64,000 bases of DNA from Microbulbifer sp. ALW1 (GTDB lineage: Bacteria; Pseudomonadota; Gammaproteobacteria; Pseudomonadales; Cellvibrionaceae), in assembly GCF_009903625.1 (NCBI RefSeq), contig NZ_CP047569.1, positions 1,644,501 through 1,708,500 on the forward strand. The letters run 5' to 3'. The notes under the pieces were generated by a model. The model was not told the origin of the DNA. It searched no databases and saw only the letters and a list, made by a program, of their open reading frames with translations. This document shows positions 1-64,000 of the stretch, piece by piece. Positions within the stretch are counted from its first letter, which is position 1. Each line of letters starts with the position of its first letter. Made by a program: the position numbers and the translations under genes.

Positions 1-867
1 CAGGTCTTTGAACTCGATACCCTGCTGGTTCAGGCTGCGCAGCAGATCGGCGATGCCGGTGTGCTCCCGCTGGGTGTCGAAGGTGTAGATCAACTGGTTG
101 CCTTCGTCGGCCAGTTCCAGTGCAAATTCACCCAGTGACGCCGGCAGTACCTGAATCGGGTTCTGCAACTGGATGGCCAGCTGCTTCTTGCCCAGTTTGC
201 GCATCAGGGTATGTTTGTCTTCCACCAGCACCAGCTCACCGTGGTTGATCACACCGATACGGTCCGCCATTTCCTCGGCTTCCTCGATGTAGTGGGTGGT
301 GAGGATGATGGTCACTCCGGACTCCCGAAGGCCGCGTACCATTTCCCACATATCCCGGCGCAACTCCACATCCACACCGGCGGTGGGTTCGTCGAGAAAC
401 AGGATAGAGGGTTCGTGGGACAGCGCCTTGGCGATCATCACTCGGCGTTTCATGCCGCCGGAGAGCGCCATGATCTTGCTATCGCGCTTTTCCCACAGGG
501 ACAGCTGACGGAGGATCTTCTCGATATATTCCGGGTTGGGTGCCTTGCCGAACAGGCCGCGGCTGAAGTTGACCGTGGCCCAGACACTTTCAAAGGAATC
601 TGTGGATAACTCCTGGGGTACCAATCCGATTTTGCTGCGTGCCGCGCGGAATTCCCGCTGGATATCGTGGCCATCCGCCAGCACCTTGCCGTTACTGGGA
701 TTGACGATGCCGCAGACAATGCTGATCAGAGTGGTTTTGCCGGCGCCGTTGGGCCCGAGCAGGGCGAAGATTTCACCGGGTTGAATGTCGAGGTCGACGG
801 ATTTGAGGGCGGTAAAGCCGCCGGCATAGGTTTTGCCGACGTTCTGGATGGAGATGATGGGTTGCAC
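1..867 (-). CDS. ABC transporter ATP-binding protein (partial, YadG-like)
   Basis: ATPase subunit of an ABC transporter, probably a two-gene exporter of the YadG/YadH type. The translation from a GTG at 867 shows Walker [10 protein letters not shown], the signature LSGGMKRR (M in place of the usual Q), Walker [13 protein letters not shown] and the H-loop [10 protein letters not shown], in canonical order. GGGGAAAG lies just before the GTG, which decides this start; no ATG fits. The frame runs off the left edge after 289 codons, so only the last few residues should be missing. The permease partner is expected to the left, outside the window. The substrate cannot be read from the ATPase. Confidence 0.88.
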
Positions 868-1013
868 GCTTTCCCCTTTCGCTGTGTGTCGTGCCCGTGA
901 GGTTGCTCACGGGGGCGGACATTGTGCCGCGCTGGCACCAGCGGCGCCAGTCTTGGAGCGGGAAAGCGTGCGGCTTTTAAAAAGCGTCGATCAGAATTGC
1001 CAATCAACAGCGC

Positions 1014-1742
1014 CTAGCGATTGAAAATACGCTCGTAGAAGGCGACGGCGCCTTCGTAGGCCTGGTTGGCGGCGTCTTCATTGTAAGCCAGCGGGATGCC
1101 AAACTTTTCACCGCGACCAGTGGCGGCGGGGTTGGTAAAGCCGTGTTTGGCATCGGGGAAGCAGGCTAGGTCAAAGCGCACGCCAGCGGTGAACATTTCC
1201 TGTACGAAGCGGGTGACTTCATCCGCGGGGATCATGTCGTCGCTGCCACCGGTGTACACCTGGAGCTCCGCTTTCACATCACCCGGTTTGATTTTTACAT
1301 CCGTCTGCAGTGCGCCGTGGAAGCTGACGACACCTTTCAGGTCGAGCCCCAGTCGCGCCATGGTGAGCGCGACGGCGCCACCGAAACAGTAACCCTGGGC
1401 GGCGATTTGGCCGGAGGCGACTTTTTCGTGGCCGTTGATCAGATCCAGCGCGGCCTGGAAGCGGGCGACGGGCGCGCCTTCGGTTTCGATGGTTTTGTTC
1501 ATGAGGGCGGCAGCGTCGCTGGGATTGTCGGCGCCGACTCCAGTGCCGTACATATCGAGGGCGAAGGCGACGTAGCCTTCAGCGGCGAGGCGCTCGGCCT
1601 CTTCACGGGTAAAGTCATTGAGACCCCACCATTCGTGTACCAGGAGGATGGCCGGGCGCTCGCCTTCGACCGTTTCGTCGTAGGCCAGATAGCCGGTGAA
1701 GGATTCGCCGTTTACGGTGTATTCGATATCTTCGGTGTACAT
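1014..1742 (-). CDS. dienelactone hydrolase family protein
   Basis: Alpha/beta-hydrolase of 242 residues with the dienelactone hydrolase layout. The nucleophile is a cysteine in GYCFGG (near residue 118), and the catalytic His is in DAKHGF near residue 199. The oxyanion region LLVHEWWGLN is near residue 35. There is no signal peptide, so it is cytoplasmic. The substrate is unknown; family members hydrolyse dienelactones or other small esters and lactones. An AAGGAGG-like ribosome site precedes the ATG. It lies 24 bases from trmH on the same strand and may be co-transcribed with it. Confidence 0.88.
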   Translation of the reverse strand: MYTEDIEYTVNGESFTGYLAYDETVEGERPAILLVHEWWGLNDFTREEAERLAAEGYVAFALDMYGTGVGADNPSDAAALMNKTIETEGAPVARFQAALDLINGHEKVASGQIAAQGYCFGGAVALTMARLGLDLKGVVSFHGALQTDVKIKPGDVKAELQVYTGGSDDMIPADEVTRFVQEMFTAGVRFDLACFPDAKHGFTNPAATGRGEKFGIPLAYNEDAANQAYEGAVAFYERIFNR

Positions 1743-1766
1743 GGTGTCCTCCTTGAGGGATGGTTT

Positions 1767-2456
1767 TTACGCTTTCTTCGGTTGGCGATATCTCGGGTCT
1801 TGCGGTGGAATGATATCGCCATCTTCGTCCAGTTCCGGGAATGGCAGTTTGTACTGTTCGCAGTATCTCACCATTTTCGGGTGCATCCAGCGGAACAGGA
1901 TGTCTTTGATTTTCGGATCTTCCTCATCGAGGGTTTTATTGTCGTAGAGGCCGGCCTTCTGCCGCTGGTGCATGGCTTCCTGCAGGATGATCGCGGCGGC
2001 GACACTTACGTTGTAGCTTTCTACCATACCGATGATGGGGATGGTGACATGATCGTCGGCATGTTCGGCGGCGTAGTCGCTGAGGCCGTCCTTTTCTGCT
2101 CCCATAACGAGAGCGAAGGGTTTGGTGTAGTCGGCTTCGCGGTAGTCGATGGCGCGGTCGGACCAGTGGGCTGCGTATAAATGCATGCCACGGTTTTTGA
2201 GTTCAGCCATGCCGGTCTGAATATCGGGGTAGACGCTATTGCCGGTGAAGCGGCCACTGCCACCGGCGGTGTTGTGGTAGATCTTGTGCCCGTGGGTGGG
2301 TTGTACCATATGGATTTCGGGGATGCCGACGGCGTCGGCGGTGCGCAGCATGGCGGAGATATTCTGGGCTTTGTGGACCTGGTCGGTGAGGATGGTCATG
2401 TCGTGCTGGCGCTGGCGGAGCACCTGCTTGAATTTCTCGTAGCGGCTGCGGCTCAT
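1767..2456 (-). CDS. trmH: tRNA (guanosine-2'-O)-methyltransferase TrmH
   Basis: SPOUT-fold methyltransferase that methylates the ribose of G18 in the D-loop of tRNAs. The 229-residue protein has the TrmH N-terminal tRNA-binding segment and the QVHKAQNISAMLRTADAVG motif. The knot motifs LVMGAEKDGLS and IPIIGMVESYNVSVAAA bind AdoMet and include the catalytic Arg/Asn region. The C-terminal tail (PKIKDILFRWMHPKMV) is typical of the E. coli-type enzyme. A repeat element (2545-2670) separates it from the next minus-strand gene. Confidence 0.93.
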   Translation of the reverse strand: MSRSRYEKFKQVLRQRQHDMTILTDQVHKAQNISAMLRTADAVGIPEIHMVQPTHGHKIYHNTAGGSGRFTGNSVYPDIQTGMAELKNRGMHLYAAHWSDRAIDYREADYTKPFALVMGAEKDGLSDYAAEHADDHVTIPIIGMVESYNVSVAAAIILQEAMHQRQKAGLYDNKTLDEEDPKIKDILFRWMHPKMVRYCEQYKLPFPELDEDGDIIPPQDPRYRQPKKA

Positions 2457-2544
2457 GGTACTTCTATCTTCGGGGTTCTGATCTGGCCGCGGATTATAGC
2501 ATTGTGGTTTGTGTCCGGGTTTGTGGTACTTACTTGGGTGATTT

Positions 2545-2670
2545 GGTGGCGGCCAAGCACCGGGCAGGAGGTTTCAGGACCGCTGTAAACCCATCCCTGG
2601 GCGCTGCGGCGGCGACGTCCTGTCGCCGACGCTCCTGAAACCTCCTACCCGGCACTTGGCCTTCGCATCT
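2545..2670 (+). repeat. structured intergenic repeat, copy A
   Basis: One of six related elements. It opens with GGTGGCGG and closes with CCTTCGCATC. About 29-base arms (GGCCAAGCACCGGG... and its inverse) pair, and between them lies a core with an inner hairpin GCGACGTCCTGTCGC. About 20 bases upstream (from 2521) are also identical to the flank of copy C. It lies between trmH and the ABM-domain gene. Confidence 0.85.
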
Positions 2671-2676
2671 GGGTTT

Positions 2677-2970
2677 TTAATGTTCGACTAGTGAGTAGTG
2701 CTCTACTTCGGGGAATGGGTCGTAGAAGTGGTGGAGGAGGGCTTTCCAGTTTTGGTATTCGGGGGATTTTCGGAAGCCTTCTGTGTGGTCTTCTAGTTTT
2801 TTCCAATTCACTAATAGGATATAGCGATTTTCTTTTTCCAGGCACTTTTGTAGTTGATGGTTGATATAGCCCGGCATTGAGGAAATGATACTTTGTGCCT
2901 TTTTAAAGGCACGTTCGAACTCTTCATTCTGGTTTGGCTTCACGTCCAGAATCGCCACTTCAAGAATCAT
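2677..2970 (-). CDS. antibiotic biosynthesis monooxygenase (ABM) domain protein
   Basis: Small single-domain protein of 97 residues with the dimeric alpha-beta barrel (ABM) fold pattern: MILEVAILDVKPNQ at the start, a central SMPGYINHQLQKC segment and YILLVNWKKLEDH. Such proteins act as small oxygenases, haem-binding proteins or simple folded scaffolds, so the function is not fixed. The open frame runs upstream to 3165, but that extension is only read-through of repeat copy B; the ATG at 2970 with GTGGAAATAAC before it is the credible start. It lies downstream of moeA on the same strand. Codon use is more AT-rich than in its neighbours. Confidence 0.75.
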   Translation of the reverse strand: MILEVAILDVKPNQNEEFERAFKKAQSIISSMPGYINHQLQKCLEKENRYILLVNWKKLEDHTEGFRKSPEYQNWKALLHHFYDPFPEVEHYSLVEH

Positions 2971-3014
2971 GTTATTTCCACGTAAAACAATGTTGTCTGT
3001 AAAAATACAAGATT

Positions 3015-3140
3015 TGAAGCGAAGGTAAAGTGCCGGGTATAGGTTTTCAGGAGCGTCGGCGACAGGGACGTCGCCGACGCAGCGTACAGGGATGTATTCA
3101 CAGCGGTCCTGAAAACCTATACCCGGTGCTTTGCCGCCAC
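3015..3140 (-). repeat. structured intergenic repeat, copy B
   Basis: Second copy of the element, in reverse orientation. The arms AAAGTGCCGGGTATAGG and CCTATACCCGGTGCTTT pair, and the inner hairpin is GCGTCGGCGAC/GTCGCCGACGC. It ends in GCCGCCAC. It fills the gap between moeA and the ABM gene. Confidence 0.88.
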
Positions 3141-3167
3141 TAAACTTGCTTACTCGGGGCCACAAAA

Positions 3168-4421
3168 CTAAGCCAAAGGCGCATTAAAAGGCTCCACAGT
3201 AACCCAATCCCCAGTCTCACAATCCCCCCCTTCCCGAGGCAAAACAACAAAACAGTTCGCCGCGGCAAAGCCGGAAAGAATATGACTCCCCTGAATGCCG
3301 CGAGTCTCGACCACTTGAATCCCATCCTCATCGCGATAGGTAAACCCGCGTTGGTAATCCGTACGTCCAGGTCTCTTTCGAATATCGTTCAACAACCGTG
3401 CACGAAGCTGCAGCGGAGGCTGACGGAATTGTTCGGAGGTGCCACGCAATTTTTCCAAGGCGGGAACAACCAGCTGGTAAAGGGTAACGATCGCGGAAAC
3501 CGGGTTGCCGGGTAGGCCGAAGAACAGGGTTTCAGCGTCAGTTTTGGGGAGGCGGCCGAAAGCGAAGGGTTTGCCGGGTTTGATGGCGAGTTTCCAGAAG
3601 CCGATTTCGCCGAGTTCCTGCAAAACGGTTTTGGTGAAATCCGCTTCACCAACGGATACACCGCCGCTGGTGATGACAAAATCTGCATTGTCGCGGGCTT
3701 TGATAAACGCCTCGCGGATTTTTTCCGGTTGGTCCGGCCAGCAGCCCAGATCCAGAATATCCACGTCCAGTTGTTCCAGCGCAGCCTGTAGGGCAATGCG
3801 GTTGCTATCGTAAATGTCGCCGTCACCCAACTCGGAAGCGGGTGTACCTATGGGTTTCAGTTCGTCGCCGATAGAGAGCAGGGCGGCTTTGAGTTTGCGC
3901 AGTACCGTGACTTCGGCCACGCCAGCGCCGGCTAGCAGTGCAATGTGGGGGACTTTGATTTTCGAGCCAACGGGAATGAGGCTCTGGCCTGTGTGCACGT
4001 CTTCACCGCGACGGCGAATGTTTTCGCCGGGTTTGGCGGGGCGGCTCATGGTGAGTTGGTCGCCGTTTAAGGTGCAGTTTTCCTGCATTTGTACGCGGTC
4101 GGCGCCGGTGGGTAGGGCGGCGCCGGTGGTGATTCGGGTGGCTTGGCCTGGCTCTAGAGTGCCATCAAAAGGATGGCCGGCGAGGCTTTTGCCGATGATG
4201 GTGTAGTTGTCATGGTCACCACTGAGGGCGTAGCCGTCCATGGCGGAGTTGTCGCAGGGGGGGAGGTCGAGTGCGGCCAATACGGGCTCGGCCAGTACGC
4301 GGCCGCAGGCCTGACTCAATGGGATAGTTTCGGTCGCGGTAATGGGGTTGATGCTGTCGATCAGCATTTGTTTGGCGGCTTCTACGGAACGCAGGCCGTT
4401 TTCTGCACAGGCATCGGTCAT
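3168..4421 (-). CDS. moeA: molybdopterin molybdenumtransferase MoeA
   Basis: Inserts molybdate into adenylated molybdopterin to form molybdenum cofactor. The 417-residue protein shows the MoeA landmarks: PPCDNSAMDGYAL near residue 55, TGAALPTGADRVQMQE, GENIRRRGEDV, the GDEL and GDIYDSN segments, TSGGVSVGEADF near residue 250 and FGLPGNPVSA near residue 300. It follows nasA on the same strand, separated by repeat copy C. This placement suits supply of cofactor to the nitrate reductase and, more distantly, to xanthine dehydrogenase. Confidence 0.95.
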   Translation of the reverse strand: MTDACAENGLRSVEAAKQMLIDSINPITATETIPLSQACGRVLAEPVLAALDLPPCDNSAMDGYALSGDHDNYTIIGKSLAGHPFDGTLEPGQATRITTGAALPTGADRVQMQENCTLNGDQLTMSRPAKPGENIRRRGEDVHTGQSLIPVGSKIKVPHIALLAGAGVAEVTVLRKLKAALLSIGDELKPIGTPASELGDGDIYDSNRIALQAALEQLDVDILDLGCWPDQPEKIREAFIKARDNADFVITSGGVSVGEADFTKTVLQELGEIGFWKLAIKPGKPFAFGRLPKTDAETLFFGLPGNPVSAIVTLYQLVVPALEKLRGTSEQFRQPPLQLRARLLNDIRKRPGRTDYQRGFTYRDEDGIQVVETRGIQGSHILSGFAAANCFVVLPREGGDCETGDWVTVEPFNAPLA

Positions 4422-4533
4422 TGTTATTGCCTAAATTCTTGTCTGTTTGGTCGAGAAGATAGCTGGGCTGGATGGGATTTGCCAAGTGCGTGGTAGTAGA
4501 TTTTGGATCTTTGTGGTACTTACTTGGGTGGGG

Positions 4534-4655
4534 TGGTGGCGGCAAAGCACCGGGTATGGAGTTTCAGGACCGCTGTGAACCCATCCCTGGGCGCTGCGGC
4601 GCAAACATCCTGTTTGCGACGCTCCTGAAACTCCATACCCGGCACTTTGCCTTCT
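4534..4655 (+). repeat. structured intergenic repeat, copy C
   Basis: Third copy. The arms GGCAAAGCACCGGGTATGG and CCATACCCGGCACTTTGCC pair. The inner hairpin is of the other sequence type (GCAAACATCCTGTTTGC). The 20 bases at 4511-4530 are identical to the flank of copy A. It lies between nasA and moeA. Confidence 0.87.
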
Positions 4656-4691
4656 CGTCGAGCGTGTACCGGCTGATAAACAGCGAGAGAA

Positions 4692-7394
4692 TTATCCGAC
4701 TGCTACTGCAAGGTTGGTATTCAGCAGCGCCGAAATTTCCGGTTTGCAGGAACCACAGTTGGTACCACATCCCAGCAGTTCACCAAGCTCATCAACCGAC
4801 GCTGCACCTTCCGCAATCGCCGCTTCGATTTCCTTGCGGGATACCTGCAGGCAGGTGCATATCATCTGCGCGCCGGCGGGGACGTCATGTAAGAGTTTTG
4901 CGGGGGCGTCTGGCAATGGCTCTTGCAGGGCGTTTTCCAGGGTTTTGCGGTCCGGCAGGCCCTGCCAATCGGCGCTGGTGAAGACCAGTAATTCCATTTC
5001 TTCACTGTGTAGCAGCCAGCGTTCGCCGCTGGGCAATTGCAGTTGTTTGCGATTGAGTTTTTTGCCGCTGAGGTTGAACAGCTTGTCGGCGATGGACTGC
5101 CAGTCCGGCTGTTTTTTCAGGGCCAGTTCGAAACGGTAACCGCCTTCTACTGGTACCCGGTACCAGTGCAGGATGGTTTCGAATAGTGGCGCATCGCCGG
5201 CTTGCAGGCGGCTGTGGAGTTCTTCCGCGGCTTTGGTGCGCAGTAGCAGGCAGGCGTAGCTGTGGGCGGAGAGGGGTTCTACCTTTACCGCCACTTGCTT
5301 TAACTCTGGCTGGCCGGAGAGGGGGTCGGTGAAGGGGATGGCCAGTGCGCTGACGGTGGCGTTGTGGGCGAGGCTGTCGCTCCAGTGGATCGGGGCGAAC
5401 AGTTGGCCGGGTTTCTGGCTGCTGGTGAGATGGGCGCGGCCGAAGAACTGGCCCTTTTCGCTTTCCACACGTACCAGTTGCGCGTCTTCAATACCGAATT
5501 TTGCGGCTTCCTGCGGGTGTACGTGCAGCTCCGGTGCTTCGCTGTGGTCCAGCAGTTTGCGCGCACGGCCGGTGCGGGTCATGGTGTGCCACTGGTCGCG
5601 CAAGCGGCCGCTGTTCAGTACCAGCGGGTATTTGTCGCGGGTTTCCTGCTTCGGGCACTGGGGTTGTACGGCGACGAAGCGGGCGCGGCCGTTCGGGGTG
5701 TAGAAGTCGCCGTCGCTGAACAGGCGCGCGGTGCCGTTGGGGTGTTCGGCATTGACCGGCCATTGAACGGGAGTGAAGAAATCGTATTCCTGGTCGCTGA
5801 TATTCGCCAGCGCGGAAATATCAAAGGCGCGGCGGGCCTGGTCGCGGTTGTTTTCAAAGCCGGACAGGGCGGCGTGTTCGCGGAATATATCTGCGGGACT
5901 TTCAAAATCAAATGCTTCGCCAAAGCCGAGGTGCTTAGCCACGTCGCAGATGATTTCCCAGTCGTGGCGGGCCTCGCCCGGCTTGGGCAGGAAGCCTTTC
6001 TGACGAGAGATACGGCGCTCGGAGTTGGTGACGGTACCGGTCTTCTCGCCCCAGGTGGTCGCGGGCAGCAACAGATCGGCGGTGCGTGCGGTGTCGGTGT
6101 CGCCGACGCAGTCGGAAACGATCACCGTGGGGCAATTCTTCAGGGCGGCGGCCACGCGGCGTGCGTCCGGCATGCTCACCGCCGGGTTGGTGGCCATGAT
6201 CCATACGGCCTTGATCTGGCCACTCTCCACCGCGTTAAACAGATCCACCGCTTTTAGGCCCGGGGCCTGTGCCATTTTTGTGGCGTTCCAGAAACGGCCC
6301 ACACGGTCGATATTGTCTTCGGTGAAATCCATATGCGCAGCGAGCATATTCGCCAGCCCGCCCACTTCACGCCCGCCCATGGCATTGGGCTGGCCGGTGA
6401 TGGAGAAGGGTCCGCAGCCGGGCTTGCCGATGCGACCGGTGGCCAGGTGGCAGTTGATAATGGTGTTGTTTTTGTCGGTGCCGGTGCTGGACTGATTGAC
6501 ACCCTGGGAATAAAAGCTGATGACTTTTTCGGTGGTGCGGAACAGCTCGTAAAACTCAAGTAACTGTTCCAGCTCCACACTGCAGTATTCCGCTACCTTT
6601 TCTGGCGTCCACTCCGCTGCGGCGTAGAGGGTGTCGGTAAAATTTTCCGTGTGGTTGTCGATAAACCCCTGGTCCAGCGCACCGAACTCAGTGAGATAGT
6701 GCAGTAGACCATTGAACAGCGCGGCATCACTACCCGGGGTAATTGCCAGGTGTATGTCCGCCATTTCACTGGTGGCACTGCCGCGGGGGTCCACAACCAC
6801 CAGCTTGGCATTGGCCGCCTGCATACGCTGGAACAGAATCGGGTGGGTCCAGGCGGCGTTAGAGCCGATCAGCACCACCAACTCCGCCTCGTCCAGATCC
6901 TCGTAATTACACGGCACCGCATCCGCGCCCAGGGCGCGTTTGTACGCGGCCACCGCGGAGGACATACACAGGCGGGAATTGGTATCCACGTTGCCCGTAC
7001 CGATAAACCCCTTCATCAGCTTGTTGGCAACATAGTAGTCTTCAGTCAGCAACTGGCCGGACAGATAAAACGCCACCGAATCCGGCCCGTGCTCATTAAT
7101 GGTCTCGCGCAGCCGAGACGCGGCAAATTCCATCGCCGTTTCCCAGTCGCACTCTTCGCCGTGCAACTGCGGCTTTAACAGACGTCCATGATTGCCCAGA
7201 GTATCCGCCAGCGACGAACCCTTAACGCACAACTTGCCCTTGTTGGCCGGATGCTGCTGATCTCCCTCAATGCGGATCACATCCTCACCAGTGGCCGGAC
7301 TGGACTCCCGCGTCGCCGCCACCCCGCAACCCACCCCGCAATAGGGGCAGGTGGTGCAGGATCTGTGGGCGCTGAACAGTTCTGTTAATGCCAT
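4692..7394 (-). CDS. nasA: assimilatory nitrate reductase catalytic subunit
   Basis: Cytoplasmic molybdopterin oxidoreductase that reduces nitrate to nitrite for nitrogen assimilation. The 900-residue protein starts with a [4Fe-4S] motif CTTCPYCGVGC (residues 13-23) and LCVKGSSLADTLG. It continues through the molybdopterin domains (NTNSRLCMSSA, TGQPNAMGGREVGG) to a molydop-binding domain. The last roughly 70 residues form a BFD-type [2Fe-2S] domain (MICTCLQVS...GCGTNCGSCKPE), as in Klebsiella-type NasA. There is no signal peptide, which separates it from periplasmic Nap. It lies 25 bases after nirD and is probably in one operon with nirB and nirD. Confidence 0.96.
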   Translation of the reverse strand: MALTELFSAHRSCTTCPYCGVGCGVAATRESSPATGEDVIRIEGDQQHPANKGKLCVKGSSLADTLGNHGRLLKPQLHGEECDWETAMEFAASRLRETINEHGPDSVAFYLSGQLLTEDYYVANKLMKGFIGTGNVDTNSRLCMSSAVAAYKRALGADAVPCNYEDLDEAELVVLIGSNAAWTHPILFQRMQAANAKLVVVDPRGSATSEMADIHLAITPGSDAALFNGLLHYLTEFGALDQGFIDNHTENFTDTLYAAAEWTPEKVAEYCSVELEQLLEFYELFRTTEKVISFYSQGVNQSSTGTDKNNTIINCHLATGRIGKPGCGPFSITGQPNAMGGREVGGLANMLAAHMDFTEDNIDRVGRFWNATKMAQAPGLKAVDLFNAVESGQIKAVWIMATNPAVSMPDARRVAAALKNCPTVIVSDCVGDTDTARTADLLLPATTWGEKTGTVTNSERRISRQKGFLPKPGEARHDWEIICDVAKHLGFGEAFDFESPADIFREHAALSGFENNRDQARRAFDISALANISDQEYDFFTPVQWPVNAEHPNGTARLFSDGDFYTPNGRARFVAVQPQCPKQETRDKYPLVLNSGRLRDQWHTMTRTGRARKLLDHSEAPELHVHPQEAAKFGIEDAQLVRVESEKGQFFGRAHLTSSQKPGQLFAPIHWSDSLAHNATVSALAIPFTDPLSGQPELKQVAVKVEPLSAHSYACLLLRTKAAEELHSRLQAGDAPLFETILHWYRVPVEGGYRFELALKKQPDWQSIADKLFNLSGKKLNRKQLQLPSGERWLLHSEEMELLVFTSADWQGLPDRKTLENALQEPLPDAPAKLLHDVPAGAQMICTCLQVSRKEIEAAIAEGAASVDELGELLGCGTNCGSCKPEISALLNTNLAVAVG

Positions 7395-7419
7395 CTTCGA
7401 CTGCTTATTTTTGCTTGTT

Positions 7420-7776
7420 TTATTGATCGAATTGAATCAGAACGTCATCGCCCTCAAAGGCAACCGGGAAGATATCCAGCTTGATCTCTTCCTCTTCCAG
7501 GCACTGTCCGTCGGTCAGACGGTAGTGTTGCTTGTATAGCGGCGAGGCAACGGTCAGCTCACCGTCGATCTCCGCCACAAGGCCGCGGCCGATTACGCCC
7601 GCGTTGGCGATAGGATCCCAGTTATCGATGGCGTACAACTGGGGTTCCTGCTCGGGTAAAAAAAACAGGGCAATCTGACGACCGCCCACAAGAGCGCACA
7701 CTCCGGAATCGGCTACAAGATCTGATCGCTTGCAGACTTGCAGCCACTCGGTGCGGGTTATGGCAACTTCGCTCAT
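7420..7776 (-). CDS. nirD: nitrite reductase (NADH) small subunit NirD
   Basis: Rieske-like small subunit of the assimilatory NADH-dependent nitrite reductase; partner of NirB. It has 118 residues. As usual for NirD, the Rieske Cys/His ligands are not all present, and the fold is recognised from ALVGGRQIALFFLP, YAIDNWDPIANAGVIGRG and SPLYKQHYRLTDGQCLE. The ATG at 7776 is preferred to one at 7791 because GGAG lies 8 bases before it. Repeat copy D (7855-7981) separates it from nirB, an unusual spacer for a subunit pair. Confidence 0.93.
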   Translation of the reverse strand: MSEVAITRTEWLQVCKRSDLVADSGVCALVGGRQIALFFLPEQEPQLYAIDNWDPIANAGVIGRGLVAEIDGELTVASPLYKQHYRLTDGQCLEEEEIKLDIFPVAFEGDDVLIQFDQ

Positions 7777-7854
7777 TCTGGTTCTCCACATCTATATAAA
7801 AAGAGTAGGGTGGTGAAATTTTGTAAAACGTTTTTTGTTCGGGCATCAAAAATC

Positions 7855-7981
7855 TGATGCGAAGGCGAAGTGCCGGGTACGGGTTTTCAGGAGCGTCGGC
7901 GACAGGGACGTCGCCGACGCAGCGTACAGGGATGTATTCACAGCGGTCCTGAAAACCCGTACCCGGTGCTTCGCCGCCACA
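7855..7981 (-). repeat. structured intergenic repeat, copy D
   Basis: Fourth copy. The arms GGCGAAGTGCCGGGTACGG and CCGTACCCGGTGCTTCGCC pair. The core is almost identical to copy B while the arms differ in step on both sides. It lies between nirB and nirD, two genes whose products form one enzyme. Confidence 0.88.
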
Positions 7982-8015
7982 GCCCGGGTTCGTGCGGGTT
8001 GTGGCAGAGATGGCA

Positions 8016-10544
8016 TTAGGCCGGCTCGGCAATCTTGACGATTTCTTCCTGAGTGGCCGGGCGGCGTTGTTCGCGCTCTTCTACAAAGACGATCTTCTCG
8101 TCCTTCTCATCGGTGTTTACGAACTGGCGGAAGCGCTTGACCATCTCCGGATCGTTGATCGCGGTTTTCCACTCACACTGGTAAGTGCCAACCACATTGG
8201 TCATCTGGCGCTCCAGCTCATCGCAGATACCCAGCTTGTCCTCGATCACCACCTCACGCAGGTAATCCAGACCGCCCTCCAGGTTCTCCAGCCATACCGA
8301 AGTACGCTGCAACTTGTCCGCCGTGCGCACGTAGAACATCAGCACCCGGTCGATATATTTAATCAGCGTCACATCATCCAGATCCGTCGCGAACAAGTCC
8401 GCGTGACGCGGGCGCATACCGCCGTTACCACACACATACAGGTTCCAACCGTTCTCGGTGGCAATCACACCAATATCTTTACTCTGTGCTTCCGCACACT
8501 CACGGGTACAACCGGAAACCGCCATCTTGATCTTGTGCGGCGAGCGCAGGCCCTTGTAGCGGTTTTCTACTGTCAGCGCCATGCCCACGCTGTCCTGAAC
8601 ACCAAAGCGACACCAGGTACTGCCCACACAGGACTTCACCGTACGCAAGGATTTGCCATACGCGTGGCCGGTTTCAAAGCCCGCGTCGGTCAGCTCGCGC
8701 CAAATCTCCGGCAACTCCTCCAAACGCGCGCCGAACAGGTCGATACGCTGGCCGCCGGTAATCTTGGTATAGAGGTCGTACTTCTTCGCCACCTGACCCA
8801 GAACAATCAATTTATCCGGCGTAATCTCACCGCCGGCAATACGCGGAACCACGGAGTAGGTACCGTTCTTCTGCATATTCGCCATAAAGGTATCGTTGGT
8901 GTCCTGCAGGCCAACGTGGGGCTTCTCGTGGATATGTTCGTTCCACAGGGACGCGAAGATGGAAGCCGCGGTCGGCTTACAGATTTCACAGCCTTTACCG
9001 GAACCGTGCTTGTGCAGCAGCTCGTCAAAGGTTTTGATTTCCTCCACCTGCACCATGTGGAAAATTTCCTGGCGGGTGTAGGGGAAGTGCGGGCAGAGGT
9101 CGTTGTTGACTTCCATACCCAGAGCCGCGAGCTCCGCATCCACCACATTTTTCAGCAGTGCAGAACAACCGCCACAGCCGGTGGCCGCCTTGGTGCAGTC
9201 TTTGACTTCACCCACAGAGCAGCAACCGCCCTGAACCGCGCCGACGATGTCGCCCTTGCTGACGTTGTGACAGGAACAGATGGTGGCGGTGTCTGGCAGG
9301 GCGTCCGCACCCAATGCCGGGGCGGCACCGTCCAGTGCCGGCAGGATCAGTTGCTCCGGGTGCTCCGGCAGATCCATATCGTTCAGGTGGTATTGCAGCA
9401 GGGTGTCGTAATCGCCGGTGTCGCCCACCAGCACCGCGCCGCGCAGCTTCTTGCCTTCGCGATCGGTAATCATGCGCTTGTACACGCCGGTCTGCTCGTC
9501 GACGAAAGTGATCGCGGCAGAGCCTTCCGCGCGGCCGTGGGCGTCGCCGATGGAGCCGACTTCCACACCAAGCAGTTTCAGCTTGGTGCTCATGTCCGCG
9601 CCGTTGAACTCGGCTGCCTCGCCACACAACAGGGAAACCGCGGTGCGCGCCATGGTGTAGCCGGGGGCAACCAGGCCGTAGATAAAGTTATTGAACAGGG
9701 CACATTCGCCGATGGCGAAAATATTCTTGTCGGAGGTGCGACAGGTATTGTCGACCACGATACCGCCGCGCTCGCCCAGCTCGATACCGGCGGATTTGGC
9801 CAGGCTGTCTTCCGGGCGGATACCGGCGGAAAACACGATCAGGTCGGTATCCAGGGACTTGTCGCCCTTGAAGTTCATACGCAGGCGACCGCCATCGACT
9901 TCTTCGATCAGTTCGGTGGCGGTGCTGGTGTGTACGGTTACGCCCAGCTCTTCAATTTTTTCCCGCAGCAGCTTGGAGCCGCCTTCGTCCAGCTGTACCG
10001 ACATCAGGCCCGGGGCGAATTCGACCACGTGGGCTTCGAGGCCCAGCTGTTTGAGTGCGTTGGCCGCTTCCAGACCCAGCAGACCACCGCCCACAACCAC
10101 GCCGACCTTGCCGTCTTTGGCGGCGGCCTGGATTTTGTCGAGGTCTTCGAGGGTGCGGTAAACGAAGCACTTTTCGTGCTGATGGCCGGGGATCGGCGGA
10201 ACAAAAGGATAGGAGCCGGTGGCCAGGATCAGGTGATCGTAGGCAACGGATGCACCGCTGGCGGAGGTCACAATTTTATTTTCGCGATCGATACCCACGG
10301 CGGCGTCGTTCAGTCGCAGGTCGTAGCCCCAATCGCGATACTGTTCCACCTTGCCCATGGCCAGGTCGTCGGCGGTGCGGCCGCCAAAGTATTCGGAGAG
10401 GTGTACCCGGTCGTAGGCGGGACGGGGTTCGGCGCAAAATACCAGCACATCGAACAGTTCCCGTTCGGGACGATTTGCCAGTTGTTCCAGGAAGTGGTGA
10501 CCCACCATGCCGTTGCCGATGACGACGATTTTTTGCTTAACCAT
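8016..10544 (-). CDS. nirB: nitrite reductase (NADH) large subunit NirB
   Basis: Cytoplasmic sirohaem enzyme that reduces nitrite to ammonium with NADH. In its 842 residues, an FAD/NAD-binding pyridine nucleotide-disulphide oxidoreductase module comes first (KIVVIGNGMVGHHFLEQL at the start; VVVGGGLLGLEAANAL near residue 145). A BFD [2Fe-2S] domain follows (TICSCHNVSKGDIV... GCGGCSALL near residues 420-460). The C-terminal part is sulphite/nitrite reductase-like, with the [4Fe-4S]-sirohaem ligands in CVGSTWCRFG and SGCTRECAEAQ. The promoter and leader lie at 10545-10806. It is probably first in the nirB-nirD-nasA-moeA unit. Confidence 0.97.
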   Translation of the reverse strand: MVKQKIVVIGNGMVGHHFLEQLANRPERELFDVLVFCAEPRPAYDRVHLSEYFGGRTADDLAMGKVEQYRDWGYDLRLNDAAVGIDRENKIVTSASGASVAYDHLILATGSYPFVPPIPGHQHEKCFVYRTLEDLDKIQAAAKDGKVGVVVGGGLLGLEAANALKQLGLEAHVVEFAPGLMSVQLDEGGSKLLREKIEELGVTVHTSTATELIEEVDGGRLRMNFKGDKSLDTDLIVFSAGIRPEDSLAKSAGIELGERGGIVVDNTCRTSDKNIFAIGECALFNNFIYGLVAPGYTMARTAVSLLCGEAAEFNGADMSTKLKLLGVEVGSIGDAHGRAEGSAAITFVDEQTGVYKRMITDREGKKLRGAVLVGDTGDYDTLLQYHLNDMDLPEHPEQLILPALDGAAPALGADALPDTATICSCHNVSKGDIVGAVQGGCCSVGEVKDCTKAATGCGGCSALLKNVVDAELAALGMEVNNDLCPHFPYTRQEIFHMVQVEEIKTFDELLHKHGSGKGCEICKPTAASIFASLWNEHIHEKPHVGLQDTNDTFMANMQKNGTYSVVPRIAGGEITPDKLIVLGQVAKKYDLYTKITGGQRIDLFGARLEELPEIWRELTDAGFETGHAYGKSLRTVKSCVGSTWCRFGVQDSVGMALTVENRYKGLRSPHKIKMAVSGCTRECAEAQSKDIGVIATENGWNLYVCGNGGMRPRHADLFATDLDDVTLIKYIDRVLMFYVRTADKLQRTSVWLENLEGGLDYLREVVIEDKLGICDELERQMTNVVGTYQCEWKTAINDPEMVKRFRQFVNTDEKDEKIVFVEEREQRRPATQEEIVKIAEPA

Positions 10545-10690
10545 AATCTCTGCCGTTTGAACCTGATTCGTGCGACAGAAGAAAAGCGTTGGGGGAGGGC
10601 CTGGTTAGCTTGCGGCTGCACGGGCGTCTCCTCTTCTGTCGAAGAGTGTCAGGCGCCGTTGCCTTGCTAAAAGAATTTCGGATTGTGATA
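10545..10690 (-). promoter_or_regulatory. nirB leader with alternative RNA structures
   Basis: The stretch from the predicted sigma-54 start (about 10687) to the nirB ATG is about 143 nt. Read on the minus strand it contains AGGC-AACGGC-GCCT (about 10652-10665). This is a 4-bp stem with a hexaloop that has A at position 1 and G at position 4, the ANTAR target signature. Next is CTCTTC-GACA-GAAGAG, whose 3' half also pairs as CGACAGAAGA with TCTTCTGTCG (10632-10641 with 10573-10582). The two foldings exclude each other. I see no U-run terminator. The hairpins are seen; the ANTAR role is inference. Confidence 0.5.
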
Positions 10691-10697
10691 AAAGGTA

Positions 10698-10713
10698 TTC
10701 AATCTCTGTGCCA
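10698..10713 (-). promoter_or_regulatory. sigma-54 promoter of nirB
   Basis: On the minus strand TGGCACAGAGATTGAA matches the -24/-12 pattern TGGCAC-N5-TTGNA, with A in place of C in the -12 GC. It is nearly the same as the transporter promoter at 14309-14324. Confidence 0.72.
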
Positions 10714-10789
10714 ACTTGCTACAGGCAATATATGGCGGGGGAAACCATAGGAACTGTGCGGTTTATTGGCGTGCGCGCATCAATTGATG

Positions 10790-10806
10790 TTGCATTTTGG
10801 TGCATA
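10790..10806. promoter_or_regulatory. NtrC-like enhancer site upstream of nirB
   Basis: TTGCATTTTGGTGCA carries one strong NtrC half-site (TTTTGGTGCA) about 80 bases upstream of the -24 element. The other half is imperfect in spacing. The distance agrees with that of the perfect palindrome upstream of the porin. Confidence 0.45.
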
Positions 10807-10864
10807 TGGCCGATCTGCGCCCCATGTTGGAACTTTGCGGGGCGGAATGACCGTTGGCGGTTAA

Positions 10865-12613
10865 TCAGAGGAAGTACAGCAGGTGGGAAAGAATCGCCAG
10901 AATCGCCACCGTCTGCCAAAACAGCAGTGGATTGCGTTCCATCAACGGTGGCTTCTCCCCGCTGGCGAACTTTTTGTTCGGCGTACTGAGATCGTGCACA
11001 AACTCCGACAGAGCCGGGTATCGGTTTTTCGGGTCTGGCGCGCAGGCCCGGCGCAGGGCACCGTCAATCCAGTCTGGCAAATCTTCCCGCTGGCGGCGCG
11101 CACTGATATAGCGCAGGCTGGCATAGTTCTTCAGCTGGTAGTGATTGCTGCCGAAGCGTTCCTTATAAGGGTAGTGACCGGTGAGCATCTCGTAGGCAAT
11201 AACGCCGAGGGAGAAAATATCCGAGCGGTGACTGGCGGCATCACTGAAAAAGTATTCCGGTGCGCAGTAGTTCTTGCTGCCCGGCGGTGCACTGTCCTGA
11301 TAGCGCAGCAACTCCTGCAGCCCTGCCGCATTGGCGCCCCCCAGATCGATCAGTTTCAGGCGACCGGAGGAATCCACCATAATGTTTTCCGGCTTCAGAT
11401 CCCCGTGCACGATTTCCAGTCGCTGCAGGCGACGCAGGGCGCTGACCAGTTGCTGCACCAGATTGCGCACCTGATCCAGCGGCGGTTGCGGATTCAGCTG
11501 CATCCACTGTCGCAGATTCTGCCCGTCCACATACTCCATTACGTGATAAAGAAACTTGCGCTCCTTGCGCGGTGGAAACACCTTCACAATGGCCGGGTGC
11601 TCCAACCGGCGCCCGGTCCACTCCTCGGCGATAAACCGCTCGATGTAGGCAGGATCGTCACTGAAGTTTTCCGATGGCGCCTTCAATGCGCGCAGCTCAT
11701 CGGAATCCAAATCCCGCACCAGATAAAGATAACTGCGACTGCTCGCGTGCAGTTCCTGCAACACCTCGTAATCATCGATCTTGTTACCCGGTTGCAGGGG
11801 CGGCGGGAAAGGCAGCTGGCTCGTCGCCAGCATCACATCGTCCGCCTCCAGTGTCTCGAGCATATTCACCCGGCACAGCGCCAGGCTCAGATTGTCCTTG
11901 CTGCCGTTATCCAGCGCTGCCGCCATCAATGGCTGCGCCGCCTCCAGCTGGTGATCCAACAGTAACTGGCGAAATTGCTGGATGGGCAGAAAATCGTGAA
12001 TGCCATCGGTGGTTACACAATACAGATCGCCCGCTTCCAGCGGCTCCTGCCGGTAATCCACCTCAATATGCGCATCCATTCCCAGCGCGCGACTCAAAAA
12101 CGTCCGCCCCGGACCCAGCGTGCGACTGTGATCCCGGGTCAGGCACTCCAGGTTGCCGTCCCGCAGCCGGTAAATCCGCGAATCTCCGATATGAATCAGA
12201 TGGGCCGTAGAGCCTTTGAAAACCACCGCAGAGAAAGTCGTCAACCAACCCCGCTGTACCTCATCCGCACCACCGCTCTGCCGGTACAGCCAACCATTCA
12301 GCGCATGCAGAACCCGCGCCGCCGCCTGCTTCACCGACCAGGAATCCGGCGTACTGTAATAATCGGAAATAAACCCACTCACCGCAGCCCGCGCCGCCGC
12401 ACCACCCGCCTCGGCACTACCCACCCCATCCGCAATCGCCGCAAGGGAACCGCGATATCGCAGGTCACTCCCGGTCGCCCGATAGATCGCAACCGCGTCG
12501 TCGTTGTAGGCGCGCTGCCCACACTCGGTGGCCGTAGCAAATTCCAGGTTTTCGGAATTGGAAGCCTGTTGATCGGAGTCGGGCACAGTGATGGTTTCGC
12601 AGGTGGTGTTCAT
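10865..12613 (-). CDS. bifunctional PP2C-type phosphatase / Ser-Thr protein kinase
   Basis: Two-domain signalling protein of 582 residues. The N-terminal PP2C domain (about 20-250) has AIADGVGSAEAGGAAA, HIGDSRIYRL and the late metal-binding segment NGSKDNLSLALCR. The protein-kinase domain (about 270-545) has the catalytic loop VHGDLKPENIM (HGD replacing HRD), metal-binding DLG in place of DFG, CAPEYF and SDIFSLGVIAYEMLTG. A single membrane segment ends the protein (WQTVAILAILSHLLYFL). The ATG at 12613 follows the transporter stop by one base (TAA-T-ATG), so the two are translationally coupled. A TTG nine bases upstream is possible. The genetic link suggests control of nitrate uptake or reduction; the targets are unknown. 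Confidence 0.9.
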   Translation of the reverse strand: MNTTCETITVPDSDQQASNSENLEFATATECGQRAYNDDAVAIYRATGSDLRYRGSLAAIADGVGSAEAGGAAARAAVSGFISDYYSTPDSWSVKQAAARVLHALNGWLYRQSGGADEVQRGWLTTFSAVVFKGSTAHLIHIGDSRIYRLRDGNLECLTRDHSRTLGPGRTFLSRALGMDAHIEVDYRQEPLEAGDLYCVTTDGIHDFLPIQQFRQLLLDHQLEAAQPLMAAALDNGSKDNLSLALCRVNMLETLEADDVMLATSQLPFPPPLQPGNKIDDYEVLQELHASSRSYLYLVRDLDSDELRALKAPSENFSDDPAYIERFIAEEWTGRRLEHPAIVKVFPPRKERKFLYHVMEYVDGQNLRQWMQLNPQPPLDQVRNLVQQLVSALRRLQRLEIVHGDLKPENIMVDSSGRLKLIDLGGANAAGLQELLRYQDSAPPGSKNYCAPEYFFSDAASHRSDIFSLGVIAYEMLTGHYPYKERFGSNHYQLKNYASLRYISARRQREDLPDWIDGALRRACAPDPKNRYPALSEFVHDLSTPNKKFASGEKPPLMERNPLLFWQTVAILAILSHLLYFL

Positions 12614-12614
12614 A

Positions 12615-14093
12615 TTAAGCAACGTCGATCAGGGAAACACTACCGTCAGGCATTACCTCGGCCATCTGACCTTCCGGCTCTTCCAGGAACAGCAGCGTAA
12701 CAAACCCAAGTACTGCCGTACCCGCAATCACCAGAAAGAAGGTCTCGTAAGAAACCATACTCAGCACCGTCAGGTAGAAAACTGCGCCCACATTGCCGTA
12801 AGCCCCGGTCATCCCCGCAATCTGCCCGGTCAAACGACGCTTGATCAGCGGCACCACCGCAAACACCGCACCCTCACCAGACTGCACAAAGAAAGAGCAC
12901 GCCATCGCCGCAGCCACCGCCAGATACAAGGGCCACTCGCTGTCGATCATACTCATCGTCAGATAACCCAGCGCCAGGCCCGCCGTCAGAATCAGCAGCG
13001 TACTCTTGCGTCCAAACCGGTCACTGATCAAACCGCCCGCCGGGCGCGACATCAGGTTCATAAATGCATAGGCGGAAGCCAGCAGACCCGCCTTCACCGG
13101 ATCCAGGGTAAAGGTCTCCGAGAAAAACAGCGGCAGCATCGAAATCACCGCAAGCTCAGAACCGAAAGTTGCGAAGTACAGAATATTCAGTACTGCCACC
13201 TGCTTGAACTGATAGCGATGGATCGGCTCCGGAAGTTTGACGAAAATCTCTTTGTTGATGTCGTAGCACTTCTTCGCATCAAACACATAGAGTGCTGCCA
13301 GTGCCACATAAATCACGATAGCCACCGGCATCGCCAGCATGCCCACACCGGCGGGGGACAGCTTCCAGGTCAACAGCGCCAGTGCCGCGTACATGGGCAC
13401 TTTCATGATCAGCAGCAGCACAAAATCCGACGGGCTGGAAACTTCCATGCCGCCAATTTTTTTCGGCTTGAAGTAGGTGCCGCCCTTCGGGGTATCGGTC
13501 ACCGAGCGGTAATAAATCACACTGTACACCAGCGCCATCACACCGGTGAGGCCGATGGCATAACGCCAGCCCTCTTGCCCTGGAGTGTCACCACCGAAAA
13601 GTAAAGCAATGGTCGGCAGGCTCATGGCCGCAGCGGCAGAACCGAAGTTACCCCAGCCGCCGTAAATACCTTCCGCGGTACCCAACTGCTTGGCCGGGAA
13701 CCACTCGGACACCATACGGATACCAATCACAAAGCCGGCACCGATAAAGCCCAGCAGGAAGCGGCCGATAGCCGCTGCGGTAAAGCTGTCCGCAATGGCA
13801 AAAATAAAGCAGGGGATACTGCCAATGGCCAGCAACAGGGAATAGGTCAGGCGCGGGCCGTATTTATCGGTCAGCATGCCGATGATTACCCGCGCTGGGA
13901 TCGTCAGCGCCACGTTCAGGATCAGCAGCGTCTTCACCTGCTCGGAAGTGAGCGACAGACTGTCGGCAATGGCCATCAGCAGCGGTGCGTGGTTGAACCA
14001 GGCAAAAAAGGTAATAAAGAAAGCAATCCAGGTCAGGTGCAGCACCCGGATTTTTCCTTTAAAGGAAAACAGATTTAAAGAATCACTGGACAT
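12615..14093 (-). CDS. nitrate/nitrite MFS transporter (NarK/NasA family)
   Basis: Inner-membrane transporter of the nitrate/nitrite porter branch of the MFS, 492 residues with about twelve hydrophobic segments. It shows [19 protein letters not shown] near the N-terminus and the nitrate signature regions [19 protein letters not shown]([11 protein letters not shown]) and a second copy around [12 protein letters not shown]. It begins an operon with the phosphatase-kinase and has its own sigma-54 promoter, NtrC-like site and terminator-bearing leader. GGGATAAG lies before the ATG. It brings nitrate to NasA; antiport or symport cannot be told from the sequence. Confidence 0.93.
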
Positions 14094-14160
14094 GGTCTTA
14101 TCCCGTTAGTTTATGAATTGGATCTGCCTGCTTCTGCTGCGGCGCGGCCCAAATCGCGGG

Positions 14161-14298
14161 CATAAAAAAAGCCCACGGGGCAACCTGGCTGCCGCCTGTG
14201 GACTTCGGTGTCCGATCTATCGCATCTAGTGAAGGTGCGAGCGCTTCTAAAGCAATTGGTCCCAACCGGGCTGGCTTCCAATCGCGACGCTTTCGCTC
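14161..14298 (-). ncRNA. nitrate transporter leader RNA with ANTAR-type hairpin
   Basis: Leader from the predicted start (about 14298) through an intrinsic terminator. The minus strand shows GGAC-ACCGAA-GTCC (about 14199-14212), a 4-bp stem with a hexaloop carrying A1 and G4, the signature bound by ANTAR proteins. Its 3' arm runs into the 5' arm of the terminator stem, so the two cannot form together. An upstream pairing (TCGCA/TGCGA and ATTGG/CCAAT) may include the first ANTAR hairpin, but I could not find a second canonical hexaloop. NasT encoded just upstream is the likely ligand. Confidence 0.68.
14162..14197 (-). terminator. intrinsic terminator inside the transporter leader
   Basis: On the minus strand CCACAGGCGGCA pairs with TTGCCCCGTGG and is followed by seven T residues, about 70 bases before the transporter ATG. 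A terminator upstream of the gene it belongs to implies antitermination control. Confidence 0.78.
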
Positions 14299-14308
14299 AA
14301 TTTAAGTA

Positions 14309-14324
14309 TTCAATATTTGTGCCA
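14309..14324 (-). promoter_or_regulatory. sigma-54 promoter of the nitrate transporter
   Basis: The minus strand reads TGGCACAAATATTGAA, matching TGGCAC-N5-TTGNA. It places transcription start near 14298. Confidence 0.75.
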
Positions 14325-14360
14325 TATCTGTGCCTTTTACCGTGCGGGCACTGTGAAAAG

Positions 14361-14376
14361 GCGCGAAACTGGTGCA
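14361..14376. promoter_or_regulatory. NtrC-like site upstream of the transporter
   Basis: GCGCGAAACTGGTGCA has a full right half (TGGTGCA) and a degenerate left half, about 40 bases upstream of the -24 element. It overlaps the gap just after the nasS stop (the nasS frame ends at 14391). Confidence 0.42.
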
Positions 14377-14390
14377 ATGGGTGTAAAACG

Positions 14391-15464
14391 TTAAGGCGTA
14401 TTGAGTTCCCGATGGCGCATAAAGTCCAGGGTCTGCTGGTAGAGGTCTGAGCAGAAGACTTCCGCGGAATCGCTATCCACCGGTGCGATGTCATTGCACA
14501 GGGCCAGCAGTTCGCGGCCTTTCTTTTCCGTCGGGCGGCCGTGATCCGTCTGCGGGTGGGCGAACAGGTGCCAGTCGGGGTTCCTGGTTGGACTCTGCCC
14601 ACCGTGAGCGATCAATTCGTCGCCCAAGGAGAGGGCGATGGCAGATTCCGGCAGGTTGAGATATTCGGCGCGGGCGAGAATGCCCACGGCATCTTTGCGC
14701 TGGCTGCGATCGCTCAGCCAGGCACAGGCTTCCAGTAATGCGGCGCGCAGCGCCAGGTGTGTTGCGGGGTTGGCCTGGTGCCAGCTGCGGGTGACCGCCA
14801 GTACTTTTTCCGGCATGGCCGGCATCAGGGTATTGCTGGGGGTGGCAATCACGCCGATGCCTTCCTGAACCGCGAGGGTATTCCAGGGCTCGCCCACACA
14901 ATAGCCGTCAATGTCACCGCGACCCAGGGTGTCCACCATCTGCTCTGGTGGCAGTACCAGGATGCGCACGTCGGTATCCGGATGTATCCCCGCTGCGGAG
15001 AGCCAGTGGCGCAATTGCAGGGTGTGGCTGGCGAAGGGATAGACGCTGGCAAAGGTCAGCGGTTTGGCATTCTGGTCGCGAGTGTCGATGTAGGATTTGA
15101 GTGCTGCGCCGATTTCCGCGGAGTCTGCAGCCGCCGGTAACTCCAGCTGCTCGTAGAGCGTGCGTGAAAGGGTGATGGCGTTGCCGTTGCTGCTCAGGAT
15201 CAGCCCGCTGAGCAGTTGCTCGTCGCACTGCGGCAGCGTCTGTTTCAGGGTCAGGGGCATGGGTGCAAGGATGGCTGCAGCGTCGGCCGCACCGCCGATC
15301 AACTTGTCGCGCAGGGTGGCCCAGGACGTTTCCTGCTGAAGTTCCACCCGCAGGCCATAGCGCTCAAATAACCCCAGTTCCTGGGCAATGATCAGCGGCG
15401 CACTGTCGCTCAGGCGTAGGTAGAGAAGTTTCAGGTTGGTTTTTTCTACTTGCAGACTGCTCAC
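14391..15464 (-). CDS. nasS: nitrate/nitrite sensor NasS
   Basis: Cytoplasmic relative of the periplasmic nitrate-binding protein NrtA; 357 residues without a signal peptide. It binds nitrate or nitrite and, in studied bacteria, sequesters the antiterminator NasT when ligand is absent. Family features are LYLRLSDSAPLIIAQELGLF, the central DGYCVGEPWNTLAVQEGIGV motif and SSNGNAITLS. It starts at a GTG (15464) with AAGAGAAA upstream. It lies 57 bases after nasT on the same strand, the usual pairing. Its targets here should be the leaders at 14161-14298 and perhaps 10545-10690. Confidence 0.9.
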   Translation of the reverse strand: MSSLQVEKTNLKLLYLRLSDSAPLIIAQELGLFERYGLRVELQQETSWATLRDKLIGGAADAAAILAPMPLTLKQTLPQCDEQLLSGLILSSNGNAITLSRTLYEQLELPAAADSAEIGAALKSYIDTRDQNAKPLTFASVYPFASHTLQLRHWLSAAGIHPDTDVRILVLPPEQMVDTLGRGDIDGYCVGEPWNTLAVQEGIGVIATPSNTLMPAMPEKVLAVTRSWHQANPATHLALRAALLEACAWLSDRSQRKDAVGILARAEYLNLPESAIALSLGDELIAHGGQSPTRNPDWHLFAHPQTDHGRPTEKKGRELLALCNDIAPVDSDSAEVFCSDLYQQTLDFMRHRELNTP

Positions 15465-15521
15465 GATATTTCTCTTGGAATTCTCAATATATTTGGGCGT
15501 GCACGGGCGGCGGAGAGTGCG

Positions 15522-16124
15522 TTACTTCGCCGCCGCCTGCAGGTGCGTGACAATTTGTTCCGCCACATTGCGCATGGTGGAGTTGCTGTTCATGGCCAGA
15601 GTGCGCAGGGTCTGATGGGCGGCCTGTTCGCTGATATTTTTGCGGGCCATCAACAGGCCTTTGGCGCGCTCGATGATTTTGCGCTCGTCCAGTTGTTGCT
15701 GGGTGCGTTCCAGAGACTGGCGCAGGTGCTGATAGCTGCGGAACTGGGCCATGGCAATCTCAATCGCCGGCGCCACCCGTTCGGCTGACAGCCCCTCCGC
15801 CATATAGGCACTGACACCGGCCTCTACCGCGCTGGTGATAAAGTCGGCACCGCCGCGGGCGGAAAACATGGCCACCGGCGTCGGGTTGTGCTGGTTGATC
15901 ACCGCGAGACTTTCGAGAATGTCGCGGTCGGGAGACTCGATATCAATCAGGACAATATCCGGGCGGTGTTTTTCCACCTGGAACAGGAGTCCCTCTGCAC
16001 TGGAGAGTTGCGCGAGTAATTTGTAGCCGGCAGCGGTTAGCTGCTCGGCCACCATAGTGGCGCGCTCGGGCTGGTCATCGACCAGCAGGATGCTGACCGG
16101 TGTTATTGCGGGTGTCGTCGTCAT
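15522..16124 (-). CDS. nasT: ANTAR-domain antiterminator NasT
   Basis: RNA-binding response-regulator-like protein of 200 residues. The N-terminal half (about 10-125) is receiver-like (ILLVDDQPERATMV, PDIVLIDIESPDRD). A coiled linker follows (LRQSLERTQQQLDERK), and the C-terminal ANTAR domain (about 140-198) is KIIERAKGLLMARKNISEQAAHQTLRTLAM. In known systems NasT binds a double hairpin in nas leader RNA and prevents termination when released by NasS. It starts six bases after the porin stop, so porin, nasT and nasS look like one operon. Confidence 0.92.
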   Translation of the reverse strand: MTTTPAITPVSILLVDDQPERATMVAEQLTAAGYKLLAQLSSAEGLLFQVEKHRPDIVLIDIESPDRDILESLAVINQHNPTPVAMFSARGGADFITSAVEAGVSAYMAEGLSAERVAPAIEIAMAQFRSYQHLRQSLERTQQQLDERKIIERAKGLLMARKNISEQAAHQTLRTLAMNSNSTMRNVAEQIVTHLQAAAK

Positions 16125-16130
16125 CGCTCT

Positions 16131-17363
16131 TTAGAACTTCAGTTCGAACTGCAGCCAGAACTTGTCCGTATCGCTGCTGAAGGAGTCAGCATCGTAGGTG
16201 GCGTACTTGGCGAGCAGGCCGATATTTTTTGTTATTGCATAGGTCGCTACCAGGTCGAGTTCGTTGCCGTACTCGCGGCTGTCGCGATCGCTATAGAATT
16301 TATGCAGGGTCGCTGCAATCTTGATGCCAGATACAACGACTGAGCCGCCAACGTAATAGTCGCGAATGCCGTCCGGGGGAGTGACCAGGAACTTGTCATC
16401 GAATCCCTGGAACTTGTGCAGGGTGGCCAGCGGAGTCTGGAAAGACCACTCACCGTCACCGGTGAGCCACTCGGTACCTGCATATCCGGCAAACTTGTAT
16501 TTTTGTAGCGGTTTTGAGCCTATTTCTGCGTTGTAGTACTCCGCGGTGTAATCGATGGGGTTGTCGCCAATATCATTCTGGGTGGCGGCGCGCAGGTGCC
16601 AGCGATAGCACTCAAAGTCTGCGGCCCAGTCAAAGCCAAAAGTGGCACTGGCAAACTGTTCCTGATCGTGAAAGTCCAGGCTGTATACGAAGGCGGTCAG
16701 CTTGTGATTGGGGTTGATCTTGAAATGCAGGTCGAGCGCATTCACCGGCCCCTGAATATCCGCGTCGGCGCCGTCTGGACCGAAGATGCGATTGACGTTC
16801 CAGCTGTAGAAGTAATCCACGGAAAAGGTATCGCTGAAAGCCCACTCGGTGCGAAGGGCGTCGTAAGTCTGTTCATTCTGGCGCCAGCCGACACCGCCGA
16901 TAAAACGCTGGTCGTCGAAATTGATGCGTTGGCGGCCGGCGGTGATCAGGCCTTGCTCCCGGGCGTAACTGAGCTGGCCGCGGTTGATTTCGCTGTAGTC
17001 CGGATCGGCAATTACCGGGTAGTTGGTCTTGCCGTTTTCGGTGTTGTTGAAGTTCTCGCTGCTGATATAGGTGACATTGTCCCCCTCAACCAGGAACTCC
17101 CAGCCATCCCAGCGGGCGCTGGTCCAGGTAGCGCGGCTGCGCAGGGTGCCGGCGGTGGCGTGGTGGGGAAAGGCCACATCGCGCACGTGCTCGTAGCGGG
17201 GGCGAAAATTCAGGTTGAAGGTACTGTTGCGGATCATGTCGCCGGCATTCTGGGCGATGTTTTCCTCCGCCTGCACCGCAAAGGTGGGCGCAAGCGTTAG
17301 CACTAGCGTAGCGATAGCGGTGTGTCTGGTGGAACACAGTGCTCCTCGGATGCGCTCGGGCAT
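16131..17363 (-). CDS. alginate-export-type outer-membrane porin
   Basis: Probable outer-membrane beta-barrel of 410 residues with an alginate export (AlgE-like) domain. The signal peptide is MPERIRGALCSTRHTAIATL...AVQA, cut near residue 33. The mature part has alternating beta-strand sequence and ends in an aromatic C-terminus (FWLQFELKF), as barrel proteins do. The open frame extends to 17468, but GGAG six bases before the ATG at 17363 fixes the start. First gene of an apparent porin-nasT-nasS operon behind a sigma-54 promoter and perfect NtrC palindrome, it probably serves entry of nitrate or another nitrogen source; that role is inference. Confidence 0.85.
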   Translation of the reverse strand: MPERIRGALCSTRHTAIATLVLTLAPTFAVQAEENIAQNAGDMIRNSTFNLNFRPRYEHVRDVAFPHHATAGTLRSRATWTSARWDGWEFLVEGDNVTYISSENFNNTENGKTNYPVIADPDYSEINRGQLSYAREQGLITAGRQRINFDDQRFIGGVGWRQNEQTYDALRTEWAFSDTFSVDYFYSWNVNRIFGPDGADADIQGPVNALDLHFKINPNHKLTAFVYSLDFHDQEQFASATFGFDWAADFECYRWHLRAATQNDIGDNPIDYTAEYYNAEIGSKPLQKYKFAGYAGTEWLTGDGEWSFQTPLATLHKFQGFDDKFLVTPPDGIRDYYVGGSVVVSGIKIAATLHKFYSDRDSREYGNELDLVATYAITKNIGLLAKYATYDADSFSSDTDKFWLQFELKF

Positions 17364-17391
17364 GACATTCTCCGTGGGGTTTCTGCAGGCA

Positions 17392-17430
17392 TAAAAAAAG
17401 CCCGGCAGCACTGATTGTGCTGCCGGGCTT
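17392..17430 (-). terminator. intrinsic terminator in the porin leader
   Basis: Minus strand: AGCCCGGCAGCAC pairs perfectly with GTGCTGCCGGGCT over a 5-nt loop, followed by seven T residues. It lies about 30 bases before the porin ATG and about 12 bases after the predicted sigma-54 start. The plus-strand reading lacks a T-run, so it does not serve mobA. Confidence 0.85.
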
Positions 17431-17451
17431 CTTTGCCTGTGACAATTAACA

Positions 17452-17467
17452 ATCAAAAGTCGTACCA
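17452..17467 (-). promoter_or_regulatory. sigma-54 promoter of porin-nasT-nasS
   Basis: Minus strand TGGTACGACTTTTGAT fits TGGNAC-N5-TTGA. It is weaker than the other two but lies at the right distance (about 85 bases) from the NtrC palindrome. Confidence 0.6.
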
Positions 17468-17540
17468 ATTTTTCAAATCTAGCCGAGTGAACGGTATCTT
17501 TGGGCGCGGCCAGGTGTTGAGGTCACTTTTCGGCATCAAA

Positions 17541-17559
17541 TTGCACGGGCGGGGTGCAA
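17541..17559. promoter_or_regulatory. NtrC-type palindrome
   Basis: TTGCACGGGCGGGGTGCAA is a perfect match to the palindromic NtrC consensus TGCAC-N7-GTGCA. It stands between the porin operon and mobA and may act on either, but the sigma-54 element lies on the porin side. The rest of the gap 17364-17804 shows no other gene. Confidence 0.75.
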
Positions 17560-17804
17560 TGGGTGCGAATGACGCTCTCTCGTGGTGCAGCGGGGTCTGT
17601 CGAGTGACTGTATTCGGTGCACACCTGGGGAGCTTCGTGCCCGAGCCGGATTGCGTATGGTCTGTTATCGGGCCCGGCTTCGGGTTCGCCACGAATAGGT
17701 TAGGATGAATGGAGGATGGGTGAACTGGGTGTGAGTAAGCAGGTGATAGGTCAGCCGCGAAAAATGGATGAGCCAAGAAGTAGAAGTCAGGGAAGCAGTA
17801 AAAA

Positions 17805-18419
17805 ATGACAACTGACATTGATCGCACAGAGTCAATAAACGGTGTACCCAAGCGCGCCTGCCCAGTGGTACTGGCGGGTGGACAGTCCAGCCGCATGGGC
17901 CGGGACAAGGCGCTGCTAGAATTATCCAACGGGCGCAATTTGCTGGAGCAGGCCAAATGGCTGTTTGAAGACCTGGATGTGCCCGCCGGGTTGGAGCTGA
18001 TGCCGACTCTGGTCAGCGGCAAGCGCCCGGGCGCCATCGCCGACCGGGTACCGGAGGCAGGTCCTCTCGGAGGATTGCAGGCCATTGCCGAGCACCTGCA
18101 GCAGTGGGCCTTGCCCTGTGATGCGCTAATAGTGGTGCCGGTGGATATGCCCCTGTTGAGCCGCAGCCTGATCCGCCAGTTGTGTGTGGCCGGGCAAGCG
18201 GTGGAGCAGGCGGTGTGTTTTGGTGACTTCTATTTGCCCTGCTGGTTGCCGCTGAATGCCCGCTGCCGATCGTACCTGGATGCGGCCGCTGCGGGGCATG
18301 CCATCGGGTCCATGCGCGCGCTGTTCGGCTTCCTGGGCTGTTTGCAGCTGCCGGTACCCGATGGGGACTGGCACCTGAATGTGAATCGGCCACAGGATTT
18401 CCAGCAACTGAAGTTGTAG
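17805..18419 (+). CDS. mobA: molybdenum cofactor guanylyltransferase MobA
   Basis: Attaches GMP to Mo-molybdopterin, making the bis-MGD cofactor used by nitrate reductase. The 204-residue protein has the nucleotide-binding loop LAGGQSSRMGRDKALL (residues 23-38), GPLGGL, the metal-binding VPVDMPLLS and the C-terminal LNVNRPQDF motif of the family. GGGAAG precedes the ATG. It stands divergent to the porin-nasTS operon and 53 bases before modA. Confidence 0.92.
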   Translation: MTTDIDRTESINGVPKRACPVVLAGGQSSRMGRDKALLELSNGRNLLEQAKWLFEDLDVPAGLELMPTLVSGKRPGAIADRVPEAGPLGGLQAIAEHLQQWALPCDALIVVPVDMPLLSRSLIRQLCVAGQAVEQAVCFGDFYLPCWLPLNARCRSYLDAAAAGHAIGSMRALFGFLGCLQLPVPDGDWHLNVNRPQDFQQLKL

Positions 18420-18472
18420 GTCTGCTGCGGCGGGCCAATCTTTTCGCCCGCGGGGATTCGGAGGTAGCGCCC

Positions 18473-19390
18473 ATGGACTGGTGGACAAGGATCCGCGCTC
18501 GCATCGTCTGTATGACATCGTGCCTTGCTGTGGGGCTTGCTTTGGGGCTTGCGCTGGTACTCTCCGGCTGCGGAAGCCGCGACCCGGCCGTCTTGAAGCT
18601 GGCGGTGGATGCCAGCTTTCAGCCGGCGATCGAAGCGTTGCGACCGGATTTCGAAGCTTCCTGCGGTTGCCGCTTGGAGATAACCAGCGGCGCCAGTGGC
18701 CTGCTGTACAGTCAAATTCGTGCCGGCGAGTCTTTCGACCTGTTCTTTTCTGCGGATAGCGCCCGGCCCGTACTGTTGGAAAAAGCCGGCCTAACGGTTC
18801 CCGCCAGCCGCCAGACCTATGCCCGGGGGCAATTGGCCCTTTGGGTCAGCCGTGAAATCTCCGGCGATAAATCTTCAGGTTACTCGACTCTGGCGGCGAA
18901 ACTGGCGGGCGGCGATGCGGCCCTGACGCCGCGCCAGCTGATTCTGCTGCTGGGGCGGGGCAAGCACAAACTGGTGGTAGCTGACCCACAGCTGGCACCA
19001 GATGGTGATGCCGCGGTAAAAATGCTGAAGAAGTTCCGCCTCTGGCCGCGTCTGAAAAGCCGCATGCTGTATGCGGGCCACGCGGGGCACGCGCAGATCA
19101 TGCTGAGCCAGGGGGAGGGGGATATGGGGCTGATCCCCTATGGGCAGGCACTGGCCTCCGGGAGCAAGGGGCAGTTTATGCGCATCCCGTTTCAGTTCCA
19201 CCCTCCCATAGAACAGCAGTTGGTTATTCTGCGCAGTACTCGCGAGCGCACCCGCGCAATCCAGTTGCTGCAGTACCTCCGTTCTCAGCCGGTCCAGTTG
19301 CGGCTCACAAGGCTGGGTTTTATGGCGGCCGGTGTCACTTCGGGCAATCTGGCAGGTAGTCCCGCAATCAATCCCACAGGCCACCGTTAA
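18473..19390 (+). CDS. modA: molybdate ABC transporter substrate-binding lipoprotein ModA
   Basis: Periplasmic molybdate-binding protein of 305 residues. The signal has a lipobox-like LSGC with the lipidated cysteine at about residue 33. ModA hallmarks are LKLAVDASFQPAIEAL, the ligand loop ITSGASGLLYSQI, FDLFFSADSARP and GEGDMGLIPYGQALA. GGAGG lies eight bases before the ATG. No permease (modB) or ATPase (modC) follows: the next gene, pntA, is unrelated and comes after a terminator. It must work with a transporter encoded elsewhere, or it is a specialised orphan. Confidence 0.87.
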   Translation: MDWWTRIRARIVCMTSCLAVGLALGLALVLSGCGSRDPAVLKLAVDASFQPAIEALRPDFEASCGCRLEITSGASGLLYSQIRAGESFDLFFSADSARPVLLEKAGLTVPASRQTYARGQLALWVSREISGDKSSGYSTLAAKLAGGDAALTPRQLILLLGRGKHKLVVADPQLAPDGDAAVKMLKKFRLWPRLKSRMLYAGHAGHAQIMLSQGEGDMGLIPYGQALASGSKGQFMRIPFQFHPPIEQQLVILRSTRERTRAIQLLQYLRSQPVQLRLTRLGFMAAGVTSGNLAGSPAINPTGHR

Positions 19391-19430
19391 ATCGATGGGA
19401 TTTATATCCGGGTATAAACCGTTTCAATAG

Positions 19431-19456
19431 AAAAGGTTTCATATAAACCTTTTTTA
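19431..19456 (+). terminator. terminator after modA
   Basis: AAAAGGTTT pairs with AAACCTTTT over a 5-nt loop and runs into TTTATATTT. The stem is A/T-rich but perfect. Confidence 0.7.
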
Positions 19457-20012
19457 TATTTGCTCAAATAATTGGTTTTATTTGATACCTATTCCAATGC
19501 TGACTAAATACTATTTCAAAGCGTTATTGTTTATTTCGCTAATCGAAAAACCCTTTGGAATAGTTAATTAAATATTTGTTTATATGAACGCAAAATATTC
19601 CGAAATCGGGAGTCTGATTATTTTTGCGCCAGTTTCTTTAGGTTGACGTGAATTGAGCTCTATTTAATTGATTGTCAGTAAAGTCACGCTAAATTTCCGA
19701 TTTTTCGTTACTCGTGTAACTTTTTCTGCTGTTTTTTAAGCAATTTTCGGCATTTTTAATAAAATTCCACTAAACGAGTAATAAGAATCCTCTATTTCCG
19801 TTGCCGAAATTTATTCTCTTTAATGCATCGTCCTACCGAAAAGGTTTTAATTCCTCGGAAAAGTTTTTTTCCCGAGGGCGCCCGCCTGCACTCTGCAATC
19901 GGGAGTCCGATTTTCGGGAATCATAATCAGCGGTATCGATCAGCCATCATCCAACTCTCCTGGAGTGGATGGGCTATATAACAATGAAAATTTATTAACG
20001 GGAGCACAAACG
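19457..20012. other. long AT-rich non-coding stretch upstream of pntA
   Basis: About 550 bases with no credible gene and clearly lower GC than either side. It holds several short perfect hairpins: GTTAC-TCGT-GTAAC (about 19706), CCTCGG...CCGAGG (about 19853-19877) and CATCC...GGATG (about 19947-19971). A 16-base dyad occurs twice: AATCGGGAGTCTGATT (19604-19619) and AATCGGGAGTCCGATT (19897-19912). It must contain the pntAB promoter. Confidence 0.6.
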
Positions 20013-21554
20013 GTGATTATTGCCATACCAAAGGAGACGGCGCCGGGCGAGGCGCGGGTGGCGGCAACGCCAGCCAGCGTCAAGCGACTCCAGTCGCTGG
20101 GCTTTGACGTTGTTGTCGAACAGGGGGCCGGTGAAGCAGCCAGCTTCCCGGACGCCGAATACGAACAGGCCGGTGCCAAGCTGTGTGCCAACGCTGCTGA
20201 GTGCCTGAGCCAGGCGGGCATCGTACTGAAAGTACAGCAGCCGAACGACGCCGAGCTGGACCTGATCCCCAGCGGCGCCACCCTGGTGGCCTTCCTCAAG
20301 CCTGCGCAGAACGAAGCGCTGCTGAAGAAGTTCGCCGACAAAAACATCAATGCGCTGGCGGTGGAATCTATTCCGCGTATTTCCCGCGCCCAGAAAATGG
20401 ACGCGCTCAGCTCCATGGCCAATATCGCCGGCTATCGTGCGGTGATCGAGGCAGCGCACAACTTTGGTCGCTTCTTTACTGGCCAGATTACTGCCGCGGG
20501 CAAGATTCCTCCGGCCAAGGTGCTGGTGATCGGTGCCGGTGTTGCCGGTCTGTCTGCCATTGGTACTGCCAAGAGCATGGGCGCCATCGTGCGCGCGTTC
20601 GACACCCGCCCTGAAGTACGCGAGCAGGTCGAGTCCATGGGTGCGGAATTCCTCACCGTGGAAATCGAGGAAGACGGCTCCGGCACTGGCGGTTACGCCA
20701 AGCAGATGTCCAAGGAGTTTATCGACGCGGAAATGGCCCTGTTCCGCGAACAGGCCAAGGAAGTGGACATCGTCATCACCACCGCGCTGATCCCCGGCAA
20801 GCCGGCACCGAAACTGTGGCTGGCGGACATGGTGGAAACCATGGCCGACGGTTCCGTGGTTGTGGACCTGGCGGCGGAAATGGGCGGTAACTGTGACTAC
20901 ACCGTGGCCGACGAGCGTGTGGTGAAAAGCGGTGTGACCATTCTCGGTTACACCAACCTGGCGAGCCGTGCGGCCACCCAGTCCTCCACCCTGTACGCCA
21001 CCAACCTGTGCCACCTGTTGACCGACATGACACCGGAGAAGAACGGCGAGATCGTCATCAACTTCGAAGACGAAGCGGTCCGCGGTGCCACCGTGGTGAA
21101 GGAAGGTGAAATCACCTGGCCACCGCCCGCGCCGAAAATCTCCGCTGCGCCCCAGCAGAAAAAGCCGGAGCCGCAGATCCAGGTAGAGCCCAAGCCGGAG
21201 AAGAAAACTTCCCCGCTGTCGCTGGTGGCTTTCTGGGCCGTGGCCGGTGCGCTGCTGCTGGCGCTGGGCAAATCCGCCCCGGCGGACTTCGTGGCCCACT
21301 TTACCGTGTTTGTACTGTCCATCTTTATCGGCTGGCAGGTGATCTGGAACGTATCCCACGCGCTGCACACGCCGCTAATGAGTGTGACCAACGCCATTTC
21401 CGGCATCGTGATCATCGGTGCTCTGTTACAGGTGGGGGCCACCGGTTCTTTCCTGGTGACCATCATGGCGTTTGTGGCGGTACTGTTTGCCAGTATCAAC
21501 ATCTTCGGTGGTTTCTTCGTAACCCACCGTATGCTGAAAATGTTCCGTCGATAA
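20013..21554 (+). CDS. pntA: NAD(P) transhydrogenase subunit alpha
   Basis: Alpha subunit of the proton-translocating transhydrogenase, which exchanges reducing power between NADH and NADP+. The 513 residues carry the NAD-binding domain I (alanine dehydrogenase-like; [18 protein letters not shown] near residue 170, [22 protein letters not shown]). A Pro/Lys-rich linker (about 375-400) and four membrane segments follow, as in E. coli PntA. The open frame starts at 19965, but the GTG at 20013 with GGGAG nine bases before aligns with the family start ([18 protein letters not shown]). Confidence 0.95.
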
Positions 21555-21566
21555 GGAGAGGCAGAC

Positions 21567-22964
21567 ATGAATAGCGTAATTTCTATGGCGTATCTGTTCT
21601 CCGCGGTGATGTTCATCCTGAGCCTCGGCGGACTGTCCACTCACGAAACTGCACGTCGCGGTAACTACTACGGCATGGTGGGCATGGCGGTTGCCATCAT
21701 TGCCACCGTCGCCGGTATCACTTCTGGCGCCTACCTGCCCGTTGGCATCGCCATGGGCGTGGGCGCGGTGATCGGTATTCATCTGGCGCGCAAGGTCGAA
21801 ATGACTGCAATGCCGCAGCTGGTAGCCCTGCTGCACAGCTTTGTGGGCCTGGCTGCGGTACTGATCGGCTGGGGCGGTTACCTGGATCCGCGCATCAATC
21901 TCGAAGGTGCCGCACACATCGTGCACAACTCCGAGATCTTTATCGGCGTGTTCATCGGTGCCATCACCCTGACCGGCTCCATCGTTGCCTTCGGCAAGCT
22001 GCAGGGCCTGATCTCCGGTAAACCGCTGATGTTGCCGGCACGCCACTGGCTGAACCTGATCGCGCTGGTGATCTGTGTGGTACTGGGTGCCCAGTTCATC
22101 CCGGCGGATGTGAGCAGCGCCACCATCATCAACCTGATGGTGATGACCGGTATCGCGCTGCTGCTGGGTATCCACCTGATCGCTGCCATCGGCGGTGCGG
22201 ATATGCCGGTCGTGATCTCCATGCTGAACAGCTACTCCGGCTGGGCCGCAGCGGCGACCGGCTTCATGCTGAGCAATGACCTGCTGATCGTGATCGGCGC
22301 TCTGGTGGGCTCCTCCGGTGCCATCCTGAGCTACATCATGTGTCGCGGTATGAACCGCTCCTTTGTCAGCGTGATTCTGGGTGGCTTCGGTTCCGACGGT
22401 ACCGTTGCCAGCTCCGATGGCGAGGAAGAGGGCGAGGCCGTTGCCACCACCCACGACGAGCTGGCGGACGACCTGAAAGCGGCGAAAAGCATCGTGATCG
22501 TGCCTGGCTTTGGTATGGCCGTGGCCCACGCCCAGCAGGCGGTGAGCGATCTCACCGACAAGCTGCGCAAGGCTGGCAAAACCGTACGCTTCGGCATCCA
22601 CCCGGTAGCGGGTCGCCTGCCCGGACACATGAACGTACTGCTGGCGGAAGCCAACGTGCCGTACGATATCGTGCTGGAGATGGAAGAGATCAATGACGAC
22701 TTCCCGGAAACCGACCTGGTGCTGGTGATCGGTGCCAACGACACCGTCAACCCGGACGCGGTCGAGAAGCCCGGTTCCCCCATCGCCGGTATGCCGGTAC
22801 TGGAAGTGTGGAAGGCGGGCAAAGTGGTGGTGCTGAAGCGCTCCATGGCCTCCGGCTACGCGGGGGTTTCCAACCCGCTGTTCTTCAAGGACAACTCGCG
22901 CATGCTGTTTGGCGACGCCAAAGACAGCTTGCAGAGCGTACTGGGCAAGCTGACCCCGGCCTGA
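21567..22964 (+). CDS. pntB: NAD(P) transhydrogenase subunit beta
   Basis: Beta subunit with the membrane domain II (about residues 1-260, several hydrophobic helices) and the NADP(H)-binding domain III. In domain III are [60 protein letters not shown] and [10 protein letters not shown], all standard. It has 465 residues, the usual size. It starts 12 bases after pntA with AAGGAGAGG before the ATG, and a strong terminator follows. Confidence 0.97.
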
Positions 22965-22989
22965 TCTGATCAGCCCGGTCAGAGACCAG

Positions 22990-23023
22990 AAAGGCGGCCC
23001 CCGCAAGGTGGCCGCCTTTTTTT
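22990..23023 (+). terminator. terminator after pntAB
   Basis: AAAGGCGGCC pairs with GGCCGCCTTT around a 10-nt loop and is followed by a T-run. Confidence 0.92.
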
Positions 23024-23179
23024 ATCCAGTCGCTGCCCAGCTCTTGGGAGTGAATGGCCGGTGTCGATCATTGGTCAGACCGGTGGTAATCTTAGGTGCC
23101 AAAGTATCCATGACTGCCCCGGGTGAGATACGCCCCTGTGCTGCGCAAGTTGTCACTCTAACGATAAAAAGATCTGATC

Positions 23180-25165
23180 ATGCACCTTGTAAACCGACCT
23201 CTCGCCAAGTTGTTTGTCCGCGCCACAGGCGTGGCCCTCAGTGCTTTTGTATTGACCGCCTGTGGCGGTGGTGGAGGCAGTGATGGAGGGAACCGGAATG
23301 ATGGCGGCACCAACCCGCCAGTAACGCCAAGCCCGGCGGGGCTGACCCTGACCGGGGACGAGAGTGCTGTCACCGGGAATTCGGTAGGAATCGTCGCGAG
23401 CCTGTCCGAGCAGGGCTACAACCGCTATAGCTGGCAGCAACTTTCCGGCCCCACTGTCGATATCATTGCGGGCAACGGTACCGCCGGTATCAGTTTTGAC
23501 GCCCAGTTTGCGGGCGATTATCGCTTTCAGCTCACCGCTACCCATCGCGATGGCAGCACTCTCGAAGACACCTTTACGATATCGGTATCCCCCGGCGACA
23601 CCGGCTCCCGGGTGCAATTGCGGGCGGATCGGGCGGTCAGCGAGGGTGCCGATTTTTCCCTGCGCCTCAATGCCAGCCAGTACGCCGGTGGCGTGAACTC
23701 CTGGCACTTTGAGCAGCTGTCCGGCCCCCAGGCAACCCTGCAGGAAGACGACTCCGGTGAACCGGTGATTTTTGTAACCGCGCCACGGGTAGAAGGCGGA
23801 GACCAGGTGCTGACGTTCCGGGGAACCCTGGAAACCACGGCGGGCTATGTTACCGATATTGCCTATGTGGTGGTGCAGGACCGCCCGGAAGTGACCAGCG
23901 AATACTTCTGTGATGGCGATGGTGACTACTGCGGGAAAAGTTCGCCACTGAACAAGGTTTACAGCTACCGCGCAGACAGCCCTTACCGGGACTTTATTGG
24001 CGACTGCGTCTATTCCAATCAGCTGGGCGACGACAACCTCTGTACCCTGGGGACACTGCCGGTGATCGGCATGCAAAGCAGCGCGCCGACGGTGGACCAG
24101 ATCATGGATCACGTGGTGGTTTCCCACGACTGGATGGGGAGCAACTTCGAGCGCTTCCTTGAACAGCTCGATCCCCACAGCGACTTTGCCAACCTGTTGC
24201 GTGCTACCACTGCCATTGTTATTTCCAGCGATGTGCGCCCGTCATTTTACTGGCAGCTCACCGGTGCCATTTACCTCGATCCGGACAGCCTGTGGCTGTC
24301 GCCGGAGCAGCGCGACGTGATCAACGAGCAGCCGGACTACCGCAGCGGTTTTGGCTCCGAGCTGAACTTCGTCACCCCCTGGCGCTATGTCAAAAACAAC
24401 AACTACGCCTTCTACAACTATTACATCGCCGATCGCTACAGCCGGCCCTTCAGTGAGCTGGAAGCGGATCTCGGTTCACTGCTTTATCACGAGCTGGCGC
24501 ACGCCAACGACGCCCTGTCCCAGGCAAAAATCAGCAGCGGCCTGGATCGCAACGATATTTTCTTCAACCAGGCCCAGAGTGGCTCGGTGGTGAACGAATC
24601 GGTAACCGCGGTGAACCCGATGGTTTCCTCGGAGCTGTATGCACTGGCGGAAGTACGTTCCCGCGGTGCCAAGGCGACCACTACCCAGAAGGCCTACACG
24701 CCCAGTGATATATCCGGGTTTTTCTTTCCGGATTCCGCTAACGATTTTTACAGCTACACCACCCCCTGGGAAGATACGGCAATGCTGTTTGAAGAGACCA
24801 TGATGAGCCTGCGCTACGGCATAGAGCGCGATATCGCTGTTACTAGCCGGCCTCTGGCCCCCATGTCGGCGGACGATTACAAAGTGGATCGCGGCCAGCG
24901 GGGGCGTATCGGCTCCGAACGCCTTCGCGCGCGGGCCAGCACTGCGGTGCAGGGGCTTTTACCGGAAGCCTGGGCCGAGGCCGATGCACATCTGAAGAGC
25001 ATTCTTCCCATGGCGTTGTGCGCGGGCGAGGGCTGGGGGCAGAACCTCAATCCCGCCTGCGAGGGCCAGTCCGGATTACTGCGCTTTGCGGCACCGATGC
25101 CGAGCGGGGCGGTTCCCATGCCCACCGAGCGTCCGCGGAGCTTTTTACCGCCTACCCGGTTTTAA
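23180..25165 (+). CDS. lipoprotein with Ig/PKD-like repeats and HELAH metalloprotease motif
   Basis: Exported lipoprotein of 661 residues that I do not recognise as a named family. It begins with a signal and lipobox (FVLTAC, Cys28), then a Gly-rich linker. Two Ig/PKD-like segments follow (about 50-145 and 145-240; each has a W-x-QLSGP core). The C-terminal half contains YHELAHAND at about 436-444, an HExxH zinc motif, and EETMMSLRYG near 538, whose Glu could be a third zinc ligand as in gluzincins. Four Cys lie at about 249-290. It is probably a periplasmic or outer-membrane metallopeptidase; the substrate is unknown. Confidence 0.72.
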   Translation: MHLVNRPLAKLFVRATGVALSAFVLTACGGGGGSDGGNRNDGGTNPPVTPSPAGLTLTGDESAVTGNSVGIVASLSEQGYNRYSWQQLSGPTVDIIAGNGTAGISFDAQFAGDYRFQLTATHRDGSTLEDTFTISVSPGDTGSRVQLRADRAVSEGADFSLRLNASQYAGGVNSWHFEQLSGPQATLQEDDSGEPVIFVTAPRVEGGDQVLTFRGTLETTAGYVTDIAYVVVQDRPEVTSEYFCDGDGDYCGKSSPLNKVYSYRADSPYRDFIGDCVYSNQLGDDNLCTLGTLPVIGMQSSAPTVDQIMDHVVVSHDWMGSNFERFLEQLDPHSDFANLLRATTAIVISSDVRPSFYWQLTGAIYLDPDSLWLSPEQRDVINEQPDYRSGFGSELNFVTPWRYVKNNNYAFYNYYIADRYSRPFSELEADLGSLLYHELAHANDALSQAKISSGLDRNDIFFNQAQSGSVVNESVTAVNPMVSSELYALAEVRSRGAKATTTQKAYTPSDISGFFFPDSANDFYSYTTPWEDTAMLFEETMMSLRYGIERDIAVTSRPLAPMSADDYKVDRGQRGRIGSERLRARASTAVQGLLPEAWAEADAHLKSILPMALCAGEGWGQNLNPACEGQSGLLRFAAPMPSGAVPMPTERPRSFLPPTRF

Positions 25166-25224
25166 CGACAGAACACAAAAAAGATTCGCGAAAAATAACG
25201 CGAAAACAGACGACGAGAGGTGTT

Positions 25225-26001
25225 ATGAAACTGTTTAAACAGCTGGCCATCGCCAGTGCCCTGTTGACCGCGAGTGCAACTGCCATGGCCAGTGATTCTG
25301 AGACCACCATTTTCATGGCCGGCGACTCCACCATGGCCATCAAGGAACTCAAGGATTACCCGGAGACCGGTTGGGGTGTGCCCTTTGCTGTGTTTTTTGA
25401 CGACGCTATCAAGGTCGAAAACCGGGCCATGAACGGCCGCAGCACCCGCACCTTTATCGAGGAAGAGCGCTGGGCCGGCATCATGAGTGAGCTCAAGACC
25501 GGGGATTACGTGATCATCCAGTTCGGCCACAACGACGAGTCGGAACAGAAAGAAGACCGTTACACCAATCCGGAGCAGTACAAGGCCAATCTGTCGCGCT
25601 TCATCAACGACGTGCGCCAGGCCAAAGCCGAGCCCATTCTGATGTCACCCATCACCCGTCGTTACTTCGATGGTGAGCACACCATCCAGCACACCCACCC
25701 CTACGCGCCGCTGGTGCGGGAAGTGGCGGCAAAAGAAAAGGTCGAATTCATCGATATGGAAGTGGTGACCCGGGAATACTTCCAGGCCATGGGCGATAAG
25801 GATTCCGCGCTGCGCTTTATGCATATAGCGCCGGGCCTGCACCCGAATTACCCGGTGGGTGTACGCGACGATACCCACCTGAACCACATGGGCGCCCGTG
25901 AGGTGGCTCAGCTGGTACTGGCAGAGCTGCGCAAACGCAACCACCCACTGGTCGAGCGCCTGCGCACACCGGACCCCAAGCACTTGGCACTCAAGTACTG
26001 A
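25225..26001 (+). CDS. SGNH/CE12-type acetylesterase
   Basis: Secreted SGNH hydrolase of 258 residues, like rhamnogalacturonan acetylesterases of family CE12, which remove acetyl groups from pectin backbones. The signal peptide is MKLFKQLAIASALLTASATAMA. Catalytic blocks are present in order: AGDSTM (Ser near residue 34), NRAMNGRSTRTF, IQFGHNDE and, near the end, DDTHLNHMGA (Asp and His). The open frame reads in from the preceding gene, but GAGAGG before the ATG at 25225 and the signal peptide fix the start. It lies 59 bases after the lipoprotein gene and may form a pair with it. Confidence 0.87.
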   Translation: MKLFKQLAIASALLTASATAMASDSETTIFMAGDSTMAIKELKDYPETGWGVPFAVFFDDAIKVENRAMNGRSTRTFIEEERWAGIMSELKTGDYVIIQFGHNDESEQKEDRYTNPEQYKANLSRFINDVRQAKAEPILMSPITRRYFDGEHTIQHTHPYAPLVREVAAKEKVEFIDMEVVTREYFQAMGDKDSALRFMHIAPGLHPNYPVGVRDDTHLNHMGAREVAQLVLAELRKRNHPLVERLRTPDPKHLALKY

Positions 26002-26038
26002 TACGTCTGGAAGCGGGTTAGAAGAGGCTTGAGGAGGG

Positions 26039-26065
26039 CCGGGCCGGAACAGGTGTCCGGCCCGG
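26039..26065. terminator. GC-rich hairpin between convergent genes
   Basis: CCGGGCCGGA pairs with TCCGGCCCGG over seven bases, between the stops of the esterase gene and yhbY. It has no T-run on either side, so it is a possible but weak bidirectional terminator. Confidence 0.4.
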
Positions 26066-26079
26066 TGAGACCGGTCAGA

Positions 26080-26385
26080 TCAGGGGCGCAGCAGGTTGGA
26101 CAGCTTGGCGTTGGGCCGGCCGGCCTTGCGGAAGATCAGCGCGATTTTGCCGATTTCCTGCACCAGCTCTGCTTTGCTCTGTGCGCACAGCTCGGTGATC
26201 AGCTCCTTGCGCACATCGCGGTCGTTGACCGCCAGTTTGACCTTGATCAGCTCGTGGTCGTTGAGGGCGCGGTTCAGTTCTCCCATCACCCCTTCAGTCA
26301 GTCCCTTGTCGGCGACCGTCACCACGGGCTTGAGGTTGTGACCGAGGGCGCGCAGCGCTTTTTTACGGTCGGTGCTTAAAGGCAT
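26080..26385 (-). CDS. yhbY: YhbY-type RNA-binding protein (CRM domain)
   Basis: Small ribosome-associated RNA-binding protein, 101 residues, linked to maturation of the 50S subunit. The CRM domain shows LGHNLKPVVTVADKGLTEGV (a GxxG-type loop region), HELIKVKLAV and EIGKIALIFRKA. The ATG at 26385 is preferred over that at 26397 because GGAG lies seven bases before it. It stands divergent to rlmE, as in many gammaproteobacteria. Confidence 0.93.
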   Translation of the reverse strand: MPLSTDRKKALRALGHNLKPVVTVADKGLTEGVMGELNRALNDHELIKVKLAVNDRDVRKELITELCAQSKAELVQEIGKIALIFRKAGRPNAKLSNLLRP

Positions 26386-26607
26386 ACAATACTCCATCCT
26401 TAATTCGGCAGTGGCTGCCGCTGGGGGTGGGCTGGGCTACACGCTATGAGCGGGTCCATGGGAGTCTCTTTCCATGGAAGCCTCTATAGTAGTGAGCAGA
26501 GCCCGCAATCATGCGGAAGTGCGTGGTCAGCAGCAGCGATGCGATTGTCCGCCCCTGTCTAACCTAAAAGTTGGCAACCCCAACCTTCAAGCGATGTATT
26601 GTAACTG

Positions 26608-27228
26608 ATGGGCCGATCCAAGAGCAGCCACCGCTGGCTGAGAGAACATTTTAACGACCACTACGTCAAACAATCCCAGAAAGAGGGCTACCGCTCCCGT
26701 GCCTCCTACAAATTGCAGGAGCTGCAGGAGAAGGACCGCCTGATCAAGCCGGGGATGACGGTAGTGGATCTCGGCGCCGCTCCCGGGGGCTGGTCCCAGG
26801 TAGCTGCAGAACTGGTTGGCCACAAAGGCCGGGTTATTGCATCAGACATCCTTGAGATGGATGCCCTGGCGGGGGTTGAGTTCCTGCAGGGGGATTTCAC
26901 CGAGGAGTCGGTGTTCGAGCAGCTGCTGGAAATTCTCGGCGAAGAGCGCGCCGACCTTGTGATTTCCGATATGGCCCCCAATATGAGTGGAGTGCGTGCT
27001 GTGGATCAGCCGGCTTCCATGTATCTGGTGGAGCTGGCGGTGGATATGGCGCGGCAGGTGTTGAAGCCGGGCGGCGCTTTTGTAGCCAAAGTCTTCCAGG
27101 GTGAGGGCTTTGACGAACTGATCCGCGACCTGCGCAGTCAATACCAGACCGTGGTCACCCGCAAACCCGGTGCATCCCGTCCCCGCTCCCGCGAGGTCTA
27201 TGTCGTTGCGCGTGGCTTCAAAGGCTGA
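26608..27228 (+). CDS. rlmE: 23S rRNA (uridine2552-2'-O)-methyltransferase RlmE
   Basis: Methylates the 2'-OH of U2552 in the A loop of 23S rRNA, a late step in 50S assembly. The 206-residue protein has the FtsJ fold: [18 protein letters not shown] with the first catalytic Lys, the AdoMet motif [15 protein letters not shown], the catalytic Asp in [13 protein letters not shown] and the Lys in [10 protein letters not shown], and ends with the family tail [10 protein letters not shown]. It is followed by ftsH, the conserved order. Confidence 0.96.
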
Positions 27229-27473
27229 TCGAGGGCTGAGTAGGGGTTGATAACCGGATGACCGGGCAGTGTTTGCAGTTTTGGTGCGGGCGCTCCGCTG
27301 TGGTAAAACGGCAGCCTGCGTCAGCTAATTAGACGCCAAACTCCGGTTATCTCGACCAGTCCTTCTGGCAGGATGACCGGGGCGACAGATTTACGATTTT
27401 CGCCGCCTATACTGGGTGGAATGGAATTACCGGCTGAAGCAATAGCTGAGGCAAAGGAAAGAGGGCAAACCCT

Positions 27474-29396
<1,923 letters not shown>

Positions 29397-29446
29397 CCGG
29401 AATGCCTGTAAGGCCAGTGGCCACACAGGTATCTGCAGCACCGATC

Positions 29447-29476
29447 CAAAAGCGGGCCCCCGGGCCCGCTTTTGTT
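29447..29476 (+). terminator. terminator after ftsH
   Basis: AAAAGCGGGCC pairs with GGCCCGCTTTT and a T-rich tail follows. It may be partial, since folP begins 48 bases later. Confidence 0.85.
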
Positions 29477-29523
29477 TCCGGATCCCTAAATCCCGAGTAA
29501 TCACCCTGGCGAATCAACCGGCT

Positions 29524-30366
29524 ATGAAGTTGCACTGCGGCAAACACACCCTGGATCTGTCCCGTCCTCAGATCATGGGAATCCTCAATACAACACCGGA
29601 CTCCTTTTCCGATGGCGGCAGCTACTACGAAGGTCAGCAGCTTGACCTGGACCTGGTTCTCAAGCGTGCCGAGCAGATGTGTCAGGAAGGGGCCAGTATT
29701 CTGGATATCGGCGGTGAGTCCACGCGCCCCGGCGCCGACCCTGTGACCGAAGAAGAGGAGCTGGCGCGCGTGGTACCGGTGGTCGAGGCCATCAGCCAGC
29801 GCCTGGATGTGGTCATCTCCGTGGATACCAGCACCGCGGCGGTGATCCGCGAATCCGCGGCTGTCGGCGCGGGCCTGATCAATGATGTGCGAGCACTCAC
29901 TCGCCCCGGCGCCCTCGAAACAGCAGCCGCCACCGACCTGCCGGTATGCTTGATGCACATGCAGGGCAAGCCCGCCACCATGCAGAATGCACCGGTGTAC
30001 CAGAACGTAGTGGCGGAAGTGCGGTCTTATCTCGATGAGCGGATGCGCGCCTGCGAGGCCGCGGGCATCAGTCGTGAACGGATTATCTATGACCCGGGTT
30101 TTGGCTTTGGCAAAACCGACGAGCACCATCTCGAGATGCTGCGCCGGTTGCGAGAATTGGCTCCGGCGGATATTCCGCTACTGGTCGGCATGTCCCGTAA
30201 GTCCATGATCGGCCGCCTGCTGGATCGCCCGGTGGACCAGCGTTTGCCGGGCAGCCTGGCACTGGCAATGCTGTCGGCCCAGCGCGGCGCGAGCATCATT
30301 CGCGTGCACGATGTGGCCGCGACGGCGGACGTGATCCGGCTCCAGCAGCTGGTAGAGGCTCTCTAA
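29524..30366 (+). CDS. folP: dihydropteroate synthase
   Basis: Condenses p-aminobenzoate with dihydropterin pyrophosphate in folate synthesis; target of sulphonamides. The 280 residues include IMGILNTTPDSFSDGG near residue 20, DIGGESTRPGA, SVDTSTAAVIR, LINDVRAL, the pterin loop DPGFGFGKT and GMSRKSMIGRLL. The open frame reads upstream to 29329 through ftsH, but the ATG at 29524 aligns with known proteins. There is no clear ribosome site before it. Confidence 0.95.
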   Translation: MKLHCGKHTLDLSRPQIMGILNTTPDSFSDGGSYYEGQQLDLDLVLKRAEQMCQEGASILDIGGESTRPGADPVTEEEELARVVPVVEAISQRLDVVISVDTSTAAVIRESAAVGAGLINDVRALTRPGALETAAATDLPVCLMHMQGKPATMQNAPVYQNVVAEVRSYLDERMRACEAAGISRERIIYDPGFGFGKTDEHHLEMLRRLRELAPADIPLLVGMSRKSMIGRLLDRPVDQRLPGSLALAMLSAQRGASIIRVHDVAATADVIRLQQLVEAL

Positions 30367-30425
30367 GGCTTAAACAGGCTAAGAGTTAACTCAGCTAAGA
30401 ATTAAACAAGCGAAAGAAGTGACAG

Positions 30426-31769
30426 ATGGCGAGAAAATATTTTGGCACCGACGGTATTCGCGGCCTTGTTGGTGAGGGAGCAATCACTCCGGAATTCATG
30501 CTGCGCCTCGGCTATGCCGCCGGTAAGGTGCTGGGCGCGCAGCAGGGCAAAGGCCGTAGCCGCATCCTGATCGGCAAGGACACCCGGGTATCCGGCTATA
30601 TGTTCGAGGCCGCCCTGGAGGCGGGCCTGATCAATGCCGGTGTGGATGTTGGCCTGCTGGGCCCCATGCCCACCCCGGCCATCGCCTACCTCACCCGCAC
30701 CTTCCACGCCCAGGCGGGGATCGTCATCAGCGCATCGCACAATCCCTATCAGGACAACGGCATCAAGTTCTTCAGTGCCGATGGCAGCAAGCTGCCGGAT
30801 CAGGTCGAAGCGGATATTGAGGCCGCCCTCGATCTCCCCATGGAAACGGCCAAAGACCTGGGCAAAGCCTGGCGGATCGACGATGCGGTCGGCCGTTATA
30901 TCGAATTCTGCAAGGCCAGCACTCCCTGGCGCTACTCCCTTGAAGGTTTGAGCATTGTGCTTGACTGCGCCAACGGCGCCACCTACCACATTGCGCCCAA
31001 AGTATTCCGTGAGCTGGGCGCCGAGGTGCACGCCATCGGCATCCAGCCGGACGGCCTGAATATCAATCTGGACTGCGGTTCCACCAAGCCCCAGCAACTG
31101 CAACAAGCGGTGGTTGAGCGCGGTGCGGACCTAGGTATCGCCTTTGATGGCGACGGCGACCGCGTGATGTTCGTCGACAAGCAGGGCACCCTGATCGACG
31201 GCGACCAGCTGCTGTTCCTCATCGCCATTCACCGCCAGCAGTTCCTTGGTGGCTGCAACGGTGTGGTTGGCACATTGATGAGCAACTACGGCTTTGAGCT
31301 GGCACTGAAAGACCGCAAGATTCCCTTCACCCGTGCCAAGGTCGGCGACCGCTATGTGCTGGAGCAGATGTACAAAAATGGCTGGACCCTGGGGGGCGAG
31401 TCATCCGGGCACATCGTCTGTACCGATGTCACCACCACCGGCGATGGCATTATCTCCGCGCTGCAGGTGCTGCGCGCAGTGAGCGATTTCGGCGAACCGC
31501 TGGACCAGCTCTGCGCGAAGATGGAGATGTTGCCCCAGCAGATGATCAATGTACGCCTCGCCAGTCGCGACGGCGTGCTGGACCACACCGATGTGCAGGC
31601 AGCGGTGACCACCGCAGAATCGACCCTGGCGGGTAGTGGCCGCGTACTGTTGCGCCCCTCCGGAACCGAACCCCTGATTCGGGTCATGGTGGAGGGCAAG
31701 GACCCGGTGCTGGTAGAGCAGCTGGCCGGCGACATCGCCAAAGTGGTGGAGCGGGTGGGCAACGCCTGA
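30426..31769 (+). CDS. glmM: phosphoglucosamine mutase GlmM
   Basis: Converts glucosamine-6-phosphate to glucosamine-1-phosphate for peptidoglycan and lipopolysaccharide synthesis. The 447-residue protein has [10 protein letters not shown] at the start, the phosphoserine loop [13 protein letters not shown] (near residues 100-112), the Mg loop [10 protein letters not shown] and GGESSGHIV, and the phosphate-binding [12 protein letters not shown] near the C-terminus. It follows folP by about 60 bases. Confidence 0.97.
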
Positions 31770-31919
31770 GCGGACACACTTGTGAATGCTTCCGGGCTTC
31801 CGTGAACCAAGCTCCGGAAGCCTTTGATAAACCAATAGAAAAACCACGAAATATCCGCAAACGCTGGTTGTATGTTACCGGCAATACCGCTAAGATTTGC
31901 GCCCCTTGGAGGAGCACCG

Positions 31920-32657
31920 ATGCGTAAAACACTGGTAGCTGCCAACTGGAAAATGCACGGTAGCAAAGCGTTTGCCGAGCAACTGTTGGCCGAGCTGAAC
32001 AGCGGACTCAAGTCCGGAGATTGCTCCGCCCAGGTGGTGATCTGCCCGCCTTTTCCCTACCTCAGCGTAGTGGCGGAAGCGGCAGACCAGCTGATTGCGG
32101 GTGCGCAAAACCTCAGCGAGCAGTCCTCCGGTGCTTTTACCGGTGAAGTCTCCGCAGAGATGCTGCTCGATTGTGGCGTTCGCTACGTGATCGTCGGTCA
32201 TTCAGAGCGTCGCAGCCTGTATGGCGAGAGCAGCGAACTGGTTGCGGCCAAATTTGCCGCCGCCAAGGCCGCCGGCCTGATCCCGATCCTCTGCGTAGGC
32301 GAGTCCCTCGAGGAGCGCGAATCGGGCAAGACCCTGGACGTAGTCGCCGAGCAGATCCAGGCGGTAAGCGCACTGGGCCTGGCCGACACCTGGAGTGATG
32401 CAGTGATTGCCTATGAGCCTGTGTGGGCCATCGGCACCGGCAAAACAGCCAGCCCGGAACAGGCGCAGGAAGTGCACCAGTTCATTCGCCAGCAGCTTGG
32501 TGAAGCAGGTGCAGGCACTCAGATCCTCTACGGCGGCAGCGTAAAAGCCGCAAACGCAGAAGAGCTGTTTGCAAAGGCAGACATTGATGGCGCACTGGTT
32601 GGTGGCGCATCTCTGAAGGCCGAAGAATTTATCAGTATCTGCAAAGCAGCTCCCTGA
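31920..32657 (+). CDS. tpiA: triosephosphate isomerase
   Basis: Interconverts dihydroxyacetone phosphate and glyceraldehyde-3-phosphate in glycolysis and gluconeogenesis. The 245 residues show the catalytic Lys in AANWKMHG, the His in IVGHSERR, the Glu in AYEPVWAIGTGK and the phosphate-gripping loop YGGSVKAAN. The ATG at 31920 has GGAGGAG at good spacing; the frame's earlier start is not needed. Confidence 0.97.
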   Translation: MRKTLVAANWKMHGSKAFAEQLLAELNSGLKSGDCSAQVVICPPFPYLSVVAEAADQLIAGAQNLSEQSSGAFTGEVSAEMLLDCGVRYVIVGHSERRSLYGESSELVAAKFAAAKAAGLIPILCVGESLEERESGKTLDVVAEQIQAVSALGLADTWSDAVIAYEPVWAIGTGKTASPEQAQEVHQFIRQQLGEAGAGTQILYGGSVKAANAEELFAKADIDGALVGGASLKAEEFISICKAAP

Positions 32658-32739
32658 GCCGCATAGCAGGTCAACATTGAAATCGAGCCTCGGCTCATAA
32701 GACGAAGGGCCTGCGGCCCAACAGCAGGTTTTCTGGACA

Positions 32740-33177
32740 ATGGAAAAACTGGTTTTAGTAGTTCACATCCTGACTGCACTGAGCATCATTGCTCTGATTC
32801 TGCTGCAGCAGGGTAAAGGTGCGGAAGCAGGTGCCTCCTTCGGTGCGGGCGCGTCCCAGACCGTTTTTGGTAGCCAGGGCAGCGGAAATTTCTTTTCCCG
32901 CTTGACTGGAATCATGGCGACTGTATTCTTCGTCACCAGCTTCGGCCTGGCCATCCTCGCCAGCGGAAAAAACGAAGCGAACGTAGATGCTGACCTGCCG
33001 CAAGTACCTGCAGCAGTAGAGCAGCGCGGCGAAGCGCCGGCAGCGGTTGAAGGCGACATCCCTGAAGTTCAGGAACAAGCCCCGGCCGCAGACGACCTGC
33101 CAGCAGTAGAAGAAGCCCCTCAGGCTGAACTGCCAGAAGCAGGCGAAGAAGTAGAAGCTGAGGAGCAGCCTCAGTAA
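32740..33177 (+). CDS. secG: preprotein translocase subunit SecG
   Basis: Small membrane subunit of the SecYEG translocon. Residues 1-75 hold the two family helices (VVHILTALSIIALILLQQGKG and MATVFFVTSFGLAILAS) and the AGASFGAGASQTVFG loop between them. The last roughly 65 residues are an acidic, Ala/Pro/Glu-rich tail, which makes the protein (145 aa) longer than the 110 residues of E. coli. It is followed directly by tRNA-Leu(GAG), the usual gammaproteobacterial order. Confidence 0.94.
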   Translation: MEKLVLVVHILTALSIIALILLQQGKGAEAGASFGAGASQTVFGSQGSGNFFSRLTGIMATVFFVTSFGLAILASGKNEANVDADLPQVPAAVEQRGEAPAAVEGDIPEVQEQAPAADDLPAVEEAPQAELPEAGEEVEAEEQPQ

Positions 33178-33212
33178 GCCGAAAGGCTTAAATCAAAAAC
33201 TGAAAAGTTTTT

Positions 33213-33298
33213 GCCCAGGTGGTGGAATTGGTAGACACGCTATCTTGAGGGGGTAGTGAGCTATGCTCGTGCGGGTTCAAGTCCCGCCCTGGGCACCA
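33213..33298 (+). tRNA. leuU: tRNA-Leu(GAG)
   Basis: The 86-nt gene has a GCCCAGG/CCTGGGC acceptor pairing, the D-loop GGAATTGGTAGAC, anticodon loop CTTGAGG with anticodon GAG, a long class II variable arm, the T-loop GGTTCAAGTCC and encoded CCA. It reads CUC/CUU leucine codons. It lies 35 bases after secG and is probably processed from the same transcript. Confidence 0.97.
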
Positions 33299-33337
33299 CA
33301 TTGAAAGCCGGACTTTTCATGGGTTCGGTATCCTTCC

Positions 33338-33366
33338 AAAAGCCCCGCATTGCGGGGCTTTTGTGT
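33338..33366 (+). terminator. terminator after secG-tRNA-Leu
   Basis: AAAAGCCCCGC pairs with GCGGGGCTTTT, followed by GTGTTT. It closes the housekeeping run; the accessory island begins after it. Confidence 0.92.
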
Positions 33367-33454
33367 TTCTGAAGCGCTCAAATCTCTGAACGTTTTGCCC
33401 TCGAATTCCCAATAGGACAGAATGGACTAGCCGTCCATTGAACTGGGAATTCGC

Positions 33455-36352
33455 ATGCAGCCTTCGCCAATCACTGACTACCACGCCAAATATTTCGCAT
33501 TCGAGCTAACACGTCAGCGCCGTGGTGGTGACATAAGCCGCTTGGGGAGCTCCCTGTTCGATGCCTCCGTTGACTTGAACCCTCACCAAATCGATGCCGC
33601 TCTCTTTGCTCTGCAAAACCCTCTAGTAAAAGGCGTTGTTCTGGCAGACGAGGTGGGGCTCGGTAAAACCATCGAGGCTTCTTTGGTCATTGCTCAGCTA
33701 TGGGCGGAGAGAAAGCGGCGTATCGTGGTTATCTGCCCGGCGGCACTGCGCAAGCAGTGGGCCAACGAGCTGGCAGAAAAGTTCCACCTGCCGACGCAAG
33801 TATTGGACAACAAAACCTGGAGGGCGCTGCGTAAGGAGGGGAATCCCGACCCGTTCGACAGCCCGGTGATTTCCATCTTTTCCTACCAGTTTGCCAAGCG
33901 GATGGAGCAGCAATTGCGGCAAACCCCTTGGGATCTGGTGGTGATTGATGAAGCCCACAAGCTGCGCAACGCTCATAGGGACAGCAACATTATCGGCAAC
34001 AGCCTTCGCGAAACCTTTGCAGGCTGCAAAAAACTGCTGTTAACCGCGACACCTCTGCAGAACTCCCTGCTGGAGCTGTTTGGGCTCTCGACCATCATTG
34101 ACGAAAACCTATTCGGTGACAAAGCCAGCTTTCGCCAGCAGTACATGCGCGCTGATAGTGACCTGCACGGATTAAAAGGCCGGCTGGAAGAGTTTGTGCA
34201 TCGTACCCTGCGTAAACAGGTACTGGAGTATGTACCTTATACAGAGCGCAAAGCCTACACCTATGAGTTTGAGCCGAGTGAAGATGAAATGCGGCTTTAC
34301 TACTCGATCTCGGCCTACCTGCAGCGGGACGATAGCTACGGCGTACCAATGCAACAGCGGCATTTGGTTACGCTGGTTGTACGCAAGCTGCTGGCATCGT
34401 CTACCGCTGCGGTGCGTAAAACGCTGGATAGCCTGCTGAAACGGCTAAAAAAACTCGAAGAAAAAGGCAAGATCAATGCGGCCAATGATGACCTCTGGCC
34501 GGAAGAGCTACTGGATGACGATTTCGACGATGAGCTACTGGAGGCGGCAGAAGAGGCGCCCGAGTACGACGCCAGTGGCCCAGAAGTGCCGATCGATATG
34601 GACAAGTTGCGGGGAGAGATCGCTGAACTGGAGCAGTATCGCGAACTGGCCGAGCGTATCTTTGAGGATGCTAAATCAGAATCCCTGCTTGTCGCACTAG
34701 ATCAGGGGCTTGGCAAAATGGCCGAGCGCGGTGCCGAGCGCAAAGCGGTAATTTTTACCGAATCCTGCCGCACTCAGGAGTACCTAGCCAGTCACTTGGA
34801 GCGCCACGGCTATGCCGGCAAAGTTGCACTGTTTAGCGGCAGCAATAACGCCCCGGGTACCAACGCCATTTACCAGCGCTGGCTACAAGAACACCAGGGT
34901 ACCGACCGCGTAACCGGTAGCCGCGCTGTCGACGCCCGTACCGCCATCATCGACCACTTTCGTACTGATGCCGAGATCCTGATTGCCACCGAGGCTGCCG
35001 CCGAAGGTGTCAACCTCCAGTTCTGTAGCTTGGTGATCAATTACGACTTGCCCTGGAACCCTCAGCGCGTGGAGCAGCGTATCGGTCGCTGTCACCGTTA
35101 TGGCCAGAAGCACGATGTGGTGGTGATCAACTTTTTGAATAAAAAGAATCAGGCCGACCGCCGTGTACTAGAGCTTCTCAGCCACAAATTTTTGCTGTTC
35201 GATGGCCTCTTCGGTGCATCTGATGACGTCTTGGGCAGTATCGAGTCTGGTCTAGATATCGAGAAGCGCATTGTAGCCATCTATAACGAATGCCGAGATC
35301 CTGCGGAAATTCAGGCCGCCTTCGACAAGCTGCAGCAAGAGCTGGAAGACGATATTGCCAAGCGTATGGATGAGACCCGTGAAAAGCTGTTCGAGCATTT
35401 TGACGCCAATATCCACGATAAGCTTAAGTTACGTCAGGAAGAAGCCCAGCTACAGCTGGATCAAATGAGCCGCATGTTCTGGAACCTCAGCCAGCATATT
35501 CTTGCGGCGCGCGCCGATTTCACGCCTGCCAACCTGACGTTTCAACTACAGCAGCCCCCGGAAGGTCTTGCAGTGCCTTCCGGGCTTTATCAGCTAACGG
35601 GCAGGGACAAGCAGCAGAAGCCCATTGAGCAAGCGTACCAATACCGGCTAGGTCACCCCCTTGGAGAGTGGGTGCTGGATACTGGTCGACGCCTGGATAC
35701 TCCCTTCGAGGCTGTTGAGTTCAACTTGGCGGGATTTAGCAAAAAGCTCTCCTCACTCGAACCCTTGCAAGGGCAGGCGGGCTGGCTGGAACTGAACCAA
35801 CTGCAGCTATCCAGCTTCCAAAATGAAGAGCACCTGGTATTTACCGCCTTTACCGATGACGGCCGCTTGCTGGACCCAGAGCAGTGCGCCGACCTTTTCC
35901 TGCTGCAGGCACAATCTATTTTTCTCGAAGGCAATAGCGACGAACAGGGGCTGCCCGAGACGCTCGAGCAAAACGCCAAGCGTCAACTAGATGCCAAACT
36001 CAGCAAGCTGCTGGATGAAAACAACGAGTACTTCAAGCGCGAGCGCGACAAGTTAGAAGCCTGGGCGGACGATCAGATGAAATCCGCCCAGAAGCAACTG
36101 GAAGATACCCGTGCCGAGCTGCAGAAGGCCAAGAAACTGAGCCGCCAGGCAGACACTATTCAAGAGCAAAAGGAAGCGCAGGAGTCGATCAAAAAGCTGG
36201 AGCGCCTGCAGCGCCGCCAGCGCCAGGAGATTTTTGACGTGGAGGATGCTATCGAGGCCCGTCGCGACGCCCATATTGACGCCCTCGAGCAACAGATGCA
36301 CCAGAAGAGCAGCACCCAAAGGCTGTTCACTATCCGCTGGCGCCTGGTGTGA
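33455..36352 (+). CDS. SNF2-family helicase-like ATPase of a defence island
   Basis: Large superfamily 2 ATPase, 965 residues. Motif I is ADEVGLGKTIEA (GKT at 70-72), motif II is DEAH at 165-168, motif III is LLLTATPLQNS. In the C-terminal RecA lobe are IATEAAAEGVNLQ, NYDLPWNPQRVEQRIGRCHRYGQ, the SNF2/RapA-type motif VI. Residues 365-385 are acidic. The last 130 residues are a charged coiled coil (KQLEDTRAELQKAKKLSRQ...). Enzymes of this type move along double-stranded DNA. It is the first gene of the island and resembles DISARM DrmD in class, but the DUF1998 partners of DISARM are absent. Confidence 0.85.
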   Translation: MQPSPITDYHAKYFAFELTRQRRGGDISRLGSSLFDASVDLNPHQIDAALFALQNPLVKGVVLADEVGLGKTIEASLVIAQLWAERKRRIVVICPAALRKQWANELAEKFHLPTQVLDNKTWRALRKEGNPDPFDSPVISIFSYQFAKRMEQQLRQTPWDLVVIDEAHKLRNAHRDSNIIGNSLRETFAGCKKLLLTATPLQNSLLELFGLSTIIDENLFGDKASFRQQYMRADSDLHGLKGRLEEFVHRTLRKQVLEYVPYTERKAYTYEFEPSEDEMRLYYSISAYLQRDDSYGVPMQQRHLVTLVVRKLLASSTAAVRKTLDSLLKRLKKLEEKGKINAANDDLWPEELLDDDFDDELLEAAEEAPEYDASGPEVPIDMDKLRGEIAELEQYRELAERIFEDAKSESLLVALDQGLGKMAERGAERKAVIFTESCRTQEYLASHLERHGYAGKVALFSGSNNAPGTNAIYQRWLQEHQGTDRVTGSRAVDARTAIIDHFRTDAEILIATEAAAEGVNLQFCSLVINYDLPWNPQRVEQRIGRCHRYGQKHDVVVINFLNKKNQADRRVLELLSHKFLLFDGLFGASDDVLGSIESGLDIEKRIVAIYNECRDPAEIQAAFDKLQQELEDDIAKRMDETREKLFEHFDANIHDKLKLRQEEAQLQLDQMSRMFWNLSQHILAARADFTPANLTFQLQQPPEGLAVPSGLYQLTGRDKQQKPIEQAYQYRLGHPLGEWVLDTGRRLDTPFEAVEFNLAGFSKKLSSLEPLQGQAGWLELNQLQLSSFQNEEHLVFTAFTDDGRLLDPEQCADLFLLQAQSIFLEGNSDEQGLPETLEQNAKRQLDAKLSKLLDENNEYFKRERDKLEAWADDQMKSAQKQLEDTRAELQKAKKLSRQADTIQEQKEAQESIKKLERLQRRQRQEIFDVEDAIEARRDAHIDALEQQMHQKSSTQRLFTIRWRLV

Positions 36353-36365
36353 ACAGGAAATCGTC

Positions 36366-36700
36366 GTGAGCCGGTATGACGCAGAAGGCGTTGAGGCGGA
36401 GCAGCAGCCGGGTGCTGAGGAGGGTGTGCTGCGCAATAGCCTGGGCCTACTGCTAAAAAAGGACATCGGCGACGCCGAAACCGAACTGCTCGAAAAGCTC
36501 TATGAAGAGGTGCTCGATGAACCCCGTGAAGTGCTTTGCTTTGAGGATGTTCGGCACTGGAGGCGGGCTTGGCGCCCCTCGACTATCAACTGTGGGAAGA
36601 CCATAAAGACTTCTACTTCAACTCAATCCAGGCGGGGGTTGCCGGTGATTATCGGCATATGGAGCGATTGATAAGAGATGTGCTGGAGCAGCAGGGATGA
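36366..36700 (+). pseudogene. Fic-family protein remnant (deleted and frameshifted)
   Basis: From a GTG at 36366 the frame gives SRYDAEGVEAEQQPGAEEG..., a start typical of Fic/cell-filamentation proteins, up to CFEDVRHWRR. After that the matching reading continues in another frame as LEAGLAPLDYQLWEDHKDF and AGVAGDYRHMERLIRDVLEQ, typical of the Fic C-terminus, ending at a TGA (36698-36700). The middle, with the catalytic HxFx(D/E)GNGR motif, is missing. An internal out-of-frame deletion therefore inactivated the gene. It sits 13 bases after the helicase gene, so an intact Fic was probably part of the ancestral operon. Confidence 0.7.
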
Positions 36701-36771
36701 CAGTTAGGTGGAGAGAGAGGAGTAAAATTCAATGGCTCAGTTTCTACTGAGCCAGAACCGGCGAACGCGAA

Positions 36772-36936
36772 TCAATGAGCCAGCTGCAGACTGGAGAAGC
36801 GACGCTTACCACTTTTCAGTCGCGCCTCAATTACCTTGCTAGGCTCGCCAGTCTCAATAGCGCTAGAGCTGGCTACGGTACGGCGGATCTGACTCCGGCT
36901 GATTTTGCGGCTGCCTGACTTGGGTCTACGGGTCAT
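36772..36936 (-). CDS. small basic protein of unknown function
   Basis: A 54-residue, Arg/Lys/Ser-rich protein (MTRRPKSGSRKISRSQIRRT at the start), with no membrane segment. GGAG lies seven bases before the ATG at 36936, which supports a real gene; the open frame extends upstream only as noise. It is on the opposite strand to the rest of the island, between the Fic remnant and the methyltransferase. It could be a small DNA-binding or regulatory protein. No function is assigned. Confidence 0.55.
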   Translation of the reverse strand: MTRRPKSGSRKISRSQIRRTVASSSAIETGEPSKVIEARLKSGKRRFSSLQLAH

Positions 36937-37160
36937 AGCGTTCTCCTGAATAACCGCCCAATTATACCAAATTCCAGGGCGAAACACTCCCAGCGCCCCG
37001 CAATTACCCCTTGCTCTTGCCCGCGAACTACCAATCCTCGCCATTGCCCCTCTTGTGCCTTCCTCTGCTGGCCCTCTCGTCGCCATTGACGCAGAATATG
37101 GCTCTATTCTGCACGCAAAAAGTGCATAAAAAACATACGGACGCAAGGAATACAGGCCCC

Positions 37161-40100
37161 ATGACCGATAAGCCACTTAGCTCCAACAGCACCCAGGTGC
37201 TCAAGGCCGAGCAGCGCCGCAAAAAATTTGCCGAACTCCTACGCGAGATGTTCCAGCTCAACCAGCCGGAACTGGATTTCGGCCTCTACCGCATCATGCA
37301 TGCCCGCAAAGGCGACATTAACCGTTTTATCGAGCGCGACCTGCCCAGAATAACCCGCCAGGCGTTTGCCAACTTCGCCTCCAGCGACAAGGCCGAGCTG
37401 CAAAAGGAGTTGGACAAGGCCATTGCCGGCGCTCAAGCCCTGGAAGTGGACCCGGACACCCTGCCCAAGGTACAGCAGCTTAAAGCCCAGCTGAACGATG
37501 GCTTTGACCTGGCGCGAGAAGAAGGTGAGGTGTACGACGCCCTGGTGACCTTCTTTAACCGTTACTACGACGAGGGCGATTTCCTCTCGCGCCGGGTGTA
37601 CAAAAACGGCACCTACGCCATTCCCTATCAGGGGGAAGAGGTGGTATTGCACTGGGCCAACAAAGACCAGTACTACATCAAAAGCAGCGAAACCCTGCGC
37701 GACTACAGCTTCCGCCTCAACCCTAACACCAGCGATATCGAGCCCGACCCGCTGCGTGTGCACTTCAAACTGGTGGACGCCGAAGCCGGAGCCCAGAACA
37801 ACAACAAAGAGAGTGATAGCGGCAAGCGGGTATTTATTCTCGATGCCGAGCAACCATTCGAGTTGATCGAAGGCGAGCCCAACGAAGACGGTCAGCAGTT
37901 CCCGGAGCTGCAAATCCGCTTTGTATTCCGCGCTGCGACGCAAGACGACTGGAACAGTAACGCTGCCACTCAGGCGGAACTGGCCAAAGCCACCGCTGCC
38001 GCTAAAAAGAAACCACCGGTACAGGGTGTGCTGGTTGCCAGTGCTACCGCCTGGCTATTGAGCGAGGAGGGCGGCCTGCCCGAACAGTGGCGCCGGCTAT
38101 TGGCCCAGCCTTATACCAAGGCCAATGGCGAGCAGGCGGACTACAGCCGCCTGCAGGGCCAGCTTAACAATTACACCAAGAAAAACAGCTTCGACTATTT
38201 TATCCACAAAGATCTTGGCGGTTTTTTGAATCGCGAGCTGGATTTCTACATCAAGAACGAACTGCTCGACTGGGCCGACCTCGCTGCGCTGAAAAACAAT
38301 CCTACCCGCCTAGCGCCACTGCTGAGCAAGATCGAAGTCATCCGCAAGCTGGGCGAGAGCATTATCGCGTTTCTGGCGCAACTGGAGAATTTCCAGAAAA
38401 AACTCTGGCTCAAGAAAAAGTTTGTTACCGAAACCAACTACTGCATCACTCTGGATCGCCTGGCCGAGCATACGGCCCTGCTCGAGCAAGTTTTTGCTAA
38501 TGAGAGGCAGCTCCAGGACTGGCAACAGTTGTACAAGCTGGATCTGGAACAGCTAAAGCAAGACTACGCGCAGCAGGATTGGCCGGAATTTCTCGCCCAA
38601 CCCAAGTACCGTTACTTGATGTTGGATACACGCCACTTCGACGACGTTTTCAAGGCGCAGCTGTTGGCTACTATCGAGGACCTGGATGCCCAGTGTGATG
38701 GCTTGTTGGTGCACTCGGAAAATTTTCAGGCACTAAATCTGCTGCAAGAGCGCTACCGGGAGCAGGTAAAGTGTATTTATATTGATCCACCCTATAATAC
38801 TGATGCCAGTGCCATCATGTATAAGAATGGTTATAAATCTTCGACGTGGGCCTCCCTTATTTGGGATAGATTGTTACGGGCAAAAAGCTTTCTAAGACCT
38901 GCGGGAGTCTTAGCGGCAGCGATTGATGACGAGCAAAAGAATGAACTTTCTTTTTTAATGAAGGAAGCTTTTGAGTCGGATTTGCTGGCAGTGTTTTGTA
39001 TTAGGTCAAACCCCTCTGGGCGCCCAACTAAAACCGGATATTCAGTTTCACATGAATACACATTATATTCTGGGAAAGACGCCAGTTCTTTTGTAAGACG
39101 ACTTCCTCCAACAAAGGAGCAGTCTGCTCGATTTAATGAGTCAGATGATTTAGGGAGGTTTGAATGGAGAAATCTGAGGCGAGAGGGCTCTAACTCCGAT
39201 CGATCTGCTAGGCGCGCGCTTTTCTATCCGATTTATATACGTAATGGTGAAATTCACGTTCCTGAAATGGAGTGGAGTGAAGGAAAAAAAGAGTGGATAG
39301 TTTTAGAAGATAAAAAAATCTCAGATATTGTAGTGTGGCCGGTTAACGATCAGGGGGAAGAAAAAACCTGGCGATGGGAGTCAAAAAAAGTTACGTCTTC
39401 ACTAAGCTCTCTTGGGGTTCGTAAAGATAGGTCGGGTAAAGATTACATTTACTATAAGCGCCGCCCGAATGAAGATGGAGTGGTATCTGTTTCTTCTTGG
39501 TTTGATGCTAAGTACTCTTCGACAGAACATGGTTCTGCCATCATTAAAGATTTATTTGGGGGTATGGTTTTCTCATACCCGAAATCTATTCATGCTGTGA
39601 CGGATTCAATTTATATTTCCGGGGCTGCAGAAAGAGGCGCAACTGTTTTAGATTATTTTTCAGGTTCGGGAACTACTGGGCATTCAGTTATTAACTTAAA
39701 TCGCGAAGATCATGGGAAACGAAAATATTTATTGGTCGAAATGGGGGATTATTTCGACACCGTACTAAAACCCCGTATCCAGAAAGTGGCCTACGCCGAA
39801 AACTGGAAGGTCGGTGCTCCGGTCGCCGATAGTGAAGGCGGGTTCAACGGCATGTCACACTGTTTCAAGTATGTGCGCCTGGAGAGCTATGAAGATTCCC
39901 TCGGAAATCTAGCCCTGCACCGCGGCAAAGGCCAGCAGGAATTGTTGCAGGCCCACGAAAACTCCGAACTGGACGCCGCCCGTCAAAGCTATGTAATGAA
40001 CTATCTGCTGGAGGTGGAAACCCGCGGGTCCCGCTCGCTGCTTAATACCAAACTGTTCACCGATCCCACCGCCTATCAACTGGACGTGCGCTCCGCCAGT

Positions 40101-40628
40101 GGTGACGAGACCAAGGCGGTCAATGTGGACCTGCTGGAAACCTTCAACTACCTGCTGGGCCTTACCGTCGAACACATCGCCGCGCCCGTCTGGTTTGACG
40201 CCGAGCTGAGCCAGGGTGAGTTCGGCCGCTGGCAGGCTCAGGTGAGCCGCGTTGGCGCCGAAGCGCTGGCGAGTAAGAGCGAGGAAAAGCGCAAGCAACT
40301 CTGGTGGTTCCGCACCGTGTACGGCACTAATCGCGCAGGCCAGAAGGTGCTAGTAGTATGGCGCAATCTGCCGTCGGTGATTGCCGAGAAAGACAAAGGC
40401 CTGCTACTGGATAACGCGGTGCTGGACGCAGTGCTGATCGAGAAACTGAATATCCGCCTCACCCAGAGCTCCGATGACGAGGTGGATATCCTCTATGTCA
40501 ACGGCGACCACAATATCGCCATCCCCAAAAACCGCCGCGGCGAGCCCATGGAAGAGGCCCGGGTGCAGTTGATTGAAGAGGCCTTCCACCGGCTGATGTT
40601 TGCCGGCACCGAAGCGGCAGAGCACTAA
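37161..40628 (+). CDS. site-specific adenine DNA methyltransferase (type III Mod-like, large)
   Basis: Probable N6-adenine methyltransferase of 1155 residues. Motif IV DPPYN is at 542-546 and the AdoMet motif FSGSG at 833-837; DPPY before FxGxG marks the beta class, as in type III Mod subunits. The long N-terminal part (1-530) has no motif I recognise and a C-terminal part of about 290 residues follows. Start at ATG 37161 is the best in-frame choice; an open frame reaches 37011. Bases about 38765-39745 (residues 535-862, the catalytic and target-recognition core) are much more AT-rich than the flanks. It ends 9 bases before the Res-like gene. Confidence 0.87.
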   Translation: MTDKPLSSNSTQVLKAEQRRKKFAELLREMFQLNQPELDFGLYRIMHARKGDINRFIERDLPRITRQAFANFASSDKAELQKELDKAIAGAQALEVDPDTLPKVQQLKAQLNDGFDLAREEGEVYDALVTFFNRYYDEGDFLSRRVYKNGTYAIPYQGEEVVLHWANKDQYYIKSSETLRDYSFRLNPNTSDIEPDPLRVHFKLVDAEAGAQNNNKESDSGKRVFILDAEQPFELIEGEPNEDGQQFPELQIRFVFRAATQDDWNSNAATQAELAKATAAAKKKPPVQGVLVASATAWLLSEEGGLPEQWRRLLAQPYTKANGEQADYSRLQGQLNNYTKKNSFDYFIHKDLGGFLNRELDFYIKNELLDWADLAALKNNPTRLAPLLSKIEVIRKLGESIIAFLAQLENFQKKLWLKKKFVTETNYCITLDRLAEHTALLEQVFANERQLQDWQQLYKLDLEQLKQDYAQQDWPEFLAQPKYRYLMLDTRHFDDVFKAQLLATIEDLDAQCDGLLVHSENFQALNLLQERYREQVKCIYIDPPYNTDASAIMYKNGYKSSTWASLIWDRLLRAKSFLRPAGVLAAAIDDEQKNELSFLMKEAFESDLLAVFCIRSNPSGRPTKTGYSVSHEYTLYSGKDASSFVRRLPPTKEQSARFNESDDLGRFEWRNLRREGSNSDRSARRALFYPIYIRNGEIHVPEMEWSEGKKEWIVLEDKKISDIVVWPVNDQGEEKTWRWESKKVTSSLSSLGVRKDRSGKDYIYYKRRPNEDGVVSVSSWFDAKYSSTEHGSAIIKDLFGGMVFSYPKSIHAVTDSIYISGAAERGATVLDYFSGSGTTGHSVINLNREDHGKRKYLLVEMGDYFDTVLKPRIQKVAYAENWKVGAPVADSEGGFNGMSHCFKYVRLESYEDSLGNLALHRGKGQQELLQAHENSELDAARQSYVMNYLLEVETRGSRSLLNTKLFTDPTAYQLDVRSASGDETKAVNVDLLETFNYLLGLTVEHIAAPVWFDAELSQGEFGRWQAQVSRVGAEALASKSEEKRKQLWWFRTVYGTNRAGQKVLVVWRNLPSVIAEKDKGLLLDNAVLDAVLIEKLNIRLTQSSDDEVDILYVNGDHNIAIPKNRRGEPMEEARVQLIEEAFHRLMFAGTEAAEH

Positions 40629-40637
40629 GGGGGCAGC

Positions 40638-43600
40638 ATGGCAGCAGCAAAGAAAAAGCCGGCCGCTAAAGCGCCCGCAAGCAAAAGCGGCGTGCGTGCG
40701 AAAAAGGCTAAGAAGCAGACACTGGAGTTCCGCCATCACCTGGTGCTGAACCAGTGGCTCTTCTCCCTGTTTGGCTTTGAATCCGTATCCGGGCGCTACC
40801 CGGTGGATAAAACCAATCAACGTGCGGCCGCGACATTGGAGGCCTTCCGCGATCGTTTCCAGCTGATGGGCGATGTGACCGGGCGCAATGGCGACGGTGT
40901 GCACCGCATCGTCGAGGCCATCATCCAGAATTACGATAATGGTCCCGGCCAGATTGCCACCAGCCAGATTAAGCTGACCGAAGAGCAACTGCTGGATTAC
41001 GACCGTCATATCAAACAGATTACTGACAAAATTAATCTGGCCCGCCAGACCGCTGGGGAATCACCACTGGAGTGGAAGTACTTCCAGTATCTGGCACTGC
41101 TATTTACCGAAATCTACCTGGACTACTTCTTCACCCGCCTGGAAGAACTGCTGGCGGCCCTGAACGAACAGATTGAGCGCTGGAACCAGCACTGGCTGGA
41201 TGAGGGCAACTACGGTCACAAGCCGCTAAAGGTGTTGAATGCGGACGACGATCTGTGGCCGCAACTGGCTCGTATCGCCTTCTGGAGCGCCACCGGTTCC
41301 GGTAAGACCCTGCTGATGCACGCCAATATCCAGCAGTTCCGCTACTATCTGAAGCGCTTCGGTAAGGCGCGCAATATCAACAAGGTTATTCTGCTTACGC
41401 CCAATGAGGGCCTCACCCGTCAACATCTGCAGGAACTGAAAATATCGGGTATCGAGGCCAGCGAGTTTACGCCCCGCGCTGGCCAGGACGACCTGTTTGC
41501 GCAAAATCCGGTATTGGTAATCGATATCAACAAGCTGCGGGACAGCGAGAAGAACAAGACCGTCGCCGTAGACAGCTTCGGTACCAATAACCTGCTGCTG
41601 GTGGACGAAGGGCACCGGGGAACCGCCAGCGGCGGTGGCACCTGGCTGGATTACCGACGCAAGCTCTGCGCCAAGGGCTTTTCCTTTGAGTACTCGGCGA
41701 CCTTTGCGCAATCCAGCGGGCAGCACGAGAACCTGCGCCAGATCTACACCAAGTCGATCCTGTTCGATTACTCCTACCGCCATTTCTACAGCGATGGCTA
41801 CGGCAAGCAGTCGCAGATTCTGAATCTGGAGCAGAACCTGGATGGCGAGGACGAGTATCGCTACCTGGTGGCTTCGCTGCTGAGCTTTTACCAGCAGCAA
41901 CGGCTGTTCGATGATCAGCCCGATACCTTCAAGCGCTTTAATCTGTACCGGCCTTTGTGGGTGTTCGTCAGCTCCAAAGTGGCTGCGAAGTCTGGTGGGC
42001 TAAATCCGGGCGAAGCAAACGATACGATTAAGGTGTTGCAGTTTATCGACCGCGTGCTTAGCCAGAGAGAAGTCACCGAGAGTGCCATCGAGCAACTCCT
42101 AAACAAAGGTATGGAAACCGCCGGTGGCCGCAATCTGTTGGATGGACGTTTCAATTACCTGAAGGAATTGGATCAATCCCCGGCGGACCTGTATGCGGAT
42201 ATATTGGAGCGGGTTTTCCATACCAGTGGTGGTCGCCTGTATATTGAAAACATTACCGGCGTGGCTGGAGAAATCGCGCTGCGTGGTGGCGCTTCCGATA
42301 CTCCGTTTGGCGTAATCAACGTAGGGGATGACGGCAAGCTGGTGAAACTCTGTGAGACCCACGACCTTCTTACGCAAGATGCGCGATTCAGTAGTTCACT
42401 GTTCAATACCATTAATGGTGATGGCTCACCGGTGAACCTGTTACTGGGTTCGAAGAAGTTTACCGAGGGCTGGAGCAGCTGGCGGGTGTCCAATATGACA
42501 CTGATGAATGTGGGTAAAAACGAAGGTGCGCAGATCATCCAGTTGTTTGGCCGCGGTGTGCGTCTTAAGGGCTTCCAGACCACATTGAAACGCTCTGCTG
42601 AACTGATCAATGAGCTCAAGCAGGCGGGACTGGAGCGAGCACGGCATATCGGTATTCTGGAAACCCTCAACTTGTTTGGGGTCAAGGCCGACTACATCGC
42701 CCAGTTCCGCAAGGAGCTGGAAGATGAAGAAATCCCGGTCAATCACGGCCTGATTGAATACGAGCTTCCGCTGGCCCCCATGAAAGATCTCCCTGGCAAC
42801 CTGCCGGTGATCCGATTAAAACCCGCTGTGGCGGGCAAGGCCATTGGCGGCGCGGGCAGTGCCTTTATGGAGCTGGCGGAGCAGGTGGAACTATTGCCGC
42901 CTACCGAATTTCATCGGCGTGGTGAGATGGGTGCATTTAACTATTTCTGCAACCCGCCCCGAGTACAATTGGATTTTTATCCTCGCGTCGGTGCTTTCTC
43001 TACCGATACACAGGGGGAGCGCGAGGTAAAACGAAAATCACAGCGCTTCACTGGTGGGCACCTGGCGGTAATGGATATGGAGGCGCTCTATTTTGACCTG
43101 CTTGCGTTCAAACGCGATCGGCGCTGGTCCAACCTGACGCTCTCGCAAGCCCGTATTACTGAACTTTTAGCGGAGGATGGCTGGTACCAGCTTCAGGCTC
43201 CGGATTCGGCGATGGCCTTGGGCGACCTTAGCAAGCTACCTCTGTGGCATGAAATGGCGGGAGCCCTGCTCCGCAAGTACTGCGAAATGTTCTATGGCTA
43301 CCGCCGCAAACAGTGGGAGGCGGACAAGCTTGAATATCGACCTATCACAGAAAACAACAAATACTTGTTTGGCGTTACTGAGCAGTCTCCCCACGGTAGT
43401 TACACACTCACACTGGATTCAATGCGCCATGAATCATTAATCAAGCAGCTGGATAGTCTGCGCACGCAGATTCTCGAAGAAGATGTAGCGAAATGGAAAG
43501 ACAAGGTGCTCGATGGTCTGGAGTTTCTTTGGTGTGAACGACATTTTTATCAACCGCTTGTCGCCGCCACCCAGGGGCTGGACTTTCAGGTAAGCCCGGT

Positions 43601-44081
43601 CTCTCTGAACAAGGGCGAAGCTCAGTTCGTCAAGGATCTTCAAAGCGCCTGGGAGCAGGATGTATTCGATGGCTTCGAGCTATACCTACTGCGCAACCAG
43701 AGCGGGCAGGGTGCTGTTGGCGCTTTCATTGATGGCGGTTTCTACCCGGACTTTATTCTGTGGCTGGTTCGCGATGGTAAACAGCATGTGGTGTTTGTGG
43801 ATCCCAAGGGCCTGCGTAACCACAAACCATCGAGCCCGAAAGTGAAGTTTCATAAAACCATCAAGGATATGGAAGCCAAGTTGATCGAAAATGATCCGGC
43901 CAATGGCAATATTCAGTTGGATGCGTTTTTGATATCGAATACACCCAAGGCGACACTGCTTGGGGACTGGGTGGATGAGAAGGGTAATCCGGTAACGGAA
44001 CAACAATTGGATGACTGGAATATTCTGTTCGAGCAGGATAAAGAGGCTGCCATCAAGCGAATGGTGCAAAAAATTGCGTAG
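40638..44081 (+). CDS. Res-like helicase-nuclease (type III restriction subunit-like)
   Basis: Superfamily 2 helicase fused to a nuclease, 1147 residues. It starts with a Lys/Ala-rich tail (1-30). Motif I ATGSGKT is near 219, motif II DEGH near 323, and SATFAQSSG near 355 corresponds to motif III. QIIQLFGRGVRLKG near 635 corresponds to motif VI. The C-terminal part has FYPDFILW (about 1036) and VVFVDPKG (about 1051), spacing expected of a PD-(D/E)xK nuclease, here ending in D-P-K. It directly follows the methyltransferase, as Res follows Mod in type III systems, and probably cuts unmodified DNA. Confidence 0.85.
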   Translation: MAAAKKKPAAKAPASKSGVRAKKAKKQTLEFRHHLVLNQWLFSLFGFESVSGRYPVDKTNQRAAATLEAFRDRFQLMGDVTGRNGDGVHRIVEAIIQNYDNGPGQIATSQIKLTEEQLLDYDRHIKQITDKINLARQTAGESPLEWKYFQYLALLFTEIYLDYFFTRLEELLAALNEQIERWNQHWLDEGNYGHKPLKVLNADDDLWPQLARIAFWSATGSGKTLLMHANIQQFRYYLKRFGKARNINKVILLTPNEGLTRQHLQELKISGIEASEFTPRAGQDDLFAQNPVLVIDINKLRDSEKNKTVAVDSFGTNNLLLVDEGHRGTASGGGTWLDYRRKLCAKGFSFEYSATFAQSSGQHENLRQIYTKSILFDYSYRHFYSDGYGKQSQILNLEQNLDGEDEYRYLVASLLSFYQQQRLFDDQPDTFKRFNLYRPLWVFVSSKVAAKSGGLNPGEANDTIKVLQFIDRVLSQREVTESAIEQLLNKGMETAGGRNLLDGRFNYLKELDQSPADLYADILERVFHTSGGRLYIENITGVAGEIALRGGASDTPFGVINVGDDGKLVKLCETHDLLTQDARFSSSLFNTINGDGSPVNLLLGSKKFTEGWSSWRVSNMTLMNVGKNEGAQIIQLFGRGVRLKGFQTTLKRSAELINELKQAGLERARHIGILETLNLFGVKADYIAQFRKELEDEEIPVNHGLIEYELPLAPMKDLPGNLPVIRLKPAVAGKAIGGAGSAFMELAEQVELLPPTEFHRRGEMGAFNYFCNPPRVQLDFYPRVGAFSTDTQGEREVKRKSQRFTGGHLAVMDMEALYFDLLAFKRDRRWSNLTLSQARITELLAEDGWYQLQAPDSAMALGDLSKLPLWHEMAGALLRKYCEMFYGYRRKQWEADKLEYRPITENNKYLFGVTEQSPHGSYTLTLDSMRHESLIKQLDSLRTQILEEDVAKWKDKVLDGLEFLWCERHFYQPLVAATQGLDFQVSPVSLNKGEAQFVKDLQSAWEQDVFDGFELYLLRNQSGQGAVGAFIDGGFYPDFILWLVRDGKQHVVFVDPKGLRNHKPSSPKVKFHKTIKDMEAKLIENDPANGNIQLDAFLISNTPKATLLGDWVDEKGNPVTEQQLDDWNILFEQDKEAAIKRMVQKIA

Positions 44082-44154
44082 TTAACACTCTCATTGGAGG
44101 GGCGCCGGGAGAGAGAAGGTCCTCTTCAGACGAGAATCAGCCAGGATAATAATA

Positions 44155-45513
44155 ATGAAATTTGTAGCAAATTCAGTTAATGGCACATACATGCGGGACA
44201 TCCTATATGAGATGCCCACTGATGCCGAAATAGATTGCGTGCTCGCCGCCGTCGCCTATGGCGGCGGCACTTCGAACGATGATGAGGATTTGATTGGGCA
44301 TGCCGTTGCCAACAATCTGCGGCTAGATCTTTGGATGCGCTATGACCATACCGTTCCGGTGGCCGTGCCCTTGCTTAAGCGCTTGCTGAAGCATCAAGCC
44401 GATAACGTATTTACCAGTTTCGTCCCGGATCGCTTTCACCCCAAGGTTATTTGGTGGCAGGGCTATGGGGCGTATATCGGTTCCGCCAACCATACCGATA
44501 ACGGCTGGAATAAGAATGTCGAAGCTGGTGTTTTTCTGACCGAGGACGAACTGGCCACCAACGGTATGGAGCAGGAGCTGACGTTTTTTTTCGACTACTT
44601 GCGGAACCTTGACGTCACTATCCCACTGTCGGCCGACTATATTGCCGAGCAGGAGCACTTCCAGAAATTAAATCGCGAAAACTTTCAAAAGGCCAGATCC
44701 GACCGGAAACATCCCGAGTGGGAGGGTCCGATTGTTGTTGCCAAAAAAAATGCCTTGGATCGGCGAAAGGAAAGCTTCCGAATCGAGTGGCTGTCCACGC
44801 TGGGCTATCTCGAGCAAATCCAAAAGCAGGTGGTGGACTTCCGTCCCACCTGGCTCAAGGGCGACGTGCCCGCGGCGTGGCAGGTCGATCAATTTCTACA
44901 TGCGTATTACTACAATCGTGTCGGCGAAGGTTTACGTAAGCCCTACAAGGAGTATTTTGAGCGGAATCAGAAAGATCCAAACGCCGCTCTTATGGTCGAG
45001 TTGGACTGGTGGGCCTCCCAGCCCAATGCACCGTCCCAGGAAGATACCAACCTATACGAACGGGCGCCCGTGCTTCGAAAGCTGCTGCAGAAGGATAGAG
45101 TTTTGTCGCTTACAGCGAGCGAATTCGAACAAGTCTGCGGTAATACCCATGCAACCGTAGACCATATTATTAAAATTCCTGCCGCCGCACTCGGGCGGCC
45201 GGATCTAGCCTCGATTAAGCTCGATGAGCGCATAGCTTTGTTCGCGCCGCTGCTGTTCGAAAAGCGCAACCGCAAAGGTTGGGGAGTGCAACAAATATTA
45301 CACTTCGTGCTGGATGGCGGCGATGCTGGAGATACTTGGGAGCGCCTCTACCACGCCGGTTGCGATCCGGAGTACAGAATTCCGAGGTATGGCCTCAATT
45401 CTTTGGCTGAGGTCATCGGCTGGGCGCGCCCCGAAGTAATGCCACCGCGCAATGGGCGCACCAGCAAGGCGTTGCAAGCGCTAGGGTTTCCGGTATCGGT
45501 CTATGGAGGATAG
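44155..45513 (+). CDS. phospholipase D-like domain protein
   Basis: Protein of 452 residues with one PLD-type motif near residues 97-115: FHPKVIWWQGYGAYIGSAN (H-x-K followed by G-S-x-N). The N-terminal domain is typical of PLD-family nucleases found with restriction and helicase genes. The rest matches no family I know. With one HKD motif, such proteins usually act as dimers. AGGATAATAATA precedes the ATG. It probably supplies a nuclease or DNA-binding step for the island. It is more AT-rich than the housekeeping neighbours. Confidence 0.75.
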   Translation: MKFVANSVNGTYMRDILYEMPTDAEIDCVLAAVAYGGGTSNDDEDLIGHAVANNLRLDLWMRYDHTVPVAVPLLKRLLKHQADNVFTSFVPDRFHPKVIWWQGYGAYIGSANHTDNGWNKNVEAGVFLTEDELATNGMEQELTFFFDYLRNLDVTIPLSADYIAEQEHFQKLNRENFQKARSDRKHPEWEGPIVVAKKNALDRRKESFRIEWLSTLGYLEQIQKQVVDFRPTWLKGDVPAAWQVDQFLHAYYYNRVGEGLRKPYKEYFERNQKDPNAALMVELDWWASQPNAPSQEDTNLYERAPVLRKLLQKDRVLSLTASEFEQVCGNTHATVDHIIKIPAAALGRPDLASIKLDERIALFAPLLFEKRNRKGWGVQQILHFVLDGGDAGDTWERLYHAGCDPEYRIPRYGLNSLAEVIGWARPEVMPPRNGRTSKALQALGFPVSVYGG

Positions 45514-45619
45514 TTATCTGGAGGCCATCGTCGAGATTTTAAGCATCGATGAGCTGAGTGGAGAAATCTTCGTTTTCGCGACTAAAGTGGCGCTTAATCA
45601 GTACGAACAGAAAAATTAA
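45503..45619 (+). CDS. possible 38-residue protein overlapping the PLD gene end
   Basis: An ATG inside the last codons of the PLD gene (CTATGGAGGATAG) opens a frame of 38 residues, MEDSYLEAIVEILSIDELSG..., acidic at first and ending KN. It stops 11 bases before the next gene. The overlap suggests translational coupling. It may be real or chance; codon content gives weak support. Confidence 0.4.
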   Translation: MEDSYLEAIVEILSIDELSGEIFVFATKVALNQYEQKN

Positions 45620-45630
45620 TAGGATTATCC

Positions 45631-46515
45631 ATGCTCGGTGATATCGAAGCTTTTTTTGCATTGGCAGATCGAGCCAAGCGATTCTTCTCGCGACGCAGTC
45701 AGAGCGAATCTGATGGCAGTGTGGCAGCACGATTCGTACAGCTGTTCCAGGCCCATGGAGTGCACCGCAACCAGATTCCACGCTTTTTCGGTCACGATTT
45801 GACGTTGGCTAAGGTCAAAGATGACGACGCGTTGCTGTCGACACTAACGGAGGAGATGCTCACAAATGCTGCAGAGTTGTTCGCGGTACGCCGCGAATGG
45901 CTTGACGGTGCCTCTTCCCAAATCTATGAATTGAACCACTTTTACAAGGAGCCGCAGCGCTTCGCGCAATTTATTAACGCAATAATAAAGCGCGCCAATC
46001 AGTTGGGCGGCCAGTTGTTTGTGGAAGATTCTCGGCGGAAGAGCGGATACGCGGACTCGCTACTTGTTTTGGAAGAAAGTATCGGTTTCGTGGGTGAAAA
46101 AGTCATCTACCGCTTCCATCTCTGCGATTTTCGTAGCTTTAGCTATTGGAAAACCCGCGCCTACCTAACTGCTTGTATTGCCTACGCTTGGGAGAATGAT
46201 TTTTATATCCACGGTGGCAATTTGGAAACAAAAAAGATATCACCTCTGTTGGAAGGTGAGGCATTTATTGATGTCAGTGAATTTGGAGGCGGTATTTCCC
46301 ATCAAGGCCAACGCTGGGATCCAGAGTACATGGCACTGGATCCAGAGGTCTATCTGCGCGGGATAGACGAGGGGCATATAGGCAAGGTATTAGCATTAGA
46401 GAAATGGCTGGAGCTCGAAAAGGAAGGCTGGATGCGCTGCGGCTTAGGAGATGGGGGGCGATTGGCCATTGAGCAGAAATTGGACCAGCTCAAATCTGTT
46501 GCGGTTGTTAGTTGA
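45631..46515 (+). CDS. island protein of unknown function with N-terminal HTH-like region
   Basis: Protein of 294 residues. AGGA lies seven bases before the ATG. Residues about 28-90 (VAARFVQLFQAHGVHRNQIPRF, then LTLAKV and FAVRREWLDGA) read like a short helix-turn-helix region of a kind seen in bacterial proteins next to defence genes. The remainder (about 100-290) has no motif I can name; it contains YWKTRAYLTACIAYAWEND and a run of acidic and aromatic residues. It may be a regulator or sensor of the island. It ends the island, facing the YebC-type gene. Confidence 0.6.
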   Translation: MLGDIEAFFALADRAKRFFSRRSQSESDGSVAARFVQLFQAHGVHRNQIPRFFGHDLTLAKVKDDDALLSTLTEEMLTNAAELFAVRREWLDGASSQIYELNHFYKEPQRFAQFINAIIKRANQLGGQLFVEDSRRKSGYADSLLVLEESIGFVGEKVIYRFHLCDFRSFSYWKTRAYLTACIAYAWENDFYIHGGNLETKKISPLLEGEAFIDVSEFGGGISHQGQRWDPEYMALDPEVYLRGIDEGHIGKVLALEKWLELEKEGWMRCGLGDGGRLAIEQKLDQLKSVAVVS

Positions 46516-46538
46516 ATCCGTAAGTTAGTTTCGCTACT

Positions 46539-46567
46539 AGCGGGGGAGCGCTCAAGCTCGCTCCCCC
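46539..46567. repeat. GC-rich inverted repeat at the right edge of the island
   Basis: GCGGGGGAGCG and GCTCGCTCCCCC form a hairpin of about ten pairs between convergent genes. No T-run follows on either strand, so it is at best a weak terminator. Confidence 0.45.
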
Positions 46568-46592
46568 GAGAAGTAGCTCGATTCAGTAGATG

Positions 46593-47312
46593 CTAAGTAT
46601 TCTCCACATTGTGATAAACCGCCTGCACATCCTCCAAATCTTCCAGCATGTCCATAAACTTCTCAAACAACGCCACATCATCCCCACTGATCTGTGTATA
46701 GGTCTGCGGCACAAACTGAATCTCATCTACTTCAAAGTCGATATCACCAAAGGCTTCAATCAACGCCTGCTTGGCTTTGAAGTAATCGGTATGCGGTGCG
46801 AATACGGAGAGTTTGCCGTCTTCGTTTTCGATATCGGTGACATCCACGTCGGCTTCCATCAGGGCTTCCAGTACCGCTTCTTCGTCGTCGTGTTTGAACA
46901 CCAGGATCGCCAGGTGATCGAAGCTGTGGCTGACGGAGCCTTCGGTGCCGATCTTGGTTTTGGTTTTGGTGAAGGCCTGACGCACGTCGCCGAAGGTGCG
47001 GTTGGGGTTGTCGGTCAGGCATTCGATGATGGCCATGCAGCCGCCGGGGCCGAAGCCTTCGTAGCGGGCGCGCGCGAAGTCTTCGCCGGCGCCACCCTTG
47101 GCCTTGTCGATGGCCTTTTCGATTACGTGGGTGGGGACCTGTTCTTTCTTGGCGCGCTCGATCAGGCTGCGCAGGGCCAGGTTGCCGTTGGGGTCGACGC
47201 CTCCAGACTTGGCGCTCACATAGATCTCGCGGCCGTAGCGGCTGTAGACCCGAGCCTTCATGTTCGAGGTCTTGGCCATGGAATCTTTGCGGTTCTGATA
47301 GGCTCTGCCCAT
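46593..47312 (-). CDS. YebC/PmpR family protein (YeeN-type)
   Basis: Protein of 239 residues in the YebC family, first described as transcription regulators and now linked to translation at stalled ribosomes. The N-terminus [20 protein letters not shown] differs from classic YebC (MAGHSKWANIKHRK) and fits the second paralogue, YeeN. Other landmarks are [30 protein letters not shown] and the C-terminal [14 protein letters not shown] lies eight bases before the ATG at 47312; the longer frame is not supported. It borders the island. Confidence 0.9.
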
Positions 47313-47441
47313 GGGGGGATGCTCCAAATTCATTGAGGTGGGCGATTTTACTGGCAGGTAGAGGGAAATTGAAGCCGTTCGCTGTCCGGGGATGTGACGC
47401 TGGCTGGCTTGGCAGTCAGCTTGCTTGTTCAATGGATGTGA

Positions 47442-47473
47442 CCAAAAAAAGACCGGCCAGAGGCCGGTCAAAA
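47442..47473 (-). terminator. terminator after xdhABC
   Basis: Minus strand: GACCGGCC-TCTG-GCCGGTC followed by seven T residues, 60 bases beyond the xdhC stop. Confidence 0.88.
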
Positions 47474-47533
47474 AGACAGGGTAGGTGTTAGTACCCCTTG
47501 TGAGCGCGGTTGAGCGGGCTGATTACGTGTCTT

Positions 47534-48466
47534 TCAGCCCGCCTGCTGTTTGATTTCGATCGCCTGGCCCGTTTGTGGCTCCTGCGCCTGCAATGCCTTC
47601 AACTGGCTCCACTGCAAACCGCGGCGGGTGGCCTTGCTGCTATCAGCCCTCTCGCCTGTGCGGTGTTCGGCTACCAGCGCGATCATTTCCGCACTGATGG
47701 AAACGGCTACTTCCATGGGACGTTTGCCGGGTACGTCCGAGCGCCCCACCGGGCTGCGGATATTGCGGATCTCTTCCTCGCTGAAGCCGCGTTGTTGCAA
47801 CCGCTGCTGAAAGCGCACCGCCTTGGTCTGGGAACCGATCAGGCCAATGGAAGCCGGTGCCTGTCCTTGGTCCAGTCCCTGTTCCTTTCGATGCTGTTCC
47901 AGCAGTTTCCAGCACAGGTCGAAATCCAGCGCGTGGTTGTGGGTCAGGATCAGCGCGTGGGCGCCGCGACAGAGTTCCGGGGCGTCGCCGGCCGGGTCGT
48001 CGGTGTGGTGTACCGTGACATTTGCGGGTACCTGCTGTGGAAAGGTTTCCGCGCGGGAATCCACCCAGGTGATCTGCCAGGGCAATTGCCCGACGACGGT
48101 CATCAGTGCCTGGGCCACATGGCCAGCACCGAATACCACTAGGCGCGCTTCGCTGCCGCCCTGGGCCTCCAGTAGTACCGCGACGCTGCCGCCGCAACAC
48201 TGGCCGAGGCTGGCGCCCAGTGGGAAGTGCGCCAGGTCGAAGCCGTATTCCCGGGCATCGAGGCGCGCGCGGGCACGCTCGATGACTTTGTATTCCAGGT
48301 GTCCGCCGCCGATGGTGTCGTAGGTGTCGCCGCCGGTGATCACCATTTTGCTGGCGGGCTCCCGCGGTACAGAGCCGGTTACGCCCAGTACGGTGACCAG
48401 TACGTAAGGTTCGCCACGGTTTTCACAGTCGGCTACGGCCTTGTGCCACGGGAGTTGCTGCATCAT
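47534..48466 (-). CDS. xdhC: xanthine dehydrogenase accessory protein XdhC
   Basis: Binds molybdenum cofactor, promotes its sulphuration and inserts it into xanthine dehydrogenase; it is not part of the mature enzyme. The 310 residues have an N-terminal XdhC/CoxI domain (VLGVTGSVPREPASKMVITG, TIGGGHLEYKVIE, GQCCGGSV) and a C-terminal Rossmann region (LVVFGAGHVAQAL, GLIGSQTKAVRF, RSPVGRSDVPGKRPMEVAVSI). Its ATG overlaps the xdhB stop (ATGATG), so the two are translationally coupled. Confidence 0.93.
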   Translation of the reverse strand: MMQQLPWHKAVADCENRGEPYVLVTVLGVTGSVPREPASKMVITGGDTYDTIGGGHLEYKVIERARARLDAREYGFDLAHFPLGASLGQCCGGSVAVLLEAQGGSEARLVVFGAGHVAQALMTVVGQLPWQITWVDSRAETFPQQVPANVTVHHTDDPAGDAPELCRGAHALILTHNHALDFDLCWKLLEQHRKEQGLDQGQAPASIGLIGSQTKAVRFQQRLQQRGFSEEEIRNIRSPVGRSDVPGKRPMEVAVSISAEMIALVAEHRTGERADSSKATRRGLQWSQLKALQAQEPQTGQAIEIKQQAG

Positions 48467-50880
48467 GCGGGCTCGCCCTCCTGCGCTTTTTGCGCGGCCT
48501 GCTCTGTGGATAACTCTGCCGCCTGGGCCTCCACCCACTGCTGGGTACGGGTGATGGCGCCGAGTACCCGTTCCGGGGTGGCCGGGGTGTCCAGCGGGGT
48601 GCTGTGACGGTAGTCGGCAATACTGGCGATGGCATCACGCAGGGCAGACCAGACCGCCATGCCGAGCATGAAGGGCGGTTCGCCCACGGCTTTGGAGCGG
48701 AACACGGTGGCCTCTTTGTTGGGGCTGTTTTCCAGCAGCGTCACCCGGAAATCCAGCGGCGCGTCGGATACTGCCGGGATCTTGTAGGTGGCGGGGCCGT
48801 TACTGAGCAGGCGGCCATCGTCGGCGTAGACTAGCTCTTCGGTGGTCAGCCAGCCCGCGCCCTGCACAAAAGCCCCTTCGATCTGGCCGATGTCGATGGC
48901 CGGGTTCAGGGACTGGCCCACGTCGTGGAGGATGTCTGTGCGCAGTATCCGGTATTCCCCGGTGAGGGTGTCGACGATCACTTCCGAGCAGGCGGCGCCG
49001 TTGGCGTAGTAATAGAAGGGACGGCCGGTTCCGGTGTTGCGGTCGTAGTGGATTTTCGGGGTCTGGTAATAGCCGCTGGAAAACAGCGGGATACGCGCGG
49101 TGTAGGCGCCCTGTACAAACTCGGCCCAATCCACTGCGTGCTCGCCGGCGATTACCTGGTTGTTGGCGAAGCGCACTTCGCTCTCCGGCACACCGAATTT
49201 TTTCGCGGCGTACTCGGCCAGGTTGGCTTTGATTTTTTCGCAGGCGTCCAGCGCCGCCATGCCGTTCAGGTCGGAACCGGAAGAGGCGGCAGTGGGGGAG
49301 GTGTTGGGTACCTTGTCGGTGCGGGTGGAGGTGACCTTGATCTTGTCGAGATCCACCTGGAAGGCGGCCGCTACGACCTGTGCCACCTTGATGTAGAGGC
49401 CCTGTCCCATCTCGGTGCCGCCGTGGTTCACCAGGATGCTGCCATCGGTGTAGATATGCACCAGGGCACCGGCCTGGTTGAGGTGCTGTACGGTAAAGGA
49501 AATACCGAATTTCACCGGGGTGAGGGAAATGCCGCGTTTGAGTACCGGGTTGTCGCTGTTGAAGCGTTTGATTTCCTCGCGGCGCTGGCGGTAATCGGCG
49601 CTCGCTTCCAGCTTTTCGATCAGGTCGCCCAGCACGTGCTGTTCCACTACCTGTCCGTAGTGGGTGGTATCGCGGCCGGGGCGATAGAGATTGCGCTTGC
49701 GCACATCCAGCGGGTCCAGGTTGAGATGGCGGGCGATGTCGTCCATGGCCATTTCAATGGTCATCATCCCCTGGGGGCCACCGAAACCGCGAAAGGCGGT
49801 GTTGGAAACTGTGTGGGTTTTGCAGCGGTGGCCAAGCACACGGGCCGGACCGAGACTGTAGGCATTGTCCGAGTGGAACATGGCGCGGTCGACAATCGCA
49901 TCGGACAGGTCCGGTGAATAACCACAGCGACCGGCAACCATGATGTCCGCGCCCTGCAACACGCCGTCGTCGTCAAAACCGAGGTCGTAGGTGTTGTAAA
50001 AATCGTGGCGCTTGCCGGTCTGCACCATGTCATCGTAACGGGCGAGGCGGTATTTCACCGCGCGTCCTGTGTGGCGGGCGAGCAGGGCGGCCACGCAGGC
50101 CAGCGGTGCCGCCTGGGTTTCTTTGCCGCCGAAGCCGCCACCCATGCGGCGCACTTCTACGGTGACTTCGTGAATCGGCAGGTTCAGTACTTCGGCGACC
50201 AGGGTCTGCACTTCCGAGGGATGCTGGCTGGAGGTGTGCACATGCACGCCGGCATCTTCGGTGGGTTCTACCAGGCATGCCTGTCCCTCGAGATAAAAGT
50301 GCTCCTGACCGCCCACATTGATTTCGCCCTGGAGGCGATGGGGCGCTTCGTTCAGGGCTTTTTCGTAGTCGCCACGCTGTTGGGTGTGGTCCGGGCGCAC
50401 AAAAATCTGTTTCTTCAATGCGTCGTGCACAGTAACCGCGTGATCCAGTGGTTCGTATTCCACTTTTGCCAGACGCGCGGCCTGGCGCGCTGCGCGCAGG
50501 CTGGTGGCGGCGACCGCAAACAATGGTTGGCCCACGTGCTCCACCAGGCCATTGGCGAGCACCGGGTCGCCGGGGAACACCGGGCCTATATCGATATGCC
50601 CGGGCACGTCGTCGACGGTGAGCACGGCGACCACACCGGGATAGGCGCGTACCGCGGACAGGTCCATGGATTTGATGTTGGCGTGGGCGTGACTGCTCTG
50701 GCCCACCGCTGCGTGCAGCAAGCCTTCCGGTTCCGGCAGGTCGTCGATATAGCGCGCTTCACCGCGCACGTGTTTCCAGGCGCTGTCGTGCATGGCGGAA
50801 TTGCCGGCGACGCCGCGGGCGGAATTGGTTCGATCTTTTGCGCTGTCTTCTGTGTTGGAAACGTCTGGGAGTTTACGCAT
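48463..50880 (-). CDS. xdhB: xanthine dehydrogenase, molybdopterin-binding subunit
   Basis: Large catalytic subunit that oxidises hypoxanthine and xanthine to urate. The 805 residues carry the aldehyde oxidase/xanthine dehydrogenase a/b hammerhead domain near 38-145 (HVRGEARYIDDLPEPEG) and molybdopterin-binding domains with RRMGGGFGGKET, TAFRGFGGPQGM, NHGGTEMGQGL, AASSGSDLNG and KAVGEPPFMLG, which holds the conserved catalytic Glu near residue 750. It overlaps xdhA by eight bases. Confidence 0.95.
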   Translation of the reverse strand: MRKLPDVSNTEDSAKDRTNSARGVAGNSAMHDSAWKHVRGEARYIDDLPEPEGLLHAAVGQSSHAHANIKSMDLSAVRAYPGVVAVLTVDDVPGHIDIGPVFPGDPVLANGLVEHVGQPLFAVAATSLRAARQAARLAKVEYEPLDHAVTVHDALKKQIFVRPDHTQQRGDYEKALNEAPHRLQGEINVGGQEHFYLEGQACLVEPTEDAGVHVHTSSQHPSEVQTLVAEVLNLPIHEVTVEVRRMGGGFGGKETQAAPLACVAALLARHTGRAVKYRLARYDDMVQTGKRHDFYNTYDLGFDDDGVLQGADIMVAGRCGYSPDLSDAIVDRAMFHSDNAYSLGPARVLGHRCKTHTVSNTAFRGFGGPQGMMTIEMAMDDIARHLNLDPLDVRKRNLYRPGRDTTHYGQVVEQHVLGDLIEKLEASADYRQRREEIKRFNSDNPVLKRGISLTPVKFGISFTVQHLNQAGALVHIYTDGSILVNHGGTEMGQGLYIKVAQVVAAAFQVDLDKIKVTSTRTDKVPNTSPTAASSGSDLNGMAALDACEKIKANLAEYAAKKFGVPESEVRFANNQVIAGEHAVDWAEFVQGAYTARIPLFSSGYYQTPKIHYDRNTGTGRPFYYYANGAACSEVIVDTLTGEYRILRTDILHDVGQSLNPAIDIGQIEGAFVQGAGWLTTEELVYADDGRLLSNGPATYKIPAVSDAPLDFRVTLLENSPNKEATVFRSKAVGEPPFMLGMAVWSALRDAIASIADYRHSTPLDTPATPERVLGAITRTQQWVEAQAAELSTEQAAQKAQEGEPA

Positions 50881-52444
50881 ATTCGCTCACCATCAATGGT
50901 TTGTGATTATTGTCCGCGTGGTGTTTGACGGGTTTGAAGTCGCTGCGGGCAGAATCCAAAAGAGCGCGGCGGATCAGGTTGCCGGCCACCTGCTGGCGGT
51001 ATTCCGCGGAGGCGCGCACATCGGTCATGGGGGAGAAGTCCTCGGCGAGGGCGCTCACGGCGCGCGCGACAGCGCTTAAATTCCAGGGCTTTCCGCGCAG
51101 TTCCAACTCGGCGTTCAGTGCGCGCTTGGGAATGGCGGCCATGCCGCCAAAGGCCAGGCGGCAGTCTTCCACAATGGCGCCGTCGAGCTTGAACCAGAAG
51201 GCGCCCAGCACCGCAGAAATATCGTCGTCCAGGCGTTTGGAAATTTTGTAGATCAGCAGTTGCTCGTCGGCCTGGGATTCCGGAATCCATACACCGCGAA
51301 TGAATTCATTCGCGCGCAGGTCGGTTTTTTTGTAATCGTGGAAAAAGTCCTCGATCGGCAGTCGGCGCACGCCGTCTGCGCTATCCAGTTCCAGTTCGGC
51401 GCCGAGGGCGATCAGTGCCGGCGGCATGTCGCCGATGGGGGAGGCGTTGCCGATGTTGCCGCCGAGGGTGCCGCGGTTACGAATCTGTTTGGAACCGAGG
51501 CGCTCAAGCATGGTGTGGAAATGTGGCCAGCGACTTGCCAGCGCCTGCTCGACCGCGCGGTAACTGGCGGCGGCGCCCAGGTAGAGGCCGTCGGCTTCTT
51601 CACGGATTTCCTGTAGCTCCGGGATATTGTTGATCGCGATAACGTGGTCGAGGTCGCGCAGGAACTGGGTGATTTCCAGGGACAGGTCGGTACCGCCGGC
51701 AATCAGACGCGCCTGGGGATATTCCGCGCGCAGTTGGCGCAGTTGCTCGAGGCTGGCGGGCGCGTCGTAGCGACGACCGGACTCGCTGCTTACCGATATG
51801 GAATTGTCCTGCACCTGCTTGAGCTCGGCGATCATTTCCGGGTTTTGCAGCCAGGCCGGGCCGCGCAGGTCGATTTCGTTTTGCGTGGAACCCTGCCCGG
51901 TCCCATCGACAGGCTCCCAGGATTGCACCGCCGCCTTGCGACCGGCCTCGACGATCGGCCGGTAACCGGTACAGCGGCAGAGGTTGCCGCCGAGGGATTC
52001 CATCAGTGCCGCGTCATCCGCAGTGGTGCCGGCGGCGCGGCTTTCGGTGTGCAGCGCAAACAGGGACATGATGATGCCCGGGGTGCAGAAGCCGCACTGG
52101 GCGCCGTGGCATTCCACCATTTCTTTCTGCACCGGGTGCGCGGGCTCGCTCTGCAGGCCGTCCACGGTAATCAGGTGCTTGCCGTGCAAGCTGCCCACCA
52201 GCGCAATACAACTGTTGACGCTGTCGTAGCGCAGCCGATCACCGACGTTTGTTGATGTCTGGCCGGAGGACTTGGTGGGCTCAACGGAGCCGATGGCCAC
52301 GGTACAGGCGCCACAGTCGCCGGAGGCACAGCCTTCTTTGGTACCGGTGAGACGCGCTTCGGTGCGCAGCCATTCCAGCACGGTGAGGTTGGGGTCGACG
52401 CTCGCCAGCTGCTGATGCCGACCATTCAGATAGAACTCGATCAC
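50873..52444 (-). CDS. xdhA: xanthine dehydrogenase, FAD and iron-sulphur subunit
   Basis: Electron-transfer subunit that passes electrons from the molybdenum site to NAD+. In its 523 residues the N-terminal [2Fe-2S] ferredoxin domain has CASGDCGAC, the second [2Fe-2S] domain has CHGAQCGFCTPG and GNLCRCTGY, and the FAD domain from about 205 has LIAGGTDLSLEI, GAAASYRAVEQAL and GTLGGNIGNASPIGD. It starts at a GTG with GGGGAAA six bases before it. A RutR-like box lies 160 bases upstream. Confidence 0.95.
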   Translation of the reverse strand: MIEFYLNGRHQQLASVDPNLTVLEWLRTEARLTGTKEGCASGDCGACTVAIGSVEPTKSSGQTSTNVGDRLRYDSVNSCIALVGSLHGKHLITVDGLQSEPAHPVQKEMVECHGAQCGFCTPGIIMSLFALHTESRAAGTTADDAALMESLGGNLCRCTGYRPIVEAGRKAAVQSWEPVDGTGQGSTQNEIDLRGPAWLQNPEMIAELKQVQDNSISVSSESGRRYDAPASLEQLRQLRAEYPQARLIAGGTDLSLEITQFLRDLDHVIAINNIPELQEIREEADGLYLGAAASYRAVEQALASRWPHFHTMLERLGSKQIRNRGTLGGNIGNASPIGDMPPALIALGAELELDSADGVRRLPIEDFFHDYKKTDLRANEFIRGVWIPESQADEQLLIYKISKRLDDDISAVLGAFWFKLDGAIVEDCRLAFGGMAAIPKRALNAELELRGKPWNLSAVARAVSALAEDFSPMTDVRASAEYRQQVAGNLIRRALLDSARSDFKPVKHHADNNHKPLMVSEYA

Positions 52445-52604
52445 TGTTTTCCCCGCATTTTCTTGGATTGCTTATTGATTTTGCGATGGTGGATTCCGGG
52501 CCTGTGGATAACAGGCTCCGGCGGTTTTCTCTCTTCACACGCGTTTCACGCCGTCGCCCGGTTATGGCTCCCAATAGCCGGACGAGTATTTGTTTTACAA
52601 TTTC

Positions 52605-52620
52605 CTGACCAAGTGGACAA
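52605..52620. promoter_or_regulatory. RutR-like operator in the xdhA-tetR gap
   Basis: CTGACCAAGTGGACAA matches the RutR palindrome TTGACCA-NN-TGGTCAA at 12 of 14 defined positions. Further half-sites TGGTCAG (52639-52645) and CTGACCA (52936-52942) lie nearer the TetR gene. The remaining gap 52445-52961 shows no gene I trust. Confidence 0.6.
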
Positions 52621-52961
52621 GTAAAAATTTTGTTTGAATGGTCAGGTTTTTATCGGTTCTTAGCGCCAGGCAGCATGAAACCTGATCATCCGGTCGAAAA
52701 ATATTTGGCGACCAGAATGCGGCTATGGGTGTTCGTTTCTTCTGCAGATGTCGGCGGAGGGAGGCAAGGCGAGAAGAGGTGGTGTAGCACGGCAGGTGAT
52801 GAGAGCCGCCTGCCGGCGGCCAGAGGCGGGGAAATTGTTGGAAATCGGCGAGTATCCACCGGATGAGGCCAGCTCACCGCGGGTTTTGCCTGACTCTGGC
52901 TGTTAAGCTATTGTCGAACGCTTGTCGAAAACGATCTGACCAAAACAATCACAAGAATCTT

Positions 52962-53711
52962 ATGCCCCGCCAGAAATCCACCGAAACCGACGATCTCGCT
53001 CGCGCCCTGGAAATGGCCCCCGAGGCTGAAGGCGCCTCTAAACCCGGCCGCAAAAAACGCCCGGGCAAGATTCGCGTCCGCAATCGCGAGCTGATCCTGT
53101 CCGCGGCGGAGGAAGAGTTCGCCCAGAATGGCTTCCGCGGTACCACCATCCAGCGCATTGCCGAGCGCGCGGAACTTCCCAAGTCCAACGTGCTTTACTA
53201 CTTCAGTAACAAGGAGCGTATCTACACCGCGCTGTTCGACACCATCACCGGGCGCTGGAACGCGATGCTGGAGTCGATCAAACCGGAAGACGACCCGGCC
53301 ATGACCCTGGCGCGCTTCATCAAGGCCAAGGTGGAAATGTCGCGCACCCATCCGCTGGCCTCGCGCCTGTTTGCGATGGAGGTGATTCAAGGCGCACCGG
53401 TGCTGAAAGAGCACCTGCGCACCAGTATGCGCGACTGGGTGCGGGACCGTTCCGGGGTAATGCAGCAGTGGATCGACGAGGGGCGTATGGCGCCGGTGGA
53501 CCCGGTGCAGCTGATTCTGCTGATCTGGTCTTCTACCCAGCACTACGCGGATTTCCAGACCCAGATCCTCATGATCGAAAACAAGGCGGAATACACCCGC
53601 GAGGATTTTGATCACGCGGCGAAGTTTTTGATCGACGTGGTCTTGCGGGGATGCGGGCTGGAGGTGCCTGACTTTGACTCGGTGGTTGTGGATCTCGAGC
53701 TTAATGCGTAG
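52962..53711 (+). CDS. TetR-family regulator, RutR-like
   Basis: Transcription regulator of 249 residues. A charged N-terminal extension (1-38) precedes the TetR HTH (ELILSAAEEEFAQNGFRGTT, IAERAELPKSNVLYYFSNKERIY). The C-terminal half (RTHPLASRLFAMEVIQGAP, WSSTQHYADFQTQI) is close to the RutR type, whose E. coli member senses uracil and controls pyrimidine and purine genes. The ATG at 52962 is chosen; the longer frame adds unlike sequence. It lies between xdhABC and guaD, each with a RutR-like box. Confidence 0.86.
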   Translation: MPRQKSTETDDLARALEMAPEAEGASKPGRKKRPGKIRVRNRELILSAAEEEFAQNGFRGTTIQRIAERAELPKSNVLYYFSNKERIYTALFDTITGRWNAMLESIKPEDDPAMTLARFIKAKVEMSRTHPLASRLFAMEVIQGAPVLKEHLRTSMRDWVRDRSGVMQQWIDEGRMAPVDPVQLILLIWSSTQHYADFQTQILMIENKAEYTREDFDHAAKFLIDVVLRGCGLEVPDFDSVVVDLELNA

Positions 53712-53715
53712 CTTT

Positions 53716-53731
53716 CTGACCATTTGATCAG
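53716..53731. promoter_or_regulatory. RutR-like operator before guaD
   Basis: CTGACCATTTGATCAG matches TTGACCA-NN-TGGTCAA at 11 of 14 defined positions and is itself a near palindrome. It starts five bases after the TetR stop and 100 bases before guaD. Confidence 0.55.
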
Positions 53732-53832
53732 GTTTTTGTTGACGCCACTGGTGTCACTGGTTTAATTTTTTCCGGCCTGCGGAGGGGAGAGACCGTGGGC
53801 GACGATAAAATAATTGCCAGATGAGAGTTACC

Positions 53833-55131
53833 ATGTCCCAACGCAAAGCCTTCCGATCCGCCATTCTCCACAGCATCGCTGACCCGCGGGAGGTCGGGAT
53901 CGAGGCTTCCTATGAGTACTTTGAAGACGGCCTGCTGGTGGTCGAGGACGGCAAAGTTCTTGAAGTCGGCCCCGCAGAGCAGCTTCTGGGCAGGTTCCCG
54001 GATGCGGCGCTGACGGAATACACCGACACCCTGATTACCTCCGGCTTTATCGATACCCATATCCACTACCCCCAGGTCGACATCATAGGCGCCTACGGGG
54101 AGCAGCTGCTGCAGTGGCTGGAAACCTATACCTTTCCCGCCGAGCGCAAATTCGAAGACCCGGCGCACGCCAGCAGCCGCGCGCAACTGTTCCTCAATGA
54201 ACTGCTGCGCAACGGCACCACCACCGCGCTGGTATTCGGTACCGTGCACAAGCAATCCATTGACGCCTTCTTCACCGAAGCGGACAAGCTCAATCTGCGC
54301 ATGATTGCCGGCAAGGTGATGATGGATCGCAATGCGCCGGAATACCTCTGCGATACCCCGGAAACGGCCTACCGCGACAGCAAAGAGCTGATCGAACGTT
54401 GGCACGGTAAGGGCCGCCTGCACTATGCCGTTACCCCGCGCTTTGCGCCCACCAGCACCCCCGAGCAGCTGGCCCTGGCTGGCAGGCTGTTGCAGGAATA
54501 TCCCGGTCTCTACATGCATACCCATATCTCCGAGAACAAACAGGAGATCGAGTGGGTGCGGGAGCTGTTCCCCGAGCGCAAGGGTTACCTCGATGTGTAC
54601 GACCACCACGGCCTCATCGGCGAGCGCTCGGTATTTGCCCACGGCGTGCATTTGTGTGATGAGGAGTGCCAGCGCCTGGGTGAGACCGGCTCCGCGGTTT
54701 CCTTTTGCCCCACCTCAAACCTGTTTCTTGGCAGTGGCCTGCTGGATCTGGACAAGCTGGAAGAGCACGGCGTGCGGGTGGGGCTGGGCACCGATGTGGG
54801 GGCGGGGACCAGCTTCTCGCAGCTGCAGAGCCTGAACGAGGCATACAAAGTACTGCAGCTGCAGGGCAAAAAACTCGACCCCTTCAAGGCGCTGTATCTC
54901 GCCACACTGGGGGGGGCACGCTCCCTGTATTTGGATGACCGTATCGGCAACCTGCAGCCGGGCAAGGATGCGGATTTTGTGGTGCTAGATTACAACGCCA
55001 CACCACTGATCGGCCATCGCATTGGGCAGGCCGGCAGCCTGATGGAAAAGCTGTTTGCGCTGATGATCCTCGGGGACGATCGCGCGGTGAAGGCAACCTA
55101 CGCCGCGGGTGTTTGCCGGCATCAGAAATGA
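53833..55131 (+). CDS. guaD: guanine deaminase
   Basis: Hydrolyses guanine to xanthine, which feeds xanthine dehydrogenase. The 432 residues show the amidohydrolase metal site GFIDTHIHYPQVD, then QWLETYTFPAE, MHTHISENKQEIEWV, FAHGVHLCDEE, SFCPTSNLFLGSGL and GLGTDVGAGTS with the catalytic Asp. The ATG at 53833 has GAGAG before it and is preferred over the one at 53821. Confidence 0.95.
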   Translation: MSQRKAFRSAILHSIADPREVGIEASYEYFEDGLLVVEDGKVLEVGPAEQLLGRFPDAALTEYTDTLITSGFIDTHIHYPQVDIIGAYGEQLLQWLETYTFPAERKFEDPAHASSRAQLFLNELLRNGTTTALVFGTVHKQSIDAFFTEADKLNLRMIAGKVMMDRNAPEYLCDTPETAYRDSKELIERWHGKGRLHYAVTPRFAPTSTPEQLALAGRLLQEYPGLYMHTHISENKQEIEWVRELFPERKGYLDVYDHHGLIGERSVFAHGVHLCDEECQRLGETGSAVSFCPTSNLFLGSGLLDLDKLEEHGVRVGLGTDVGAGTSFSQLQSLNEAYKVLQLQGKKLDPFKALYLATLGGARSLYLDDRIGNLQPGKDADFVVLDYNATPLIGHRIGQAGSLMEKLFALMILGDDRAVKATYAAGVCRHQK

Positions 55132-55169
55132 TTTTTAAGTCACTTGTTTAACGTTTTGTTGTTCATGTC

Positions 55170-55193
55170 TGGGGGCCTTGTGCCCCCTTTTTT
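55170..55193 (+). terminator. terminator after guaD
   Basis: GGGGGC pairs with GCCCCC over CTTGT and is followed by six T residues. Confidence 0.9.
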
Positions 55194-55293
55194 GTATTCT
55201 CTTTTTCTGCTCTCTATTTGTGCCCCGGGTATTTGCCGGGCGGCGAGCCCTTGGTCTGGCGTCCGATTTTCCCTGCCGCCGGTTTTCTGTATC

Positions 55294-55362
55294 GACTATC
55301 TCGGCAACCCTTCTATTTTGCGGGTGGCGGTTGAAATTTGACCGCATTATTTCGAGATAGTC
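55294..55362 (+). other. structured element between guaD and the purine permease
   Basis: GACTATCTCG (55294-55303) pairs perfectly with CGAGATAGTC (55353-55362). The 49 bases between can form ACCC/GGGT and GCGGT-9 nt-ACCGC, giving a possible three-way junction. It does not match the purine riboswitch consensus I know. The rest of 55194-55477 shows no gene. Confidence 0.45.
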
Positions 55363-55477
55363 ATCCCTTTAATTTCTGGTAAGTGGTGACACTTTTATTG
55401 AAAAGCCATAGGTTAAATTACGTATATTCGGGTTCTGACAGGATGATGTACCCTCTCTGAAAATGTTGTTGCAATCG

Positions 55478-55487
55478 TTGTATACAG
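55478..55487. promoter_or_regulatory. GntR-type operator before the purine permease
   Basis: TTGTATACAG differs by one base from the palindrome TTGTATACAA found before the GntR gene and puuE. It lies 168 bases before the permease start. Confidence 0.55.
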
Positions 55488-55654
55488 GATTATTATCAAT
55501 TCAGGCCTTGCTTCTTGACCTTTAAGTCAAAATTTTTTGTTTAAAAATGGCAGAAAGGCATAAAGAAGGCGCAGGAAAGGCGGGCCAAGCCAGCACCTAC
55601 CTGAGACAGAAGTTCGCTCTCTGGTAATAAACAACAATAATGAGAGGATCACCT

Positions 55655-57016
55655 GTGGAAACACTAAAACAGGATCAGCATGTACTCCGTGAAACGGAGT
55701 CTTCAGTGACTCCAGAGAGCACCGGTCTAATGGACCGGATTTTCAAACTGAGCGAACACAAAACCACGGTAAAGACCGAATTGGTCGCCGGTCTTACAAC
55801 CTTCTTTACCATGGCGTATGTGATTTTCGTAAACCCCAACATCATGGCCGCGGCCGGTGTGGATCACGGGGCGGCATTTGTTGCTACCTGTATCGGCGCT
55901 GCGCTGGCGTGTTTCCTGATGGGGCTCTACGCCAACTGGCCGGTGGGACTGGCTCCGGGCATGGGGCTCAATGCGTTTTTCACCTACACCGTTGTCGGTG
56001 AAATGGGATACAGCTGGCAGATAGCGCTGGGCGCCGTATTTATCTCCGGCGTGCTGTTTATGATCATGAGTCTGTCGCGGATCCGTGAGTGGCTGCTGAA
56101 CAGTATCCCTCTCAGCCTGCGCTTCGCCATGGGTGCCGGTGTGGGCCTCTTCCTGGGGCTGATCGGCCTGAAAACTGCGGGCATCGTGGTTGCCAACCCG
56201 GCTACCCTGCTGTCCATGGGCAGTTTCAGTAACCCTTCCGCACTGCTCGCTGCACTCTGCTTTCTGCTGATTGCGATTCTCAGCTACCGCAAAATGTTCG
56301 GCGCCATCCTGTTCAGCATGCTGGGCGTGACCGCGCTGGGCTGGATGTTTGGCCTGGTGGAATATCAGGGGCTGGTTTCAGCGCCGCCGAGCCTGGCGCC
56401 CACCTGGATGGCAATGGATATTGCCGGCGCCCTGAATGTCGGCATGATCAGCGTGATCCTCGCCTTCCTGTTTGTGAATATGTTCGATACCGCCGGCACC
56501 CTGATGGGGGTGGCGCACCGCGCCCACCTTGTCGATGACGATGGCCGTATCAAAAATCTTTCGCGCGCCCTTAAGGCCGATTCTTCCTCCAGCGTAATGG
56601 GTGCCTTTTTCGGCTGCCCACCGGTGACCAGCTACGTGGAAAGTGCATCCGGCGTTGCCGCCGGCGGTCGCACCGGACTGACAGCCGTCACCGTCGGTGC
56701 GCTGTTTCTGCTGGCCATGTTCTTCGCGCCGCTGGCGGGAATGATTCCGGCGTACGCCACCGCAGGTGCGCTGATCTATGTGGCCATGTTGATGATGGGT
56801 GGCATGGCGCATATCAACTGGAAAGATCACACCGATACCATCCCGGCCATCGTTACCGTGGTGATGATGCCGCTGACCTTCTCCATCGCCAATGGCATCG
56901 CACTGGGCTTCCTGACCTACACCGCCATGAAGCTGTTTACCGGCCAGCACGAAAAAGTGTCCGTGAGCCTGTATGTGCTGAGCGCCATTTTTATCGCCAA
57001 GTTTGCGTTCCTGTAA
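55655..57016 (+). CDS. NCS2 purine permease (guanine/hypoxanthine type)
   Basis: Inner-membrane nucleobase:proton symporter of 453 residues in the AzgA-like branch of NCS2, which takes up adenine, guanine or hypoxanthine. It has about 13 hydrophobic segments, with TELVAGLTTFFTMAYVIFVN near 45, PVGLAPGMGLNAFFTYTVV near 110, the signature VNMFDTAGTLMGVA near 282 and FGCPPVTSYVESASG near 324. The GTG at 55655 with GAGAGG seven bases before is preferred to the ATG at 55640, which lacks a ribosome site. Confidence 0.92.
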   Translation: METLKQDQHVLRETESSVTPESTGLMDRIFKLSEHKTTVKTELVAGLTTFFTMAYVIFVNPNIMAAAGVDHGAAFVATCIGAALACFLMGLYANWPVGLAPGMGLNAFFTYTVVGEMGYSWQIALGAVFISGVLFMIMSLSRIREWLLNSIPLSLRFAMGAGVGLFLGLIGLKTAGIVVANPATLLSMGSFSNPSALLAALCFLLIAILSYRKMFGAILFSMLGVTALGWMFGLVEYQGLVSAPPSLAPTWMAMDIAGALNVGMISVILAFLFVNMFDTAGTLMGVAHRAHLVDDDGRIKNLSRALKADSSSSVMGAFFGCPPVTSYVESASGVAAGGRTGLTAVTVGALFLLAMFFAPLAGMIPAYATAGALIYVAMLMMGGMAHINWKDHTDTIPAIVTVVMMPLTFSIANGIALGFLTYTAMKLFTGQHEKVSVSLYVLSAIFIAKFAFL

Positions 57017-57243
57017 GCCGCATTTCTCCAAGGCGAAACGCTAAGCAAAAAATTGCGATCCAGAAATGACTCACCGCCGGGGTGCTGATTACGCACCCCG
57101 GTCCGGGTGAGGTGTGTCTGGGAAATGCGCATTCAAGGGCCGTGAAGAGCCTGCCCCAAGGGTTGTTGGAAGTTTGTGGTCGACAGCCAGGCAAACGAAG
57201 CACGCGCTGCGTGCACAATAAAAATAACCTGAGAGAATGAGTT

Positions 57244-58002
57244 GTGAAATCAATCAATAAAATCCTGATGACTTCCGCCCTGGCTGCGGCCATCGCGCCC
57301 GCCGCTCATGCGGAGCGTTTTTTCGGCTCCTCCAGTGTGTCTGTTCTGCACAGTGGCCAATATGAAACCTTTGGCGACCGGCAGGAGGATGCCACCGTTT
57401 TCACTTTTGAAAATGTGGCAGCGAACAACTGGGGTGACAGTTTCTTCTTCCTCGATCGCTACCAGGTGGAAGATGAAGACACCGGCGCTAACGATACTTA
57501 CGGCGAATTCGCACCGCGGGTAAGCCTGGGATGGTTGACCGGCAACGAGCTGAAGCTTGGACCGGTAAAAGATATTTTGCTGGCGGGAACTTACGAATTC
57601 GGCGGCGGTGCCGATGCGGATAACTATCTTGCGGGCGTTGGTGTCAGCTGGGACCTTCCTGGTGTCCAGTATTTCAATACCAACTTCTACTATGTGGATA
57701 ACAACACGGCGTTTGACAACCCGAATGACTGGCAGATGACGGTAACCTGGGGCGCGCCCTTTGAAATTGGCTCGGCCAAGTTACTGTTTGACGGTTTCGC
57801 GGACTATTCTTCCGGTGTCGGTGGTGCCCAGGCGGCGGAAACCCATATCAACCCGCAGCTGACGCTGGACATCGGTAGCCTGACGGATAACCCCGGCGTT
57901 ATGTACGCGGGTATTGAGTATTCCTACTGGCGCAACAAATTTGGTACCCGTGCCATTGATACCGAGAATGCGGTGAGTGCGTTGGTGAAGTTTTACTTCT
58001 AA
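57244..58002 (+). CDS. Tsx/OmpK-type nucleoside outer-membrane channel
   Basis: Outer-membrane barrel of 252 residues in the nucleoside-specific channel-forming family. The signal peptide is MKSINKILMTSALAAAIAPAAHA. The mature protein has alternating beta strands (SFFFLDRYQVEDED, EFAPRVSLGWLTG, YFNTNFYYVDNNT, YAGIEYSYWRNKFG) and ends in VKFYF, the C-terminal aromatic signal of barrels. It starts with a GTG. Between the permease and this gene is an imperfect hairpin (57076-57100) without a T-run. It should let nucleosides or bases cross the outer membrane to feed the permease. Confidence 0.88.
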   Translation: MKSINKILMTSALAAAIAPAAHAERFFGSSSVSVLHSGQYETFGDRQEDATVFTFENVAANNWGDSFFFLDRYQVEDEDTGANDTYGEFAPRVSLGWLTGNELKLGPVKDILLAGTYEFGGGADADNYLAGVGVSWDLPGVQYFNTNFYYVDNNTAFDNPNDWQMTVTWGAPFEIGSAKLLFDGFADYSSGVGGAQAAETHINPQLTLDIGSLTDNPGVMYAGIEYSYWRNKFGTRAIDTENAVSALVKFYF

Positions 58003-58019
58003 CTTGTGAATTCTCGCGA

Positions 58020-58058
58020 TAAAAAATGCCCGGGCAGTGATGCTCGGGCATTTTTTTG
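58020..58058 (+). terminator. terminator after the Tsx-type gene
   Basis: AAAAAATGCCCGGGCA pairs with TGCTCGGGCATTTTTTT across GTGA. The stem has one mismatch and a good T-run. Confidence 0.9.
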
Positions 58059-58079
58059 TTAGGGGTTTGAAGCTGGTTT

Positions 58080-58199
58080 GGTGGCGGTGGAGTACTGGGT
58101 GTAGGTTTTCGAAACCGCTGTGAATACATCCCTGTACGCTGCGTCAGCGACGTCCCTGTCGCTGACGCTTTCGAACACCTACACCCAGCACTCCACCTT
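58080..58199 (+). repeat. structured intergenic repeat, copy E
   Basis: Fifth and most divergent copy. The arms GGTGGAGTACTGGGTGTAGG and CCTACACCCAGCACTCCACC pair, with CTGGG replacing CCGGG on both sides. The inner hairpin is GCGTCAGCGAC/GTCGCTGACGC, where a C-G pair of the other copies has become U-A. It stands between the convergent Tsx-type gene and uraD. Confidence 0.85.
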
Positions 58200-58231
58200 A
58201 AATTCAGAGACCTTTACTTCGTAGCGCCGAA

Positions 58232-58768
58232 TTACTTGGCGCGGTCGACGAGCCGTAGACGGGCAATCTTGTTGATCTGCTCGATTGCGGTTTTGCGTTC
58301 TTCTTCAATGCTGTTTTTCAGGCGTACTTCGAACGCATCGAGAATCAGGAAGCGGTTACTGCCTTTCACCGCCATGATGAAGGGGAACTGGAAGCGGTCT
58401 TTGTAGGCATTGTTCAGTTGTTCGAAACGCGCCAGTTCTTCTGGTGTGCACTGATCCAAGCCGACGCCGGCCTGCTCTTTGGTGGAGTCGTCGGTCAGCT
58501 CGCCGGCCAACGCCGCTTTGCCTGCCAAATCCGGGTGGGCACAAATCACGCCCATCTGCTCTTCTTCTGTGGCCCCCCAAAGCTCCTGCGCCATCGCCTC
58601 CGCCAATACCAGCGGATCGGAGTGATCTTCTGAAAGCCCTTTGTCCCACGCTCTCTGCGCAACCCAGGGGGAGTGTTCGTAGATATCCCCAAACCGCGCA
58701 ACAAAATCCTCACGGCGCTGGGTGGCCGGCGCTGGCGCCAGGCGATTTGCAGTAATGGTTGCGGTCAT
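58232..58768 (-). CDS. uraD: OHCU decarboxylase UraD
   Basis: Decarboxylates 2-oxo-4-hydroxy-4-carboxy-5-ureidoimidazoline to (S)-allantoin, the last step of urate breakdown. The 178 residues contain the family motifs EHSPWVAQRAW, ICAHPDLAGKAA, EQAGVGLDQCTPEELARFEQLNNAYKDRF and FPFIMAVKG, and the C-terminal RLKNSIEEER. The frame upstream of 58768 is read-through into a divergent promoter region and hiuH. It stands divergent to hiuH. Confidence 0.94.
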   Translation of the reverse strand: MTATITANRLAPAPATQRREDFVARFGDIYEHSPWVAQRAWDKGLSEDHSDPLVLAEAMAQELWGATEEEQMGVICAHPDLAGKAALAGELTDDSTKEQAGVGLDQCTPEELARFEQLNNAYKDRFQFPFIMAVKGSNRFLILDAFEVRLKNSIEEERKTAIEQINKIARLRLVDRAK

Positions 58769-58819
58769 CGTTCTCTCTCCTGATCCTGCTAGATTAATGT
58801 ATTCACTTACAAAAACAAA

Positions 58820-58829
58820 TTGTATACAC
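58820..58829. promoter_or_regulatory. GntR-type operator between uraD and hiuH
   Basis: TTGTATACAC, one base from the palindrome, followed by AAAGTGT as in the site before puuE. It lies between the divergent uraD and hiuH and may control both. Confidence 0.6.
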
Positions 58830-58957
58830 AAAGTGTTTGAATATGTATCCATATTTGGTGTAAAAATAAATCCACAACATACAGCAGCACTCGGAGTCCT
58901 CTTTATAGACCGGGTGCTGAAAGCATCTGCGAGATTGGAAGAACACAGGAGAAAACG

Positions 58958-59311
58958 ATGGGACGTCTCACTACCCATGTGCTGGATACCGCCCTGGGAT
59001 TGCCGGGGCAGGGGATTCGGGTGGAGGTCTACCGGCTGAACGGCGGAAACCGCACTTGGATCAAGGAAGTGGTCACCAATGACGACGGCCGCTGCGATGG
59101 CCCGATTCTGGAAGGTAATGACTTCGCCATCGGCGAATACGAGCTGGTATTCCACGCCGGTGACTACCTGCGCCGCCAGGGCAACAAAAATGGCGAGCCG
59201 CGTTTTCTGGATGTGATTCCGCTGCGCTTTGGCGTGGCCGATGCCTCGCAGCATTACCACGTGCCGCTGCTGGTATCGCCTTACAGCTATTCCACTTACC
59301 GGGGAAGCTGA
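58958..59311 (+). CDS. hiuH: 5-hydroxyisourate hydrolase
   Basis: Transthyretin-like enzyme of 117 residues that hydrolyses 5-hydroxyisourate to OHCU. It has the N-terminal LTTHVLDTALGLPGQGI (catalytic His near residue 7), the Arg region NDDGRCDGPIL and the C-terminal tetrapeptide YRGS that marks the enzyme rather than transthyretin. There is no signal peptide. It stands divergent to uraD. Confidence 0.96.
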   Translation: MGRLTTHVLDTALGLPGQGIRVEVYRLNGGNRTWIKEVVTNDDGRCDGPILEGNDFAIGEYELVFHAGDYLRRQGNKNGEPRFLDVIPLRFGVADASQHYHVPLLVSPYSYSTYRGS

Positions 59312-59352
59312 TCTTACGGTAATTAACATCTGAGGTTGCTCGGAGTCAGGCC

Positions 59353-59480
59353 TCAGATGCGAAGGGAGGGAACCGGGTGCGGCTTTTCAGGAGCGTCGCA
59401 AACAGGATGTTTGCGCCGCAGCGCCCAGGGATGGGTTCACAGCGGTCCTGAAAAGCCGTACCCGGTTCCCTCCCGCCACA
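59353..59480 (-). repeat. structured intergenic repeat, copy F
   Basis: Sixth copy, reverse orientation. It begins CAGATGCGAAGG and ends CCGCCACA. The arms GGGAGGGAACCGGG and CCCGGTTCCCTCCC pair, and the inner hairpin is of the GCAAACAGGATGTTTGC type, as in copy C. It lies between hiuH and puuD. Confidence 0.87.
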
Positions 59481-59571
59481 GGACCCGCTGATACGGAGAA
59501 AGGTGGGCCCGCGAGGTGGGAGAATTAGTTTTCCTGCTTCGAAAAACAATAAGTGAAAAAGAGAACGGGCT

Positions 59572-60939
59572 ATGGAATCTTTTATCCTGGAATTTGCAAA
59601 CTTTATGCTGCGCTGGCTGCACGTGATTGCCGCCATCGCCTGGATTGGCGAATCAATTTATTTCGTCATGCTCGACAACGGACTGAAAAAGCCGGAAAAC
59701 GAAGCCTGTCGTAAAAAAGGCGTCTTCGGCGAAATGTGGGCCGTTCACGGCGGCGGTTTCTATCACAACCAGAAATACGCAAACAGCCCGGAAAAACTGC
59801 CAGATGACCTCCACTGGTCCTTCTGGAAATCCTATACCACCTGGCTCTCCGGCTTTGCCCTGTTCATATTGCTCTATATGACCAACCCAGCCTTCTACCT
59901 CATCAACACCCAAAGTGACTGGGCCTGGGCCGCGGGCCTCAGCGGCTGGCAAGCCAACATCGTCGCCGTCGGTTTCCTTCTCTCCGGCTGGGTGATCTAC
60001 AACGAACTCTGCAAACGCATCAGCCCCAACATGGAGCGCGACGGAATCTTGAGTATTGCCGTCGGCGTACTGATGGTGGTCGTCGCCTACGTCAGTACCC
60101 AACTGTTTGCCGGCCGCGCCGCCTTCCTGATGACCGGTGCCGTCATGGCCACTGCCATGTCCGCCAACGTCTTCTTCTGGATCATCCCCGGCCAGCGCCG
60201 CATGGTAAATGCCATGAAAGAAGGCAAAGAACCCAACCCCCTGGATGGCAAGCGCGGTAAACAACGCTCGGTACACAACACCTACTTCACCCTACCGGTA
60301 GTACTGCTGATGATCAGCAACCACTACGCCTTCACCTATACACATGAATTTTCCTGGGTGATCATGACGTTGTTCATTTTTGCCGGTGCCCTGATTCGTC
60401 AGTTCTTCGTGTTGATGCACGCCGGCCAAATCAAGCCGGGCTACCCCGCGGCCGGAGTGGCTCTGATCATGGTCGCTTTCTGGATTGTTTCACCGCAGGC
60501 GGCACCTAACCTGGCCGCGCCGGTAGCGCAGGCGGAGGTGGTTGAAGAGTCGGCGGCTGCAGTCGAAGCACAACTGCAGGGGCAGGGTGAAAAAGCCACT
60601 GAAACCGAACTGGCTGCCGAAGAGGCTGATTCTGATGCGGTGGCGGAAGTACGGGAATCCAGCGAAGGCACAGCAGCGGTGGACAGCGCGGCGACTGAGT
60701 CCACACAGGCGGAACTTTATACCGTGATGGAGCGCCACTGTACGGCCTGTCACTCCCAGTCCCCGACTCAGCCCGGATTCTCCGCGCCCCCTGCCGGTTT
60801 TGCCTTCGATAGCCACGAGCAAATCCAGCAGACCAAAGCCAAAATCCAGGCAGCGGTCGCCAGTGGCTATATGCCTCTGGGTAACATGACTGGAATGAGT
60901 GATGAAGAGCGGGCGGTGATTGCGGCTTGGTCCGAGTAG
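59572..60939 (+). CDS. puuD: membrane-bound cytochrome-type urate oxidase PuuD
   Basis: Integral-membrane urate oxidase of 455 residues that converts urate to 5-hydroxyisourate without a soluble uricase. The N-terminal Urate_ox_N domain (about 1-300) has several helices, with LRWLHVIAAIAWIGESIYFV at residues 13-32 and GGGFYHNQKY near 60. A Glu/Ala-rich linker (about 315-380) leads to a class I cytochrome c domain with CTACH near 390-394 and MPLGNMTGM as a likely axial Met region. Electrons should go to the respiratory chain. Confidence 0.93.
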   Translation: MESFILEFANFMLRWLHVIAAIAWIGESIYFVMLDNGLKKPENEACRKKGVFGEMWAVHGGGFYHNQKYANSPEKLPDDLHWSFWKSYTTWLSGFALFILLYMTNPAFYLINTQSDWAWAAGLSGWQANIVAVGFLLSGWVIYNELCKRISPNMERDGILSIAVGVLMVVVAYVSTQLFAGRAAFLMTGAVMATAMSANVFFWIIPGQRRMVNAMKEGKEPNPLDGKRGKQRSVHNTYFTLPVVLLMISNHYAFTYTHEFSWVIMTLFIFAGALIRQFFVLMHAGQIKPGYPAAGVALIMVAFWIVSPQAAPNLAAPVAQAEVVEESAAAVEAQLQGQGEKATETELAAEEADSDAVAEVRESSEGTAAVDSAATESTQAELYTVMERHCTACHSQSPTQPGFSAPPAGFAFDSHEQIQQTKAKIQAAVASGYMPLGNMTGMSDEERAVIAAWSE

Positions 60940-61007
60940 TTTTGAACTCCCCGTGGTGGCGGGCGAGCGTTGTGGTTCTTTTCAAAGTTGGTTTTCACCA
61001 CACTTGT

Positions 61008-61017
61008 TTGTATACAA
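61008..61017. promoter_or_regulatory. GntR-type operator (self)
   Basis: TTGTATACAA, a perfect palindrome 58 bases before the GntR regulator gene, fits autoregulation. Confidence 0.65.
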
Positions 61018-61074
61018 TAGGCGGTTTCCAAATCCACAAACGCCAATACAAGCAAGCACAGGAACTTACGGGGA

Positions 61075-61803
61075 ATGCCTGAAGTCACCGCGGACACCGC
61101 ACCAGCCACCAAGCGCAAACGCCAGGAAGGCACCGAACGCGAGGATGCAATCTACCAGTCCATCAGTGACGCCGTGGTCGAGCATCGCCTCAAGCCGGGC
61201 TCCCGCCTGCGCGAAGATGCCTTGTCCGAGGTGTTCGGCGTAAGCCGCACGGGCATTCGCAAAGTATTGCAGCGTTTGGCCATGGAGCAGCTGGTGACCA
61301 TTGCCCCGCGGCGTGGTGCCAGTGTTGCCCGGCCTTCGGCGGATGAAGCCCGCGAGGTGTTTGCCGCACGCCAGATGATCGAGTGCGGCCTGATGCCGGA
61401 GGTGGCGAGCCGGGTAACCAAGTCCGAGATTGCGGAGCTGCGTATGCTGGCGAAACGCGAGGTGGATGCGTTGCGGGATGGCAACAACAGCGTTGCGATT
61501 CGCACTTCTTCCGAATTCCACGAGCGCCTCGCGCAAATGTCCGGGAACAAAACCCTGGCGGAATTCGTCGGCCGCCTGTGTTCCCGATCCTCCTTGATTC
61601 TCGCGGTTTACGGCAATTCGGCGAGCGACCATATGGGTTGCGAGTCCCACGATCACGATGAGTTGGTGCGTTTGCTGGAAGCTGGCGACGGTGCAGGTGC
61701 GTCTCAATTTATGCTGGAACACCTGAAAGCCGTTGAGGGCTCTCTGTCTATCGTGGAGGGCGCTGAAGAGGTGCCGGATCTTTACAGTATTTTCGGTAAC
61801 TGA
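61075..61803 (+). CDS. GntR-family regulator (FadR/FCD type) of the ureide genes
   Basis: DNA-binding regulator of 242 residues. The winged helix (about 20-90) has QSISDAVVEHRLKPGSRLRE, LSEVFGVSRTGIRKVLQRL and QLVTIAPRRGASVARP. The C-terminal FCD domain is all-helical with metal or ligand residues in IRTSSEFHERLAQMSGN and ESHDHDELVRLLEAG. It lies within the ureide cluster; four TTGTATACAN sites surround the pathway genes. The effector may be urate, allantoin or another ureide, which is inference. Confidence 0.88.
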   Translation: MPEVTADTAPATKRKRQEGTEREDAIYQSISDAVVEHRLKPGSRLREDALSEVFGVSRTGIRKVLQRLAMEQLVTIAPRRGASVARPSADEAREVFAARQMIECGLMPEVASRVTKSEIAELRMLAKREVDALRDGNNSVAIRTSSEFHERLAQMSGNKTLAEFVGRLCSRSSLILAVYGNSASDHMGCESHDHDELVRLLEAGDGAGASQFMLEHLKAVEGSLSIVEGAEEVPDLYSIFGN

Positions 61804-61814
61804 TTCTTTTCTAC

Positions 61815-61842
61815 GGGCCTGAAGTCCTTTCGGGCCCTTCTT
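61815..61842 (+). terminator. terminator after the GntR gene
   Basis: GGGCCTGAAG pairs with TTTCGGGCCC over TCC (two G-U pairs), followed by TTCTT. The gap 61843-62007 is otherwise a pyrimidine-rich stretch and shows no gene. Confidence 0.7.
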
Positions 61843-62007
61843 GATCTTCCTTTTCTTAATCTTCCCTCTCTTACATATCCCGTTCTTTCTCTGACTTTTC
61901 CCGTCTGATGCTGCGGCCTTTGTCGTAGCTAGTCGCGTGCGCGTAAAAAACTTCACTTAACGCCAATCCAGTGATTGCAAATCCAGTGAACACAATATAT
62001 CGTTGTC

Positions 62008-62017
62008 TTGTATACAA
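62008..62017. promoter_or_regulatory. GntR-type operator before puuE
   Basis: TTGTATACAA, perfect, 108 bases before puuE, followed by AAAAGTGTCTACAC, a second imperfect site. Confidence 0.65.
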
Positions 62018-62124
62018 AAAGTGTCTACACAAAATAAGTTAATCGTGTATGCACTTGGTTGCCGGAGCGCACTTCGGAAAAACCAGTTGCCAGCGGTAAA
62101 TAGCAACAGAAAGGAATAACAACC

Positions 62125-63129
62125 TTGAATTCACTGGATCAGGATCAGGATCAGTACCCCCGCGACCTCATTGGTTACGGCCGCAAGCAGCCCCAGGCCA
62201 ATTGGCCCGGGCGCGCCAGGATCGCCGTGCAGTTCGTGCTGAACTACGAAGAGGGTGGGGAGAATTGTGTGCTGCACGGGGACAGCCACTCGGAGCGCTT
62301 CCTGTCAGAAATCGTCGGCGCAGAAGCCTATGCCGATCGCCATATGAGCATGGAGTCCATTTACGAATACGGCTCACGTGCCGGGGTGTGGCGCATCCTC
62401 AACGAATTCGAAAAGCGCGGCCTGCCACTCACCGTGTTTGGTGTCGCCATGGCACTGGAGCGCCACCCGGAACTGGCGCTGGCCTTTAAAGAGCTCGGTC
62501 ATGAAATCGCCTGTCACGGCCTGCGATGGATTCACTATCAGGGCGTGCCGGAAAACATCGAGCGCGAGCATATGCGTCGCGCCATCGAAATCTTCCAGAA
62601 GCTGTACGGTGAAAAACCCCTCGGCTGGTACACCGGGCGCGACAGCCCCAATACCCGCCGCTTGCTGCTGGACGAAGGTTGCTTCCTCTACGACAGCGAC
62701 AACTATGGCGACGATCTGCCGTTCTGGTCGCAATCCCAGGACAGTAGCGGTGAATCCCACAGCCATTTAGTCGTGCCCTACACCCTGGATACCAACGACA
62801 TGCGTTTTGCCACGCCCCAGGGATTCAATACCGGCGAACATTTTTTTGACTACCTGCGTGACGCTTTTGATGTGCTCTACGCCGAGGGCGAAGACGCACC
62901 AAAAATGCTGAGTGTGGGTTTGCACTGCCGGCTGATCGGGCGCCCGGGGCGTTTCCGCGCGCTGCAAAAATTTCTCGATCACATCGAGCAACACGACCGG
63001 GTTTGGGTCACCCGCCGTGTGGACATTGCCCGTCACTGGGTAAAACAGCACCCGGCGCCAGGCCCGTCACAGTGGGCAAGTAAGAAACTGGTTTGTAGCA
63101 GTTTGGACACAGAGCTAGAAAAATCATGA
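62125..63129 (+). CDS. puuE: allantoinase PuuE (polysaccharide deacetylase fold)
   Basis: Hydrolyses allantoin to allantoate; unlike classic allantoinase it has the NodB/polysaccharide deacetylase fold. The 334 residues include YPRDLIGYGRKQPQANWPG, AVQFVLNYEEGGENCVLHGD, EYGSRAGVWRI, ACHGLRWI, GWYTGRDSPNTRRLL and MLSVGLHCRLIGRPGR. It starts at a TTG with AAAGGAA nine bases before it; no ATG fits. It overlaps the next gene by four bases (ATGA). Confidence 0.95.
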   Translation: MNSLDQDQDQYPRDLIGYGRKQPQANWPGRARIAVQFVLNYEEGGENCVLHGDSHSERFLSEIVGAEAYADRHMSMESIYEYGSRAGVWRILNEFEKRGLPLTVFGVAMALERHPELALAFKELGHEIACHGLRWIHYQGVPENIEREHMRRAIEIFQKLYGEKPLGWYTGRDSPNTRRLLLDEGCFLYDSDNYGDDLPFWSQSQDSSGESHSHLVVPYTLDTNDMRFATPQGFNTGEHFFDYLRDAFDVLYAEGEDAPKMLSVGLHCRLIGRPGRFRALQKFLDHIEQHDRVWVTRRVDIARHWVKQHPAPGPSQWASKKLVCSSLDTELEKS

Positions 63130-63977
63130 GCAATTCGAAATTTCCAATGCACACCTACTACGCACCTAAAGGTGGACATCCGCCGCAGACGCAACTGTTG
63201 TCAGATCGCGCGGTATTTACCGATGCTTACGCGGTCATTCCCAAGGGCGTAATGCGCGATATCGTCACCAGTTACCTGCCGTTCTGGGAGAAGACCCGCC
63301 TGTGGGTGTTGTCCCGTCCGCTGTCTGGATTTGCCGAGACCTTTTCCCAATACATCATGGAAGTACAGTCCGGTGGCGGTAGCGAAAAGCCGGAATCCGA
63401 TCCCAATGCTGAGGGTGTTCTGTTCGTGGTGGAAGGGGAGCTGACGCTGACCCTGAACGGCGAGCGCTACCGGATGGAAGAGGGGGGTTACGCCTTTATT
63501 CCGCCGGGCAGTGATTGGCAGGTACGCAATGAATGTGCCTCTACCCTGCGCTTCCACTGGGTGCGCAAATACTACGAGCGCGTAGATGGCATTGATGTGC
63601 CGGAAGCCTTCGTCACCAATGAAAAAGATGTTACGCCCATCGAAATGCCGGAAACCGAAGGTTGCTGGGCAACCACGCGCTTCGTGGATATTGAAGATAT
63701 TCGCCACGATATGCATGTGAACATCGTTACCTTCCAGCCCGGCGGTGTTATCCCGTTTGCGGAGACCCATGTAATGGAGCATGGCCTCTACGTACTCCAG
63801 GGCAAGGCCGCCTACCTGCTGAATAAAGATTGGGTCGAAGTAGAGGCTGGCGATTACATGTGGCTGCGTGCCTTCTGCCCGCAAGCCTGCTACGCCGGTG
63901 GCCCGGGTCCTTTCCGTTACCTGCTGTACAAAGACGTAAACCGCCAAATGAAACTCGGCGGATTCGGAGCGCGTTAA
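63126..63977 (+). CDS. allE: (S)-ureidoglycine aminohydrolase
   Basis: Bicupin enzyme of 283 residues that releases ammonia from (S)-ureidoglycine to give ureidoglycolate. It has two cupin domains. The second carries the likely Mn-binding segment GGVIPFAETHVMEHGLYVLQG near 200-222 with His and Glu ligands. The first includes GVLFVVEGELTLTLNGERY and EEGGYAFIPPGSDW. Translation is coupled to puuE by the ATGA overlap. Allantoate amidohydrolase, the step between, is not in the window. Confidence 0.94.
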   Translation: MSNSKFPMHTYYAPKGGHPPQTQLLSDRAVFTDAYAVIPKGVMRDIVTSYLPFWEKTRLWVLSRPLSGFAETFSQYIMEVQSGGGSEKPESDPNAEGVLFVVEGELTLTLNGERYRMEEGGYAFIPPGSDWQVRNECASTLRFHWVRKYYERVDGIDVPEAFVTNEKDVTPIEMPETEGCWATTRFVDIEDIRHDMHVNIVTFQPGGVIPFAETHVMEHGLYVLQGKAAYLLNKDWVEVEAGDYMWLRAFCPQACYAGGPGPFRYLLYKDVNRQMKLGGFGAR

Positions 63978-64000
63978 CGGATTGTCATTACGGGGCCAAA

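Follow-up and report, generated by a model that had tools for sequence, protein, structure and literature searches.

Genomic setting and gene content

The island lies in a window of 64,000 nucleotides (the whole stretch of DNA analysed, from the marine bacterium Microbulbifer sp. ALW1), between a tRNA-Leu (GAG) gene on the plus strand (33213..33298, ARAGORN) and a core gene on the minus strand which we take to be yebC-like (ORF span 46593..47471, the true start lying inside it). The tRNA-Leu gene adjoined secG in all 20 Microbulbifer regions read, and copies of the yebC-like gene with 91.6-98.7% identity were located downstream of it in 8 of the 20 regions of relatives. Between these borders the interval is variable in Microbulbifer and rich in defence genes. 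A preliminary description had listed an SNF2 helicase, a Fic remnant, a methyltransferase (Mod), a Res-like helicase, a PLD protein, a tiny ORF (38 aa) and an unknown protein (294 aa); all were present.

The SNF2-family helicase, the putative companion motor (965 aa; 33455..36352, plus strand), contains the Pfam domains SNF2-rel_dom and Helicase_C and the motifs GLGKT (residue 68), DEAH (residue 165) and QRIGRCHR (residue 541). Its best PDB sequence match was RapA, and no nuclease domain was detected in it by Pfam. Compared with locus L001, the closest relative (92% in Res), the changes in the SNF2 gene were mostly at third codon positions (76/46/450 by codon position).

The long Mod (1155 aa; 37161..40628, plus strand) matched Pfam N6_N4_Mtase and PADLOC MTase_III (PDLC03646, 649 bits). 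Its start was taken to be the ATG at 37161 and not the TTG at 37011; the Pfam and PADLOC matches were obtained with the longer reading from 37011. The motif DPPY (residue 542) precedes FSGSG (residue 833), and approximately 500 residues precede the methylase core. A comparison with PDB matched Mbo45V (1.2e-30), and fold matches were found with the Mod of EcoP15I (1.5e-16) and that of Mbo45V. The order DPPY-TRD-FxGxG and the type III Mod fold agree with the earlier assignment to the beta class. Identity blocks against relatives delimited the specificity region (TRD, approximately residues 551-850; 38811..39710, plus strand). Its identity to L001 was 12-36%; the value was 42% over the 50 residues that follow and 84-98% in all remaining blocks except the first. 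Identity of the same region to L008 and L013 was 50-88%, and judging from these blocks the specificity region has evidently been swapped between relatives.

Nine bases behind Mod lies the long Res (1147 aa; 40638..44081, plus strand), an SF2 helicase matching Pfam ResIII and PADLOC REase_III (PDLC03654, 583 bits), with the helicase motifs GSGKT (220), DEGH (323) and QLFGRGVR (635). As proposed earlier, it ends in a PD-(D/E)xK nuclease: the conserved columns E994, PD 1037-1038 and DPK 1055-1057 (43617..43808, plus strand) place PD...DxK (residues 1037-1057) at the C-terminus. E994, P1037, D1038, P1056 and G1058 were invariant across 16 aligned proteins; in some distant Res proteins the nuclease K is replaced by H, and the D may be E. 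Changes relative to L001 were again mostly at third positions (82/41/457).

Downstream of Res, on the same strand and at a distance of 73 bases, follows the PLD-like protein (452 aa; 44155..45513, plus strand; PLDc_2, 28.7 bits). Its stop is overlapped by a putative 38-aa ORF read from the sequence (45503..45619, plus strand). The last gene encodes the 294-aa protein (45631..46515, plus strand), with a predicted Xre-like HTH (residues 28-96) and a predicted alpha/beta domain (residues 99-235).

Conservation of the SNF2-Mod-Res core

The survey of co-conservation covered 46 informative loci. Each had a long Res, scoring above 900 bits, and no less than 6 kb of sequence upstream; nine duplicates had been removed beforehand, as had 14 of 60 loci whose upstream sequence fell short of 6 kb. 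Close relatives (the window and L001; six Marinobacter loci) were each counted separately. The same SNF2 family was found beside Mod-Res in 34 of the 46 loci. This count leans towards the SNF2-bearing side, since query-like loci served to build the profile and the close Marinobacter relatives account for six of the 34. Four loci carried a UvrD-type helicase instead, so that one companion or the other was present in 38, and eight had neither, including L023, where UvrD and PD-(D/E)XK genes are on the opposite strand. Among the 15 loci on genome contigs, 13 had SNF2 with Mod-Res; the two remaining contigs stop short of the SNF2 place. In L022 the SNF2 gene is located behind Res. Five Mod-Res pairs that are more distantly related (L055, L056, L058, L059 and L062; Res 50-181 bits) gave no match to the SNF2 profile, and among loci with known hosts SNF2 occurred in Pseudomonadota and on one Bacteroidota plasmid only. 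The combination of two translocases with one methylase, first described as unusual, is therefore a recurrent design.

The distance matrices of SNF2 and Res were correlated (r=0.80, p=0.0005), as were those of Mod and Res (r=0.92), in 29 of the 34 loci; the five loci with broken genes were left out. Neighbours in mobile cassettes are co-inherited, and correlated distances are possible there without interaction.

A PD-(D/E)XK domain was found behind UvrD in three of the four UvrD loci, namely the three scanned (L017, L024 and, weakly, L076); in L044 the UvrD design was recognised by profile only. In L076, where the UvrD gene stands in front of Mod, a 109-aa ORF remains of SNF2 and corresponds to its C-terminal tail; L081, a close Res relative of L076, has a complete SNF2.

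The core was interrupted by other genes in 16 of the 46 loci, among them Fic, RhuM, Abi_2, AAA+DUF4276 and GmrSD genes. Interruptions were counted as gaps of more than 300 bases, which gave 18 rows, of which two were set aside: L022, an artefact of the SNF2 position, and L040, where the gap is occupied by an IS1 transposase and an ORF of 108 aa that has no Pfam match. In the window the gap between SNF2 and Mod contains a broken Fic gene (36366..36700, plus strand; PADLOC PDC-S04, 1.7e-11). Its N- and C-terminal pieces are in different frames and align with the Fic genes that L001 and L002 carry intact; the catalytic stretch is missing. Next to it a small basic protein had been described. An ORF does exist there, but in the present reading it encodes 54 aa on the minus strand (36772..36936). 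It is kept in L001 and L002, and the excess of third-position changes against both (10/8/17 and 14/14/32, respectively, by codon position) supports its coding status. It contains SSAIETGE, which we take to be an antitoxin-like motif, and could possibly encode a small antitoxin paired with the Fic cargo.

Relation to known systems and alternative readings

Type III restriction-modification (R-M) enzymes act on pairs of unmethylated sites in inverse orientation and, at the expense of ATP, cleave 25-27 bp from one of the two. With EcoP15I, EcoP1 and Mbo45V the locus shares a beta-class Mod with the order DPPY-TRD-FxGxG and an exchangeable specificity region, and an adjacent SF2 Res with PD-(D/E)xK; it differs in the approximately 500 residues before the Mod methylase core and in the accompanying SNF2 gene. 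The kinship with type III Mod-Res pairs noted earlier was upheld by the PADLOC type III profiles, which matched both proteins.

A UvrD-Cas4-like fusion with type III Mod-Res has already been published (PMC5704561); as far as the accessible text of that paper goes, L017, L024 and L076 resemble its design. This sister design also has a companion helicase beside Mod-Res, whereas the companion in the window is SNF2 and not UvrD fused to PD-(D/E)XK. Together with the PADLOC matches, it makes the locus less undescribed than first proposed. The word SNF2 is absent from the main text of PMC5704561, and SNF2 as an alternative companion of type III Mod-Res was not found in the open-access literature; by that measure SNF2-Mod-Res is probably a previously unreported variant of type III R-M. 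R-M operons with embedded PrrC, Fic/Doc or RhuM toxin genes are also on record (the accessible text of PMC3710099); embedded toxins are common to both, but here the host operon is SNF2-Mod-Res. According to the available portion of PMC12839542, the DUF499-centred BREX-related or Hma systems are likewise three-gene sets with an SNF2 helicase and a methylase, in which the third gene is an AAA+ DUF499 ATPase instead of a type III-like Res. An HmaA model of PADLOC matched SNF2 (191 bits), whereas none of the other island ORFs was listed with an HmaB or HmaC model. A Pfam scan of seven island ORFs gave no DUF499 match.

A plain two-gene type III system, with SNF2 as independent cargo of a sort often seen in defence islands, would account for the type III profiles matching Mod and Res alone, for the eight loci with neither companion and for the ease with which the core is interrupted. 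However, cargo varies by locus, while one SNF2 family recurs in most loci with distances that track Res, the substitute in four loci is again a helicase, and the SNF2 tail was kept in L076; we consider this reading rather unlikely. A reduced or degenerate DISARM that retains SNF2 (DrmD), methylase and PLD (DrmC) is scarcely credible. The SNF2 is of the broad DrmD kind, DrmD models matching it with 655-665 bits (PADLOC and curated-model search), and a methylase and a PLD with a weak DrmC match are nearby. Yet the scores stay below the cut-offs (DrmD_b 665.5 against 950 bits; a second DrmD score of 303.4 against a curated 610; DrmC 26.1 against a curated 133), Mod is a type III-like enzyme, and PLD is unlinked in relatives. 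In addition, a search of the window's genome with PF09369 (DUF1998, MZB; DrmB) came back empty, whereas the same profile gave matches in 8 of 14 control genomes; the reported lack of DUF1998 thus holds genome-wide, and rules out DISARM membership. Of the likeness to DISARM the related helicase remains.

The initial view of all genes as one system, PLD and the 294-aa protein included, is very unlikely to be right. The shared strand and short Res-PLD gap would fit it, as would the finding that in one other locus, L012, Res is followed by a protein related to the 294-aa one (37%). Against this, L001 has neither gene within 10 kb downstream, and a PLD profile run on 107 records matched no other Res-bearing locus, its only matches being the window's own copies and three plasmid records collected for PLD itself. 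PLD therefore failed the co-occurrence check that SNF2 passed, and except in L012 the 294-aa gene does not travel with the core either. In two cases PLD and the 294-aa protein had relatives on contigs of equal size and source (13347 and 24642 bases), a hint that these two pair with each other. On this distribution PLD is a neighbour outside the triad, and the unit is smaller than first proposed: SNF2 helicase, long Mod and long Res.

Proposed mechanism

SNF2, Mod and Res probably make up a type III-like restriction-modification system of three genes, one of which supplies an additional motor for double-stranded DNA. Mod would recognise a short asymmetric site and methylate adenine there. On unmethylated invader DNA, Mod-Res complexes would spend ATP and depart from the site as sliding clamps, and the C-terminal PD-(D/E)xK domain of Res would cut. 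SNF2 would act on the same DNA, most likely moving along the duplex, and may clear bound proteins or process cut ends so that restriction is completed. Since a UvrD helicase-nuclease fills its place in other lineages, its task would be that of a helper during or after cleavage, not recognition; the eight loci with neither companion indicate that the motor is not strictly required.

In the usual model, type III enzymes reach the second site by sliding along DNA, and DNA-bound proteins should block them. A conserved motor that is swappable between two unrelated helicase families would make the handling of both roadblocks and cut ends directly testable. By profile matches alone the locus reads as a plain type III pair with a stray DrmD-like gene, and such loci may therefore be under-recognised.

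More tentatively, and less likely than not, these loci could form a separate three-component type III class. The motor would then be a working, interchangeable part (mostly SNF2, elsewhere UvrD-Cas4) that docks via a short C-terminal tail surviving the exchange, and the gaps would be sockets for replaceable toxins firing when restriction fails. For the triad itself, the toxins in the gaps may serve as replaceable second-line cargo, represented here by the decayed Fic and its possible antitoxin. With both its specificity regions and its inserted genes swapped, the operon is a modular platform.

Association of SNF2 with the Mod-Res pair

With the Res protein of the window as query against genome contigs, 15 loci were obtained. 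SNF2, Mod and Res were all present in 13 of these, and in the remaining 2 the contig ends before the place of SNF2. Of 34 matching plasmid records, 9 were examined: the three genes were found on plasmids of Hymenobacter, E. coli, Aeromonas, Blastomonas and Conchiformibius, and this SNF2 family was absent beside Mod-Res on those of Priestia and Athalassotoga and on two haloarchaeal plasmids. Further loci came from searches of viral contigs and of genomes. After nine duplicates were dropped, 60 loci with a Res above 900 bits were left, and the 46 with at least 6 kb upstream formed the counted set. SNF2 accompanied the pair in 34 of these, a UvrD-type helicase in 4 (L017, L024, L044 and L076) and neither in 8. 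The co-occurrence of SNF2 with Mod-Res, put forward in the preliminary description, was thus confirmed in both sets. After exclusion of five SNF2 loci with broken genes, the remaining 29 of the 34 gave distance correlations of 0.80 (SNF2-Res), 0.77 (SNF2-Mod) and 0.92 (Mod-Res). The family is uncommon: it occurs in 6 of 398 genomes of Pseudomonadota and in 9 of 369 of Gammaproteobacteria (each count including the genome of the window), and in 4 of 58 genomes of relatives (own included), all 4 with SNF2.

A PD-(D/E)XK domain was detected by Pfam behind UvrD in all three loci scanned (L017, L024 and L076; in L076 at 23.7 bits with a cut-off of 22). In a quick tree of Res, in which branches were long, SNF2 was spread across most clades and UvrD appeared at separate places (L024/L044, L017 and L076). 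L081, a close Res relative of L076, holds a full SNF2. In L076 itself (1121-4980), an ORF of 109 aa between the UvrD-PDDEXK gene and Mod is homologous to the C-terminus of SNF2, as if the companion was exchanged and its tail retained.

Some loci were damaged or extended. L078 has Mod as two ORFs of 718 and 311 aa (5465-8557) and SNF2 broken near its C-terminus (8750-11508), either a natural split or a sequencing error. In Marinobacter salarius R9SW1 (L007, 3553-9975), SNF2 and Mod are each split over several frames and Res is open. In L067 (16311-19898), from a further genome (G036) of the window's genus, a second SNF2/ResIII-type helicase of 1195 aa immediately precedes the triad. The cassette of locus L018 was present at 80% or more in 2 of 5,426 E. 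coli genomes; 170 records matched it somewhere, only 2 over most of its length. A 298-bp Res piece (L018, 13916-14213), annotated on E. coli plasmids as a DUF1158 protein, was 99.7% identical in the 13 partial matches listed and is perhaps an old, plasmid-spread fragment.

Core proteins and proposed mechanism

The SNF2 protein (33455-36352) matched SNF2-rel_dom and Helicase_C (Pfam), and RapA was its nearest solved relative by sequence. DrmD profiles matched it strongly, yet under both curated cut-offs. Mod (37161-40628) matched N6_N4_Mtase (Pfam) and MTase_III (PADLOC); its start was taken as the ATG at 37161, the ORF listing beginning at an upstream TTG. DPPY (residue 542) precedes FSGSG (833), and the motif order is therefore that of the beta class. 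About 500 residues lie N-terminal to the methylase core. The AF2 model (pLDDT 74.9) matched the type III Mods 6k0w (3.9e-18), EcoP15I (1.5e-16) and Mbo45V (2.9e-13). Res (40638-44081) matched ResIII helicase (Pfam) and REase_III (PADLOC), with nuclease motif residues E994, PD1037-1038 and DPK1055-1057. Across 16 aligned proteins E994, P1037, D1038, P1056 and G1058 were invariant, and the motif K was H in some distant proteins.

Beyond the observed composition, motifs, association and exchange, Mod would methylate adenine. ATP-driven sliding and cutting are established for EcoP15I, and by analogy Mod-Res would slide and Res would cut, with SNF2 in a helper role. The main rival is that SNF2 is a mere passenger of the pair. 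Where hosts are known, SNF2 loci belong to Pseudomonadota and, on one plasmid, to Bacteroidota; Bacillota and Thermotogota are among the hosts of UvrD loci, and archaeal plasmids have neither companion. Because the SNF2 hosts span only two known phyla, we rate the passenger slightly higher than otherwise, though still as unlikely. The replacement of SNF2 by a helicase-nuclease suggests that the companion acts on DNA while it is being cut or afterwards, and we favour type III restriction with SNF2 as companion motor.

Searches of open-access full texts gave no description of SNF2 as a type III Mod-Res partner, an absence of little weight as most subscription papers lie outside them. The relevant passage on one Cronobacter element lists a type III REase, Mod, SNF2 helicase and others together, so that the gene set had already been listed, there without analysis (PMC12757443). 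For UvrD-Cas4 fusions, type III Mod and Res are given as the commonest neighbourhood in a passage of PMC5704561. DUF499 systems, as presented in part of PMC12839542, differ from SNF2-Mod-Res, and passages of PMC8102008 (a methylase-SNF2 fusion), PMC12458937 (ARMADA), PMC2292703, PMC10853773 and PMC7251935 hold other helicase-methylase designs or nothing closer.

Specificity region of Mod

The nearest relative at the locus among named records was Microbulbifer rhizosphaerae (L001). In 50-residue blocks the two Mods were 84-98% identical outside the variable part, except for the first block (40%, perhaps an effect of the start chosen for L001). Identity fell to 12-36% over about residues 551-850 and was 42% in the next block. 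The Mods of L008 and L013 were 68% identical to that of the window overall and 50-88% over residues 551-850; the recognition region is therefore shared with farther relatives and not with the nearest. Such a pattern would be expected if recognition modules were exchanged.

Genes within and around the core

In 16 of the 46 loci the core was interrupted by other genes (gap of more than 300 bases; contents by Pfam). Fic lay inside the core in L001, L002, L005, L008 and L083, and as a broken copy in the window (36366-36700). Other genes inside the core were Abi_2 (L009), AAA_21 with DUF4276 (L004, L076 and, by record names, L019), RhuM (L074 and L081), KilA-N (L081), GmrSD_N with AAA_15 and two unknown genes (L084), AbiJ_NTD4 with DUF559 (L085), a RecD-like helicase with an unknown gene (L016) and an unknown gene (L020). 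Outside the core, on the same strand, were E1/E2/JAB genes (L002, L003), GmrSD (L013, L031), metallo-beta-lactamase-fold genes (L005, L012) and an AAA_13 gene (L006), which we take to be kin of PrrC. Several of the neighbour genes scanned had no Pfam match.

The genes named in the preliminary description were all present on the plus strand, except that in our reading the small basic protein is a minus-strand ORF of 54 aa (36772-36936). The Fic copy in the window has lost the HPFREGNGR stretch kept in L001 and L002; the ORF beside it is intact and conserved in both, its third codon positions varying most, clearest against L002. It contains SSAIETGE, which is similar to the S-x-x-x-E-G helix with which Fic antitoxins inhibit their toxins, the G not being exact. 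From its sequence, the ORF may be an antitoxin retained next to a dead toxin. Fic/Doc, RhuM and PrrC genes sit in R-M operons, and layered defence has been proposed, according to part of PMC3710099.

Downstream of Res, after 73 bases, follow PLD (44155-45513), a 38-aa ORF (45503-45619) and a 294-aa protein (45631-46515). Membership of PLD and the 294-aa protein in the system, as initially suggested, was not upheld: none of the other Res loci holds PLD, and only one has a relative of the 294-aa protein (L012, 37%). PLD scored 26 bits against the DrmC model (cut-off 133). Relatives in protein collections numbered 1337 matches for the PLD family and 492 for the 294-aa family. The 294-aa model (pLDDT 89.6) combines an Xre-like HTH with an alpha/beta domain. 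We treat the three as a small neighbouring module, which might conceivably pair a nuclease with a DNA-binding partner.

Genomic setting

The host genome (G000) is a single contig of 4.68 Mb. The G + C content of the island was 0.48-0.58 against about 0.57-0.63 immediately outside, a weak contrast because other parts of the window also go down to 0.53. In Microbulbifer, the interval from secG-tRNA-Leu(GAG) to yebC (33299-46592) is a hotspot for defence genes, where relatives carry BREX, Ssp-like and type IV genes. Among 37 Microbulbifer genomes searched, 20 regions of 12-13 kb each were read (L087-L106). secG and tRNA-Leu(GAG) were together in all 20. yebC was seen downstream within 12-13 kb in 8; its distance from the tRNA gene ranged from about 0.15 kb in L089, where the site is nearly empty, to about 9.5 kb in L094. 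In the other 12 it was not seen within 12-13 kb, and gene order may differ in some of these. Nine large proteins at this site in six relatives were scanned; 8 matched PADLOC models and 1 none, which is no rate, the nine having been picked by size. The matches were BrxC and PglX (L093), SspF and SspH (L091), type IV restriction (L092, L094), IetS (L096) and a GajB-like UvrD helicase (L088).
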